A stretch of DNA of 64,000 bases from Tetrapyrgos nigripes. Taxonomy: Eukaryota; Basidiomycota; Agaricomycetes; Agaricales; Campanellaceae. Below the pieces are notes generated by a model. That model saw only the letters and a list, made by a program, of their open reading frames with translations. It did no database searches and was not told the origin of the DNA. Where the stretch lies: contig JAACJM010000144.1 in assembly GCA_013368315.1 (NCBI GenBank), forward strand, positions 62,001 to 126,000, read 5' to 3'. How positions within the stretch are numbered: the stretch's first letter is position 1; every line of letters begins with the position of its first letter. The position numbers and the translations under genes were made by a program. Below are positions 1 through 64,000 of this stretch, one piece after another.

Positions 1-894
1 GACAGGGACCTCAGGGAGGGCTGTCTGCAGCTCTGGGTCGAGGTCTCGAGGCGAATGACACAGGAACGCCCGAGCAAGACGTGGGTGTCTGCTCACCGCT
101 GGCAACAGCGACCGCGAGCCAAGCAGTGTGTCATTCGCTCTGGAAACTTAACAGGGGCCTCAGAGACAGCTGTCTGCAGCTCTGGGTCAAGGTCCCAAGG
201 CAAATGACACAGGAATGCCTGAGCAAGGCGTCAGTCTTTGCTCACCACTGACAACAGTGACCACAAGCCAAGTCCTGTGTCATTTGCTCTGAAAACTTGA
301 CAGAGACCTCAGAGGTAGCATTCTGCATCTCTGGGTCAAGATTCCAAGCTGAATGACACAGGAATACCTGAGCAAGACATTGGTCTCTTGCTCACTGCTG
401 GCAACAGCAACCACAAGCTGAGTCCTGTGTCATTCACTCCAAAGACTTGACAGAGACCTTGGGAGTGGCTGTCTCCACCTCTGGGCTCAGGTTCCAACTG
501 GAATGACACAGAAACAGTTGCACAAGACATTAGTCCCTCTCCACTGCTTGCAACAGCAACCACAAGCCAGGTCCTGTGTCATTCACTCCAAAAAGTTGAC
601 AGAGTCCTTGAGTGGGACTGTCCTCACCTCTGGTTTAAGACCATGAAGCAAATGACACAGAAACAACTGAACAAGAGATCAGTTCTTCACTGCTGCTTGC
701 AACAGTGACCATGAGCTGAGTCCTGTGTCATTTTCAGAGTCCCAGAGACCTCAGAGGAGACTGTCCCCATCTCTGAGTTGAGGCTGCACAGTGAAAGACA
801 CACCTCAGTCTCCTCAGTACAGCTTGCAACAGCAGAGGGTAGATACCTCTCCAAAGTAGCTGTTTGCTGCCCAAAAATGCGGCTGTGCCTTTGG

Positions 895-1445
895 CAAAGA
901 GTATCCTCTGCCAGTGACAATGCTTTCTGGCAAAGGGTACCCTCTGCCAGTGGCTGTGCTCTCAAAAATGCGGCTGTGGCCCTGGGCAGAGGGTACCCTC
1001 TGTCAGAGTGGCTGTGCTGGCAGAGGGTACCCTCTGCCAGAGTGGCTGTGCTGGCAGAGGGTACCCTCTGCAGAGTGGCTGTGCTGGCAGAGGGTACCCT
1101 CTGCCAGAGTGGCTGTGCTGGCAGAGGGTACCCTCTGTCAGAGTGGCTGTGCTGGCAGAGGGTACCCTCTGCCAGAGTGGCTGTGCTGGCAGAGGGTACC
1201 CTCTGCCAGAGTGGCTGTGCTTACTGGCAGAGGGTACCCTCTGCCAGAGTGGCTGTGCTCACTGGCAGAGGGTACCCTCTGCCAGTGGCTGTGTTCTCAA
1301 AAATGCGGCTGTGGCCCTGGGCAGAGGGTACCCTCTGCCAGAGTGGCTGTGCTTGCTGGCAGAGGGTACCCTCTGCCAGTGGCTATGCTCTCAAAAAATG
1401 CGGCTGTGGCCCTGGGCAAAGGGTACCCTCTGCTAGTGGCTGTGT
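895..1445. repeat. Palindromic minisatellite inside the satellite
   Basis: Tandem array of roughly 30-40-bp units. Thirteen copies of GGGTACCCTCTG are present, most within the 20-bp perfect palindrome GGCAGAGGGTACCCTCTGCC (KpnI site at its centre), separated by AGTGGCTGTGCT-type spacers. Some units are longer and carry a CTCAAAAATGCGGCTGTGG spacer. Recognisable but diverged 149-bp satellite flanks both sides (about 780-845 and 1465-1560), so the array appears to have grown inside one satellite monomer. The long + strand open frames here are a consequence of the repeat. Confidence 0.93.
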
Positions 1446-2899
1446 CTTTGGTATGTGCCCATCATTGCAGCATCTTACAACAGTGACTGTGAGTCTAGCC
1501 TTGTGTCATTTGATCACAGAGACCTTGAGGGGGGCTGTCCCTACCTCTGGGTCAAGGCAATGAAGCAAATGACACAAAAACAGTTGAGCAAGACATCTGC
1601 AACAGTAACCAGAGGCCAAGTCCTGTGTCATTGACTCTGAGATCTTCAGAGAGACCTTGAAGGGGACTGTCTGCACCTCTGGGTCAAGGTCCTGAGGCAA
1701 GTGACACAAGAACAGTGGAGCACAATGTCAGTCACTTTCCACTCCTTGCAACAGCAACTGTGAGCCAAGTCCTGTGTCATTTGCTCTAAAAACTTGACAG
1801 AGACCTGGGGGCAGGTTGTCTGCACCTCTGGATCAAGGTCCTGAGGCAAATGACACAAAAACACCTGAGCAAGATGCTGGTCTCTGCTCACCACTGGCAA
1901 CAGTGACCACAAGCTGAGGCCTGTGTCATTCACTCTGAAAACTTGACAGGGACCTCAGGGACAGCTGTCTGCAGCTCTGGGTTGAGGTCCCAAGGTGAAT
2001 GACACAGGAATGCCCAAGCAAGACATGGGTGTCTGCTCACTGCTGGCAACAGCGACCACGAGCCAAGCGATGTGTCATTCGCTCTGGAAACTTGACAGGG
2101 ACCTCAGGGAGGGCTGTCTGCAGCTCTGGGTCGAGGTCCCGAGGCGAATGACACAGGAACGCCCGAGCAAGATGTGGGTGTCTGCTCACTGCTGGCAACA
2201 GCGACAGCGAGCCGAGCGATGTGTCATTCGCTCTGAAAACTTGACAGGGACTTCAGGGAGGGATGTCTGCAGCTCTGGGTCGAGGTCCCGAGGTGAATGA
2301 CACAGGAACGCCCGAGCAAGACGTGGGTGTCTGCTCACCGCTGGCAACAGCGACCGCGAGCCGAGCAATGTGTCATTCGCTCTGAAAACTTGACAGGGAC
2401 CTCAGGGAGGGCTGTCTGCAGCTCTGGGTCGAGGCTCCGAGGCGAATGACACAGGAACGCCCGAGCAAGACGTGGGTGTCTGCTCACTGCTGGCAACAGC
2501 GACCGCGAGCCAAGCGATGTGTCATTCGCTCTGAAAACTTGACAGGGACCTCAGGGAGGGCTGTCGGCAGCTCTGGGTCGAGGTCCCGAGGCGAATGACA
2601 CAGGAACGCCCGAGCAAGACGTGGGTGTCTGCTCACCGCTGGCAACAGCGACCGCGAGCCGAGCAATGTGTCATTCGCTCTGGAAACTTGACAGGGACCT
2701 CAGGGAGGGATGTCTGCAGCTCTGGGTCGAGGTCCCGAGGCGAATGACACAGGAACGCCCGAGCAAGACGTGGGTGTCTGCTCACCGCTGGCAACAGCGA
2801 CCGCGAGCCGAGCAATGTGTCATTCGCTCTGGAAACTTGACAGGGACCTCAGGGAGGGCTGTCTGCAGCTCTGGGTCGAGGTCCCGAGGCGAATGACAC

Positions 2900-5480
2900 A
2901 GGAACGCCCGAGCAAGACATGGGTGTCTGCTCACCGCTGGCAACAGCGACCGCGAGCCGAGCAATGTGTCATTCGCGCTGGAAACTTGACAGGGACCTCA
3001 GGGAGGGCTGTCTGCAGCTCTGGGTCGAGGTCCCGAGGCGAATGACACAGGAACGCCCGAGCAAGACATGGGTGTCTGCTCACCGCTGGCAACAGCGACA
3101 GCGAGCCGAGCAATGTGTCATTCGCTCTGGAAACTTGACAGGGACCTCAGGGAGGGCTGTCTGCAGCTCTGGATCGAGGTCCCGAGGCGAATGACACAGG
3201 AACGCCCGAGCAAGACATGGGTGTCTGCTCACTGCTGGCAACAGCGACAGCGAGCCGAGCGATGTGTCATTCGCTCTGAAAACTTGACAGGGACTTCAGG
3301 GAGGGATGTCTGCAGCTCTGGGTCGAGGTCCCGAGGCGAATGACGCAGGAACGCCCGAGCAAGACGTGGGTGTCTGCTCACCGCTGGCAACAGCGACCGC
3401 GAGCCGAGCAATGTGTCATTCGCTCTGGAAACTTGACAGGGACCTCAGGGAGGGATGTCTGCAGCTCTGGGTCGAGGTCCCGAGGCGAATGACACAGGAA
3501 CGCCTGAGCAAGACGTGGGTGTCTGCTCACCGCTGGCAACAGCGACCGTGAGCCAAGCAGTGTGTCATTCGCTCTGGAAACTTGACAGGGACCTCAGGGA
3601 GGGATGTCTGCAGCTCTGGGTCGAGGTCCCGAGGCGAATGACGCAGGAACGCCCGAGCAAGACGTGGGTGTCTGCTCACCGCTGGCAACAGCGACCGCGA
3701 GCCGAGCAATGTGTCATTCGCTCTGGAAACTTGACAGGGACCTCAGGGAGGGATGTCTGCAGCTCTGGGTCGAGGTCCCGAGGCGAATGACACAGGAACG
3801 CCCGAGCAAGACGTGGGTGTCTGCTCACCGCTGGCAACAGCGACCGCGAGCCAAGCGATGTGTCATTCGCTCTGAAAACTTGACAGGGACCTCAGGGAGG
3901 GCTGTCTGCAGCTCTGGGTCGAGGTCCCGAGGCGAATGACACAGGAACGCCCGAGCAAGACGTGGGTGTCTGCTCACCGCTGGCAACAGCGACCGCGAGC
4001 CGAGCAATGTGTCATTCGCTCTGGAAACTTGACAGGGACCTCAGGGAGGGCTGTCTGCAGCTCTGGGTCGAGGTCCCGAGGCGAATGACACAGGAACGCC
4101 CGAGCAAGACGTGGGTGTCTGCTCACCGCTGGCAACAGCGACCGCGAGCCGAGCAATGTGTCATTCGCTCTGGAAACTTGACAGGGACCTCAGGGAGGGC
4201 TGTCTGCAGCTCTGGGTCGAGGTCCCGAGGCGAATGACACAGGAACGCCCGAGCAAGACGTGGGTGTCTGCTCACCGCTGGCAACAGCGACCGCGAGCCA
4301 GGCAGTGTGTCATTCGCTCTGGAAACTTGACAGGGACCTCAGGGAGGGCTGTCTGCAGCTCTGGGTCGAGGTCCCGAGGCGAATGACGCAGGAACGCCCG
4401 AGCAAGACGTGGGTGTCTGCTCACCGCTGGCAACAGCGACCGCGAGCCGAGCAATGTGTCATTCGCTCTGGAAACTTGACAGGGACCTCAGGGAGGGATG
4501 TCTGCAGCTCTGGGTCGAGCTCCCGAGGCGAATGACACAGGAACGCCCGAGCAAGACGTGGGTGTCTGCTCACCGCTGGCAACAGCGACCGCGAGCCGAG
4601 CAATGTGTCATTCGCGCTGGAAACTTGACAGGGACCTCAGGGAGGGCTGTCTGCAGCTCTGGGTCGAGGTCCCGAGGCGAATGACACAGGAACGCCCGAG
4701 CAAGACATGGGTGTCTGCTCACTGCTGGCAACAGCGACAGCGAGCCGAGCAATGTGTCATTCGCTCTGGAAACTTGACAGGGACCTCAGGGAGGGCTGTC
4801 TGCAGCTCTGGATCGAGGTCCCGAGGCGAATGACACAGGAACGCCCGAGCAAGACATGGGTGTCTGCTCACTGCTGGCAACAGCGACAGCGAGCCGAGCG
4901 ATGTGTCATTCGCTCTGAAAACTTGACAGGGACTTCAGGGAGGGATGTCTGCAGCTCTGGGTCGAGGTCCCGAGGCGAATGACGCAGGAACGCCCGAGCA
5001 AGACGTGGGTGTCTGCTCACCGCTGGCAACAGCGACCGCGAGCCGAGCAATGTGTCATTCGCTCTGGAAACTTGACAGGGACCTCAGGGAGGGATGTCTG
5101 CAGCTCTGGGTCGAGGTCCCGAGGCGAATGACACAGGAACGCCCGAGCAAGACGTGGGTGTCTGCTCACCGCTGGCAACAGCGACCGTGAGCCAAGCAGT
5201 GTGTCATTCGCTCTGGAAACTTGACAGGGACCTCAGGGAGGGATGTCTGCAGCTCTGGGTCGAGGTCCCGAGGCGAATGACGCAGGAACGCCCGAGCAAG
5301 ACGTGGGTGTCTGCTCACCGCTGGCAACAGCGACCGCGAGCCGAGCAATGTGTCATTCGCTCTGGAAACTTGACAGGGACCTCAGGGAGGGATGTCTGCA
5401 GCTCTGGGTCGAGGTCCCGAGGCGAATGACACAGGAACGCCCGAGCAAGACGTGGGTGTCTGCTCACCGCTGGCAACAGC
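2900..5480. repeat. Higher-order repeat, 11 x 149 bp (1639 bp)
   Basis: Rare variants recur at exactly 1639 bp (11 monomers): ATTCGCGCTG at 2971 and 4610, GGATCGAGGT at 3171 and 4810, TGACGCAGGA at 3341 and 4980, and AGCGACCGTGAGCC at 3541 and 5180. The matching block is about 2900-3840 against 4540-5480, with very few differences (for example CACCGCTGG against CACTGCTGG near 3080/4719). Outside it the variant pattern no longer matches. Confidence 0.88.
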
Positions 5481-6460
5481 GACCGCGAGCCAGGCAGTGT
5501 GTCATTCGCTCTGGAAACTTGACAGGGACCTCAGGGAGGGCTGTCTGCAGCTCTGGGTCGAGGTCCCGAGGCGAATGACACAGGAACGCCCGAGCAAGAC
5601 GTGGGTGTCTGCTCACCGCTGGCAACAGCGACCGCGAGCCAAGCAGTGTGTCATTCGCTCTGGAAACTTGACAGGGACCTCAGGGAGGGATGTCTGCAGC
5701 TCTGGGTCGAGGTCCCGAGGCGAATGACACAGGAACGCCCGAGCAAGACGTGGGTGTCTGCTCACCGCTGGCAACAGCGACCGCGAGCCAAGCAGTGTGT
5801 CATTCGCTCTGGAAACTTGACAGGGACCTCAGGGAGGGATGTCTGCAGCTCTGGGTCGAGGTCCCGAGGCGAATGACACAGGAACGCCCGAGCAAGACGT
5901 GGGTGTCTGCTCACCGCTGGCAACAGCGACCGCGAGCCGAGCAATGTGTCATTCGCTCTGGAAACTTGACAGGGACCTCAGGGAGGGCTGTCTGCAGCTC
6001 TGGGTCGAGGTCCCGAGGCGAATGACACAGGAACGCCCGAGCAAGACGTGGGTGTCTGCTCACCGCTGGCAACAGCAACCGCGAGCCGAGCAATGTGTCA
6101 TTCGCTCTGGAAACTTGACAGGGACCTCAGGGAGGGCTGTCTGCAGCTCTGGGTCGAGGTTCCGAGGCGAATGACACAGGAACGCCCGAGCAAGACGTGG
6201 GTGTCTGCTCACCGCTGGCAACAGCGACCGCGAGCCAGGCAGTGTGTCATTCGCTCTGGAAACTTGACAGGGACCTCAGGGAGGGCTGTCTGCAGCTCTG
6301 GGTCGAGGTCCCGAGGCGAATGACACAGGAACGCCCGAGCAAGACGTGGGTGTCTGCTCACCGCTGGCAACAGCGACCGCGAGCCAAGCAGTGTGTCATT
6401 CGCTCTGGAAACTTGACAGGGACCTCAGGGAGGGATGTCTGCAGCTCTGGGTCGAGTTTT

Positions 6461-6790
6461 CGAGGCGAGTGACACGCAGACGGCTGCGGGAGGCCCAAGG
6501 TCTGCTGGCCGCTGGGGCTCGCGACGGCGACAGCACGCCGAGCGCTGGGGGTCTGGCCCCGAAAAGCAGACGGGGACCTCGGGGGGCGGGGCGGGCACGT
6601 TTCCAGTGCAGGACCCGAAGGGCTGCGGCCAGAGACGAGGTGGCCAGACCCCAGACAGCGGTCGGGGCTCGGGACGGCGACGGCGAGCTCAGACGGCTGT
6701 CGATCGACGAGCGGGGGGCGGATCCGGAACGGGGGCGACGAGGGCTACGCGAGGGCGTGGGACCGAGGTCGAATGACAGAGGTCGCCCAA
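6461..6790. repeat. Diverged GC-rich satellite monomers at array edge
   Basis: The regular array breaks at about 6460 (GTCGAGTTTTCGAGGCG). The next 330 bp are very GC-rich but still show the monomer landmarks in order: GGTCTGCTGGCCGCTGG, GCGACGGCGACAG, GGGGACCTCGG and, at about 6765, GGTCGAATGACAGAGGTCG. I read this as about two old monomers that diverged toward G+C, unlike the left side, which diverged toward TpG/CpA. Two 113-159-codon open frames here are probably only due to composition. Confidence 0.7.
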
Positions 6791-6835
6791 CAGACCCTCT
6801 GTTGGGTAGAAAATATAGGTAGGAAGTTAAATAAA

Positions 6836-6896
6836 AGTCAAACCGGCTTCTGAAAAGTCCGCAAAAAGTACACAAAAAAGTACGAAAAAGACACTG
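6836..6896. repeat. AAAAGT(C/AC) motif cluster, copy 1
   Basis: Short irregular repeat of AAAAGTCC / AAAAAGTAC motifs directly to the right of the satellite. The same motif, in the same orientation, forms a longer cluster at 7685-7895. No coding capacity is evident. Confidence 0.7.
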
Positions 6897-7250
6897 TGAA
6901 AGATGTCAGTTAGGCAGTGGAAACTTCGTTCGCGTACCTCAAAAAACCCGGTAAAAGCAGCCTGAAAGCACATATATTTTGGGTACGTATGTAGGTACAT
7001 ACACACAGAAAGGATTATACTAGTTGGATACATACAAATTCCACACCTTTCCTAAGAAGACTCTTGAAGACAACATAATCAGACTAGTATACCTGTGCAC
7101 ATGTCTGTGGAAAGAAATTCAGGAGAGCTAGTACCTTGGTGGTTGGCGGAGTTTCAAACTCCCCAGGACTGTAACGGCCACACAAAAATTTTGCCAGAGT
7201 TCACTGTTACTGCCGTTACCTTCATATCCCCCATGTCATTGTCCTTTGAG

Positions 7251-7476
7251 CCCCCCCCCCCCCCCCCGCTTTCTGACCTGCCTCTAGGACCAGCCACATG
7301 TTCTTCTCAATGACATCAACGCTACTTGCTTAGCACTGCGAAACAGAATTTACACTAACACGTATTTGCCAATGTCTCATTTCCCCACTTACCTCCAAGA
7401 CAACATGTCGTGTCATCGTTGTTTCTCTCTCTTGCCCTTTTTTTATACTCTACTCTCACCCCCCCCCCCACCCCCC
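7251..7476. repeat. Two poly-C tracts
   Basis: A run of 17 C at 7251-7267, and C11-A-C6 at 7459-7476. Low-complexity DNA between the two AAAAGTC clusters. No gene is visible in 6900-7680. Confidence 0.9.
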
Positions 7477-7684
7477 TACCCACTGTTCTGCTCAAATATG
7501 TGGGTGTCCCATTCATCCCCTTCTTATTGTTTGTTCTTCAAATCTCCCTTCGTGTAGAAATTCATCCAAGATCCACACATTTCTGACTTGCCTGCCCTTC
7601 TACTAGTAGTAATTCCTTGCAATGTTCTACGCAGCATGTTGATTGCATATGTATGTACATACTCTACCCTCAGCGGCAGCCTGC

Positions 7685-7895
7685 AGAAGTAAAAGTCCAA
7701 AAGTACTGCAAAAAGTCCCGAAAAAGTCCTCGGGTAAGTCAAAGGCTGTAAAAGGCCGGTAAAAAAGTACTTCGGTAAGTAAAAGTCCCAAAAAAGTACT
7801 CCAAAAAAAAAGTCCCGAAAAAGTCCTCTCCTGAAAAAGGTACGAAAAGCGACGAAAAGCAACGAAAAGTCTTCGGAAGTCCGGAAAAGTCCACT
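7685..7895. repeat. AAAAGT(C/AC) motif cluster, copy 2
   Basis: About 200 bp of irregularly spaced AAAAGTCC, AAAAAGTAC, GGTAAGTAAAAG and CGAAAAG motifs. It matches the shorter cluster at 6836-6896. Open frames on the opposite strand (Phe/Leu-rich) arise from the repeat. Confidence 0.75.
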
Positions 7896-9100
7896 TGTAT
7901 TTTTACTGATGTGGATATTCCTAGGTCTACTGTCTCGTTCGCCACATCAGACCCGCCAGACATTGATGTTGATGGAATGGAGTAATAGTGTACATATCTT
8001 GAACACACTTCCTTATTATAACCTCGTTATTCTAGTATTTTATGTTTGAATTAATGATTCTTAAACGAACTGTCCCTGTTCTGATGCCTGGGTGTGTGTT
8101 AAAGACTTGAAAACCAGTCATATCTTGCGAGCAGATACTCGTCAAATATAGCCAAAAAGACGAAAATTGGTGTCACTTTGCAAGGGGGGGCTAGAGTATC
8201 TGGCAGTATTTAGCAAAATTGGAAAAACAGCAGTATCGAATCCAATTTTGCTCAATTTTTGTCTAATTTGCAGTTGAGGTTTTTCCTGATGCACTCGGAG
8301 CTGGCCATGGGAATTTAGACTCCCTTTTGCAACACACCATGATGCCATTTGGTTGGACACTCCCTCCTTCTCCCTTCAGTCAGAGTCAGGGATCACTAAT
8401 GGTAGTATCACTTTTGGTCTGTTTCTCGTGCTAAAAATTTACATGCAAGCCCTTTGAGATCATATCAATGCATATTTCAAATAATGAAGTAAGGTGAGCT
8501 TGAAATGCCCATGACATTGACTTGCTGACACTGATTCTGAAAGGTGTGTGGGCCAGCGTTGACGCATGGCGAGTATGAGGCCAGAGCTCTCCAAAATGCT
8601 AAAATACATATTACTTTTTGTTGAACTTCTTTTCTATCCACCCTCAAAAAAGTAAATGTTGAATCCTAACTAATTGACAACTTGAAGAGTAAAAAAGGAC
8701 TAGACTCTAGTAAAAATGTAGAAGGATAGGAAGAGAAATGAATGAGCTGCTTGCTGTGAAAATACTAAGTTCCCGCTACCGTATAGGTAGTGGGTTTTAT
8801 CTCCCAAATGCGGTCGATTTCACGCCAATGTTGCGCGCATCACGTGCTGCTTTCCTTTTTGGGAGTGCATTGTCCCACGCTGAACCCCCGGGCCCCGGTA
8901 ACGAGTCCCTTTCCTATTTAGAACTTATTGCGCTCCCCTCGATCCTCTCTGCTGTTTTGAGAGCTGTACGTCAACTATCAGACGCATTTCGAACATCTGT
9001 ATTACTTCCGATCCTGCAGTGAACCCTTCTCTTTTTTTTTTTTTGTGTCCGTGCTGTTCTGTTCCCCTTTTTAGGATGACTTGTTCATATCCTTACACCA
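7896..9100. other. No recognisable gene
   Basis: AT-rich spacer. The longest open frame (8738-9022, +, 94 codons) shows no motif or splice pattern that would support a gene. CAAGGGGGGGC at 8180 resembles the hAT-like terminus seen at 11091 but has no partner that I can find. Confidence 0.5.
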
Positions 9101-9104
9101 TGGG

Positions 9105-9200
9105 TGCCCGGGCCGGGAAATCCCGCACCGGGGGTATGTAGGTAGTAGGTTCATGGCCGAAGGCGGAAAATTTTTTTTCCGACCAACGCCCAGCCAATGC
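9105..9200. mobile_element. hAT-like terminal fragment
   Basis: Contains GTAGGTAGTAGGTTC followed by GGAAAATTTTTTTTCCGACC. This is the same sub-terminal arrangement (GGTnGGTnGGTT, then A-run/T-run, then CCGACC) seen at 11126, 11748 and 12046. It is probably a relic of the same non-autonomous family. No intact end or target duplication was identified. Confidence 0.4.
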
Positions 9201-9451
9201 CTGGATCAACCTTTAAATGTGCTCAGAGAGCTTTGAAGAAAGTCTCAATGTGTATTTCACCTGTTTACAGCCTTTTATAATGGTTATAGACCTTGCATAG
9301 GCCACATTTTGTAGTAGTTATACTCAAGTTGCAGTACTGGTGATGGTTCGGATATAGTCTTAGGCATTTCCAATTGCGCACTCCAAGACAAACGTGTTAC
9401 ATAGCCCTAGCGCTGTGTCGTCTCCTACTCTGATTTGGCCCGATCACGACA

Positions 9452-11967
9452 ATGAGTGCCCCCGAAAGCGAAGACACAGAACTGGTGCGTTGCCAAAATC
9501 ATGCACTTTCACTGTGTACTGAAACAAAGAAGAAAAACATAAAGGCAAACACCGTTATTGATTCGGATGGAAAGGTTACACGTCCACATTGTCATAAGAA
9601 AGTCGGCGTAGGCTCAGGTGGCCTGGTCAACTTTCGGAAACGGCACTGCAAGAAGATAACCTGTAATGCAGACGCAGTCAAATATCAGAAATCCATCCAA
9701 AACCCTCAGAAAAGCTTGCTAGGCTTCCTAAAACCAAAACCCATACCAGTACCAACGCAAGCTTTTGCACCCAAAGTTGTGCAGCTGCCCCTACCAGCAG
9801 GTGATGCGCGTTCCATACCTGTTGTCAAGAAAAACATAGACTGGTTTCCATATAAATGAGGAGGTAAGTAAAATTTCAAATGGGTACAGATAAAACCCTA
9901 AATACTTACAACTTGTTCAAGGACGCGCATGTTTCCTTGCAGAGACAGACGCTCTTTCTTCTTGTGAAATTGATGACGACTCCTGTCCTCAATACACTCC
10001 TGCTGTTCCGCTTGATTACACCCAGCCGCAGTCCACATGTCAGCGCACATTCTCTATGATGAAGGCATGATCAAAACTCCACATACCTGCGCTTTGTGTC
10101 TATCGTCTTTGGGGCAGTGCCAATTCTTTCTCAAGAATGGTAAGGGATCTGACGCCAGCGTGCAGGTCGATTTCAGGGAGTCGAGAGGCTGCCCTGTCCT
10201 ACGAAAACTGAAGAAGTTCAAATACGCAACGGCAGCGAAATCCAATGAGAAATCACCTTGCTCAAATGTACCAAAAAAATGCCCACTGTGTTTCGACAAG
10301 ACGCTTCCCGCCATATGGTCCTACAACTTACGAGAGCACTTCATTGTATCACACCCTACCGCACCACTATCCAGGTACGAAACTCTCTGGACGATCACCG
10401 ATTTCTAGAGGAAGAAGATGGAAGTGACCTGGGATAACAGGAAAAAGGTGAAAAAAGCGAAGTCGAAGAAGAAAAAGGGTACCTTAGTGATCTCGGACGC
10501 TCATCAGTCCACAGCTGCACTACGGTAAGCAAAAACACGTCTCCATTTGTTAGTTCCACTACTAATGGATACATATGGCAATTTAGAGTCACTGACCTTG
10601 ACAGATATGTAAACTCAGTTCCAGAAGATGCTCAGGACGTAGACCCACCTGAAAAAGACGTGAGTGACTCGGAATATGATAGTATTGCAAGCTCGCAGAC
10701 TGACGACAGTGATTTTGTGGATTTTGATGCACCAGCTGGTAATGGACAAGACTCGGAGGATTTTGAAACGAGGCCAGTCAATCAAGAGAACCAGTTCGTG
10801 CTTAAATGCCATGTGATGAAGCTCAAGTCACTCACATAATCACAGGCTTAACGAATGTAATTTTGTTGGCACTGAGGAAGCTGCAAATCCTTCAGGTTCT
10901 AATACCATGCCGGCGGAAAGTGATCCTGTACCATTTGAGGCAGCTACAGAGCGCAGGTCTAAGCGTAAGACTACACGTGCAGTTTGCTTTGAATGTACTT
11001 GTGGGATCGTGGTTGCCGAAGATGAAAAAGCAGACCAGACAGCTGTGGTCCAGTGTTCTCGTCAGGGATGTGAGACAGTTTGGGTAGGGTCAAGGGGGTT
11101 CGGATACTGTGGACCGGTACACTCCGGGGTCGGTCGGTTGGAGGTCCGCAGGCCACTAAAAAATTTTTGATGCGTAATATTTTTGGGCTTCGTAGACGTT
11201 GAGAAGAGCAGGATAGTGTGTATAAAATAATTTTACATCCCTTTCTGACAGTTTGAGCAACAAAGATGAAGTAAAGTAAGCTATCATAGGCAGCGGCAGC
11301 GAGGATAGGTCATGTAAGACGGAAAATCAAATATCCTCATTGCCTGGCCGTCCACTCCATCAGTGTACTCAGAAAAAAAAACAGTAATGATTGACTCGGA
11401 TGAGAAATCCCAGCGTACCAAAAGGCCCAGAGTGATGGAAGGTAGCGATATCTTCGTGTGTGTGTGCGGGGTGGTTGTCCAAGATGGAGAGAAGTCGACC
11501 GACGTTGCAGCTGGTTGCAGCAACCGAGCAAAATGGGTGGGTACTATTACTGCCATTTTTGCGTCCGGAAACTCACCTTTGCGTTCCCAAATCATAGTAC
11601 CATTGTATATGTGTGCAGCTGGATGAGTTTGTGCTGTCTGGCTGGCTGTGCGAGGTTTGCGAGGCAGAGAGAGGTCGGTCTCAGAAACGAGGAAGGCGAA
11701 ATTGATGACGCGTATATTACATAAGCTACCTTTTATGGAAGGTCGGTCGGTCGGTTGGTCTGCTCAAGGTCCTCAAAAAATTTTTCGAGGTTGTGTAATA
11801 AAATAAAATTTTCGGACCCCCTTGGGTAGGGTTCTTCAGTTCTGAAGCGAGTAATCTTCTAACCTATTAATCTCCAGTATCATATTAGATGTTTGGAACG
11901 AGGAGAAGATGTGTCAACGCGTAACTGGATCTGTAGGACGTGTAACAAGGTGAAGAGAAGACGTTAA
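9452..11967 (+). pseudogene. Zinc-finger/PHD-like gene, decayed, with a transposon in one intron
   Basis: Pieces in order. 9452-9859 is an N-terminal part with a BED-like C..C..F..H..C pattern (TRPHCHKKVG, NFRKRHCKKI) and SLLGFLKPKP. 10037-10408 is a cysteine-rich part (CALCLSS, CPLCF, YNLREHF..HP). TAG at 10406-10408 interrupts the frame, which then continues in register to 10525 (KVKKAKSKKKKG). An intron lies at about 10525-10586, then an acidic linker to about 10840. A PHD-like finger (CTCG, VQCSRQGCETVW) ends at donor 11084; its second half (YHIRCLERGE, WICRTC, basic tail KRRR) resumes at 11878 and stops at 11965-11967. The arrangement resembles a family of mushroom hypothetical proteins. 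The nonsense codon, and no clear join between the first two pieces, argue for a pseudogene. Function unknown; nucleic-acid or chromatin binding is only inferred from the fingers. Confidence 0.6.
11091..11824. mobile_element. Non-autonomous hAT-like element carrying a PHD-like gene fragment
   Basis: Begins CAAGGGGGTTCGGA and ends TTTTCGGACCCCCTTG, an imperfect terminal inverted repeat. It is flanked by an exact 8-bp direct repeat GGTAGGGT (11083-11090 and 11825-11832), the duplication length typical of hAT elements. It lies in the intron that starts at 11084; without it and one duplication copy the intron would be 52 bp, a normal fungal size. Inside, 11397-11730 encodes a fragment paralogous to the host gene: CVCGVVVQDGEK, then an intron, then WLCEVCEAERG and a basic tail. 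No transposase is present. Confidence 0.78.
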
Positions 11968-12045
11968 AGAGAGGAGGAGGATGAGCTGGCAGAGATATGC
12001 ACAGCATATTACTATATTGGGTAGTCATGACATCATAGAAGCACG

Positions 12046-12124
12046 TGTAGGTAGGTAGGTTCGCCGCCCGAGTCTCAAAAAATTTTTCCGACCCCTGGTC
12101 ATCTACATTTTTTTTCGGAGCCCC
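12046..12124. mobile_element. hAT-like right-end relic
   Basis: GTAGGTAGGTAGGTTCGCC, then CAAAAAATTTTTCCGACCCC and TTTTTTTTCGGAGCCCCTTG, closely matching the right end of the 11091-11824 element. No matching left end was found nearby. Confidence 0.5.
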
Positions 12125-12925
12125 TTGCCTTGCACTTGAGTTGGGATACCTGACACCCCTGTGGTGGTTTACATATATGCAAATGTTTAGTTCAAGTGGG
12201 TGAAGTTAACCGGCGCGAATGGTAGCAGGCTTTGCCGCCCTACAGGGGCCGGCCCTTCGCCGATTATAGTTAAGGCTTGACCGTCAAAAAGATCCTCTTT
12301 CAACGTCCTTCGCATTGACAAACTGTAATGGCTGTTACCATATTTAGACTATTATATCATACTTTCCCATGGGTCGTAGATATAAGATGTTCAAGTACAT
12401 TCTTTCCTTTAACTCTTACTCTCACCTAGCCATACATTGTGTTGTACATAGCAGTGGTAATTAAAAGCTCTGTCTTCTGTATTGATACCATTGACATTGA
12501 GAGACCTGAGTTACACATTTTTTACACAACAGTCTTACCTCTGCTACTCTACTGTGAGGTGCCATTTGGGACAAAAATCAATGTCTGACCTTCACACCCA
12601 GTGATGTCCAATGTTCACTCAATGTCCAACCTTTGCATTTGATGTCTGATGTTGGCATGCAATGTCTGACATTCAGATGTCGGTGTACTAGACAAAAAGT
12701 GATATACTAGATACAAACTAGAACTTGAATAATAGTGTTACATTCCAAAAGCTTGTCCATCAAGTACAATGCTTGAGCCCAAGGCTATTCATTTTTTTAA
12801 TGATAATTAGAACTTGGGAGTTTTAGGAATTTACAAATGGGAAAAGCAGGGATTGATTCGACATAGCCACACGCAGAAATGGACTGTAAAGAACTCACCC
12901 TCATTTCATTCGGCCTCGTAATAGG
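12125..12925. other. Spacer with AATGTCYRAC motif repeats
   Basis: No gene. Between 12575 and 12690 there are at least six variants of AATGTCTGAC/GATGTCCAAT in direct orientation, ending in a stretch with ATGTCGG. A related GTCGGACATT cluster is at 48120-48180. A 20-bp dispersed motif (CATAGCCACACGCAGAAA) is at 12862-12879. Confidence 0.55.
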
Positions 12926-13302
12926 AGACTGTTCTTCATCGTGTATTCGAGCAGGAAACTATCACGGAACTCGAGCTTTCTTTTGAAGATTTTCCACACT
13001 TCCCACATCCTATCCATAACGTTTCCGAATCTTCCGATCTCGAGTTACTCTCTATCCAGTCTGTGGGTATACACCTTCCCAAAATCCCTGCTGATCAACT
13101 TAAAGAACTGCTCCTTCCGTGGTTCAAAAAAACATTCCCCAATGCGATTATGCATTCAAATTGCAGATACAGCATGTAAAGTGGAAGGAGCCAGAGAAGC
13201 TCACGTTTGTACGAGGGGTAAAAGACACTTGTCCGAGTATCAAGACCGTAGGATTAGATTCCAAGGAAAAGCCTGTTTCCGAGTGGTTGTCGTTGAGTTG
13301 AT
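12926..13302 (+). pseudogene. Unidentified gene fragment with a frameshift
   Basis: After an AATAG that could be a splice acceptor, an open frame runs from about 12926 to 13180 with natural-looking composition (EQETITELELSFEDFP, LKELLLPWFKKTFPN). From about 13119 a second frame (LQIQHVKWKEPEKLTF, CPSIKTVGLDSKEKP) continues the same protein-like character to a TGA at 13300-13302. The alternating hydrophobic, leucine-rich spacing is reminiscent of the C-terminal part of mushroom F-box/LRR-like proteins, but no diagnostic motif is visible. It has either a 1-bp frameshift or an unrecognised intron. Probably a broken fragment. Confidence 0.35.
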
Positions 13303-13549
13303 GGGATTGACTGTTCGATTGGTTTTGGGGTCGAGGCGTAGTGCTTCTTTAATGAAACAGTCTCCAGAGTACAAGTAGAGGAATTTGTCTCGGAAATCGT
13401 ACATTCATGTCAATTCTAGTACAACCTAAGTATGTTACAAAGCTGCTCATTCTTCATTATCGTCCATTCTCATGACAATTACATGTATAACTAACTCATT
13501 TCTAAACTATATACCTATTTTCTAAATTCTGACTACAACGCCCCTAGAA
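13303..13549. other. Short intergenic stretch
   Basis: AT-rich; serves as the 3' flank of the minus-strand thaumatin-like gene. No further feature seen. Confidence 0.5.
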
Positions 13550-14265
13550 TCAGAGTTTCGAGGAAGGCTTGCCGGGGCACAATGTGACTTCGATATCATC
13601 ACCCTTGCAGTAACCACCAAGGTTCTGCGTTGGCTCGTCAGAATCCTGGTCTCCCCATGCATACGAATTAGGGCATGCTCCCTTGTAAAAGTTGGCTTGG
13701 GGCCCAGGTCCGCCACCCACATCACCACGACCACCAGCCGGACAAGACGAAGCGCCTTGGCAGCTATCGAAATCTTTGCAGCAAGGGCTGACGCAAGAAC
13801 CTCCGGGTCCAGAAACGGGGCAGCCAGAGGCGATATTGCAGACATAGTCGGCGCAACCGGAGCCTGTCAATTCGGTCGCGACAGAGTATCCAAACATGTT
13901 GCTGAGGTTGATAAAAGCAGCTCCGGCAGAGTTACCAGGAGTGAAGTTGACTTCCGCACGGCTCATGGCTTTGTTGGCCTGGGCGGGGTCGGTAATGAAG
14001 CTGAGAGCAATACCATTTCCGTCCTGGGGGATACCCTTGTCGCTGCCAGCAGTTTGGCCAGCAGGAATAGAGACATCAGGCTTGGTCCCGCCTGGGATGG
14101 CGATTTGAACGGTGACGGCGCTAGATGAGGGAAGAGTGTCAGTTGGCCGGACGTGCATTGCGATGGTGCTACATACTGGTCACATTTGTTGTTGATTTTA
14201 AGGCTGCTCGCACTGACCATGGTGGCGGCAGTGAGGAGAGAAAGGAGCTTTCCAGAGTTGAACAT
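13550..14265 (-). CDS. Thaumatin-like (osmotin-type) secreted protein
   Basis: Two exons on the minus strand: 14265-14177 and 14120-13550, joined by a 56-bp intron with GTATGT donor and CTAG acceptor; the join is in frame and gives 219 residues. The start is chosen because it yields a clear signal peptide (MFNSGKLLSLLTAATMVSAS) and has a TATA box about 90 bp upstream. The mature chain begins with the thaumatin-type strand LKINNKCD..VTVQIA and ends in FYKGACPNSYAWGDQD...IEVTLCPG, matching the family's C-terminal ACP..Y..A..D and TFCP-like blocks. It is cysteine-rich (paired Cys in CNIASGC, CVSPCC, GYCKG), implying disulphides and secretion. Fungal members are extracellular, some acting on beta-glucan; which applies here is not visible. 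The next gene downstream on this strand is unrelated. Confidence 0.85.
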
Positions 14266-14352
14266 GCTATCAAAGCTGTATGTGTGTGGACTACTTGCTA
14301 CCGGAGCGGAGAGTGCTGGTTTGATTTGAGAGACAGGGCTACAATGGCCAGT

Positions 14353-14361
14353 CCTTTTATA
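14353..14361 (-). promoter_or_regulatory. TATA box of the thaumatin-like gene
   Basis: TATAAAAGG on the minus strand, about 90 bp upstream of the predicted ATG at 14265. Good match to a core promoter in both sequence and spacing. Confidence 0.65.
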
Positions 14362-14709
14362 CTCGAAGACCAATACCAAACGTATCCTCCTGAAGGTCTG
14401 TGCACCTAATACCCATGGCAGTATATGTATAGGTTCTGGTCTTTCTGTGCGCTGAACGAAGGATCTGTTTTTCCAACATGCTGCCGCACTTGCTGCAGTC
14501 ATTGGAAACGCCACTTACATCCCAGTGGTGATCACCGCCCCATACGATCTGCGTATGTACACAGGTCCATGATGATCTGCTTTACTCTAGTGATTAAGCT
14601 GTCCTGTATACAATAGTCTGATCAAAGACCCATACAGCCAAACCATCTTTGTTAACCGCAGTTCCAGAACCCTACAACAACAACAACAGTGATTATTAAT
14701 TATAACATC

Positions 14710-17700
14710 TCAAAAAGAAACAGCAAAAATCTTCATCCCAACCGCCTCATCACCAAGCCCAACCTTTCCATCACTCGTCATCCCCAAGAAACGCCCGCTC
14801 CCGCTCCCGCTTTCCTCGAACACGTAACCTTCCGTCACACCCAAGAACGTAATATCAAACACCGCAGCCTCATCCTTCGTACCCAACGTCAAATTCGACG
14901 TAATATACATCGACGAAAGACCATCGAAATCCGCTCCAGCTGAGATTTTAAAGGTATTGGCGGAGGCGACAGTGGGATCTGTGGCGTGGATGACGAATCT
15001 TTGAGATGGGACGTCGAATTTAGTTTCAGAAGCTGGAGATGCGATGAAGGTGGTGTTGTCTGTGCTGATGGCAAGAGCAAGGGTAGAGTCGTTGGATTCG
15101 ATGACGAGGTAGCGACCTTCGGTCAGTGCACCTAGATGGGAAAGGATATATGAGGAATCTAATAATAGAAGAATAAGCAGTGCAACTCACCTCGAACGCT
15201 CTTGAAACCCTGCTCGGTGACCAACGAGTCCTCTTCAGTCTGATTTCCATACGGAATCGGAGGTTGAATCGTATCTCCGAATAGACGTTCGCAATTTTGA
15301 GGTCCGTCCAACAGCGAGGTGAGTAAATCAGAGTGAGGCGTCTCTGCAAAAGGGAGCTCTACTGGCGATGTGTCGGGCTACAGAGTATACCGGTATGGGT
15401 TTAGTTGAATCATAGATAGACTTGAGGAAATAGAACCTAATACGTACATTGTCCCAGTCAAATATACTCGTCAAATTGGACATATGTTCTCTCCTCCAGT
15501 CGTTGATCTCAGCGCTTCGGAAGGGCGTTCCCTTTTCAACAAATCAAATAACACGTTAAAGTTGAGCAATTGAGCAACTTTTCGGGTAACATTAAGCTAG
15601 CGCTCACCCTAGCTTCAGCCCACGCCTCCAAGAAAAGATTTTGAGAGATGTGATCAGCTGGTTCTGTAAAAACATTTCCTCCACGAGTCCATGGTGATAC
15701 TACGACGAAGGGAAGTCTGAATCCGGGTCCAGCGAATGTGAGATTGTTGGTGAAGGGATTCTGGGATAGGGTTCGTTCAGTAAAATAGTATGCGTCTCAT
15801 GTAGGTATATCGTATGAAAGCAACGTACGACGATCCATTCGCCAGGAGTGCCTTCAGGACTTCGTTCAAGAAGAGTACATGCGAAATGAGACGGGAAGAG
15901 AAAGAAACTACGTAAGAACTTACGAGTGGAAAGGAACAACGCTAGAGAACGCCTTAAGGATCTACTTGTCCGTCAATATAATAAATCTACGACTCACTGA
16001 TCTCCCCAACCACCAGTCTCATCAAACGAAATGATCAAGACCGTTCTGTTATACTTGGGAGCTTTTAAAATCAACCATGAGTACTCATATGCAGCCGCCA
16101 GAGGCTGGCGAAATGAACAGAGACTTACAATTGACCACCGCATCAACCATTTCCTTCCAAAGCCATCCACCATCCCGAGGGAGGAATGGTGGATGTTCAG
16201 AGAGCTCAGCAGGACCAATATAGTAGGATACAGCTGGTAGAGTTCCTCTGCAGAAATAGTACAGTTTATCAGTATCTACAGCTTGAAATGCAAGAGAGAG
16301 AGAGAGAGAGAAATCACTCACGCAGCAGCATCTCTTTTAAAATCATCTAAACCCCCTTGCCAGTTGCCACTTCCCGTCATGGCTAGACCTGAGTACGAAG
16401 AGAATGAACAATCAATGAACTCGCCGCAGGAGTCGAATAAGACGGAGACATACCATTTTGAGCCAAAGGAGCAGACTCATTCGTTGCAGCGAGGTTCTGT
16501 GAATGAAATCAGTCAGCATTCCAATCCACCGTATCCATCAAGTCCGAATTAATAATGGTAACCCACCTGGTAAAGCTCGAAAGAAACGAGCGGGTTATCG
16601 CCGAAGCTGAGCATCCCCAAATTTCGCATGAATAAATCCGTTGAAGAGGAAGAATGCAAAATCTGACTCACTTTTGCACAGCTTGATATTCCTTCCAAGT
16701 GATCCCTGCTTCTTCGAGGTACTCTGGTATCTATACGTATATGAAATCGAATATTGACTAGAAGACTCAGATGTGAGAGAAGAATACTGACCGTTTTCCA
16801 GTCATACGGAAAACTACGCTCGGTAGATTAACCACCGGAGAGATCTAGAGACTTGAGACAGACTCACCAACTATAATTCTTCGGCGACATTATCGTCGAC
16901 CCATTTATCACATGCAAATCCAAAGACGAACAACCAGGTGTATCGTTGTTGTCGAGTACCGGACCCATGGTGCTGTTGACATTGCCGCCTGGGACGCTAA
17001 AAAGGAAATTGATATCACCGTCAGGACAATTGATGATGCGAAGAAGAAATGCCATGACTTACTTGATACTACCAGATTGCCAGATGACACGGTTTGGGTT
17101 GGTTGACTACAGTAAGTTCATGAATGAATGGAAAACTTCAGGAGTCCAGATGGGCATTACTTACCGCAACGACACCCTAACAATTCATTATTCGACGTTT
17201 TCAGACGGAAAGACAAAGGATTTAATCGTTCAAGATATTGATAGACGTACCTCCTGGTACATATCCCCAATCGTCCAAGCGTCCGCAACTCCAAAATGAA
17301 CGGGGATATCTTCTCTCTTAAAATATCCAATCGAATAGGGGGTGTTGCCGACTACCCACATATCCTGCATATTTAAGATGTTAGTATTGCAGATGGCAGT
17401 CAAGACTAAAACCAACGCTGCGAGAGCATAAGATAATTACCAAAACTATCACTCACATTCGTTCCAGTAGCCAACGCAGCATGATTCTCTCCCCACCCAT
17501 TCGACCCAGCTATCATACACTGTGTCCCATTGACGAACTCCCCCCTGCCTCATTGACGTAGAACGGTAAGAGGTGGTCTGTAGCGTTGGATAATAGGGAA
17601 TTGACTTGTTGGAAGAATACGGAGCGGTTATTGGGGTTGATTTGAACGCTGCGATTGGCGGTGTGAGAAGAGGAACGAAAAAGTGATAATTTGCAGGCGA

Positions 17701-17947
17701 GTTTCGTATACTTACTTGGGATCTTTGAATCCTCTTACACCTGCCATCGTTCCCTAAGGTAACGTTACATTTACTCAGCTGCTCAAAATGAAGAAAGACG
17801 CACGAAATAATGATCAAACGCCCTATTCTCCTGCATGAAAAGAACAACATGGTCCACATCAGCCAGACTATCCGCTTTTGATACTGTGGAATAAGTCAAG
17901 CTAGACGCCAAGAAGCCCAAGGCGACCTGCTTCATTGAAAGCGGCAT
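14710..17947 (-). CDS. Phosphoesterase (phospholipase C/acid phosphatase family), 20 exons
   Basis: Exons (high to low): 17947-17804, 17753-17716, 17648-17457, 17364-17251, 17176-17165, 17106-17063, 16996-16868, 16813-16792, 16730-16672, 16606-16567, 16496-16454, 16388-16322, 16247-16129, 16061-15998, 15941-15924, 15859-15829, 15760-15608, 15531-15448, 15377-15191, 15131-14710. Nearly all junctions keep phase and total about 660 codons. Signal peptide MPLSMKQVALGFLASSLTYS; then family motifs HVVLFMQENRAFDHYFGT, GTMAGVRGFKDPN, NTPYSIGYF, STNPNR, SYYIGPAELSEHPP, SFDETGGWGDH (metal-binding region), GTPGEWI, GPGFRLPFVVVSPW and RGGNVF, followed by a C-terminal beta domain. Predicted secreted hydrolase of phosphate esters. 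Oddity: exon 3 has six G on the coding strand (17530-17535) where frame needs seven, so the assembled sequence is frameshifted. Confidence 0.88.
16292..16311. repeat. (GA)n microsatellite in an intron
   Basis: About ten AG dinucleotides within the intron before exon 13 of the phosphoesterase gene (reads as (CT)n on the coding strand, enriching the polypyrimidine content). Confidence 0.85.
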
Positions 17948-17993
17948 CGTCGACGCGTCCGATCGAGGTTCTGGTATCAAAATGAAACTAGGG

Positions 17994-18000
17994 TTTTATA
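17994..18000 (-). promoter_or_regulatory. TATA box of the phosphoesterase gene
   Basis: TATAAAA on the minus strand about 50 bp upstream of the ATG at 17947. Slightly close to the start, but the only good candidate. Confidence 0.5.
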
Positions 18001-21000
18001 GGTGGATGCTTGCTATTATTACGAATGATCGAATCACACTGCTGGCCAATCAACGAGAGGGATTTGCAGATTCCCTCGCTGTCACAGCTTTGGCACAATG
18101 ATACAACACGTTCGTGGCTTGATGAAGGGGTAGAGAATTTCAAAGAACGTAAAGCCTGTCATCAGATGGCCGCTGTCCGCATGGGTGTTTTAAACTCAAA
18201 GTTCGAGGCCGGAGAGACTGACGGCGGTAAGCTGGCTTGACAAGAAAGCTGTAGCTAGGCTGTAGACAGGCAGACTATCCAGGGGAGCTCAAGAGTCAGG
18301 CAGAACTTTCCACCTTGAGACGAGAACCCGAATCAGATGGGCTCAGCGGAACTTTGGCAATTATTAGAGCCTGAGGACAAGCCTGAGCATCAATGATCAA
18401 CCCGACGAAGCACTCGACCGCAGCTTACCGGTTGTTCGGTCTCGCTAAAGATACCCGGATTTTTCCGGGGTCGCTTCCCAACATGACGACGACCAAACGA
18501 CGAGTCGGATTTCCCCCCTCTTTCAACCCAAGCTGGTCTCTACTTCTCTCGAGCCCAGCCAAACCATGCATCAAGATTCGTCCCCATATCTCAGTCACCG
18601 GGTCGACAACGGAGTCTCTGTAACCCTGTATACGGGAAGGATAGTGTGGGGACGGAGTGGGGATCTATCATGAACCTAGGGCTAGATAGAGGAGGAAATA
18701 TCTCGAACAAAGGTGAGCAACTCAGCCCTGAGCTTCTCTTTTTCAAATCCAAGACGTCAATCCTGGTACTGACCATGTCCTTTGTCCCTGTTCTCGTTCA
18801 ATCTCTTTCCTTCCGATAGGCAGCTCCCTAAACTCCAAAAACCGTCGCTTTAAACGCTGTTGTCGACGTGTCTTACCATATTCGAGTCTTTCAAGTCGGT
18901 TACGTCGAGGCAGAACCTAGGACGAAAGTAGGAAAGCATCCATGGGTCGTAGACGAGAATTTGAGGGAGGTCGCGCTGGCCGAGAGTCTGTCCATACTAG
19001 GTGAGTCCTTCCTTCTAAAGACTTGCACCTGTCCCTTGTTTTTCGTCGGCATACTAATTTTTGTTTCTCAGTAACGCCGTGCTGCGTCTCATGAAGCTAT
19101 TCAACTACTCGAAATGGACTATCGAAGGCAACTACGCGCTTGTCAGACTCACAAAGGACTTTTCTGCGAAGATAAATTGGGGGATTCGGACGAGGGGAGA
19201 AACGCCGACAGTCGATGGTGGAAGGGCGCTGAGACCTTCCGTCTCTCCTCCTCACCACCATTTTTCAGTGTCTTTGTGCCGACTCCGTCATACCCACTGT
19301 CCAGTCCAATGTCTGTCGGAATCCATCTTCCACCGTCTCTCCTTCCCTTTCCCAAGCGACGGATAGAGCTTCTATTTCTCTACCCTTCACGTCCACTTCA
19401 TCCCACCGCCTAAGCCACTGGTGCATTCCGCTTCTTCGTCTTCGCCGACGAAGCACTGCTTCCACACGCACTACCGTCGGTTCCCGATGTCCCCTGTAAA
19501 CACCAGTGCCATCGCCACTAGGCCAACTGTGCTAGGCAAGACGGCGCAGACTCTTACCCCCCAACCATGAAGGAGTTGGGTTTCAGCTCAGCTTTCATCG
19601 TCGAAGAAGCGTTGGAAATAAAAACAAGAAACTCTACATTGGAAGCGTCACGATACGGCCCAAGATACAAGGTCAGAACGTTATGCGGCTGTAGGATAAT
19701 CTTGAAGTGCTGTGGTGCTTTTGAGGAGATGGGTCGAGGAGACTGGAAAGCCAGAACTTCCATAGTGCAGACGCGATTTACCACCAAGACGTCCACAACA
19801 CATCTTGTCACCTATTTTCCAACTCTTCCCTTCCCTTCGACTCGAGTTCCTTCCCTGGCCATTTCTGTCCCTTTCTACGTTGCTTCTCCGCCGCTTCCGC
19901 TCGTCACTACCCAGCAATACTCTCTCATACCAACGGATCCAGACTTCAATTTCATACCCAGCACCACGGTTTCGATGGGGACGATGGTATTATCTTACTC
20001 TACCTCGAGCTGCCTTCACCCCCCACCGTCCGCTGTCCGTATGGCACGTCAGTACGACACAGTGCTATTATTCCTCACCGGTGGTACACTGGTCCTACTG
20101 GCCCTCCAATGTTCTTGACTTGCAAGAGACGGAAATGAGCAGCGACTTGGTCTCCCTACAACTTTACAGATACGAGCAAGATCCGACGGTCGCACTCTAT
20201 CTCATCAAACTCCTACACTCACTCTCACTCTCACCACACCCGCATTTCGAACCCACAACTACGCGTACACAACCATCATGACCATTCACCTCCTTTCTCT
20301 TACCAGGGTGTTTGGTATTACGTCTGGTGCTGTCTCTAGCGCTTTGGCAGGATGAAACGAGGTCACCAATGTGGAAGGCACTTGACGAGCAATGAGTGAA
20401 AGTATAAGAGAAGGGATATAGCCAAGACTTCAGACGACGAAGGGAAGGGAAGGAGATTTTGAGCCTGGAACGAAGAATGGAGATGTGAGGATCAAGCCGT
20501 GAAGCTTGGAGCTTGGAGACTTGGAGTCGACTTTGAATGACTTTGAAGGAGCTTTGTCGCCGAATGAAGACGGAAACACCCATCCACCGTCGTCTCTTAT
20601 CTCCCCCACTCATATATCCGTTGTCCAATGCGTACAATGTCTAAAATCCATCGTCACCGTCATTTCCCACTCTCTTTCCCTACCACCACTATATCTTTCC
20701 GATATTCTCTGGATTCCTCGCCAAGGCTTTCAAGTTTTCAACGTCGTCCCTCACCTCTGTACCCCAACTCCTCGTCGTCAGTTGGTCCTACTGCCACAAT
20801 AACATCATCATACACGCCAGATCTCGACATCTCCTCGAGTCGTCTTGTACGGCTCTTATCCTACCGCTCCCTCCCAATGCGATGATAGACTCTCTCTAAG
20901 TCTACCCTCCTTCCCGCCTCCTCCCCCCGTCTAGCCTTCCCAACCTCACCTCGTAGTTATCGCCATTGGCGTCAACATGGCAGTTCATTCCCGAATTTCT

Positions 21001-21820
21001 CGCTTCCATCGTCCCCACCTTCACGGTCTTGTAGTCTTCAAGACGCAGTATTCATGCACTTCAGCAATCCCAACACAAACGATACATACATCCTTATACC
21101 TCATGAGTTAAGACCACGTCGGTCATGCCTTTATGCTTCATGCTATCGCTGGCATGACGAAGATGGGATATGTGGGAGTTGGAACTTGGACCATGGAAGG
21201 CGAGGAGAAGGGGGCGGTGAAGGAGTAGTTATATGACGGTTTGACTTGTGTGAGGGGAAGAGAAGTGGGTAGGGGGCCTTTCTTAGAAGCCTTTCTCGTT
21301 CAACGGAGGGATGAGGGGTGTTTTGATAGGGATGGTTGGTGGGATGGGGTTGGGAAAGACAGGGTAGTGGGGAAAGCGAACAACAATAAGGGAAATTCGA
21401 CAGAATTGTGTCAAGGCGGTGGGGGGTGCGGGAGGGAGGGAGGAAGAGGTTCGGGTTAGGAAGAACGTCTCTCGTCTAGTACCGATATGAGGGAAGGGTT
21501 TTGGAAGACGTGATCCAAGGAGTGATAGAGAAGGGAGGGAAGGGGGTATGATGGGCAAATAGCTTGGAGTGACACAGACATGATCCCAGACGTTTTCTGA
21601 ATCCATATGTAGCTTGGGGGCATACTAGTAGAGGTGTATACTGCAGCGGTATACTGACTTTGTGATGTCTCCAGGATGTATTGCAATTAGTTCTACGCTA
21701 TTGTATGCCTACCGAGTTGCCTCTTTCGCGCCGTATCTCTTCCAGTGTTTTGCCTCTCTGTCGTTGTCCTTAGCGTGTGCTTGTCGTTGGCCTAGGACTG
21801 TATGCTGGTTACAAGGCTGA
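18001..21820. other. Region without an identified gene
   Basis: The + strand of 19200-20950 is strongly pyrimidine-rich, giving many Ser/Pro/Leu-rich open frames on + and their complements on -. Candidate exons I cannot confirm: 18868-19005 (+), ending at a GTGAGT donor with a CTCAG acceptor at 19071; 19567-20118 (+, 183 codons); 20892-21236 (+, 114 codons with CLYASCYRWHDEDGI). No domain is recognisable and the frames do not join convincingly. An unknown gene could be here. Confidence 0.4.
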
Positions 21821-24800
21821 AGAATGAGGCTGAGTTGTTTACACTGCATTTCTGCAGGTGGCTATGTCAATTATGTCCTGATTTCTCCCATCTGTTTCTT
21901 TCTGCATATTGGACACTCTGATCAGGGTTTCTGTTTCTTTTTTGACCATATACAGGGTTCAACATGTCCAACTGGACCTTTCTTCCTTTTCCCCTACAAT
22001 GATGTTGACTTGTACTTCTCTGCTTCATTGCCCTCTTTAACATTGCTTCTGTGCAAGCTTAGCTATGATTTCTTTCACAGCAGCGGTGCTGCAGCACTCA
22101 TTGTTTCAGTTCTCTTTCCCTTCCCTTTTGAATATATTCTCAGCTCTAAGGTGTCTGCCTATTTCAACTCAATGCCCAATTCTGTTCTGACACACCCTTT
22201 GTCTTTTCCACTTTTGATTCTATGGATTCTGCTCATGAAGACTCAATGCACAAATGAAGTAGGTTGGTAGTCTCTTCACATGCACTTGTATTCTCTTAAT
22301 GGTAAACAGTAAAGAAGTCAAATAGAAAATAATGTGTATTTATCATTCCTGCACTGTAATACCATTTCTGGTACTGTATGAGGATACATTAATAGGTGTC
22401 TTTTGTGTAAGTGTAGAACAAAACACAAACTTAAAGACTTTTATACAAATTGTAAAATGTGAGCGTTCCGAGTAGTCAGAATACTCAACAGTTCACTTGG
22501 TTTTGGTAGGTTTTTGCACGAATGCACACAAATTTAACACACAAAGACTATAACAAGTCCACAAAGTATAACCAACAGTTTCAATTCACAATTTGTAGGC
22601 CCAAATGCCTTATAATCAGTTTCACAAGTCCAAGGACACACACAAAAAGGTAACACACAAAACCAACAAATTTGATTCAACACTGTTGATCCACACACTA
22701 TGTTTATACTCGATGTGAGTGAGGTAAATTTGGTAGAAGCGTAGTCCATGTTTCACAGTCTCTATAGCTGGTGCTAGGGAGATGACTGATACTCTACAGT
22801 ACGTGGCTTTCAAGAAGCTTTGTCTGTATTTCACGCTGTGGTCCAGATACTCTACATACATGGCTTGAGTAACTACAAGAAATACCTAGTCCTTTTATAC
22901 TACTTGCAGCTACTACTATACAGTTCTACATTTCTTTTGAATGTCTGCTAAAAGGTACATAAGAAAACAGAAATATTGGTCTAACTGCCAGTCCATGCTT
23001 ACTAGTACTACTAGATTAAGTAGGTACCTTCTAATTAGGGTATCTAGGAAATGTACAATATTATCTAAAACTAATATGGCTTTCTTTGTTCCCTTCACTT
23101 CATCCTCTTGACTAAGGGTACCTTTCTGGAACTGGCGGCCATAGTCATTCTGACTCACATAGCTCCACCATCCATGCTGGGCTCCACTCGTATGACTCAC
23201 ATTCCGTTACTGCCAATCAGTCACTATAGGTTTGTGTAGTCTTTTGCTTATTCCTCCTCTTATGTTCTTCTGGCACTACTATAGACTTGGTGTTTATAGA
23301 CTTCGTTTCTAGTATACCACCAGTTTGTAGTATAGTTCTCTTACAGATGAGTCCTGCTCTCTATAAGGTCCTACATATCTTTTGTAGTCACACTTGTACC
23401 AACAAGAATGCCTCAGTCATCAGGCACACATGTGTATCTTGCCGATCTTACTGCTGCATTCAGAAATATCTTTACCCTTTTGGGGCTTTTTCATTATGAC
23501 TCATTTCTTAGATTGCGTACTGGCAGTAATGAACTATGGGTTTTATTTCTTCACTGCTAGTCCATCACTTTAGTACCATATGAAAGCTGAGCTTTCCAGG
23601 AACTTGTACATATATACTTTGTCCTACTTATCTATCCTTACTGTCTTTCAAAAGACTATTCCTTCTGTTTTGCTTATAAGCAAGGTATTGATTACTATAC
23701 TGCCAGTTCAGACATAGTCAGTTACTAGGGTTTTTCTTCCGATTTCTCTGATTATGGTGCAATTCTCAACCAGTGATCATTTAGCACTAGAGTCTGGGTT
23801 GTATAGCCTACGTGTGCCTGGCCTGTGAATAGGGGCTTCACTTTCCCTTGAGTCGCACTGGTGGTACTAAGTGCATTATAGCAGGAATTGTTACAAAGTC
23901 TTTATAGAACTTTGTATAGTATAGGGTGGATCTGCTACTATAACTGAAGTACTGTACACATCAACCATAGTACTTAGAATAAGTATATCCTATTCATAAG
24001 TACTTAGCTTTATTGTACTGGCACTTACACTTAGTCCACTAGTGCTTTAACTAGCAGTTCGGGACTCACTCTAGTCCTTTATATACCAATTGAAGTGGTG
24101 AACCAGCTTTCTAACCGCCAATTAACATTTCTATACATGAATTTCGTACAGTGTATCAGTGTCATGCATAGCCAGCCCCTAGACACGTAGACCTATCAGG
24201 AACAAGTGACATGTAAGTTGTAGCCCCTATCTTTTCTTTTATCATTATTCTTCTTTGTACAGACCATACATCTTCTCAGCTCTTTTCCATTTGTTTTACA
24301 AATTCATTATTCCTTATTCACTAGTATATTTTCATTTCTCTTGACTCCCGCCACACTCATACATGTATCAAGCCTGGTACATGTTTTATACCAATTCCGT
24401 CAGCCTATCTTGTACTCATTTCTTCCTATACGCCTTTCTCTTACATGTTTTAGACTTGAAATCCCCCATTTTTTTACTATTACTGACTCAGTGCATAGTA
24501 TGACATTTTGTATAAATACTCACATTAGCAAATGCGGTTTTTTACTCATGGGCTCGCAGGGGCTCGCAGAGTTCTTTCCTCAAGTATTTCAGGCTTCCCC
24601 CTATTTCTTTACCTAGATTGGGTACTGATACACTATATAGAAACCCTATTTGTGATTTAAATTAGTGACTGACAAAACTGATGTCACCCCCATGACTAGA
24701 TTCAATTCAAAAACTCAATTAGGGGATGACATCAATTTTGTTGGTCACTGTAGCTTTTGAAGGATTTTCTGAAAAAACACACAAGTGATGATGACAGCAA

Positions 24801-26090
24801 GCATAATATACAGAAGGACCATTTCAGACAATGTAAATGGAGTGTATAGACTCAGTTCAGGTCAATATGTAAGGTCCATAGTGAGGAGGAACACCCTATG
24901 TACAGTTTAGTCAAAAGAACTCATGGAATTTTTGACTCAGCTCACCAACTTGTGGACTCACAAACTCACACGGCTTTCAGGTGCTTGTGCAAGCAGCTGC
25001 GAGTGCCCGTGAGTGATTTGCTGAAAACATGATGTAGTACTTACATGCACGCAATATACCAAGTTATCCCTACCAACTTCACCCTTCCTAGCCTAAGCCA
25101 ATCCAGTCCAAAGTCCCCAGAAAGCCTCTCGTTGTTCTCATCTTCCTATCTCATTGCTGTGTCAGATATTTCTTGGTTGTTACTGCCTAGAATCGATAGA
25201 TCAGCACCACCATCTTAGGTTTATATCTTTCATGTCAGCGCCCTCCAGCCTCATACTTGCCATGTCTCAGTGCTGGCACACCCCCTTCATTTGATAGGTG
25301 GAAGGTCATTCATTATTTCTATAGCACAATGAACAATACAATTGAGAGGGACAATTATATGGGAAAGACAGAAAAGAGTTCATTGCATAGCTGCAGAGGA
25401 GCAGGTTGCTGGAGGAGAAAAACCGAGGATAGACATTAAATGGTCAAAGGATGAAGTTCGTATTTGTTCGTGTTAGGATGTGATGGCATCACTCACTGAT
25501 GGGGGCTTTTTTGGTGAAATCAAATTTCAGCTTTTTCAGGTACTATTTATAATCGGGTACCTGGCCACCATCTGGTTTTTCTGAAATTTCAGCACCGGAA
25601 CTCACTCTTACTCTTTGATTTTGTGCTCCTTACAAAGTGTTGCTTCTTTCACATTGCCTGATGTGACCGCTGGAACTGTGGAAGTAGATGTTGTGGAACA
25701 GCAAATATTTTCGCGATGCAAGTGCAAATTTGGTCAAGGCAATGGAAGAACCCACTGAGATCATTCTAACTCATTATACCTTTTGCATATAGAACTATGC
25801 TGAGTATAAAAAATTGTTGAGTTGTGTTCACCGGAAGTGTCGTTGTCGAGCATGGGAAGCCTAATTAAGGAAAACACGTCATTTCGGAATTTCAGCCCCT
25901 CTTTTGACAGGTATCTCACACACCAGTTACTGACGCTGAACAAGCTCTTTCATCAGTGTGCACTGGTTGATAATCCATCTACCAGACACCTCAAAACCAG
26001 ACCAGTGGACATAGAAAAGGAGATAATCGGCAAACGGCCAGTTTCTCAGTGTGGCCAGCTTCCTGATAGAAAATAGTAGTATTTTTTGGC
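21821..26090. other. AT-rich region, no gene identified
   Basis: Low-GC sequence rich in TAGTAC/TATAG motifs with only short open frames (all under 150 codons) and no motif or splice pattern that I trust. It contains one tiny inverted-repeat element at 24664-24749. It probably consists of old decayed repeats. Confidence 0.45.
24664..24749. mobile_element. 86-bp miniature inverted-repeat element
   Basis: Left arm AGTGACTGACAAAACTGATG and right arm, read in reverse complement, AGTGACCAACAAAATTGATG. The arms are about 27 bp long with four mismatches, all transitions, and the loop is about 30 bp. The right end extends to CTACAGTGACC, the same terminus as the inverted-repeat end at 26091. It looks like an extreme internal-deletion derivative of that family. 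No target duplication is obvious. Confidence 0.6.
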
Positions 26091-26135
26091 CTACAGTGAC
26101 CGACAAAACTGATGTCACTCCTAATTGAATTGAGG
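26091..26135 (+). repeat. Transposon terminal repeat 5' of integrase gene copy A
   Basis: CTACAGTGACCGACAAAACT followed by GATGTCACTCCTAATTGAAT. It matches both arms of the 86-bp element at 24664-24749. It lies 210 bp upstream of integrase-type gene copy A and points toward it, so it is a plausible left end of that transposon. The right end was not found beyond 47740. Confidence 0.5.
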
Positions 26136-26300
26136 GCCAAACAAGGCAATAAATACTCATTCAAAATATTCGTGATTTACTTTTTCCCAGAAACTGTCCA
26201 AATATGGACTAACCCCTGTCGTGTCTCTGTCCATTCCTCCTCTCTTGCTAGCAGGCAATGGATTTAGGTCTGAAGAACATGGCTAACACATGTTCTTCTC

Positions 26301-28316
26301 ATGCCACTACCACCACTACCAATACCTCGTAACTGCTCAAGTCAACCTGCCAACGTTGCCCAGGCTGACTGGACTCTATGTGATGTATACCGATCAGCAA
26401 TTAGTGTGCTTTCACTTCCAAGCATTGATCCATGGCGTACCGAGTATCATCTGCAGACCATTGCCCATGATGCTGTACCTTTACTCATTGCACTTGAGGA
26501 TTCTTCTGAGGATGTACAGCTGCAGAAGTGGGTATATGACTGTGCAGAGGAATTTGGAGCAACATGTATCAGACTGGCAGAGGCTGGCACTCGACAGTGT
26601 GTTTTCTTGCTATTAGAAAGTAGTACAGTACGCTAAATTACACTTTTTTTGTTTACTGTCAGGGATGAAGAAAATCCAAACATACATTTTATCAACCCTG
26701 TCACAGTTGTTCATACTGGAAAACAAGGCCAGCCTCGCAAGGTCATTGATCCATCCTATCTGCGTAAAGCCATGAACCCCAAACATCGTATCCAGATCAT
26801 GGAGCTTGCAAATGCCTTGGGTGTCTCTCAGAAAATGCTTACCTCATGTCTCAAACAACATAACATTGACTACAAGTCCTCCGAAATCTCTAATCAGCAA
26901 CTGGACAATGTTGTCAAAACTTTCCAACAGAAAAAGCCACGTTCAGGAGAGCAATATCTCACTGGATACTTGAGGCGAAGTGGTCTAAAGGTTCAGAGGC
27001 AAAGGATAAGCGAGTCCTTGCAGCGTGTTGATCGATTGGGACATGCACTTCGCTTACAGCAAAAGCGGAAGATTGAGAGTGTTCCGTACCTTTTTGGCAC
27101 GTTGACAGTCATCACAAACTGATTCTCTGGGGCATCGTGATTCATGGCTGTGTTGATGGATTCTCCTGAAAGGTGAGCCCGGAATGATGTGATTTTCAGG
27201 TGGCTTGGATTTGATGCTGTGCTTTTAATTTAAAGGTCACTGGGCTTTGAGCAAGTACAGATAATAGAGCGTCAACTGTGCTCAGTATGTTTTCCCATGC
27301 TGTCAAAAGGTATGGATGGCCATCACGTGTGAGAGGAGATCGAGGAGGTGAGAATCGTGATGTATCAGTGGTGATGATTCTTCATCGTGGTCTTAGAAGG
27401 GGAAGTTTCATTTGGGGGTGATCAACTCATAACACTCATATTGAAAGGCTTTGGGTTGAAGTTGGGACTCAATTTGTTTGGGCATGGAGAGCATTCTTTT
27501 TCTGTTTAGAACGAAGGCATTATCTGGATAGAACGAATCCCCATCATCTTTGGATTCTACAGTTCTTATTTCTTGATGCTATAAATGATGACTGCAGGGA
27601 GTTCCAAAAGGACTGGAATGCACATCCTATTTCAGGTCTTGGTCGTGGTGAATGTTATTATTGTCCTTCAAATTTCATTACAAATTTCAGAGAAATTCTG
27701 GATACTTGGCTATGACAGGATCTCTTCTTTCTTGGCCAGTTGAAAACATGGCCTCTACAAAGATGATTGTGAAGGCTGCTCTCCTGAAACAATTGCTAGA
27801 TCTTATGGTGTGTACAGTACTCCAATACACTGCCGTCCACATCAAACAGGAGCCGGACATTCATCAGATGAGTCTGAGTCAGAGAGTGATCCTGAAGGTA
27901 AATATTTCACTACAGATATTAATTTGAGGTGCATCTATCCAGAGTGGTATGGAATAGACGTTGAAATCACCAGTGAAACAAATTCAGGTAAGTAGACAGT
28001 TTTGTATGTGGTCCTTCTGTACAACATTGAAATTTATTTTAGCTGATTCCTGGCATGGGATCAAAAGCAATGAGGGCGAAGCAGATGGTGAGGTATGGAA
28101 TGGTGTAGAAGCACAGTGCAAATCTGGTCAGTCTCAATATTTTATTATATATCTTATCTTACAAAGTATGCGATTCTGACGCAGAAGATTCATCATATCA
28201 GGCAGTTGACGCTCCTGATCACTCAAAACATTTTGGAAGCAAAAAAATGAGGGTTTTTACAGATGCATTGACCTGGATGAGGGAAGAGGGTTGCATACCT
28301 TCAGGATATGGTCTCG
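26301..28316 (+). pseudogene. Integrase-core (DDE) transposase, copy A
   Basis: Multi-exon gene of a type common in mushroom genomes. 26301-26620 is the N-terminal helical part. 26649-27095 holds a helix-turn-helix (MELANALGVSQKMLTSCLKQ) and the RSGLKVQRQRISESLQRVDR block. The DDE core follows: WHVDSHH with the first Asp near 27104, GDRGGEN near 27338, and IERLWVEVGTQF with the Glu near 27443. Then come LWILQFLFLD, WNAHPIS, an acidic SDESESESDPEG linker (27850-27900) and a C-terminal domain up to IPSGYGL at about 28316. There the homology jumps to another copy, so the last ~80 residues are missing. TGA codons at 27167, 27248 and 27419 each stand where Arg is expected, and there is a 1-bp frameshift near 27090. 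Decayed, but the catalytic residues remain readable. Confidence 0.8.
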
Positions 28317-28354
28317 ATCCTATGGTGTCTATAGTACTCCAATACACCATTGTT
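28317..28354 (+). pseudogene. Integrase-type gene copy D, left stub
   Basis: About 38 bp homologous to 27797-27833 of copy A (the SYGVYSTPIH segment), directly abutting the truncated 3' end of copy A. It ends with ATTGTT (28349-28354), the left target-site copy of the 18.7-kb insertion. The gene resumes at 47094. Confidence 0.7.
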
Positions 28355-28522
28355 TATGCTGTCCCAAGTGCACTTTTATTCGTGCACCCGTATTGACACA
28401 AAGTCGACACCCGTATTCATTAAAAAGTTGACACCCGTATTCACTCAAAAGGTCAACACCCGTATTCATTGAAAATTGACACCCGTATTTATTCAAAAGT
28501 TGACACCCGGATTTTGATTTCA
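28355..28522. repeat. Left terminal and sub-terminal repeats of the large element
   Basis: Terminal repeat 28355-28380, then about six copies of CACCCGTATTC or variants, spaced about 22-26 bp with TTGAC/TCAACA linkers. Confidence 0.85.
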
Positions 28523-28950
28523 TTTAACCTGCTGACATGTTCTTCTGATGTGATCTTGGCTAATGATCAGTCACAAGAGTTACTTGTCACATGCATCTCA
28601 TTCCGCTGTCCCCAGACGTTTTGGCTTCTGGAAAGGGTGTTACTGTAAGTAAACTCGTTTGCTTTTAAGTCTAAACTCAAGCCTAATATGTGGAGATTGT
28701 GTAGAAAATAATTCCTTGAATAGACATCATAATAAACTTGATACCTAGTGCTCCCAGCTCCCTGGTAGCATCCACTAATAATACCAGAGCTTATGATTAA
28801 CACACCATATGTAGCGTCACGTATGTTATTAGACAAAGAAACATATGAACACAAAAAGGAGCAGAGTATTAATTAGTAGTGGTATGTATGTATAAAGGAG
28901 TGTGAAGAACTGGTGTGGCTGGGAAGTGTTGGATGGAAGGAAATGGAAAT
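28523..28950. other. Non-coding stretch inside the large element
   Basis: AT-rich sequence between the sub-terminal repeats and the end of the BTB gene. No feature recognised. Confidence 0.5.
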
Positions 28951-29786
28951 TTAGGTAAGAGTCGTAGTGGTAGCTAGTGTTTGATTAGGAGAAAACTCCT
29001 CTGGACACATATGAAGTGAACGAATAAAATCAATGATGGATACTGTAGCAGATGTGACAATCTGATCCTCAACATTCAATGCCCCCCCGTCCCACCAGGC
29101 CTGGAGATATGCAGCCTTGCAGGAAGGCCTAAGCTCGGTAGACGGTGTTTGCTCCACTAGATGGGTGATTTCATCAAGGGGAATGGGGTCATTGGGATCG
29201 ATCAATCTCCTGCCTATCACACTCCACCATAACTCGGTCCAATAAGGCACACAAAGACGTTCATGCCTACCAGCAGAACAGTCAGGACTGGGAGCTACTG
29301 TGGGAATAGACTGAGCAATTCTAGCATGCTCATGGAGTATCCTGGCATGTGCAGCACCAATAATCCCAATTATTCTGCCTCCTAACCTGGACATATCCTC
29401 ACCACAAATCTGCTCTGGGCCAGCGTGAATCAAAGCATGTAAGGCTGGAATGAGCCAATCTTCATCAAGAACTGGCAAGGTAATGCTGAGAGCGACTTTG
29501 TCAAGGGGAGAGACTAGTGGATCTGCTTCTTTGAGACAGTCGATAGCCCATCGTGAGCAATCAGGCATTATGAACCAGCAGGATGCATGCAGAAGTTTGA
29601 TGAGCATGTCAACAGTAAAGTGGGAGCAGAGTTCAGTGTGATACATAACAATAGAAAAAGCGAAGATAAGTAGAGGAAACACTCACAAGTGCCAAACCCA
29701 CTCTAGAATGAGAGCAAATTGTACTGCAGTGACACCGTCCAGAAAGATAGGCTCCAGCATAGAAAAATCTGATGGTATGTATACTA

Positions 29787-32700
29787 CTGTCCCATTTCAT
29801 TCAATTCACGAGTAACGCATCAAGGACCCTCGAAAATTCGCGAAAAAAAATCCGGGTTCGCTGTCACGGAGGCCTTCACACGAAGTTAGAATCAAAGATG
29901 TCACAGTTCGATTTTTTAAATCTAAAGGCCTCCAAAAGGCTCGCAAATTCGCCGCAGATACAATTATAACGTGTATGTGAGTTAACTGAGGCGTAAGTAA
30001 AGTAACAACACGTTACGGAGCACTGAGTGCCTGTCAGTGTCACCCCAAAATAGAAACTTGATTTGTCAGACGTGGGACGTGGCAGTCGTCACCAACATCG
30101 GACGACAATGAGACACGAGCACAGAACATATCCTCAATGCTTGAAGAACTCCTTTGCGCTGTAGAGAGTATTCGGCTTTCGGGTCCTTTTACCCAGAACG
30201 GCTCCATCAACCACTTCCTCCTCTTGACTGGCAGAAACTTCAACGTCCTCCAAGGTTTCTGCATTTGCTCTCGAGATCAAACCACCGTACTTGTTAGTCG
30301 AACCGTGAGTGCGAGACAGTGCCAGAGGTAATCTGGATGATGACTTCACCAAGAGGTACGTCAATCTCATCCTCGCCCTCTGCTTCATCCTCCAGCTCTG
30401 TGTCGTCTTCAGACAGCTGATCAGTCTCGTTAGGGACTGCAGCTTCATATTTGACTAGGCTGGCATACAATTTGGGCTCGGAATTCTGGATCTCGCGTAG
30501 TTTTGCTCGGGCTTCATAGCTGGAGAGGGATTCCCAGGAGTAGTTCCATTCGCGAGGTTCAGCTGGATCAGCGGGTTTGGTTTCACGGAATTTACAGTTT
30601 GCAAATGCCTAGCAACTGGTGAGTCCGAAATATTGATACAGACATTTAAGATTACTTACCTTTTGAACCAATTCCTTTCGGTTGACAGAGTCATACGCAA
30701 CCTTTAACCAGCGCACGCTTCAGTTTCTATGAATGGCTATCCGGTTGTCAAAGGTAATGTTCTTCTCATTCTTCTGCAACTGCTCCAGCACCTCGTTGAC
30801 AATGTCTTCTTGATAGGACTTCTTGACGGAAAGTTTGAATGGCCATTGCATACCGACATTGCATGGCTGCCCAACAGGAGTGCAACCACCCGGTACGTAG
30901 TCAAGGATGATAGTGGGGTGATGAGCTGATATCCACTCCTGGAAAGCCTTTGAGCGCTGTACCGACCACACGTCTAACATCCAGATCGTCTTTTGAGACT
31001 CAGGTCGTCCGGATGCAGCTTTGACTTTAGAGAAATATGGTGCGAGAATGTTGTCTACATATGACTGCATCATCTGATGATTTGACCAATATGTAGATGT
31101 GCCAGAGGGTTCGAAACAGAAACCAGCTGCAATAGCTTCTTCATACGAGGGAGATGTTGGAGAAGGACAAGAGAGGGAGGTTTTTCCACTGTAGATGGCT
31201 TGAAATGGGAGGAGGGTGCCGTCCAGGGAGACAGACACCATGACGGTGAAAGCTTGCTTCTCTTCAGCTCCTAGAAGCTCAACCTGTTTGGCGCCAGTCT
31301 CTGCCCATGTTGATTTGTTGCCAGGTGCATATATGACATTGGTTTGATCCGAGTTTACGACGAATTGAGGCAGTATATCCTCCTCCTTGATAGCAAAAAC
31401 TTTTCGCAAGAAACTCTGTTTGAGCTGCTCCTCCCAGTTATCCGGCAGTTTGTGGGCAGCCCATGTACCTTTCCGAGGTGACCACTTCAACGCATCATGC
31501 ATAAATGCATGCACAAAGGACTCCGAAGCCTGAAATGTTGACCCATCCTTGAAGGTGTGAGTGAGGATTCCTGGAGCCATTTCCATAATTGTGCCTAACA
31601 TGATTCCACAGGAGCTTTGGCATCTCGAATGGCCTGGAGTCTTGAGGTGATTGCTTTAACCACACCGGGATGGTGTGACTAGAATTGTAAGTCAATTTGT
31701 ACCATCAAAAATATGATGCAGCTCACCAAAACACCTTGTCTACCTCCTTTAGAATGCCTGTTGTCATGTCGCTTCTGCACTCAAGCCAGGACGGCATCAC
31801 TCCATCGTGGAGATGGTCCAGACCGGTCAATCCATCCACGCACAGTGCTCTCACTGAGGCTGTCGAAGAGCTTGTCATGACGTGCTCTAAGCAGTTTGAC
31901 AATCCCGGTGGCACTAAAACTGACAATCCCGGCAGCATCATCGATGTGGTTGAAAAGGAACGGTGCTTGCCAGTTTGTGTACTTGGCATTTCGTAGTGTT
32001 TTCTTCTTTTTGTGTCCATGAGGTTTGCGATGCTCCTCCTGAAACTTGGATTTGAGCTGACATTTGGGACACGATAGCTCTGCAACATCAAGCTTTGCTT
32101 TTTTGTTCGAGTTGTCATTGAGTTGTATAATCTTTTCAAGTAGGTTAGATTCTGCCTCACTCCATAAAATGAATACTCACCTTTTGTTTCCTACCCCCAG
32201 GGCTTCGGATACCGCTTGCAATTTCCATCTCCTTTTGCTTTTGTTGCTTTCGCTGCTGTCTCTCCCTAGCTTGTAAGCGTCCCTTCTCAGTCGTTGCTTT
32301 CATTCTCTTTATCGTCTTCTTTCCCGTACTGAAGCGTTGGTTGTCCTGCTCTAGCTTAACAGCCTCATTATTCTTTGCAATGTGCTGATGTTGTTCCTCC
32401 AATGTGCATGGCTGGAAGAACTTGAGAATACCAGAAGCATTATGTTTGGTTGGAGACAGCCTTTCCAGTGCACGGCGTGTTGTTGATAGCAGGGTGCGTT
32501 TTTTGGGTTTGGAAGATGACAGGTTGGATACAGAAGAGGTGGATGGATCAGGAATAGACTGTGTCTGTGCGGGTACTGGGGTAATTTCCAGGCGATGGCG
32601 CTTGCAACAGTTATCGGAGTCAGAGACTACCTGGCTTGGGTATTGAGATTGCCACTGCCGTTGCCGTTGCCCTCATCGTCGCCATCACCATCATTGCTGT

Positions 32701-34235
32701 CGCTGGTGCTGTCATTGTTGGTTTGGAAGTGGAATGAAGACTCAGAGTCACTGGAGTATGTATTGCTACTTGTATCTGCTTCAGGTTTGCACTGAAATTT
32801 GAACTTGTCAGTAAGTAATTCTTCATCTATATGGATTTTATCACTCGCCTGATCATTATGCCTTTCCATAACCTCCAGAAATGCATCAAGCCGACAGTCA
32901 TCCATCTGTCTTCCCTCCATCAAGCACTCTGGGTCTCCGAGAAGGAAGTGCTCAAGGGCACCCCATGCCAATATGCCACACAAGTAAGAGTCATTTTGTG
33001 CTGTGATTGCCATGTCCTCTACCCGGAAGCTGACACCAAAATGCTCATAGGTCCACCACTGAAGAGCTTTCTCGAGCTCATCTTCAATTGTATGGCCCAT
33101 GGAATCACCGTGGAAAATAGCCTCCTGAGTGGTGTCAATGACGACGGCCACCCAATGGTTGCCATTGACGTTGGTGAGCGTGCCCACCAATGACTTGTCT
33201 CCAACGGTCAACTTTGTTGCGATCTGGTGCAGCCACCGGAACTTGGGTGTCGAATATTTGCTTGGTCGTTGGTAAGCCTGCTTCATCTTTGGAATGAATA
33301 ACGCTGATTCGCTGGGAAGCTCAACAATGTCATGGACATTGGAGCATGCTACCTTTCTTTGCATCAGGTCAAGCAGCAAGTTAAGGTGCTCACTTGATAA
33401 CCAATCGTCGGTGAAGAAGGACACAAGGTAACGCTTCTCTATCTGGATGGGAAATCCCTCAATGTAGCCAGCCCACGACAAGTTGGTTAAGAAGTTGTAT
33501 GATGTGTCCACAGAATGCCCAGAACCTCCCGAAAGTATGGTCTCCATTTTTCTTCTTTCCTCTATTCTGCTAACTGCTGGAGTCCATGCCAGCTTCGTGG
33601 TGCGCAGCGGAATGAGCTCGGCCCAATACGTCACCACCCAAGGAGCATAGCGCTCATCAGGATCAACGTCGTCGTGGGGAACCGTGATGGATTTGATGGT
33701 ATGGTCACTTTTGAGAAGTTTCTGAAGCTCATTGACAAGAGCTGCTGGAGGACTCCTTAGTAATGTGATGTCTCGGAGGTTTTCGTTGGTTGGCGGGTCT
33801 GTCGAGATGTACTGGTGAGCGTTTTGGCTTGTTGATGTAATGTCCGGGAGTGGAAACTGGATGAAAGAGAGAATGTTTAGTGAGGGACTCAGTAGGATTG
33901 CATCCCTAGCTGCTTTGGGAATGTTGTGCGTGATGGTTAGGCAAGAACGACGACGAGGGTAAAACTTTTGGTATTTTTGCTACTACATAATGGTGATTAC
34001 ATTGGACTCCCAAATATAGTATTCCCGCTTGGGCTCATCGTGGAGTTGGAGCTGGAGAAACCGTATATGCGCTGGACTGTTCCTGAGGCCCAGCTCGCCG
34101 CGGCACAACATGATGCTGGCTGGTGTCGCGGAAACTGAGCTCTGTCACGCATCACGCTGGCATTTTCGCAAGAAGAATATTCGCGAGGCCATGTCATGGT
34201 CACGGTGGCCTCGCGAATTGAACAAAATGGGACAG
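29787..34235. mobile_element. 4.45-kb pogo/DDE_1-type transposon with TA duplication
   Basis: Ends read inward CTGTCCCATTTCATTCAATT (left) and CTGTCCCATTTTGTTCAATT (right), continuing CRCGAG: 26 bp with three transitions. Flanking TA at 29785-29786 and 34236-34237 is the Tc1/mariner/pogo target duplication. Excising the element restores one open BTB frame across the site, confirming both boundaries. It carries one minus-strand gene with Ulp1-type protease and DDE_1 transposase regions. Confidence 0.88.
30294..33852 (-). pseudogene. Ulp1-type protease plus DDE_1 transposase, fused gene
   Basis: Minus strand. 33852-32627 encodes a C48/Ulp1-like cysteine protease: NGNHWVAVVID (His), FHGDSMG (Asp), AQNDSYLCGILAW (Gln, Cys). 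After a frame change near 32640 an open linker (SDSDNCCKRHRLE, SSSKPKKRTLL, lysine/glutamine-rich coil) leads straight into the DDE_1 part: CPKCQLKSKFQ, PFLFNHIDDAAG, ESTVRAWIDRSG, an intron (GTGAGC..TCTAG near 31730-31682), then VVNSDQTNVIYAP (first Asp), IWMLDVWSVQRS (second Asp) and PGGCTPVGQPCNVG. The third catalytic Asp (usual QPCDVG) is Asn. TGA at 31781-31783 and 30720-30722 stand for Arg. After another intron an acidic tail ends at TAA 30294-30296; a second frame (KRTRKPNTLYS) may be the true C terminus. Inactive today. Confidence 0.75.
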
Positions 34236-34640
34236 TACTCCCTGTGCTGAAGATGCCTTCTCCAGAAGTTTCTCATAGTTCTTCAGATTGTGAAAGGAAG
34301 GCAGCTTCAAGAGCTCCACCAAGTCATTGACTAGTACTGAGTGCAAGCATAGTGGACTGACTGTGATCCGGAACAAGACATCTTCTGCCTGTAGTAGTGT
34401 GGATGTTGAGGGGTTAAGCAGAAAATCAAGTAAAGAATTATGAGTACTAAACATACCCTGAAGACAACCATCCTTTCCTGATCACTCCAATACCACTTCT
34501 CATGGTGCTTCCACTGTGCTGCACACCCAGCCATCAAAGAGGGAAGAGAGAAAAGAGAGAATGGGGTTAATCAGGCCAGTTTTGAGTGTCCTTTAAGGTG
34601 TTCTGATTTCTAATCTATAGAGCATGTTGTATATAACCCC

Positions 34641-36718
34641 ATGACTGTACAGGCCATTCCTTCACCTCACTTTGATATGCCTGCAGATACAATTCCCAGT
34701 TTGCCGGCTTCCACTACACATGGACTTCTATCATGGCCTCCTAATGTCCAACATGTGTATACTGCTCTATCTGACATCTACTCTGCTGCGATCCAAGCAC
34801 TCCAATCTGATTCAGAAATACATCGAATGACGTTCCATATGGAAGCCGTAGTACAAGATGCTTTCCCACTGTTGCTTGGAAGATGGCATCGACAATTATC
34901 CCACACTTTTTGGATGGCTGGAGTGGACAGCAACTATGTACACAGATTTGTTTGATGATTTTTGTGCATTTGCAGAGCATACAGGAGGAAGGTGACTGTC
35001 CTTTTAATTTAAAATCATTAACTGATCTGACTGATATGAGTCAGAGACTCAAATGTATCTCAGTTACATGCAGTTAATATTGAGAGATCAGGAAAACGAG
35101 GCTGACCATGGAAGGTACCTATCTTTGAAGTCCTCAAGGATGCATTTGCGTCTCATCGAGGCATCAACCAATCAGAGATGGCTGATGTTCTTGGCATTCA
35201 CTGCAACACTTTGTTGAGATATCTGAAGCAATACAATATTAACTCCCACAAGTTCAGTAACATCAGTGATTCTGACCTTGATGCCATAGTCTGGGACTTC
35301 CGTGTTCACCATCTGCAAGCTGGAGTTCGGTATCTCAGAAGCCACCTTCGAAATAATCACAGTTTGCGGATCCAAAGGCTATGTGTCCAAAATTCCATTG
35401 ACCAAGTTGACCCTCTTGGACAAGTACTTCAGCATTATACTGCTACTCGTCGATGCCGGCACAAGGTCTCACGACCAAATGCTTTGACAAGCTGATCAGA
35501 TGGGGAATTGTGATGACTCTCAAAGTATCATGATTCCCTATGTACTCTTACACTAATATTTTTTAGATTGTCGGACTTCGCGCTAGCACAAGTGACAGTG
35601 CCTCAACTGTTCTGGATGTATTTATAAAGGCAGTTGAGAAGTATGATTTACCTTCCAGAGTGTGTGGGGACCAGGGTGGAGAGAACAAGAAAGTCTCTGT
35701 CTACATGATCCTTAGGCATACATGTGGGGAAAGTAAGCTGTAACCTTATTCAAATTTCCACAAATTTTCAAGTCCTTCAGATCAACCAGGAACAGCTGAA
35801 TAGAGCAACTCTGGGTTGAAGTGGGGGTGCAATTTGCAAGACCATGGTGTGCGTTCTTTGTGCAGTTGGAGGAGAAGCACGGACTTGACATCCAGAAGCC
35901 GGCTCATCTTTGGCTCCTTCATTATCTATTCTTGGATAAAATTAACCAAGACTGCACACAGTTCTGTCAGCTATGGAATGCACATCCTATTTCTGGAGAA
36001 GGTCATAATAAAAGCCCTAATGTGAGTAGAACACATATCCCCTTATCTTTTCCATATTTTGAACATTTGTATAGGACATGCGATTTCTGGGCATGTATCA
36101 AGATGGTGTATATGATGACTGTGAAGGAGTCGACCCAACTGTGATTGAGAGGTTCTATGGTGCAGATGATGAGTCAGACTCAGACTCAGACACAGACTCA
36201 GACTCAGACTCGTCAAATGGCTCAGATCAAAGTGTTGAGGATAATTCAGACTCAGATGAGGAGGATTTGGAGTATAACTATGAGAGTAGTGAGGAGGATG
36301 AGGCAGATGGAGATGATGAGTATTCATCCAGACACTTAGAAGGTTTGAAATTCTGTGCTCTCTTTGAATGACACACTCAATTTTTCCATCAGAACACATA
36401 GCAGAAAGCATCCAATTGCAATTCAAGCATGCTGCAATCTCGATGCCAAAGTATCCAGATCCCTTTTCTAGCAAACAGCGTCGTAACTTCACTGCTCTGT
36501 TAGAGGCTGTTGTGGGTGAGAACATCTTACCATATGGCTATAACATACGAGATGATGAATGGGATGAACATGGTTATCCATCAGTGGATATTTTGCGGTC
36601 AGGATGTAGGGGTTCAAGGGAGCAACGAATTGCATTACCTGTAGATGATTGGCTTCCTCATGTGCGACTGTGGGCTCAGTCCCTGGTGACCATGAATGAT
36701 GTCTTGGCAGCTGACTAG
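34641..36718 (+). pseudogene. Integrase-core transposase, copy B (inside the large element)
   Basis: Paralog of copy A. Exon 1 from ATG 34641 (MTVQAIPSPHFDMPADTIPS). The helix-turn-helix region is at 35150-35260 (MADVLGIHCNTLLRYLKQYN), then RSHLRNNHSLRIQRLC and VSRPNAL. Right after PNAL, at about 35485, the WHxDxHH motif is missing by a small deletion, so the first catalytic Asp is lost. After an intron come IVGLRASTSDSASTV and GDQGGEN (second Asp). In the third motif TGA at 35797 replaces Arg and CAA at 35806 replaces another Arg (IEQLWVEVGVQF). Then LWLLHYLFLDKIN, NAHPISGEGH, an SD-repeat acidic region (36165-36330) and the full C-terminal domain (YGYNIRDDEWDEHGYP...LWAQSLVTMND) to TAG 36716-36718. 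Orientation is opposite to the BTB gene. Confidence 0.8.
36168..36215 (+). repeat. GACTCA coding repeat
   Basis: Hexamer-like GACTCA/GACACA run encoding alternating Asp-Ser in the acidic linker of integrase copy B. Copy A has a shorter equivalent. Confidence 0.8.
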
Positions 36719-37106
36719 TTCCACTTCCCTGTTTGTAGCTGTAGAGATGAACCGATGAGGCATTGAAGCAGAAGTTTTCGCAGTATCAGTACCTTCTTTG
36801 AATGTTCCAAAGGAAACCTTCCTTTGGGGCATTTCATTTGGTGGTGGTTCCTTTTGTGACTTTTCATTTGGTGGTGTTGCTTCGCCACTAGCCAAATGAC
36901 ACTTGATTTCAAAATTACACACAAGCAATGGTAGTTTGGGACTGAATAATAATGGTGTGAGGTGATGTCTCCAGAGCTAACCCACAACCCAACTTTTGTT
37001 GTTCCTTGTTTCCTTACAGTCAACATCTGTCGTTCCTTGGTTCCTTGGTCTCTTACAGTGAATTGCTGTCATCTCTGTTGTTCATTCCTGTTATACTCCT
37101 GTCTCC
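36719..37106. other. Spacer between copy B and next gene
   Basis: Contains two direct copies of a TTTTGTGAC/CTTTGGGGC + TTTCATTTGGTGGTG-type motif (36822-36880) and two of CTT(C/G)GTTCCTTG near 37000-37050. No gene seen. Confidence 0.4.
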
Positions 37107-38529
37107 ATGGGCTCTCGGAACAAAGGCAAAGGGAAGAAGCATGCTCGTTCCCCCTCAGACTCAAAGACAACTCCAGCTCCAGTTCAGGTAGAAAGTCTTT
37201 GGGCCAGGCACTGAAACGTATTCGTGCACAGCAGTCCAAGTCCAATTCTTCTTCCTCATCGAAACTATCCACTTCTTACCTCCAGGCAGCTGATAAGGAG
37301 GCCAATGTGGGTCTGAGGAGGGTAGCACACCAGAAGAAACCGAAGAGAGAAGACGAGTTGTCAGACAATAGCTCATCTGCAGTGCGTAACCAATAACCCT
37401 TCTGCTATATTTCATCTCGTTGACTACATCTATGGATAGGACATTGTTGAAGCCTACAAAGCACCATGGCTTGCTATCCTTCTGGACGGAATCCAAGAAC
37501 AAGAGGTGCGTTTAATTTTTTGTATGAAAACCTCTTTCTCGTTCAGACTCTTCTGATTGTTGGTTAATTCTAGGCTCCTCCCTTTCTGATGCTGGAAGGT
37601 TGTGATACCAGAGGAAAAATCCAGTTCTCAGACACCACCCTTGAACATCTCAGAGCATGTGGCCTTGCTGCTTATAGCTGTGAGGGATATGTGATCAACA
37701 AGGATGCAACCCCTGAGGATGTGATGAATTTGATTCTCAAGCATCTTCCCAGGCCTTACCGATGGTGTCATCTCAATACCACCATATTTTCGTGGAGGAT
37801 TCTGGCCCCAGATTTGTTCTTCCTGTCCACCTCTGTATCCGTGAAAGACAATGCCTCACCCTTGCACCTGGAGTGGAAGGCATATTTCCTACTGGTGAAT
37901 ATATCAAACGGATCTGCAAGTCCAAGTCAAAGGGCTCATGGTTGAACAATGTTTTGATCTTTGGTAAGTATTCACTCTTTTTGTTTGTGATTATGAATTC
38001 TTTATGCTTATATTCGCAAATATAATCCTTAGCATCGTACAAGACTATTCCTGGTGACTATCTTACTGCTGGAGCAAAGGAGAGGACCCTTCCCCATTTC
38101 CGCCTTCCCAGCCCCTCTTTTCATCATACTCTTCGAACCATGGATCTGAAGATGAGCATGGAGAGGATGGATCAGAGGAGGGTCAGGTTTCAGAGGTAGC
38201 AGGTGTTAATGATGAGGGTGAAGAAGATGCAGAGTATGGCCGTGATCTTAAGGAGGTTCTTCGTTGGAGTCGGTTGGAGAACTCAAGGAAAACGAGATGT
38301 ATGTTGGACAATTCATATTTTCCCATATTGCTTCTGATCTGAATTTCTAGCCATGTCTCGTGCAGGTAAAAGTTCTACTGCAGTCACCACCAGCAATGAT
38401 GAAGATAATGTTCCTTCTCCTCCTCACCGCAGCCATCCATCTGCTCTTATCACAGGGCTTACACAGAAGTTCTCTTCATCTCAGTCAAATGCATTCAATG
38501 GGACTCAGACCTTTGCATTTGACAAATAG
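37107..38529 (+). pseudogene. Unidentified spliced gene carried by the large element
   Basis: Starts MGSRNKGKGKKHARSPSDSK (basic, nuclear-type). A 1-bp frame change leads into SLGQALKRIRAQQSKSNSSS and a Lys/Ser-rich region, an intron (GTGCGT 37383..GGATAG), IVEAYKAPWLAILLDGIQEQ, another intron, and then FLMLEGCDTRGKIQFSDTTL and VINKDATPEDVMNLILKHLP. A second frame change near 37785 is followed by HIFVEDSGPRFVLPVHLCIR, GIFPTGEYIKRICKSKSKGS, an intron, and an acidic, Ser-rich tail ending FNGTQTFAFDK at TAG 38527-38529. I do not recognise the family. The consistent protein-like sequence across several introns shows it was a real gene; the frame changes suggest decay or missed short introns. Confidence 0.55.
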
Positions 38530-38744
38530 CACAGTTTCTTGATCTCTTGTTTCAATACACTATTGCACTGTTTCTTGTGTATATATTCTGGTGCAGGCAT
38601 GTATATATCTACTACATACCTCTTCTACAGTCCAGTTTAGATACCAGATCAATGGAATTGATCATTTGTTGACTGGAACACTTGTTTGATATCAGCAAAG
38701 ATGAATGAGGCAGGCACTTCTTATATTGCTGTATCGTAAGGTAA

Positions 38745-39342
38745 GTAATTTTACTTCTTTCTTAGAGATGCTGTACACATTTTGGATAGCTTTCTACACA
38801 TCTTGAACAATGAGAATGCTGTTTCCAGAATGCTGGTATGGTCTGCATAGTAATTTTACATTGTTCTTAGAGATACTGTGGACATTTTGGATACCTTTCT
38901 ATACAACTTGAACAATGGGAATACTGTTTCCAGAATGCTGATATTGTCTGCTCAGCAATTTTACATCTTTCTTAGAGATACTGTACACATTTTGGATACC
39001 TTTCTACACATGTTGAACAATGAGAATACTGTTTCCAGAATGCTGATATTGCCTGCATAGTGATTTTACATCTTTCTCAGAGATACTGTCCACATTTTGA
39101 ATATCTTTCTACACATCTTGAACAATGGGAATGCTGTTTCCAGAATGCTGATATTGCTTGTTGAGCAATTTTACATCTTTCTTAGAGATACTGTACATAT
39201 TTTGGGTACCTTTCTTCGCATCTTGAACAATGGGAATGCTGTTTCCAGAATGCTGATATTGTCTGCATAGTAATTTTATATTGTTCTCAGAGATACTGTG
39301 AAAATTTTGGATACCTTTCTACAAATCTTGAACAATGAGAAT
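38745..39342. repeat. 105-bp tandem satellite, left part
   Basis: Six units with an exact 105-bp period: the landmark CTTAGAGAT/CTCAGAGAT occurs at 38761, 38866, 38971, 39076, 39181 and 39286. Each unit includes TTTTGGATACCTTTCTACA and GTTTCCAGAATGCTG. The array is cut inside a unit at 39342 by the copia element and resumes at 44327. Confidence 0.95.
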
Positions 39343-39578
39343 TGTTAAACTTAGGTTATCTTAGTGAGTAATCTTAGTGAGAGTCACAAAGTGGGGGGGT
39401 AAGAGCGTGCGAATGTATCTCGCTTGACTCTCAAGTATATATCATTAATCAAAGTAGTATAATAATATAAATAGTCTGAGTATATCCCTGTGATCGTTTG
39501 ACTGTAAGTCCGCAGTACCTGAGTGATGCTGTATGCATTGTAACTTAGTAACATGATCGTAATTGCTTAATTCCAACA
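39343..39578 (-). repeat. Copia 3' LTR
   Basis: 236 bp, TG..CA ends. On the coding strand the polypurine stretch AAGGGGAG (39579-39586) immediately precedes it, as expected for plus-strand priming. Confidence 0.92.
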
Positions 39579-39585
39579 CTCCCCT

Positions 39586-42500
39586 TCAAGCGGATATCCC
39601 AAGTATTCGGGAGAAACACTTGATCTTATCAGCGGAGAGAGCCTTCGTAAGTATATCTGCAAGTTGATCATTAGTTGACACATGTTTAACTCGTATGTAT
39701 CGTTGATGTATTCGATCAGTAAGGAAGTTTTTACGGATATTGAAATGCTTAGTTCTCTGAGTATGTTGTTCTTCAGGAGCACGTATAATTGCCAAAGTAG
39801 ATGCACTATCTGAGTTGATAAGTACTGGCTCCTGTTCGGCATTTAGAATTTCTTCTATAAAGCCTTTCAAATAAATAGCTTCTTGTGAGGCATGTGCGAG
39901 TGCGCATAGTTCAGCCTCAGTAACTGATAAAGTTACCAGTGTGCCTCGCTTACTTGACCAAGAAATAAGTGATTCAGCAAATTTGAATGCATAGCCCATG
40001 ATTGGTTTATTGCCATACGTAGACATACCATCAGAGTCGGCAAATCCATAAGTAGAAGTAATAGTAGGGCTCCCTAGGTTGAGCCAGTAATCGCAAGTTC
40101 CTTTTAGATAAAGATAGCATTGTTTAGCTGCAGCGTAATGCTCTTCACCTGGATCGTTAAGATATCTTGCTAGTTGACCAGTGCAGTATGCAATGTCTGG
40201 CCTAGTACAGTCAGCGACATGTTGTAAACCACCAACTAGTGACATAAAAAATTTGATAGCAGCGGTGTCCCGTTGCAGTTCACTCCCAGGTCTAGGGCTA
40301 AGATTTTGCCCGGGTAGCATAGGTGTATGGCGTGCATGTAATTGGTCAAAATTGTATCGTTTGAGAATGTTCTCAATGTAATGTTTCTGACGGAGTTTAA
40401 TAGTACAGTTATTTCTATCTCGTTGAATTTCCATACTGAGAATCCAGTGGATTTCTCCACCGTCAGTGACTTGGACGTGTCCACTAAGTGCAGTAACGAA
40501 AGCTTGTGCAGTAGCTTTGTTGATAGTACACAAAGTAATGTCATCGACGTGACAAGATAGTATTAAAATCAGTTTATTCTCATGATATCGGTAGAATACC
40601 GCATTATCGTAAGTAGACTTCTTAAGTCCTAGTAACTTTATGAGAATATCGCATAATTTTTCGTACCATCAACGACCAGCTTGCTTAAGCCCATATAGAG
40701 TCTTTCTGAGTTTAAGTACATGACCTTCAGGCAAGTTAGGTAGTAAATTACCCGGAGGTGGACGAAGGTATAACGTTTCCGTAAAGATAGGCAGATTTAA
40801 TATCAATCTGAGTAGTTTCATAGTCTAATGAAGCTGCAAGAGCAAGCATAAAACGTGTACTGCTCATGCGTGCTACAGGGGCAAAGATATCATTTGCGTA
40901 GTAATCAATGCCTTCTTGTTGACTAAAGCCTTGTGCTACTAGTCTAGATTTCAAGTTCGTATTTAGTTTTGTAGACAAATCTGGAACCAATGATATTTGC
41001 ATCAGCAGGAGGTTTGATGTACTCCCAGGTTCCTAGACTTTCTAGAGATTCTATCTCAGCTTTCATGGAATCAAACCATGCATCACATTGTGGATGATTG
41101 AGTACATCCTTGAATGAAATTGGATCGCCGACGTTATCAGCATAGTAAACATTGAATTCTGTTAAGAAGAAAGCAATGTTTTGTTCAACTTCATTGTAGA
41201 GTAAACCTCTGGCTTCTCGGATCCTTGTTGATCGTCTTGGGCCATCAGGTTGTATAGTTTTGTCTTCGTCGACATCCATTGGTTCAGGCTCGTGTTCCTG
41301 AGGAATTGGAGTTTTATTTGTATTTTCTTCTGTAGTTTCTAATGGTTCTTGATTTTTGTTTTGTAACTCCCCTTCAACTTGCGATTTCGACGTTAAGAAT
41401 TGCAAGTTGTGTTCTACATTCACTTTAGTACCAAAGTATACATAATGGCCTTTTGAATGATCGTCAAAGCCTAACCAAACTCCACGTTTTCCTTTAGGAG
41501 TTAGTTTACTAGTTCTTGCTTCGTCATATACGATGCAAGGTGTACCAAAGCTATGTAGATTGTCTAAGTTTGCGTTGACACTGTAATGTTTAAAATAGGG
41601 AGTTTGCATTTTTAACGCAATTTTCGGAGATCTATTAAGTATGTACATAGTATAAAGTCCTGCGTGCCACCATAAACGATTAGGTAGTCTTCCAGTATGC
41701 AGATTAACACGAATACCATTCATAACATGCTGATGTACGTTTTCAGCAACTCCATTTTGCTGAGGCGTGTCATGAACTGTATAACGTGGAATTGTACCTT
41801 GTGCTTTCAGGTAGTTTCTGAATGCACCCGAAGTAAATACAGCATTGTTGTCTGATTGTAGTATTTTAACTTTGATACCATATTATGTAAATAGCTCAGT
41901 AGTAAATGTAACCCATTGCGTATAGGCTTCGTCTTTTGTTTTGAGTGGAGATAATATTAACCAATGTGTACAGTCGTCAACGATGGTTAACCAGTATTTG
42001 TAGCCTTCAATAGAGGCAGTTCATAATGGACCAAATATATCAATGTGAAAATGGTCTCCGAAGTTTTCTGCTAATTCCGAAGTACGTTGTTTCGGAACAG
42101 AAAGTCTATGTATATTATTGATGATGCAGTTTTCACATTGAGTTTCTGTCCAATCATCAATAATGATCGTAATAATAGATTTATCTGTTTTTAGTAATGT
42201 TTTTAGATTTGTATAACTCATATGACCAATTTGTTTGTGAAGTTCGTATAAACTTAAACTAGCAACGTTATCACTCAATTTTTTAGTTGTGATAGAGTAA
42301 AGTTTGGCGTTCTCGTGTATAGCGCCAACGAAATTGTCCTTGTCATTGTGTATTGTACATAAATGATCATGAAAAGTAAAAGTATAGTCCACTTTTTGTG
42401 AAATACTGATTAAAGTAAACGGAAGCTTTGAGTTGTAGTATACATTTTTAAGAGTGATCGATGAAGACTCACTATTGTCCTTCCTAACTTCTACCTGCAT

Positions 42501-43992
42501 ATCGCCTGCTAATCGAAGTTCTAGATGCTCTGAATTGGCAACAGTTAAAGTTATAGCAGGCGTAGTATGAACATTGAAAAGTAAGTTAAGATACGGTGTA
42601 CAGTGTATAGTAGCACCAGAATCAATTATATGCATATGATCTTGGTCAGAGATCGTGGTAAAAGCAGGTAGGGAAATATGATGACTCACTGGAGTCTCAG
42701 AGTCTTCCATCTCGACGTCGCCTGAAGAAATTGACTGTACCCAGTCCAATTGCAAAGTTGACGTAGTCGTGACTTGAGAAGAAGAAGAAGACGCAGGCAT
42801 GGAGACGGCAACTGATGCATTCTCCTTGACCTTGCCTTTGTTGGATTGTTTTGTAATCCCTTTCTTCTTCATAGCCTCTTTGGACTTTTCAGTCCACGGT
42901 TCTGGGCATGTCTGGGTCGTATGACCCATCTTGTTGCAATTGAAGCATTTCTGATCTTTCTTGCAATCAGAAGGCTTCTGGTACGGCGCTGCAGCGTTAG
43001 CGCATTCCCCTTTTGACTTGTCTGATCGTTGAGCACCGCCTTGACTAGTGCTGCCAGACTTCTGGTCGGACTTCTTACCCGACGATGAAGGATACATTCA
43101 AGCATTGCTCAAACGATAGTTGGTGAATTCCTTCTTTAGTTGCGCAATGAGGTCGACAGCTGTGTATACAGGTTTCTCCCCTTCTGGTGCAGTAGTGGCA
43201 TCTCATGTAGTGGCAGCCGCATCCACAGTTGCTTCGTAAGAACTGTGAACAAAGTGATAGTGCGGGGGAATAATCCCCACCAGGGCTGAGTAAAAGACTT
43301 GATCTGTCTATGTCTCTCTTCTTGATAGAAGCCCACAGATCCTGAGCTTCGTCGAGGAGCTTATCAAACTCCCAGACTGGTTTACATAAGTTGAAGAGTT
43401 TCCACAGCTCGTTAGACTCTTGAACTGTGGATGAAGGATCGAAACGTTGCTTGAGCTTCTTGATAAGCTCGATGTAGTGGATCATAATTTTATCATCTAT
43501 CTTGCCTGTAATAGCATTAAAACAGGCTAGTTTGACAGTGTTACCAGGATGTAGCCCAGAGCTTTTGAAGTGTTGGTGACGAATCACCCGTAAAGCGTTA
43601 TTAGCGCGAAAGTACCACATCTTCCAATTCTCACTGCCAGTAAGAACTGACAAGGAATCAAAAGCTTTGTTGATGTCGCTGAGTGGCATCCCGTAATTGG
43701 GGTTTGTATTTTCGGGCATAGATAATGCAACCGACGAAGTAGGGGAAGATGGAGGAGATGATGATGGAGGAGGGACATTATCCTGGACATTGGCACTAGT
43801 ATTTTTGCCAGCATCAGACATAATGAGAGTGAGTGCGAATGGAAGGGGGTTTTGGATGGGAGGATCAAGTGGTTGTGCCTGAGAAGTAGATGATACAGGC
43901 GGAGTAGGAGTTTGGGTACTAGAGTGACGACTGGTAGTAGGAAGTGGAATATCTGGGGCTGGTCCTTGAGATCGAGTTTGTCGACTAGTCAT
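39586..43992 (-). pseudogene. Copia gag-pol polyprotein, decayed
   Basis: Minus strand from ATG 43992. Gag: SENWKMWYFRANNALRVI, then a frameshift near 43270. Zinc knuckle CFNCNKMGHTTQTC (about 42950). Protease IDSGATIHC (about 42620). Integrase zinc region HKQIGHMSYTNL..CENC, HIDIFGPL and LQSDNNAVFTS. RT: LVAQGFSQQEGIDY, QIDIKSAYLYG and HVDD (His for the usual Tyr) at about 40548. RNase H: SVTEAELCALAHASQEA and DQLADILTKAL, ending TGA 39586-39588. Stops replacing Arg (TGA) are at 43203, 43098 and 42021; another stop (TAA) is near 41884 in integrase, and there are frame changes near 40960 and 40690. Not functional as assembled. Confidence 0.9.
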
Positions 43993-44070
43993 ATACTAGT
44001 CCAAGAACAGAGTACGAGTAAAGAGTAAAGCAGAGTAGAGCAAGTGTTTATTGAAGTTATAGCAAGCTAG

Positions 44071-44085
44071 TTGGGGCCCATAACC
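44071..44085 (-). promoter_or_regulatory. Copia primer-binding site
   Basis: GGTTATGGGCCCCAA directly downstream of the 5' LTR on the coding strand. Position fits a tRNA primer site; GGTTATGGGCCCA-type sites are usual in fungal copia elements. Confidence 0.55.
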
Positions 44086-44321
44086 TGTTAAACTTAGGTT
44101 ATCTTAGTGAGTAATCTTAGCGAGAGTCACAAAGTGGGGGGGTAAGAGCGTGTGAACGTATCTCGCTTGACTCTCAAGTATATATCATTAATCAAAGTAG
44201 TATAATAATATAAATAGTCTAAGTATATCCGTGTGATCGTTTGACTGTCAGTCTGCAGTACCTGAGTGATGGTGTATGCATTGTAACTTAGTAACATGAT
44301 CATAATCACTTAATTCCAACA
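44086..44321 (-). repeat. Copia 5' LTR
   Basis: 236 bp, identical in length to the other LTR with 11 substitutions, mostly transitions. Confidence 0.92.
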
Positions 44322-44510
44322 AGAATGTTGTTTCCAGAATGCTGATATTGCCTGCTCAGCAATTTTACATCTTTCTTAGAGATACTGTACACATTTTGGA
44401 TATCTTTCTACACATATTGAACAATGAGAATACTGTTTCCAGAATTCTGATATTGCCTGCATAGTGAATTTATAACTTTCCTTTCTCAGAGATACTGTAT
44501 GATTTTCCTA
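44322..44510. repeat. 105-bp tandem satellite, right part
   Basis: Resumes with AGAATGTTGTTTCCAGAATG and continues for about 1.7 units (CTTAGAGAT near 44375, CTCAGAGAT near 44486) before losing similarity. Confidence 0.88.
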
Positions 44511-44670
44511 GATATCTTGGGCTATTTCAGAGAAACAGATATATATATTGCAGATAACTAGTATTATCACATGGAATGTCTGGTTCTTCGAGCTGCTCTC
44601 TCTGTTGTGATGGATGAAGATGTATTGCAGAAATCTGACCTGCATGAATGTCAGTCAGATTGAATGCAAT

Positions 44671-46724
44671 TTAAAGCCAATTTACCCACTGATCAACTTT
44701 GTCATATGTATGCTTTCTTGAAAGTGTACCAGTATAAATAGTGATGATAAAGGGTTGGGGAATGGCAGCAAATGGAGATAGGACACAGATTGAGGGAGGA
44801 GTGGAGGGAAATAACTTTTCGACTTTCTTGATTGCTTGGTTCTGGGTGGATATAATAGTACCATTTTCTTTGGATATTTCTTCAAATCTCCGCTGAAGTA
44901 CCTCTACTGTGGGGGTCTTACTGACACCACCACGTCTGCCTGTGGAAACCTTTTGATTGTGGTCAGATCTCAGTTCATCGGACAGGCCAGGCAAGATGAA
45001 GCACAATTACCTTTGGTGGCCAGCCAGGACCACACTTCAATGTGTTAGAATCATTTGGATTTAACTTGTTGCACTTCAAGTTATGGAAATTGTCTGGGCC
45101 AATAGTAGTAGAATAACCAGCTAAGCGGTGATCCTCTGCTGCTACCTGCCAAATGCCAGCTGTAATGAATATTGACCAGTATAATCACTTACCAGTGTGT
45201 TGATGGATTTTTTCCCCTGCCACTCAGCCCCTACTTGGGCACGGACAACTGTGAAGAAATCTCCACACTGCCAGACAGGTAGGATAACTGACTTGCGAGA
45301 TGGATCGGTGATGAGAATGTGCTGTGAATTATGCAGAGTATAGGGTTGGCCTATGTCATAGAAAGTCAGATTATATTGGTATATGTAGATAAATATCTGT
45401 GAAACAGAAACATACCAATAATGTGTAATGGATCTAGTAGTCCCATTGATGCAAAGAAGTTGAACATCTTGACAGGAACAGAGACAAACACTTTTCTGAA
45501 CACCAGCATACACTTACTGGTGTAGTTTCGATCTGCCCTCTCATTGAGTTCATGCAGACTGCAATAAGATCTAAAAAATCCTTTGAGAAGTGATTGTGAA
45601 GATACCAAAAAAGGGAGTCAACAAAGGATATGTAGATCTCATCTGACTGGCAGATCAATTGTGCGGGAGTACCGGGAAAGAGACCAAGTGAATGAAGGCT
45701 GTCAGAAATGAGATGACGGCCAAAAGGACTGAACGCCATGGAATTATCCATTGCAGAGGCAATGGATGGAGACCTAGTCCCATTAACTATCCCATCACAC
45801 CATAGGTCTAGCTGTTCTCTGACCAGAGAAGCTTCCTGAAACCAATCAGGCCCACATTTGAACGGAGACATGCCACATCTATATCACAGAAATGAGAGAA
45901 TTAAATGGTGTATCATTCGGAGTAAAAACATTGTAATGCACCTCTGAACCAGGTTCAAAGTCACTGGTTTGCCAAGGACGGCTCAACGAGGTAATGTGTA
46001 GCTTGACAAGGCAAGAAAAGTCGCAAACTGCCCATACCCAATTGGCAGTGACAATAGCCATATAGATATGTTGCGATGGTCACGTCCGTTTGGAAGTGGC
46101 TGTGAGTTTGGCTCAACAAACCGACTTGGGACTGCAAATACTCGCAATTTCTCTGCCTTGATCTTGTTGCTGTTGTTTCTGGAGAAACTAGAAGCAACAA
46201 TCTCTTCATAAACCTCTCGGGACATCTGTATAGGATGTGCCTCCAAGCCCCAAGAGATCGTGACACAGTGCTATCAAATGAAGAAAGATATGCCGCATAA
46301 TCATATCAAATTCAGTCAAGACAATACTCCAGAAAAAAGGATAAAAAGATGCACATAACCTGCTGCTACAGCAGTGTACTTTCCACGAGTACAAATAAGA
46401 ACAGGACCTGGTACTTTGGGGCATAGAAGTTGCTCGCAGCACCAATAGCGAGCCTCCTTGATGCACATCAAGTCATAGACATTGCAAACCAACGGTTCAA
46501 GTGGCTCTAGCGATGCATCAAATCGGCTCTGGTCCATGGTAATTGTGCAATAATCTCACTGAGCAGTACCAGAAGCAAACATAGAGGGGTGGATACATAG
46601 AAAACCTAACTAAGTGTTCAGAATGAAGTAGAAACAATATTACTGATTTACTGACCTTCCAATGGTTTTTTTGAGCGGCTGGCATGCTCCTTAACACTTT
46701 TCTTGAACGTTTCACAAAATACAA
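44671..46724 (-). pseudogene. Unidentified spliced gene carried by the large element
   Basis: Minus-strand open segments that read like one protein. 46537-46330: MDQSRFDASLEPLEPLVCNV, CVYDLMC..EARYWCCEQLLC, PGPVLICTRGKYTAVAA, then a donor. 46266-45985: SWGLEAHPIQMSREVYEEIV, VFAVPSRFVEPNSQPLPNGR, ISIWLLSLPIGYGQFATF. 45871-45510: FKCGPDWFQEASLVREQLDL, AMDNSMAFSPFGRHLISDSL, LGLFPGTPAQLICQSDEIYI. Further short pieces (SIHTLSRKHTYD-type and STGRRGGVSKTPTVEVLQRR) occur to 44671. Introns around 46330-46266 and 45960-45875 have plausible GT..AG ends. I do not recognise a family, and some joins need frame changes. It may be an element-encoded protein with structural or DNA-binding function, but nothing in the sequence shows this. 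Confidence 0.45.
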
Positions 46725-46916
46725 GAGCCTCTGGACCCTCAGGCATAGTGGCGAGAAAGGTAGTGAAGCGTGTGTGGAAGTGGTTGAAGAATAAACAATG
46801 CGCGACGCGTTTGAATCAGGTGAATCAGGTGATAAGTCACAAGACCTGTGTCGTGAGAACTGCTCAATTAGGCTTATCTCACCAGATTAGATTGATTACA
46901 TACAGTACACTTGTTT

Positions 46917-47093
46917 CAATACGGGTGTCAACTTTGAATGAATACGGGTGGTGTCAACTTTGAATGAATACGGGTGTCAACAATATGAGTGAATACGGGT
47001 GCCAATGAATGAATACGGGTGCCAAATTTGAATGAATACGGGTGCACTTTTGAGTCAATACGGGTCAAATAAAAGTGCACTCGGACCAGCATA
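46917..47093. repeat. Right sub-terminal and terminal repeats of the large element
   Basis: Seven or so copies of ATACGGGTG, most followed by YCAACTTTGAATGA or CCAAATTTGAATG linkers, then the terminal repeat (AAATAAAAGTGCACTCGGAC, CAGCATA) ending at 47093. The array is the mirror image of 28355-28522. Confidence 0.88.
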
Positions 47094-47734
47094 GTTGTTC
47101 GCATCAAACAGGAGCTGGACATTCTTCAGATGAGGAGTCTGAGTCAGAGAGTGATCCTGAAGGTAAATATTTCATGCAAACTTTCTTATGTCTTATGGAT
47201 ATTAACCTGAGGTGTATCTGTCCAGAATGGTATGGAATAGACATTGAAACAAGTTCAGGTAAGTAGACAATTTTGTATGTGGTCCTTCTATAGTAAAGTT
47301 TAATTTAGCTGATTCCTGGCATGGGATTGGAGGCGAAGCAGATGGTGTAGAGGCACAAGCACAGTTCGAGTTCAGTCAGTCATAATATATTATTCTGATA
47401 TGTCTTATCTTACAAAATATGTGATTTCGACGCAGACAATGAATCATATCAGGCAGTCGATGCTCCTGATCATTCAAAACCTTTTGATAGCGAAAAGATG
47501 AGGGTTTTTATGGATGCGTTGATCCGGATGAGAGAAGAGGGTCGCGTACCCTCAGGATATGGTCTCTTGGAAGATGAATGGGGGGAGGACGGGTATCCTG
47601 GCCTCGAGACAATCTCAACAGGACGAAGTGGGTCAAAAACATTGGATATTGTGTTACCTCATGTAATATGGCAGCCCCGGGCTGAGCTTTGGGCTCAAGC
47701 GTTGTACTTGATGAACAGGCTTCTGGAGATGTAA
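47094..47734 (+). pseudogene. Integrase-type gene copy D, right part (C-terminal)
   Basis: Begins with the second target-site copy GTTGTT and continues in frame as SHQTGAGHSSDEESES and an acidic linker. Introns then separate the segments CICPEWYGIDIE and ADSWHGIGGEADGV, and the last exon has MRVFMDALIRMREEGRVPSG, LLEDEWGEDGYPGLETIS and LWAQALYLMNRLLEM. Ends TAA 47732-47734. It supplies the C terminus that copy A lacks. Confidence 0.8.
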
Positions 47735-49924
47735 TTCTATTATTCTAGTTTGTATCTAGTACATCACCTTTGGCTTACATCGAAGGCGTGGGAACATGAC
47801 ATTGTAGTGATAAGTATAGTCCTCTATCGGTGCCACTAGCAATTTGCCTAGCTACATATTTTCCCGTGAAGGAAAGATACAAAAGTATATACCAAAATGG
47901 AAATATAAGGGAGAGGGCAACGGGAAAGCACATTCCAGGATCCGACACGATGAGAGTGGACATGGCGGAGTGTGAGAATATTTCTTTCCCAATTTGGATA
48001 GGCAGCAGCAGGAGATTTGGCTTCTCGAAATGTGATGTTATTATTCTAATCTGTATCAAGTACATCAGCTTTGCTTTATCACACCCTGGCAAGACATGGA
48101 TTTCAGATATTTAAGTGTGCTACCCAAAAGTCGGACATTACCTCTGAACGTCGGATATTGAGCAAATGTCGGACATTTGAATACTTTAACAAACGGGGCC
48201 TCATAAAATACAGCCATATCACTGGCAGGCCTTTCCCCCTCAGAAGCAGCTAGCAGGGTGAGATTAATAAAACCTACTCATTCTACTTCATCACTGAGCC
48301 AATATTTCAAGTGTTCACTAAGGGTATTTGTACATCCAATTCCTAGAAAAGCCAAGATCAATGTGAACTCACTGAGGTTTAGTAAAGTTTATGATAGAAA
48401 TTCACTTCTACACTTTCAGCATGTCAAGGTACTGGCTAGTAGTCCAGAAGCTACAGCATTCCTTGTTTTCAAACAATTAGAAGTGACTTAGATGCTGGGT
48501 GGATGCTGGTAGGGTACCATGTTTCTCACCTTTATGTTGTATGAGACTCAGAGTCCGTTGGAAAGAACTAATGGCTGTATTGCATTATATACTAACCCGC
48601 CTGCTACAGTAATTTCAAGAATCATTCTCATGGATCTCAACCAACCTCAACGCCTCAACACATGATTCTAACTTTTGACGGGATGATAAAAAGGACTCTG
48701 TATTTACATTCCAGTCTTCCCACTTATTTATAACTCTGAACTACTTTGTATACCTCCCAGAAATATATATTCAGTGGTTTTGTCAGTTTTCTACATTATT
48801 GTTTTCTTTGTTTCTTGGATTTTTTATCATTCTCTGTCTCCTCAGTCTCTTTTGTGTGATCTGCCACCCGCTTAGGTCTACGCAGTTGTGCACTCTCCGG
48901 GACTACTTCCTCTTCAACAGGGTCAGGCCTTTCAGGTATAAGTCCAGCTTCCTTCTTGTGTGAATAATTTTACGCGAATACCGACGGCGCGTTCTATTCT
49001 TAAGATACACAACAGGCTCTGCACATACTCTCTGTACATATTGTGAAAAGACTATCTACACAATAAAAGAGTCATTAGAAGGCTTAATCAATTAGGATCT
49101 ATATAAAATGCGACTACCCGTGTGAGGATTTCGACGGCTAATTAACCGAGTAAGGCACAAAGTCACGTGATTTGCGCAGCCTTCCGACGGAAACACGGCC
49201 GCGCCTTACTGCCGCTATTCCGTTGATGCCACGCGATGTACATACTGGCGCGCGCAAACTGCAAACCTAAACTTATGAAACCTAAACATCTGCCTCATGT
49301 CCGCAAACTTTTGTCTATGTAATGTGACTTGGACACTTTCTGTGTCTTTGCTTTCTACATAATAAGGAAAGGGTAATGAGTACCCGCATGTACCCGTATG
49401 GTGTACCCGCAGATTTCTGATGCCCGTGATCAAGCAATCATGATGATGTGGAAGGATGATAATAATAGTATACAGCAATACCGTCGGTGATACGAACTGT
49501 AACAGCATCAGTACTAACAGTGCAGTGGGAGAAATTTCAAAGGTTTGAGCTTACCTCCATCATCGGTGGGCAGTAACAATCACTTCCACAATAGCTGCCG
49601 TGTGTATAGTGGATCCCCGTCAGTGTATTATAGAACACAGGCCTGGTTGGTCAGAGAATAAAGCGTGGAGGTACTGATATTGGAATTACAGCGGTTCCGG
49701 AAAGTAATGGGCTGTAAAGACGGCTTGAGAAGTTTAATCAAATCCAGCAACGAAAGTCAATGAAGTTGGTATTTGTATACAATATACTAGTAGCACAGAT
49801 ATGCAGAGAGACTGCTGTACAGCAAAAAGAACGCCTTCGATTTCGAATGGACGACCAAAAAAATAAGGCTGAGAGGACTGGAAGAACCAATGACTCACGA
49901 GAGGGTCGCAGTGAAAGGATAACG
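47735..49924. other. Spacer, no gene; short GTCGGACATT cluster
   Basis: AT-rich, with only short open frames. At 48127-48180 there are three copies of GTCGGAYATT, one forming the palindrome CAAATGTCGGACATTTG, related to the AATGTCTGAC cluster at 12575-12690. No right-hand partner of the 26091 terminal repeat was seen. Confidence 0.5.
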
Positions 49925-50165
49925 ACGGATAAAAGAGAGAACGAGTAAAGGAGAGGACCTGAGTGAACGGATATACGAAAGATAATCTTGGGATCGATAA
50001 AAGAGAGAATGAACACAGGAGAAGATTTGAGTGAACGGATAGCCGAGGGATAGCCTAGAGACGAATAACAGAGAGAACAAGTAAAGGACAGGATCTGAGT
50101 GAACAGATATAGAGGGATAGCTGAGGAATGAATCAAGCAGAGAATGAGCAATGAGGGAAGTTGTT
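49925..50165. repeat. 68-bp minisatellite
   Basis: About 3.5 units. GAGTGAACGG/CAGATA landmarks start at 49961, 50029 and 50097, i.e. a 68-bp period. Purine-rich on the + strand. It lies just past the 3' end of the DUF1275 gene. Confidence 0.85.
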
Positions 50166-50300
50166 TTCCATGACGTTGATAGAAGTACGTAGAGCAAAGC
50201 TGAAAATGCACCATCACAGAAAGAAAGCCAGAAGGTTCCATATGATTTCCAATGAGAACGACATCGGTCTCCTAGACCGACTATTTATCTCCTGGCGTCT

Positions 50301-51693
50301 TCACTCCCACAACAATCCTTTCCCTCCCTTCGCACTCTTCCCAGGAACTACAACCCATCCTAAAGCAACCACCAATCTCACACCACATGCTACACCCAAC
50401 GCTCCAGCCGCACCAGTCTTCGCCAAGATAGCACGAGAGACAAACGCTCCGGTGAAGAGAGAGATAGCGGCAATGAGCTTGTGATCCCTAGTTTTAACGC
50501 GTTGATGATAGAAGAGTTTGGGGTCGGTGACGAGTTCGACCCAGACGGTTGTGAGGACGACTGTGAGGAAGGCGAGAGGCGAGATTGGTTATCATTTCGT
50601 AGATGAAGAAGGAAGGCATGAAACGCAAGGCTAAGCACTGAAAGAATGAGGAAAGAAACGATAGTGCAGAAGTTGGGACAGCAGCGAAGAAATGATTCCT
50701 CAAGAAAGGTCAAGCAGGTGACATATATTGCAAATGAGAGGAAAGAAAGGAAAGAACGATCAGAAGTGAGGAAGCAAAGATTAGAAACAAGAAGACTGGA
50801 GACGGAGAAAAGAAAAAAAGAGTATGAATAAACAAACAAATACGCACCCGTCGTTGTAAACTGAGTGTTTAACCTCTTGCCCATAATGCCCTGTAGCCCC
50901 ATACTCGCACTCATGAAACCCAACGCGACATAGCTCAGCGCATTCGTCCAAGCTGGGTCGCCTCTATCATCTGCTATACTTTTCCCGGAACTGTCCATCT
51001 GGGTAGATTTCCATATAGTCAACGCCGCGGCCATGGTGAACAATGCTTGTGTAAACGTCCCGAGCACGAGCCACAGACGTGTATGAGACCCGACTCGATC
51101 ACCGATATGACCAAGGAGTGCGCCGAGGTTGAAGGTGAGTAGGGAGACGAGAGCCTGACGATCTGCGATATGGAATGAGGTATCGTGAATAGAACCCGTT
51201 GGTGAGAAGGTTTCGAAGAGGCGAGCGAGAGCCAGTGCAAGCTGAAGAGACGTAGCTCATAGGAAAATAAGAGAAGAAGGAAGTAGCGGAAATGGAGGTA
51301 GATGGACGGGTATGAGGATAACACGGTGTCAAAATGGTGGTCAGCACGGAATGTAATTGACAAGGACTTCAACGCACCTGAGCAAAATTCCCGGTCTGGA
51401 AACCACACCATACGAAGATAGCGGAGAAAGATATACAGTCACTGAAAGAGCAGAGGTATGTGTTGGTACTTTCCAACGTGAAGAAGAAATACACACATGA
51501 AGCCAGTCATGAAACAGTACACTGCCAATGGGATTGTACACCATTCTGGGTCTATGTCTGTCATAAAATAGCGCCAGTGAGGTCGTCCATTGGGCTCTAC
51601 TATAGTTCCAGCTTCATCATCATCGTAGGGAAGGATTGTTCCAGTCGTTGCGACTGAGAGATTGGGCTTGTGGGCAGACAACACCGTAGACAT
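50301..51693 (-). CDS. DUF1275 family membrane protein
   Basis: Four exons on the minus strand: 51693-51497, 51441-51378, 51241-50848 and 50560-50301. All junctions are in phase (GT..AG) and give 304 residues. Recognised by the N-terminal DPEWCTIPLAVYCFMTGFID, the signature AIFVWCGFQTGNFAQLALA, and repeated hydrophobic segments (LVSLLTFNLGALLGHI, LWLVLGTFTQALFTMAA, ALSYVALGFMSASMGLQG, FTGAFVSRAILAKTGAAGAL). About six membrane helices are expected. The family is widespread in fungi and bacteria (YoaK-like) with no firmly known substrate. The last intron is long (287 bp), the others 55-136 bp. No disruption seen. Confidence 0.9.
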
Positions 51694-54243
51694 TGTTGAA
51701 AGGAATGAATGAAGAACTCAAGAAGTAAAGAATGTGGATGGCGGTAGCAAACCGTCAGCAGGAATTTGGACGACCCAGAGCTTTTGAGGCATTGCGAGAA
51801 GATGAAGGAAGACGCGGATGTCCGTCTTGCCCTATTTGGCAATCCACGGCAAAATCCGACCAAACGTACCACTCTTAACGCCGCTTAAACGCCTCAAGCA
51901 CAACTCGGCTCCGGCACTTAAATGATAAATCTTCGGCTTAGAGCCTTCGATGAACGATGGAATGGCTTGCTGTCTATCAGAATGTGTACTAGCTTGAGTG
52001 GAAGGACTTCGAGAATAGATAATAACCGCTGCAGAGGTCAAAGTTTTGTCTTCCGCTGTAGTGCTAATACTAGGTAACACTACAGACGCAAGGCTAAATT
52101 TTACATTCTCTTCAACGCCAGCATGAAACTCACAACCTTACGAAAAATTTGCTGACTGAAATACCCTTTCCACTTTAGGGACCTCTGCCGGCCGAGTAGT
52201 CTCCTTTCTTTCTCGTACCACCACCTTCCCTATTCCGCAACGTCTTTTGCTCTTTGTCCTGAGTGCCCATGCGCTCTACCGAAGTCTTTATCAGGCTTCC
52301 AGATTCTTCCTATCCTCCACTGGCAGACTCAATGATGATTCGGTTCCTGGAGTACGTACATCTGCAGTGACTGTATTAACACCTTTCCAAGTATGGTCCT
52401 TGATTCCACTGCACGCGCCGGTCAGTGGGGTACTTGGCTTGGAAAGACTGGTCTCGGAATATTTGTATATTTATGTATCATACTGCGCATAAACCTTGAC
52501 GAAATCGTCACCGCCATTGCTGCGGCCTGCCAATACCACAAGTAACTTTGTGATAACACAGCTTGAACCTGTACATCTTGGCTGGGACGACAAATTTTCC
52601 TCCTTCTCCCCTCGTACTTCGAGTTTCTGGAATGGCATTCCATGCATGGTAGTATTCTTGGAGTTCGTCAATGTCCCTCCGAGTCGACTCGCTTCGCATG
52701 CTACGTATATGCTCTTTTTCCATCCTCCGAGTCACTACGAGTAGGGCTCATTTCGTCTCAGTAAAAACTAGTACGGTATCGATTCTTCGATCTAGCTCAA
52801 GTACTCCACTACAACCTACTTCACATCACTGCGCATCCGATTTTTCCCATACCCTTTTCACTTGTTTTCATCCTACAGTTTGTGTTCCGAGTTTTCTTCC
52901 TTCTACACTTACTCCTCCTCAGTGTGAGCACCGGTGATCCATTATCTCAAGAGCAGGCAAAATATGGGTGACAGTCGCCCTACAAAGGATGTGGCCACTG
53001 AAGCGCAGACGACCGTCGACTAGCGTTGTTAATGAAGGCTTTGTGGGCCACCGCTTCGCGTGGCAATAACGAGGCCCATATTTGATTAGTACATTTTCCC
53101 CCAGCATGCAAGAAATGGCACGGAGATCAGCCAGAGGAGGTCAAAACGTAGTTAGGAAATCAAATCCAGATTCTCGACCGATACTGCCTTTGCTGAGTGC
53201 CGATGGAAGCTATTGACCTTCGGGAATAACAATAACATCCTGAGGCTGAACCCTGGCAAATGGCAGAAAGAAGACCGGGTGCCGACTATCCCAATTCTAG
53301 AGTATTATATTGTTATTGCTAGCTTGGAATTCAGGAGATAATCGGATAAGAGCCTGTACTTGGGCATCGACGAAAAAATAAGGTTGAGTACTTGAGACAA
53401 CCGAAAATTAAGACAAAAAAACTGTTATAGTGATTAGTGAAGTGCAGAAGGGTACACACCGTGCAAGCATCCAAGAAAGAGGAGTGACGCTTGACGATCA
53501 ATGACACATGTTCGGGAATGCATCGGGGAGCGAAACGACATAGCCACAAGTAGAAACTGTGTGTAAAGAATGTTGTTTGTCTGACTCGGATTTGACCAGA
53601 GATAGTCGAAATCCGGCATAGTCTAATTTTCCGACATTTTCTGAGGGAAAGGCTTCGAGCTCGGATTCGCTCAGATTTTTAGATATCCTTCAGAAAATAC
53701 TTAGTCGGAATTAGTCGACGTCGATTTCACTGGGTATCAGGCTTTGAGATATAGGTATGGAAATGGGAGAAGTGACATGCAGTGTGTACTGAGACGTAGA
53801 AGTAGGCCGAGCGAATGGTGAGGGTGGTGGAAGGATGTTTGGTGCGGTTGATTGCCTACAGCCTGGGCAGACAAATAAAGCTGACATAATATACGGGAAC
53901 TGAACGGGACTAGTTCAGTACCGGCTCCTATCAAATTCCGAGCTGGAAATTAGTAAGAAAATCCGTATATCCAAATTGCATAGCCACACGCGGAAACGTC
54001 AGATTATAAGAACGAGACCCTAAAGGGCCTCGTAATTTACGGAATCATCATCATCATGATCAAAGCTAAGTATACTTTGTTGATCTTCTGCAGAGTCTGG
54101 TTGCAATTAGAAACCTGACTTGGGGTCGCATCTTATCAATCAACCAAAAATATATATCAGGTCTTCAATTCGGGTGCTGATAAAAGGCAAGCCAAGTGCA
54201 ATATGCTGCGCTCTTCAAAACCCCCCACATCTTCTACGCTTCA
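51694..54243. other. Intergenic region with one weak ORF and dispersed motif copies
   Basis: The best open frame is 52508-52735 (-), beginning MTRRMEKEHIRSMRSESTRR and containing DIDELQEYYHAWNAIPETRS; it has protein-like composition but no confirmed neighbours, so it could be one exon of an unknown gene. At 53538-53575 and 53974-54030 there are copies of the CATAGCCACACGCRGAAA motif also found at 12862. Nothing else recognised. Confidence 0.45.
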
Positions 54244-55822
54244 ATGGTTCTGTCCTCTTCGGAGAGTGCCCCTTATCTCGGCCTTATTGTCTCATTAGCA
54301 GTATGTTTTTATTTGGACTTCATTAATAGCATAACCATGACACGACAGCTCCTCAATCAGCTTACCGGTGTTCTATATGGTACTAGTTGTTTCTCTCTGA
54401 TGCAGTGGTCACTCAAATTTCTTATTGCAGGTGCATATGGGATTCTGTTCGTCATCTGCATGTATATTATTCGGTGCAGAAAGGGGACTGTCGGAAAGGC
54501 GCATCAAATTGCTCTTATATTTTTATTCGCATTAGCAACGCTGGGCTTTATATTTGGTTGTATTGAGAGTACTATGGGAGTCAGTGCATTGGGAAGTGTG
54601 CAAGCCTTGAGGTTGGTATCTGAAGACACCCATACTGCATCTATCACAACACAGTAAGTACCTTGAATAGTATGGAAAGCAGGAAGGACTTTCCATAAAG
54701 AATCTCTCTTGTCAATTTTGGCTGAAACTCTCGTCGCAGGACTATTGTTTTTGGACTGTATACGTTGGCGAAGTAAATCTTCAACAAATTATTTTTTGTC
54801 TTAGGTGATTCAAAACATTTCTTTAAGCACTATAGCAGATATTGTCTTGGTGAGACCATATATTCTGGCTGATGAGCAGTACTAATCATCCTCTGCCTTG
54901 CAAACGGGGTATCAGATTCAAAGATGCTATAGAATCTGGGGATTCAAAAAAAGGATCATTGTATTTCCCGCATTCATTTCTGCAGTGAACAATGGTGATT
55001 AAATAATTATCTGGGTCAATTGGATCTTTAGGCAGTACTGATTATTGGCCATCCTCACCAAGGTCTTGCATTAGTGCGAACCATAGCCATGGTCAATGAC
55101 CAAGTGCAGGACATTAATTCTCTACTTGACACCATGGAGAAGGTGGATGGACTCGGAGCCACCACCTTCAAGTCATTCATAGGTGTGAATTTCTTCATGA
55201 ATTTACTTCTTCCACTCATGATGGGTATGTCTTCTGTGTCCCTCTCTATTTTAACAATTTAAATGATGCATATGTCTTCATAATAGCTGGAAGAATATGG
55301 TGGATTGCGCGACAAGCTTCCAAGTGCATTGCAATACGTAAAAATTCTTTAACTCTGAGTAGGCTCAGTCTCGCAGTATGGTACGTATGTCATCGCAAGA
55401 TATTCAAACAATTCAGTGGATGAACATTAAAATTCTCTTCGGTTTTCAAACGCAGCCTCGAGTCTGGTATAATATATCCTGTGGCGCTTCTTCCGCCTTT
55501 GGTCATATATCTAAGGCAAGACATCTATCGAAACGCCATCTTCATCAATCTCGGAGGAGATCTGATTCCAATCCTCATCCAAGTTGTGGTGCGTGAAACT
55601 GCATTCATTCCTTTCTGTCTCCCTGTTTTCTCATACTGTCAGTTTTTCGTGCTACAGGGTATTGCACCAACCTTTATCATCGTACGAGTGGCGTTAGGGA
55701 CCAGTATAGAAAATGTTCAAGACACTATAGCTAGGGAGCACGCGGCAACTGTTGCTGAACAGGAATCCACTGGGCTGGCAACGACTTTCGTAAATGAGGA
55801 AAGTGCTGAAGTGTCTGCATAG
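54244..55822 (+). CDS. Multi-pass membrane protein of a mushroom 7TM-like family
   Basis: Spliced gene. Exon 1 54244-54300 (MVLSSSESAPYLGLIVSLA). After one or two introns comes AYGILFVICMYIIRCRKGTV and IALIFLFALATLGFIFGCIE to 54654. Later exons: TIVFGLYTLA (about 54740); SLSTIADIVL (about 54830); RCYRIWGFKKRIIVFPAFIS; VLIIGHPHQG..VNFFMNLLLPLMM; AGRIWWIARQASKCIAIRKN (55287-55379); ESGIIYPVALLPPLVIYLRQ and FINLGGDLIPILIQVV (about 55457-55590); and GIAPTFIIVRVALGTSIENV to TAG at 55820-55822. The order of RCYxIWG, AGRIWWIAR and GIAPTxIIVRVALG is the hallmark of a large Agaricomycete family of uncharacterised membrane proteins. I could not fix the boundaries of exons 2 and 4 with certainty. Confidence 0.8.
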
Positions 55823-57892
55823 GCAATCATCTTTGAATTAGACGTTTTAAAATGCTACAATTGCAACCTTCCTCTTCAAATACAATCGTATATTTTATTG
55901 GACACCCAAGTACGGAGTACTGACGGTGAACAGATGGAAGTACAGAGAAAACATGCCCACAGCCACGCGCTCGCCGGGCTTAGTGCTCCCAAGTGTAGTA
56001 TCTACGTTCATGTCTTATTATTCCCTTTACATCCAGACGCAGCGTACAGTACAGATAGCTCTTTAAGTGGTACGAGTTTCAAACAACAAGATTCAGTGCT
56101 AACTTTTTGATCATTAATGAAATCAAGTCTGTCGTTGCGTATCATGGTGATTCTCTCCGGTCAATACTTTCGCCGATGCGGTGGTAGCGATTGTTGAGCA
56201 GTATACTTACGTTAACGTTGGCACTATCCTTTGTGGTCCATTTCGTGCCAACTGTTTCCATAAGATCTTTGATGCGCACTACAAGAACAAGACAGTGTCA
56301 GGGTTTGGGCCATAAGGGAAAACCTATGGAACAATGACCAAAAGCCTGAGATCTTGAAGCACGGCGTTGATTCGACTACAGAGCGAGTAACTACTACAAT
56401 GTATATATAGCTAAGAAATGAATACGATCAAACATGGAACATGTATGAGTATGATGCAAGTGATAACTATAAAACTAGATGGAACAATCACGACTAGTTA
56501 GATATATAGGGAGTTTAGGGAGTGATCGTGACAGACAGCAAAGGCCACCGGTATTGTAGTACATGCAGTCACTTTGTTTTTTCAAAGTCACTCAATATAT
56601 ATTTACACCGTCGATTCCGCCTATGTAGCTAGGCAGCTTGCCTTGCTTTTTACTCGAATCAAAATCTTATTATCAGCCTAGAAACCCTCCAGGCGAATAT
56701 TGGGTGACAGTCACCCTAGCCACTGAAGCACTGAGAGGCCAAAACACAGAAATTTTATAAAATTTTATAAAAACTGAATGGATCTAAACACGCACATACT
56801 TTTGCAAAAATGATGGATCAACCACAAACACTATGGGTTCTTTAAAAACCCACCACGGTTCCTCTCGCGCGGGAAATCGTCGCTGGGACTACCTACCGTT
56901 CTGGGCTGGGACCTCCCAGATCTTAGGTCCACGCTTCGGTAACTGCCGTTCCACTGGCAGTCGAGACTCGGATCAATCGGAAATCCGTCGCGATATTCGG
57001 TCGTACTGATCGGGGTCGGGCATTACGCGCCCTTGTCCCAATGCACCGTTCGCTATGGGTACGTATATGTGTGAGCTGCCTAGACAATCAGCATTTCAAT
57101 GTCTGAAGCACCAAATACATAGCTATCCCTTCACATTCCATAATCCTGAATAGATAATCCCAAATCAATTGGAATTTGAGCGGGTCGGGCTTGCCGCCCT
57201 GCCCGCCGTTGATTGTGTTCCTCTCAATGCGACCATGTACGTCGGGTATTCATTAGGGAACTTATCAGGCTCACCTTGGGTACTTGTCTGATGTATATAT
57301 TTGAATTCCCGGGCGCTCTGGGTGCTTCCACAGCTTAGCGCCTTGCCAGTGCCGCTTGGTCCAGCAGGCTCGTTCTGTTTCGTGTACATCTACGCAAGAA
57401 CAAAATTATTCAACTAGCTGGTCCATAAAGCTTGCCAGCTAAAGAACATCATGGTCATTTTTTTTGCTTCATGTCAACGTGTGGCAATTGCCAATTGTGG
57501 CTGAAAGTAGTACCCTTCCATTACCGGGTTGTGCCCTTGTGTCATCCAGACCATCCAGTGGCATGTAAATGCTAGGTATTATAATAATCGACCATAATTT
57601 TTTGGAAGATAATGGTCTATACTACATCGACGCGTGCCTAGTTCGACGTTAATTCGACAATTAATCGTAAACCGTCCCATTTGTCCGACAAGGTACTCTA
57701 GTGAACCATGCAAATTCCGTCCAGAGCTCAGTTATAAGGACCAGATATGCATAAAAATTTATTTGAAAGTCCTTGGGTACCGATTGAGTATATGCCTTGA
57801 GGCCATGCAAGAAATGCATACATTTGTTGGTTTGCTTGATGCACATTTTGCGACAAAGTACTTTTGAGAGTGTAGCAGTTCCAAATCATCAT
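55823..57892. other. Intergenic, no gene identified
   Basis: Short open frames only. 56860-57060 is noticeably GC-rich with inverted GGGACCTCCCAG/CTTAGGTCC-like segments but no coding or RNA gene that I can name. 57165-57389 (-) is open for 74 codons without motif. Confidence 0.45.
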
Positions 57893-58894
57893 AATAACCT
57901 CATCTAAGAAGGATAAACGCAAGTCCAAGTCCCATCGTCATCAAGATTATGACTCAGATTCTTTGTCATCTTCGTCCTTGTCTTCCTCTTTGTCTGCCTC
58001 TGAGTCAGAGCGCTGTCCTCTCCCCAACTCTGCCTTCTCCCTCTCAGTCGTGGCTGCCAACAATCTCAGGGATTATTGGTGACACCACATGCCTCTGACC
58101 CTCTTCAGTGCCCGGCTCATGAGGGAGTTCCTGGCCGTTTTCCGTTCCAATGAAGGACGGATCACTGCTCCTTCAATCTTCCTTCTGCAGGAATCTGACC
58201 TTGCTGACATTGCCAGGAACCTCCATATGGCGATCTTGCAGCACTACCATTACCGCAGAGGAAAGGACGTTGGGTCTGGGACCACTCGTTGGGTAGCTGA
58301 CGAGTGGTACACTCTGATCATGTCCATATCAGAGATGGAGACTCTGTACGACAATTTCCCCACTGCAGTCCTATACCTTGGGAGTCTACACTAGAGTCTT
58401 GGAAGGTCTCAGTTGCATCGATCTGCCAGCCCGTCTGGGACAGGTACCACCAGAAGATCATTTCACAATGCCCTCATTATGCGAAGATTCTCCCAGCCAG
58501 TATCAATTCCTACTTGTCCATGTGGGTCCATGACAACCATCGTGCTTCTCACTCTCATGCCATGAGTTCACATGGCTCCTCATCTTCCTTTCATGGTAGT
58601 GAATCTACATCGTCCCTATGCAAGCTCCTCTGCTGGTTGTGTGGTCTCACCCATCATTACAAAGACCACAAAACCAAGCCCAGTGATTTCGTCAAGAAGT
58701 CCAGAAACGTCTTCAAGGATGCTCAGCAGCGCATGTTCTGTATTGGCTACAACGGCCATGGTTGCTCCTATTCCTTGTCCAGCTGCCAATACCTTCACCT
58801 CTGTGGCCGTTGCGGATCTGACGACCACACTTCTCAAATCCACTCTTCCTCAGCCTCTAACTCCAAACACGACCCCTCCTCCAAAAAATCATAA
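57893..58894 (+). pseudogene. Gag-like region of the DIRS-like element
   Basis: Starts in a Lys/Ser-rich stretch (SSKKDKRKSKSHRHQDYD). TGA at 58080-58082 sits where Arg is plausible. Then MREFLAVFRSNEGRITAPSI and ILQHYHYRRGK, a frame change near 58385, WKVSVASICQPVWDRYHQKI, and a C-terminal Cys/His-rich part (LCWLCGLTHHYKDHKTK, GYNGHGCSYS, LCGRCGSDDHTSQIH) resembling zinc-binding gag ends. Confidence 0.65.
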
Positions 58895-60592
58895 TCTCTT
58901 CCCCATTGTCACCAGACTTCATCACGAAGTCTGGACTAGGTTTCTCATAGCCACTGGCAGCTATGAGAAGTTTAGGAAGGTTCCGGAAGGCCTAGGTGTT
59001 GAGAACTACTCCCTCTCTCACGCCTTCATCCAGACAACCATCACTCTGCAACCACCTACTCCCATGTCATTATAGACAAGTTCCATGAAGAGATCGCCAA
59101 AGGGCGCATCTCTATCGGATTTGACCCTACCTATCTAGAATCTCTAATTGGTCCTTTCTGTACCTCTCCTCTTGCCGTCATCAAACAGAAACCGGGAAAA
59201 TTTCGGATTATCATTAACCACTCCTACCCATTCACGCCCCTTCATATACAACGCTCTCTCAACATTTCCTCATTTCCCAGCGATAACTTACACAAATCCC
59301 TTCACATACCTCCACCCATTACCATCAACCCTGAGGTTTGCTCAGTTAACTCACTAATTGACTCTGACCAGTTCCAGTCTGCCTGGGCACTTTCTCTGAA
59401 TGCTGGCTCCTCATAGCAAAGCTTCTGTTTTTGATGTTGATACCACCTTCCGAAACATCCCCATCCATCCTTCTGCTCGCAACTTTGTTGCCCTCATGTT
59501 CGATGGTCTAGTCTATCTCGATCAATGCCTAAATTTTGGGAAGGTGTCCTCCCCTGGTATCTGGGGCCATGTAGCAGATGCCATGGTCCATATCCTTCTC
59601 AACTCGGGTATGCGTTACCATCATAAGTATTACCTGACCACTCTGACATACCTTATGTTACCTATCATCCTTCAGGTATCGAAGCCTTTATCAAATGGGT
59701 AGATGATTTCATCTTCTTTCGTTATCCTCGCCTCTCCTTCGGAAACGACCTTTACGAGTATTCCTACAACAAATGGCTCATCTGCTCGGTTGCCAAAGAA
59801 CTCGGATGGCCCTGGGCGCTGTCAAGGTTTGTTGCCTTTGCCTTCTTCTTCCTGTATATTGGTTTCCACTGGGATATAGAGAAGAAGACCGTTGAGCTAC
59901 CTGTGGCCAAGAAGCTCAAATACTCCTCCAAGATTTCCAATTTCCTTTCTGTCGTTTCTCACATGAAGGGAGAAGCAGGATCTGTTGTATGTACTCTCAA
60001 ACACGTAACCCTGGTGGTGCCTCAAGGCTGTTCCTATCTCGCATCACCGCACTGTTTTGTATCAGGCTTCAAGGATGATTCTCAACCTTTCACCTGTCAT
60101 CATCACACAAAGCCAATGGTGGATGATCTCAATTGGTGGCTTGAACAGCTCAAACTTGAATTCCTGGGTCTACACATAGTCAACCCTCCACCAGTAGACG
60201 AATCGTTCATCTTATTCATTGATGCCTCAACCTCATGGGGCATAGGTCTTATTCTCAACGGTAGATGGCTGGCCTGGCAATTCAAACCAAACTGGTCTGG
60301 CAATGGCCATCACATTGGCTGGGCAGAGATGGTAGCCATCGAACTTGCTATCCTCACACTTGTCATGTCGCACGTCAAGAACTCCCACATCTGCATTCTT
60401 TCCGATAATCAAGGAGTCGTTGGTGCCCTCAAGGCTGGATATTCTCGAGGTCCAGCACAAAATGCTTCCTTACGTTGCATCATCTCCACAATGCAAGAAC
60501 ACTCCATTTGGTTATTGGTTGTCTTGATACCTTCTGCCTCCAACCTTGCTGATGACCCCTCCCAAGGAGTCTTTCCAACCAGACCCTCCTAA
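58860..60592 (+). pseudogene. Reverse transcriptase-RNase H of the DIRS-like element
   Basis: Overlaps the gag end in another frame (NHNLFPIVTRLHHEVWTRFL). Frame changes occur near 59060, 59397 and 59640. RT blocks: GRISIGFDPTYLESLIGPF, PGKFRIIINHSYPF, SVFDVDTTFRNIPIHPS (motif A), CLNFGKVSSPGIWGHVADAM, FIKWVDDFIFFRYP (motif C). RNase H: FILFIDASTSWGIGLIL, GWAEMVAIELAIL and ILSDNQGVVGALKAG carry the Asp, Glu and Asp expected for catalysis. Ends TAA 60590-60592. Confidence 0.8.
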
Positions 60593-60890
60593 ACTCCCAA
60601 AAGAATTATCCCCATACCTTCTGAGACCTGTAGACTTTCATGATCCCCATATTGTCCCTATTACTGTAGATTAACCTTTCGAAAATAATGTCCTTCCTGT
60701 CCTTTCACTCAAGCGTTTCATCACCAAACCGAATAAATTAAGACTAACAGAGATAACTAAGAATAGATGACTTCATAATCGGTCTTCTACCCGAGATACT
60801 ACCAGACTTTATATAGCTCAAACCTGCACTTGCACAAATCATCCAACTATTGTCCACTCATTACTTCCATTCACAACCTACCCTCTCATC

Positions 60891-62015
60891 ATGCCTTGCA
60901 GCAGTTCCATCACCCTAAAGAGGCCCAAAGCACGACCTTCCAAACAGTTGACTTCCCTTCCTCCCCATTTTGCTGACAAACCCCATTTCAATACCCTTCA
61001 CAATCCCACACTTTCCAACACTGCTGCAGCTGCCATCGCAGGCACAGTAAAACCTGAGACTCTTCATCGCCCACAACTAGCAGTCACAGAATTCACCATT
61101 TGGGCCAATGACATGGGTTTACACCCCAACAAAACCCTTCCAGCTCCCGAAGCTGTCTTTTGTGAATTCACAGCGTCATTCCTAGGTCGCCTTGCTGGTG
61201 GCACAGTAAAAGTGAAAGTGAGTGCCCTCAAAACTTGGCACACCACCTTGGGTTTCAAATGGAATGGTGCAGACCTTCTATGCTGCACTCTCACTGGTAT
61301 CAACTGACAATCTCCTCCCTCTTCGCACTGTCCAGAACGTCCTCCTGTCACATGCGACATGATGTGTACCTGCCACATAGCTTGGGCCACATCCTCTCGT
61401 TGTGACCTTAAGTGTGCCAGTGCTGCTGCCAAGTGCAGCCTCCTTGGTCAACTCCGCCTTGGCGAAATCTTCCCTCGTCACTCCAATCCCTGCCTTTTTG
61501 ATCTGTCCAAACATCCCAGGGTACAGGATGTGGTCAAACTACCTCCCCCCACTCCTGATTCCAAACACAGCCCTCTCTCCATGTTCCTACCCAGTACAAA
61601 AACCTCCGTCTCCAGGGGTGATCACACTCACATCCACGCCTACCATGGTTCATTAAATGCCACCAAAGCTATCCACCTACATGTCTGCAGCAATGATCTA
61701 TCCTCCACTGACCCTCTCATGTCATTTCATGATGACTCCGGCAAACTCAAGTGCATAACCAAATCCTATTTCCTTTCACTTTGCAACAATGTATGGAGGA
61801 AAGAAGGATACCCCTGTTTCACAGGCCATTTGTTCTGCATTGGTGGCACCACACTTTTACTTCAGGACGGTGTGGACCCTGAGTATGTCAAGATGTGTGG
61901 ACAGTGGAAGTCAAGTGCCTTTACTTGGTACTGACGAGACTTACACACCTGCGCAACTGTTCACATCGACAGGGTGTACGCTCGCAGACGTCTCCAACAG
62001 CGCCTTAACACCTAA
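60891..62015 (+). pseudogene. Tyrosine recombinase of the DIRS-like element
   Basis: ATG 60891; N-terminal core-binding part (HRPQLAVTEFTIWANDMGLH, ASFLGRLAGGTVKVKVSALK). Interrupted near 61307; the catalytic part resumes by 61510 (VQDVVKLPPPTPDSKHSPLS) with GHLFCIGGTTLLLQDGVDPE and CGQWKSSAFTWY. The second catalytic Arg of HxxR is Cys (TGC 61837-61839, expected CGC), and the codon after the nucleophile Tyr is TGA (61932-61934) where Trp is usual; the frame then runs on to TAA 62013-62015. Inactive. Confidence 0.75.
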
Positions 62016-62953
62016 CCCACTCTACCCCCACACATCTTTTACCACTTATGACCACTCTATTAGCTTATATCGTTACTACTCTGTCCAACTTAAATTCTCT
62101 ACCACACTACATTGTTCACATTTATCCGCCAATTTCCTATTCTGAACTATCCTCACCAAGGGGTCTCCAAAATGATATGACCAGACTGGACGTTCCTTTT
62201 TGGTCATAAGGTCCAGCTTGACCCCCCCCTCCCCCTCTCCTTCCCAAAAATGGTAAGTGATAAGATAAATATGGCTTACAAATCATGAAATCAGCACCCT
62301 ATGACGTACCCGAGACTAGTCATGGGTGGAGGTTTCCCAGGCCCAGAATCTGGTTATCGGTGGAGGTTTACCACTATGGCCAGCTCAGTGGCATAGCTTG
62401 TTACGGGGTGGGTCGCTGGGCGCATTGGGTGGGTGGGGGCTATTCTGACGATTATGGGGATCGGCAGGTACGGCACAACAAAAATACCAATATCCACCTC
62501 ATAGGGTAACCTATATTCTGTCACAAGCATGCTCTTTGAATCCGGTAATTTTGTCACACTAGTATATACTGTTACATCATTGTTTTTTTTTGTCACGCTA
62601 GTATAAACATCAGTACTCGGCAGCCAGTGTTATCATTCTTATTTCCCGACCAGCGCTCGGCTATTCAAATGTCGTTGATAGGTGCCCCACTGCCATTTCC
62701 CACCCTCCATTGTTTCCCCCCTACCGCTGCATCCCGCCCACTGCAGCATCCCGCCCACCACTGCATCCCGCCCTCCGCCGCTTCCCGCCCTCTCTTCCAG
62801 CCTTTGCCACCCTCCCATGTGGTTGTCCCCTCCATGTGGTTGTCCCCTTCAGGTTTACATCTTGCCTCTTGTCAAGGCACAGGTCTCCGACCACTACTGG
62901 AAAATGAAAAAAGTAGGGCGGTACATACTTACTTACTTCTTCAAACACTGAAC
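62016..62953. other. Spacer with a CCCGCCC minisatellite
   Basis: Between about 62725 and 62810 there are five or so imperfect 17-19-bp units of GCATCCCGCCCACYRC. Two GTGGTTGTCCCCTCCAT-type units follow at 62819-62850. No gene recognised. Confidence 0.55.
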
Positions 62954-63030
62954 GTCCCTGTAGTGCAACAGTTTATTGTACTCTAGCCCTTGAAAGGTCA
63001 GAGGTTCAAACCTCTTGTGTCGCTTATTTT
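62954..63030 (+). ncRNA. tRNA-like sequence (possible SINE head)
   Basis: An A-box match TAGTGCAACAG (62961-62971) and a B-box match GGTTCAAACCT (63003-63013) are spaced as in a tRNA gene, followed by T7 within 20 bp. A 4-bp D-stem (GTGC/GTAC) and an anticodon-type loop CTTGAAA can be drawn, but the acceptor stem does not pair, so this is not a normal tRNA. More likely a tRNA-derived SINE or pseudogene. Confidence 0.35.
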
Positions 63031-63167
63031 TTTCCCTTTCCAATTACCTTGTTCTATTTTTTTTTTGTTTGCATCTATTGACCTACCCTTGCACCTCACC
63101 CTCATGTCCCTGCCAATTCATTCCGCGGTCCAGTTTGAAACACGTTGTTTTTTCCTTTTCCCCGGAC

Positions 63168-63515
63168 CCTCCATGTGATCCTCTCACTATTGAGGACTGT
63201 GAGCAATGGTGAGCAGTGCATGGTCTTTTGGTTTAGCTTCTCATCCCCCACTCCCCCCACAGCTCTGTAGCAAAGGGAAATACCCTTATCTTTTGTAACG
63301 ACCATGGTCTCTGGCTACAGGTAAAACAGGAATTGGATGAAGAGTTCAACGTTATGTGAGTATTCACCAATCTTTACCACCCTTGTAATAAAATGTGTGA
63401 TTATTCCAGCACCTACAGTTACTTCCATATTTTGCGTGAAGCTGCCGAAACTTATGCTTGGAAGGTTTACATAGGGAAAAGGGGGAAAAAGCAGCCTGAT
63501 GCCAGCGAGTCTTAA
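63168..63515 (+). CDS. Unidentified protein, C-terminal exons
   Basis: Three exons join in phase. One ends at 63208 (CDPLTIEDCEQ); introns have GTGAGC..CACAG and GTGAGT..TCCAG ends. Middle exon 63263-63355 (SVAKGNTLIFCNDHGLWLQV, KQELDEEFNV), last exon 63410-63515 (TYSYFHILREAAETYAWKVY, IGKRGKKQPDASES), stop TAA 63513-63515. The 5' end is unclear (the frame before 63168 is low complexity). Family not recognised. Convergent with the gene at 63634-64000. Confidence 0.5.
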
Positions 63516-63633
63516 TGTTTAGTTTTATCTACTTTCGCGTTACCCAGCCCACATCAAGATATGGGTGGTTTGAAAATCAAGACAGGCCATCCAGAATCAT
63601 GTTACGGGTGGTCTACAATCCTTTGACAATGAG

Positions 63634-64000
63634 CTACTCCGAATCTGACAACTCCAGTCTAGTCTCTGCCCACCACTTCTTCCTTTGTTCCTCCCTTCTC
63701 ACTTTTTCTGCCTCCTCCTTAGCCTCTTTTGCATTTATCCTCTCCTGCCACTTGTCCAACTCCTTGTCAAATAAGTCCTCTCCCAGAGTCCTAACGTGTT
63801 GGGTCGGCACTCGAAAGTAGCTATAAACCCATTTGCTGGAGGGTAGCAACATTAGAACACTCATATTAGTCACAATGGACCACTCACTTTGACGCCTCCT
63901 CATTCTGTTCGCTCTTCACCCTCAGCCACACACCATGCAGATTGCAGAAAATCATCTCTGCTGGCCAACCTTCCTGGCTGCGTCTTTTGAGCCCTAGCCA
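63634..64000 (-). CDS. Unidentified coiled-coil protein, C-terminal part
   Basis: Runs in from beyond the right edge. Exon 64000-63888 (EGWPAEMIFCNLHGVWLRVK), 52-bp intron (GTGAGT..CTCCAG), exon 63835-63634 (KWVYSYFRVPTQHVRTLGED then a Glu/Lys/Arg-rich helix NAKEAKEEAEKVRREEQRKK, ending LELSDSE) with TAG at 63634-63636. The charged helix predicts a coiled coil. Family not recognised. Its 3' end faces the + strand gene ending at 63515. Confidence 0.6.

What the first reader, a model, noticed from the sequence alone, without database searches (positions are those of the whole stretch)
28349..47099. An 18.7-kb transposon-like element with inverted ends, 6-bp target duplication and several cargo genes
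The ends (TATGCTG..TCC.AGTGCACTTTTATT) are inverted copies, both lead into CACCCGTATTC arrays, and the flanks ATTGTT/GTTGTT behave as a target duplication. The paralogous copy A at 27820-27850 preserves the unoccupied site: joining the flanks gives a gap-free alignment differing only by transitions and an open frame. Two unidentified spliced genes, a BTB gene and an integrase-type gene travel inside. An element this large with a mixed cargo is unusual and may be undescribed.
Basis: partly seen in the sequence, partly recalled or inferred. Interest (0 to 1): 0.88.

Follow-up and report, generated by a model that had tools for sequence, protein, structure and literature searches.

The report
Mushroom jumping gene carrying repair-type enzyme
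The 18.7-kb block is a real mobile element of a mushroom genome, but its true length is about 9.5 kb (two younger mobile elements have jumped into this copy), and besides its own transposase it carries three more genes kept by selection, one of which has the fold and the catalytic start of a DNA-repair glycosylase, an enzyme type that our searches did not find reported on transposons.

The parts
28349..28354 (.). left target-site duplication ATTGTT
47094..47099 (.). right target-site duplication GTTGTT (5 of 6 to the left)
28355..28380 (+). left terminal inverted repeat TATGCTG...
   Evidence: same first bases in all 14 copies
47068..47093 (-). right terminal inverted repeat ...CAGCATA
28385..28513 (+). 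subterminal tandem repeats (CACCCGTATTC), probable transposase binding sites (inference)
46918..47065 (-). subterminal tandem repeats, inverted orientation
28951..34534 (-). BTB-like gene, exons 34457-34534, 34236-34388 + 29687-29786, 28951-29623; split by insertion 1; 338 aa in intact copies
   Evidence: model, mapping; Pfam finds no domain
29787..34235 (-). nested insertion 1: TA-target transposon, TIR CTGTCCCATTT, TSD TA; minus-strand ORFs with DDE_1 below cut-off (30723-31655) and Ulp1 above cut-off (32630-33979)
   Evidence: uninterrupted site with one TA in C134
34677..36718 (+). IS3EU-type transposase gene, 6 exons, 622 aa in intact copies; rva_4 integrase core + HTH; decayed in the window copy
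37107..38529 (+). Gene2, 5 exons, 399 aa in intact copies; orphan; C-terminus FxFGK shared with a diverged family
38744..39342 (.). 105-bp tandem array of the element; related sequence continues at 44322-44499 after the copia
39343..44321 (-). nested insertion 2: Ty1/copia retrotransposon, LTRs 39343-39578 and 44086-44321 (95.3% identical), TSD AGAAT
44625..46746 (-). Fpg/Nei-like DNA glycosylase gene, 8 exons, 578 aa in intact copies, starts MPEGPE, AT-hook-like GRPPK near the C-terminus; frame-breaking deletions and a stop in the window copy
26328..28315 (+). left part of the interrupted outer gene: another IS3EU-type transposase, 71-73% to T. nigripes P0042/P0020 over the two main stretches, 57-70% over shorter ones
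47090..47731 (+). right part of the interrupted outer transposase gene (P0020 residues 454-609, 57%)

Best explanation
The block is one copy of a 9.5-kb DNA transposon of the IS3EU kind in an agaric genome (probably Tetrapyrgos nigripes). Its DDE transposase (rva_4 core behind a helix-turn-helix) most likely binds the subterminal CACCCGTATTC repeats and joins the TA..TA ends to a staggered target, giving a 6-bp duplication. The window copy inserted into an older IS3EU-type transposase gene before two haplotypes diverged, then received a copia, and in one haplotype a TA-target transposon. The family carries four genes. One is a diverged Fpg/Nei-type DNA glycosylase with AT-hook-like motifs, likely an accessory that excises modified bases or cuts abasic sites on the element's DNA and so relieves CpG-methylation silencing, or processes transposition ends. 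Shown: boundaries, nested insertions, repeated copies, gene set, low dN/dS, fold match. Inferred: haplotypes, the transposition steps, and the glycosylase's activity and purpose.
Against: 8 of 14 copies show no TSD; six of them share a flank with other copies, two do not. IS3EU reference transposases (Repbase) could not be compared. No Fpg/Nei profile appears in Pfam at E<=1 (only bZIP_1 0.23 and DUF7495 0.16), none in NCBIfam (only a sphingomyelinase model at 0.0094, far under its cut-off), none in the PDB sequence search at E<=10. UniRef's label for P0001 is RNA-dependent RNA polymerase, which nothing here supports. The model is of a 46%-identical homologue, rests on 7 sequences, has mean pLDDT 57 (block means mostly 64-92 up to about residue 330, with one dip to 47, and under 50 from 356 on), and the aligned range runs into the weak part. 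The H2TH-like helix reads FG[RK]HL, not the canonical G-N (recalled). The second family has no glycosylase match, so the gene is optional. No methylation, expression or activity data.
Confidence: 0.85

Rival explanations
1. A single 18.7-kb composite transposon that moves as a unit with mixed cargo.
For: Ends and TSD enclose the whole 18.7 kb; it could in principle move as it is. The copia is also present at the same place in C134/C328.
Against: None of the nine 9.5-kb copies carries either inner insertion; a more diverged copy, C151, about 17.6 kb between its ends, lacks both and has a different insertion of about 8 kb. C134/C328 is the same locus, not a second one. Each inner insertion has its own ends and TSD; C134 lacks insertion 1; transposase and glycosylase of the window copy have frame-breaking deletions.
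Confidence: 0.03
2. The element is an IS3EU-type transposon, but the Fpg/Nei-like protein is a catalytically dead DNA-binding accessory (for example one that holds the transposon ends), not a glycosylase.
For: H2TH-like stretch lacks the usual G-N; AT-hook-like motifs; the C21 relative starts MPQ instead of MPE.
Against: MPE in C10 and in 4 of 7 listed homologues (in P0005 at residue 33 of the annotated protein); the other three lack this N-terminal stretch. RGK in 5 of 5 homologues that cover it (CGK in C10). dN/dS 0.26.
Confidence: 0.35
3. The right-hand gene is not of the Fpg/Nei family; the fold match is an accident of a shallow-alignment model.
For: Only 7 sequences in the alignment, mean pLDDT 57; no sequence-profile match.
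Confidence: 0.07
4. The family belongs to another superfamily with integrase-like transposase and a similar TSD, such as Polinton/Maverick or a Ginger relative.
For: rve-type core and 6-bp TSD occur in such groups (partly recalled).
Against: No polymerase, ATPase or capsid domain in the four genes; TA..TA termini fit IS3EU.
Confidence: 0.05

Closest known systems
IS3EU superfamily (Repbase; PMC10045372)
   Same: TA..TA termini, 6-bp TSD, rve-type DDE transposase
   Different: Four-gene 9.5-kb unit with a BTB-like gene, an orphan gene and an Fpg/Nei-like gene; no such set in the passages read
TET+ IS3EU of rust fungi (PMC12730594)
   Same: IS3EU with 6-bp TSD, TAY.. ends and a base-modification enzyme as passenger
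   Different: Those carry a TET/JBP dioxygenase between transposase and alpha-kinase genes; here, in an agaric, a glycosylase-like gene
Fpg/Nei DNA glycosylases (MutM, NEIL1)
   Different: 12-16% identity in the structure alignments, AT-hook-like tail, FG[RK]HL in the H2TH-like helix, encoded by a transposon
KDZ (Kyakuja-Dileera-Zisupton) and Plavaka elements (PMC12730594)
   Same: DNA transposons of basidiomycetes with an epigenetic-type cargo enzyme
   Different: Other transposases and TSDs (8 bp for Zisupton, 2 or 3 bp for Plavaka)

Membership tests
IS3EU superfamily | TA..TA termini | tested here: met
   TATGCTG..CAGCATA in 14 of 14 copies; TATGCYG in the second family, which was found by a scan that required TA
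IS3EU superfamily | 6-bp target-site duplication | tested here: met
   4 of 14 perfect, 2 of 14 five of six, 8 of 14 none; two further loci found by a scan for TSD plus TIR
IS3EU superfamily | IS3-like DDE transposase without an HHCC domain before the core | tested here: met
   rva_4, rve and HTH profiles; no zinc-binding integrase N-domain among the 21 families listed
IS3EU superfamily | transposase groups with reference IS3EU proteins | not testable with these tools
   Repbase not held; only a rust protein with the same Pfam core was found (P0095, E 1.4e-9)
Fpg/Nei DNA glycosylase family | overall fold | tested here: met
   model of homologue P0001, C-terminal part of low confidence
Fpg/Nei DNA glycosylase family | N-terminal catalytic Pro and Glu after Met | tested here: met
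   MPE in C10, P0001, P0003, P0004 and (at residue 33) P0005; P0002, P0006, P0007 lack this stretch; P2/E3 of NEIL1 from the abstract of PMC5566547
Fpg/Nei DNA glycosylase family | H2TH Asn and zinc or zincless finger | tested here: inconclusive
   FG[RK]HL in place of G-N by eye; region after about 350 under pLDDT 50
Fpg/Nei DNA glycosylase family | recognised by curated sequence profiles | tested here: not met
   no Fpg/Nei profile at E<=1 for the C10 protein or P0001-P0005; therefore called Fpg/Nei-like
Fpg/Nei DNA glycosylase family | base excision / AP-lyase activity | not testable with these tools
   bench assay needed
BTB domain proteins | BTB profile match | tested here: not met
   one search was too weak a test to count
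Polinton/Maverick | polymerase, ATPase and capsid genes | tested here: not met
   no such domain in the four genes

The most novel reading that the evidence does not exclude
A eukaryotic DNA transposon lineage encodes its own DNA glycosylase, which excises methylated or oxidised cytosine (or their deamination products) from the element's CpG-methylated copies: a glycosylase-based counter-silencing or self-repair strategy parallel to the TET/JBP enzymes of other fungal transposons.
Probability: 0.3. Interest if true: 0.92.

Novelty: new variant of a known kind. Interest (0 to 1): 0.7.

Why it matters
Fungal transposons are known to carry TET/JBP dioxygenases that probably undo methylation-based silencing (PMC12730594, passages). 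An Fpg/Nei-type enzyme on an IS3EU element would supply a second step (base removal), or a direct route without oxidation. Because near-identical, open copies exist in one agaric genome, activity, substrate and effect on methylation can be tested directly. The BTB-like and orphan genes, which accompany the transposase in diverged relatives, also suggest that these elements are multi-gene systems rather than a transposase plus random passengers.

Tried and rejected
BTB identity: Pfam at E<=1 and PF00651 over the genome did not find the gene. An hmmsearch/hhalign against four host BTB stretches gave nothing either, but it was a weak test: my splicing of the second family failed, so the query held one sequence. 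Left as a resemblance. Gene2: no homologue at E<=0.001 among 4,759 candidates; structure model useless (mean pLDDT 45.5), so no fold search was made with it. PDB sequence search with the glycosylase alignment: 0 at E<=10. An earlier splice of the glycosylase gene lacked 5 residues (573 aa); it was corrected to 578 aa after comparison with homologues; searches used the shorter model. C205 and C21: the C205 relic (28% identical) lies about 470 bp from a transposase fragment; the C21 relative (46%) lies between Gypsy-like frames (by eye) with no match to our transposases in the 9 kb read. TET/JBP genes in the genome: 2 matches, 1 over cut-off, from 9 candidates, so no obvious local partner. Host Fpg/Nei: one locus, C191, two exons, one over cut-off.

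Literature: IS3EU (35 papers hold it, 20 listed), IS3EU+BTB (1, on buffalo mastitis), GingerRoot (4), BTB with transposon terms (0), glycosylase with transposon terms (9, 7, 4 and 2 papers). Judged by titles, starts of abstracts and the passages read in PMC12730594 and PMC10045372, none reports a glycosylase or BTB gene on IS3EU; papers outside this library and Repbase entries were not seen.

Considered and dropped: telomeric location as the cause of the shared right flank. No telomere repeat was found in the pieces fetched, and four contigs end in the same 300 bases, which fits a collapsed repeat in the assembly better.
Full report
WHERE IT IS. The window is contig C141, 62001-126000, of a 98.46-Mb, 587-contig genome. 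The species is not given. Tetrapyrgos nigripes (Agaricales) is likely: protein P0042 of that species is listed with a longest contig of 117,031 bases, exactly the length of contig C249 here, and the gene interrupted in the window is 71-73% identical to T. nigripes proteins over its two main stretches. This is inference.

THE OBSERVATION. The inverted ends, the tandem CACCCGTATTC arrays behind them, the near-perfect 6-bp duplication and the unoccupied paralogous site are all there. The exact element is 28355-47093, 18,739 bp.

THE TRUE UNIT. A search of the genome with the left end gave 49 matches (40 of 71 candidates scored). Nine loci have both ends 9,514-9,569 bp apart and differ pairwise by 7-33 mismatches and 0-113 gap columns. 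Aligned with them, the window copy falls into three collinear pieces, 28355-29786, 34236-39342 and 44322-47093, 92.5% identical to copy C10 over 9,102 aligned bases. The two interruptions are insertions. Insertion 1 (29787-34235) has TA on both sides and inverted ends CTGTCCCATTT; one of its reading frames matches Ulp1 peptidase over Pfam's cut-off and another DDE_1 below it. Insertion 2 (39343-44321) is a Ty1/copia with 236-bp LTRs, 95.3% identical, and a 5-bp duplication AGAAT. A more diverged copy, C151, about 17.6 kb between its ends, lacks both and has another insertion of about 8 kb.

ORDER OF EVENTS. Contigs C134 and C328 hold the two halves of the same locus with the same duplication. 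Their flanks are 97.6-97.8% identical to the window's, the element pieces 90-98%; C328 also lacks 44246-45235. C134 is collinear with the window at window 13500-14500 and 26094-29788. They are most simply the other haplotype; a segmental duplication is not excluded. Copia sequence is present there, insertion 1 is not, and C134 shows the uninterrupted site with a single TA. So: transposon into the outer gene, then copia, then (one haplotype only) insertion 1. The outer gene is itself an IS3EU-type transposase; the insertion sits at the start of the second copy of a tandemly duplicated stretch of it (P0020 residues 454-554).

TARGET DUPLICATIONS. Of 14 copies examined, 4 have perfect duplications, 2 have 5 of 6, and 8 none. 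Four of the eight (C398, C91b, C502, C179) share one right flank with C434; three of them are identical over 1.35 kb, and C434, C398, C91 and C502 end in the same 300 bases 7.8 kb further on (the stretch between was not read). C44 and C81 share a left flank over 1.45 kb. Such copies look like repeat-collapsed contigs. C46 and C91a lack a duplication without that excuse. A 3.9-kb derivative (C83) without the transposase gene has a perfect duplication and an open glycosylase gene: it moved in trans, or lost its middle after insertion.

GENES. In C10, C44 and C232 four spliced genes are open: BTB-like (minus, 338 aa), transposase (plus, 622 aa), Gene2 (plus, 399 aa) and the glycosylase-like gene (minus, 578 aa). 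The splice sites are my own, chosen by eye. In each of the other six full-length copies at least one of the four models fails (frameshift, stop or missing splice motif). Between the window copy and C10, dN/dS is 0.36, 0.33, 0.26 and 0.17 for transposase, Gene2, glycosylase and BTB-like (gap-free codons, stops left out). The window copy is partly decayed, which tends to raise these values.

TRANSPOSASE. Pfam rva_4 at 3.9e-65, rve at 2.4e-8, and several helix-turn-helix profiles. 88 homologues among 7,983 scored candidates, nearly all named ones from Agaricomycetes, best Stygiomarasmius scandens, 54% over the full length; also a rust protein. With TA..TA ends and 6-bp duplications this fits IS3EU as described in PMC10045372 and PMC12730594 (passages read). 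Whether it moves by cut-and-paste or by an IS3-like copy-out route is not shown.

CONSERVED GENE SET. Distant relatives of the BTB-like gene (21-59% identical, matches of over 100 residues) lie at ten loci: C38, C23, C274, C18, C8, C144, C178, C170 and two in C324. In nine of ten a transposase match lies within 1.6 kb; the tenth (C8) has a Gene2 relative 1.7 kb away. Not counted: the closer copies, of which C74 (74-86%), C46 (87%) and C83 (98%) have no transposase match beside them, and short fragments. The transposase search scored 71 of 226 candidates, so neighbours may be missed. Two of these loci are complete elements of a second family: C18 (7,940 bp, GAATTG) and C23 (8,146 bp, GTCCCG), with 18 of 20 matching end bases (a scan for just such features). 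They hold BTB-like, transposase (57-71% in the core stretches) and Gene2 (about 25%, same FxFGK end) in the same order, but no glycosylase match at E<=0.01.

WHY A TRANSPOSON MIGHT CARRY IT. Among the nine copies, 35 of 47 C>T/G>A differences from the majority fall at CpG, which make up 566 of 4,184 C/G sites: the pattern expected if copies are CpG-methylated and deaminate. PMC12730594 argues that transposon TET/JBP enzymes counter such silencing (passages). NEIL1 excises 5caC and assists TDG (abstract). A glycosylase cargo could act in the same pathway, repair deaminated sites, or process ends. Only 2 TET/JBP matches were found here, 1 over cut-off, so a local partner is not obvious. None of this is tested.

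VERDICT. The element is real and ordinary in kind; its apparent size is due to nesting. Its gene set, above all the Fpg/Nei-like gene, makes it a new variant of IS3EU and worth bench work.

Noticed in passing
window 1667-6475: 149-bp tandem array, about 32 copies at 95% match, GC-rich (about 61%), near a 34-bp array at 985-1293.
   Followed up: no
window 29787-34235: TA-target element pairing a DDE_1-like frame with a Ulp1 peptidase frame; pieces of its left end, mostly about 60-90 bp, recur at 39 other places, in C342 and C49 as outward-facing pairs about 2 kb apart.
   Followed up: partly
C274:27873-40431; loci L052, L053: Two nearly identical Gene2 relatives in opposite orientation on either side of a BTB-like match and a transposase match, suggesting a third family with an inverted duplication, or two elements.
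   Followed up: partly
L029-L032, L034-L037: Contigs C434, C398, C91 and C502 each run about 7.8 kb beyond the element's right end and end in the same 300 bases: probable collapsed repeat in the assembly.
   Followed up: partly
L026 around 1064-1072: Two related IS3EU ends stand 7 bp apart, back to back, as if two elements had inserted side by side.
   Followed up: no
L050 4214-5350: Glycosylase relative 46% identical, starting MPQ, between Gypsy-like frames, without a match to our transposases in the 9 kb read.
   Followed up: partly
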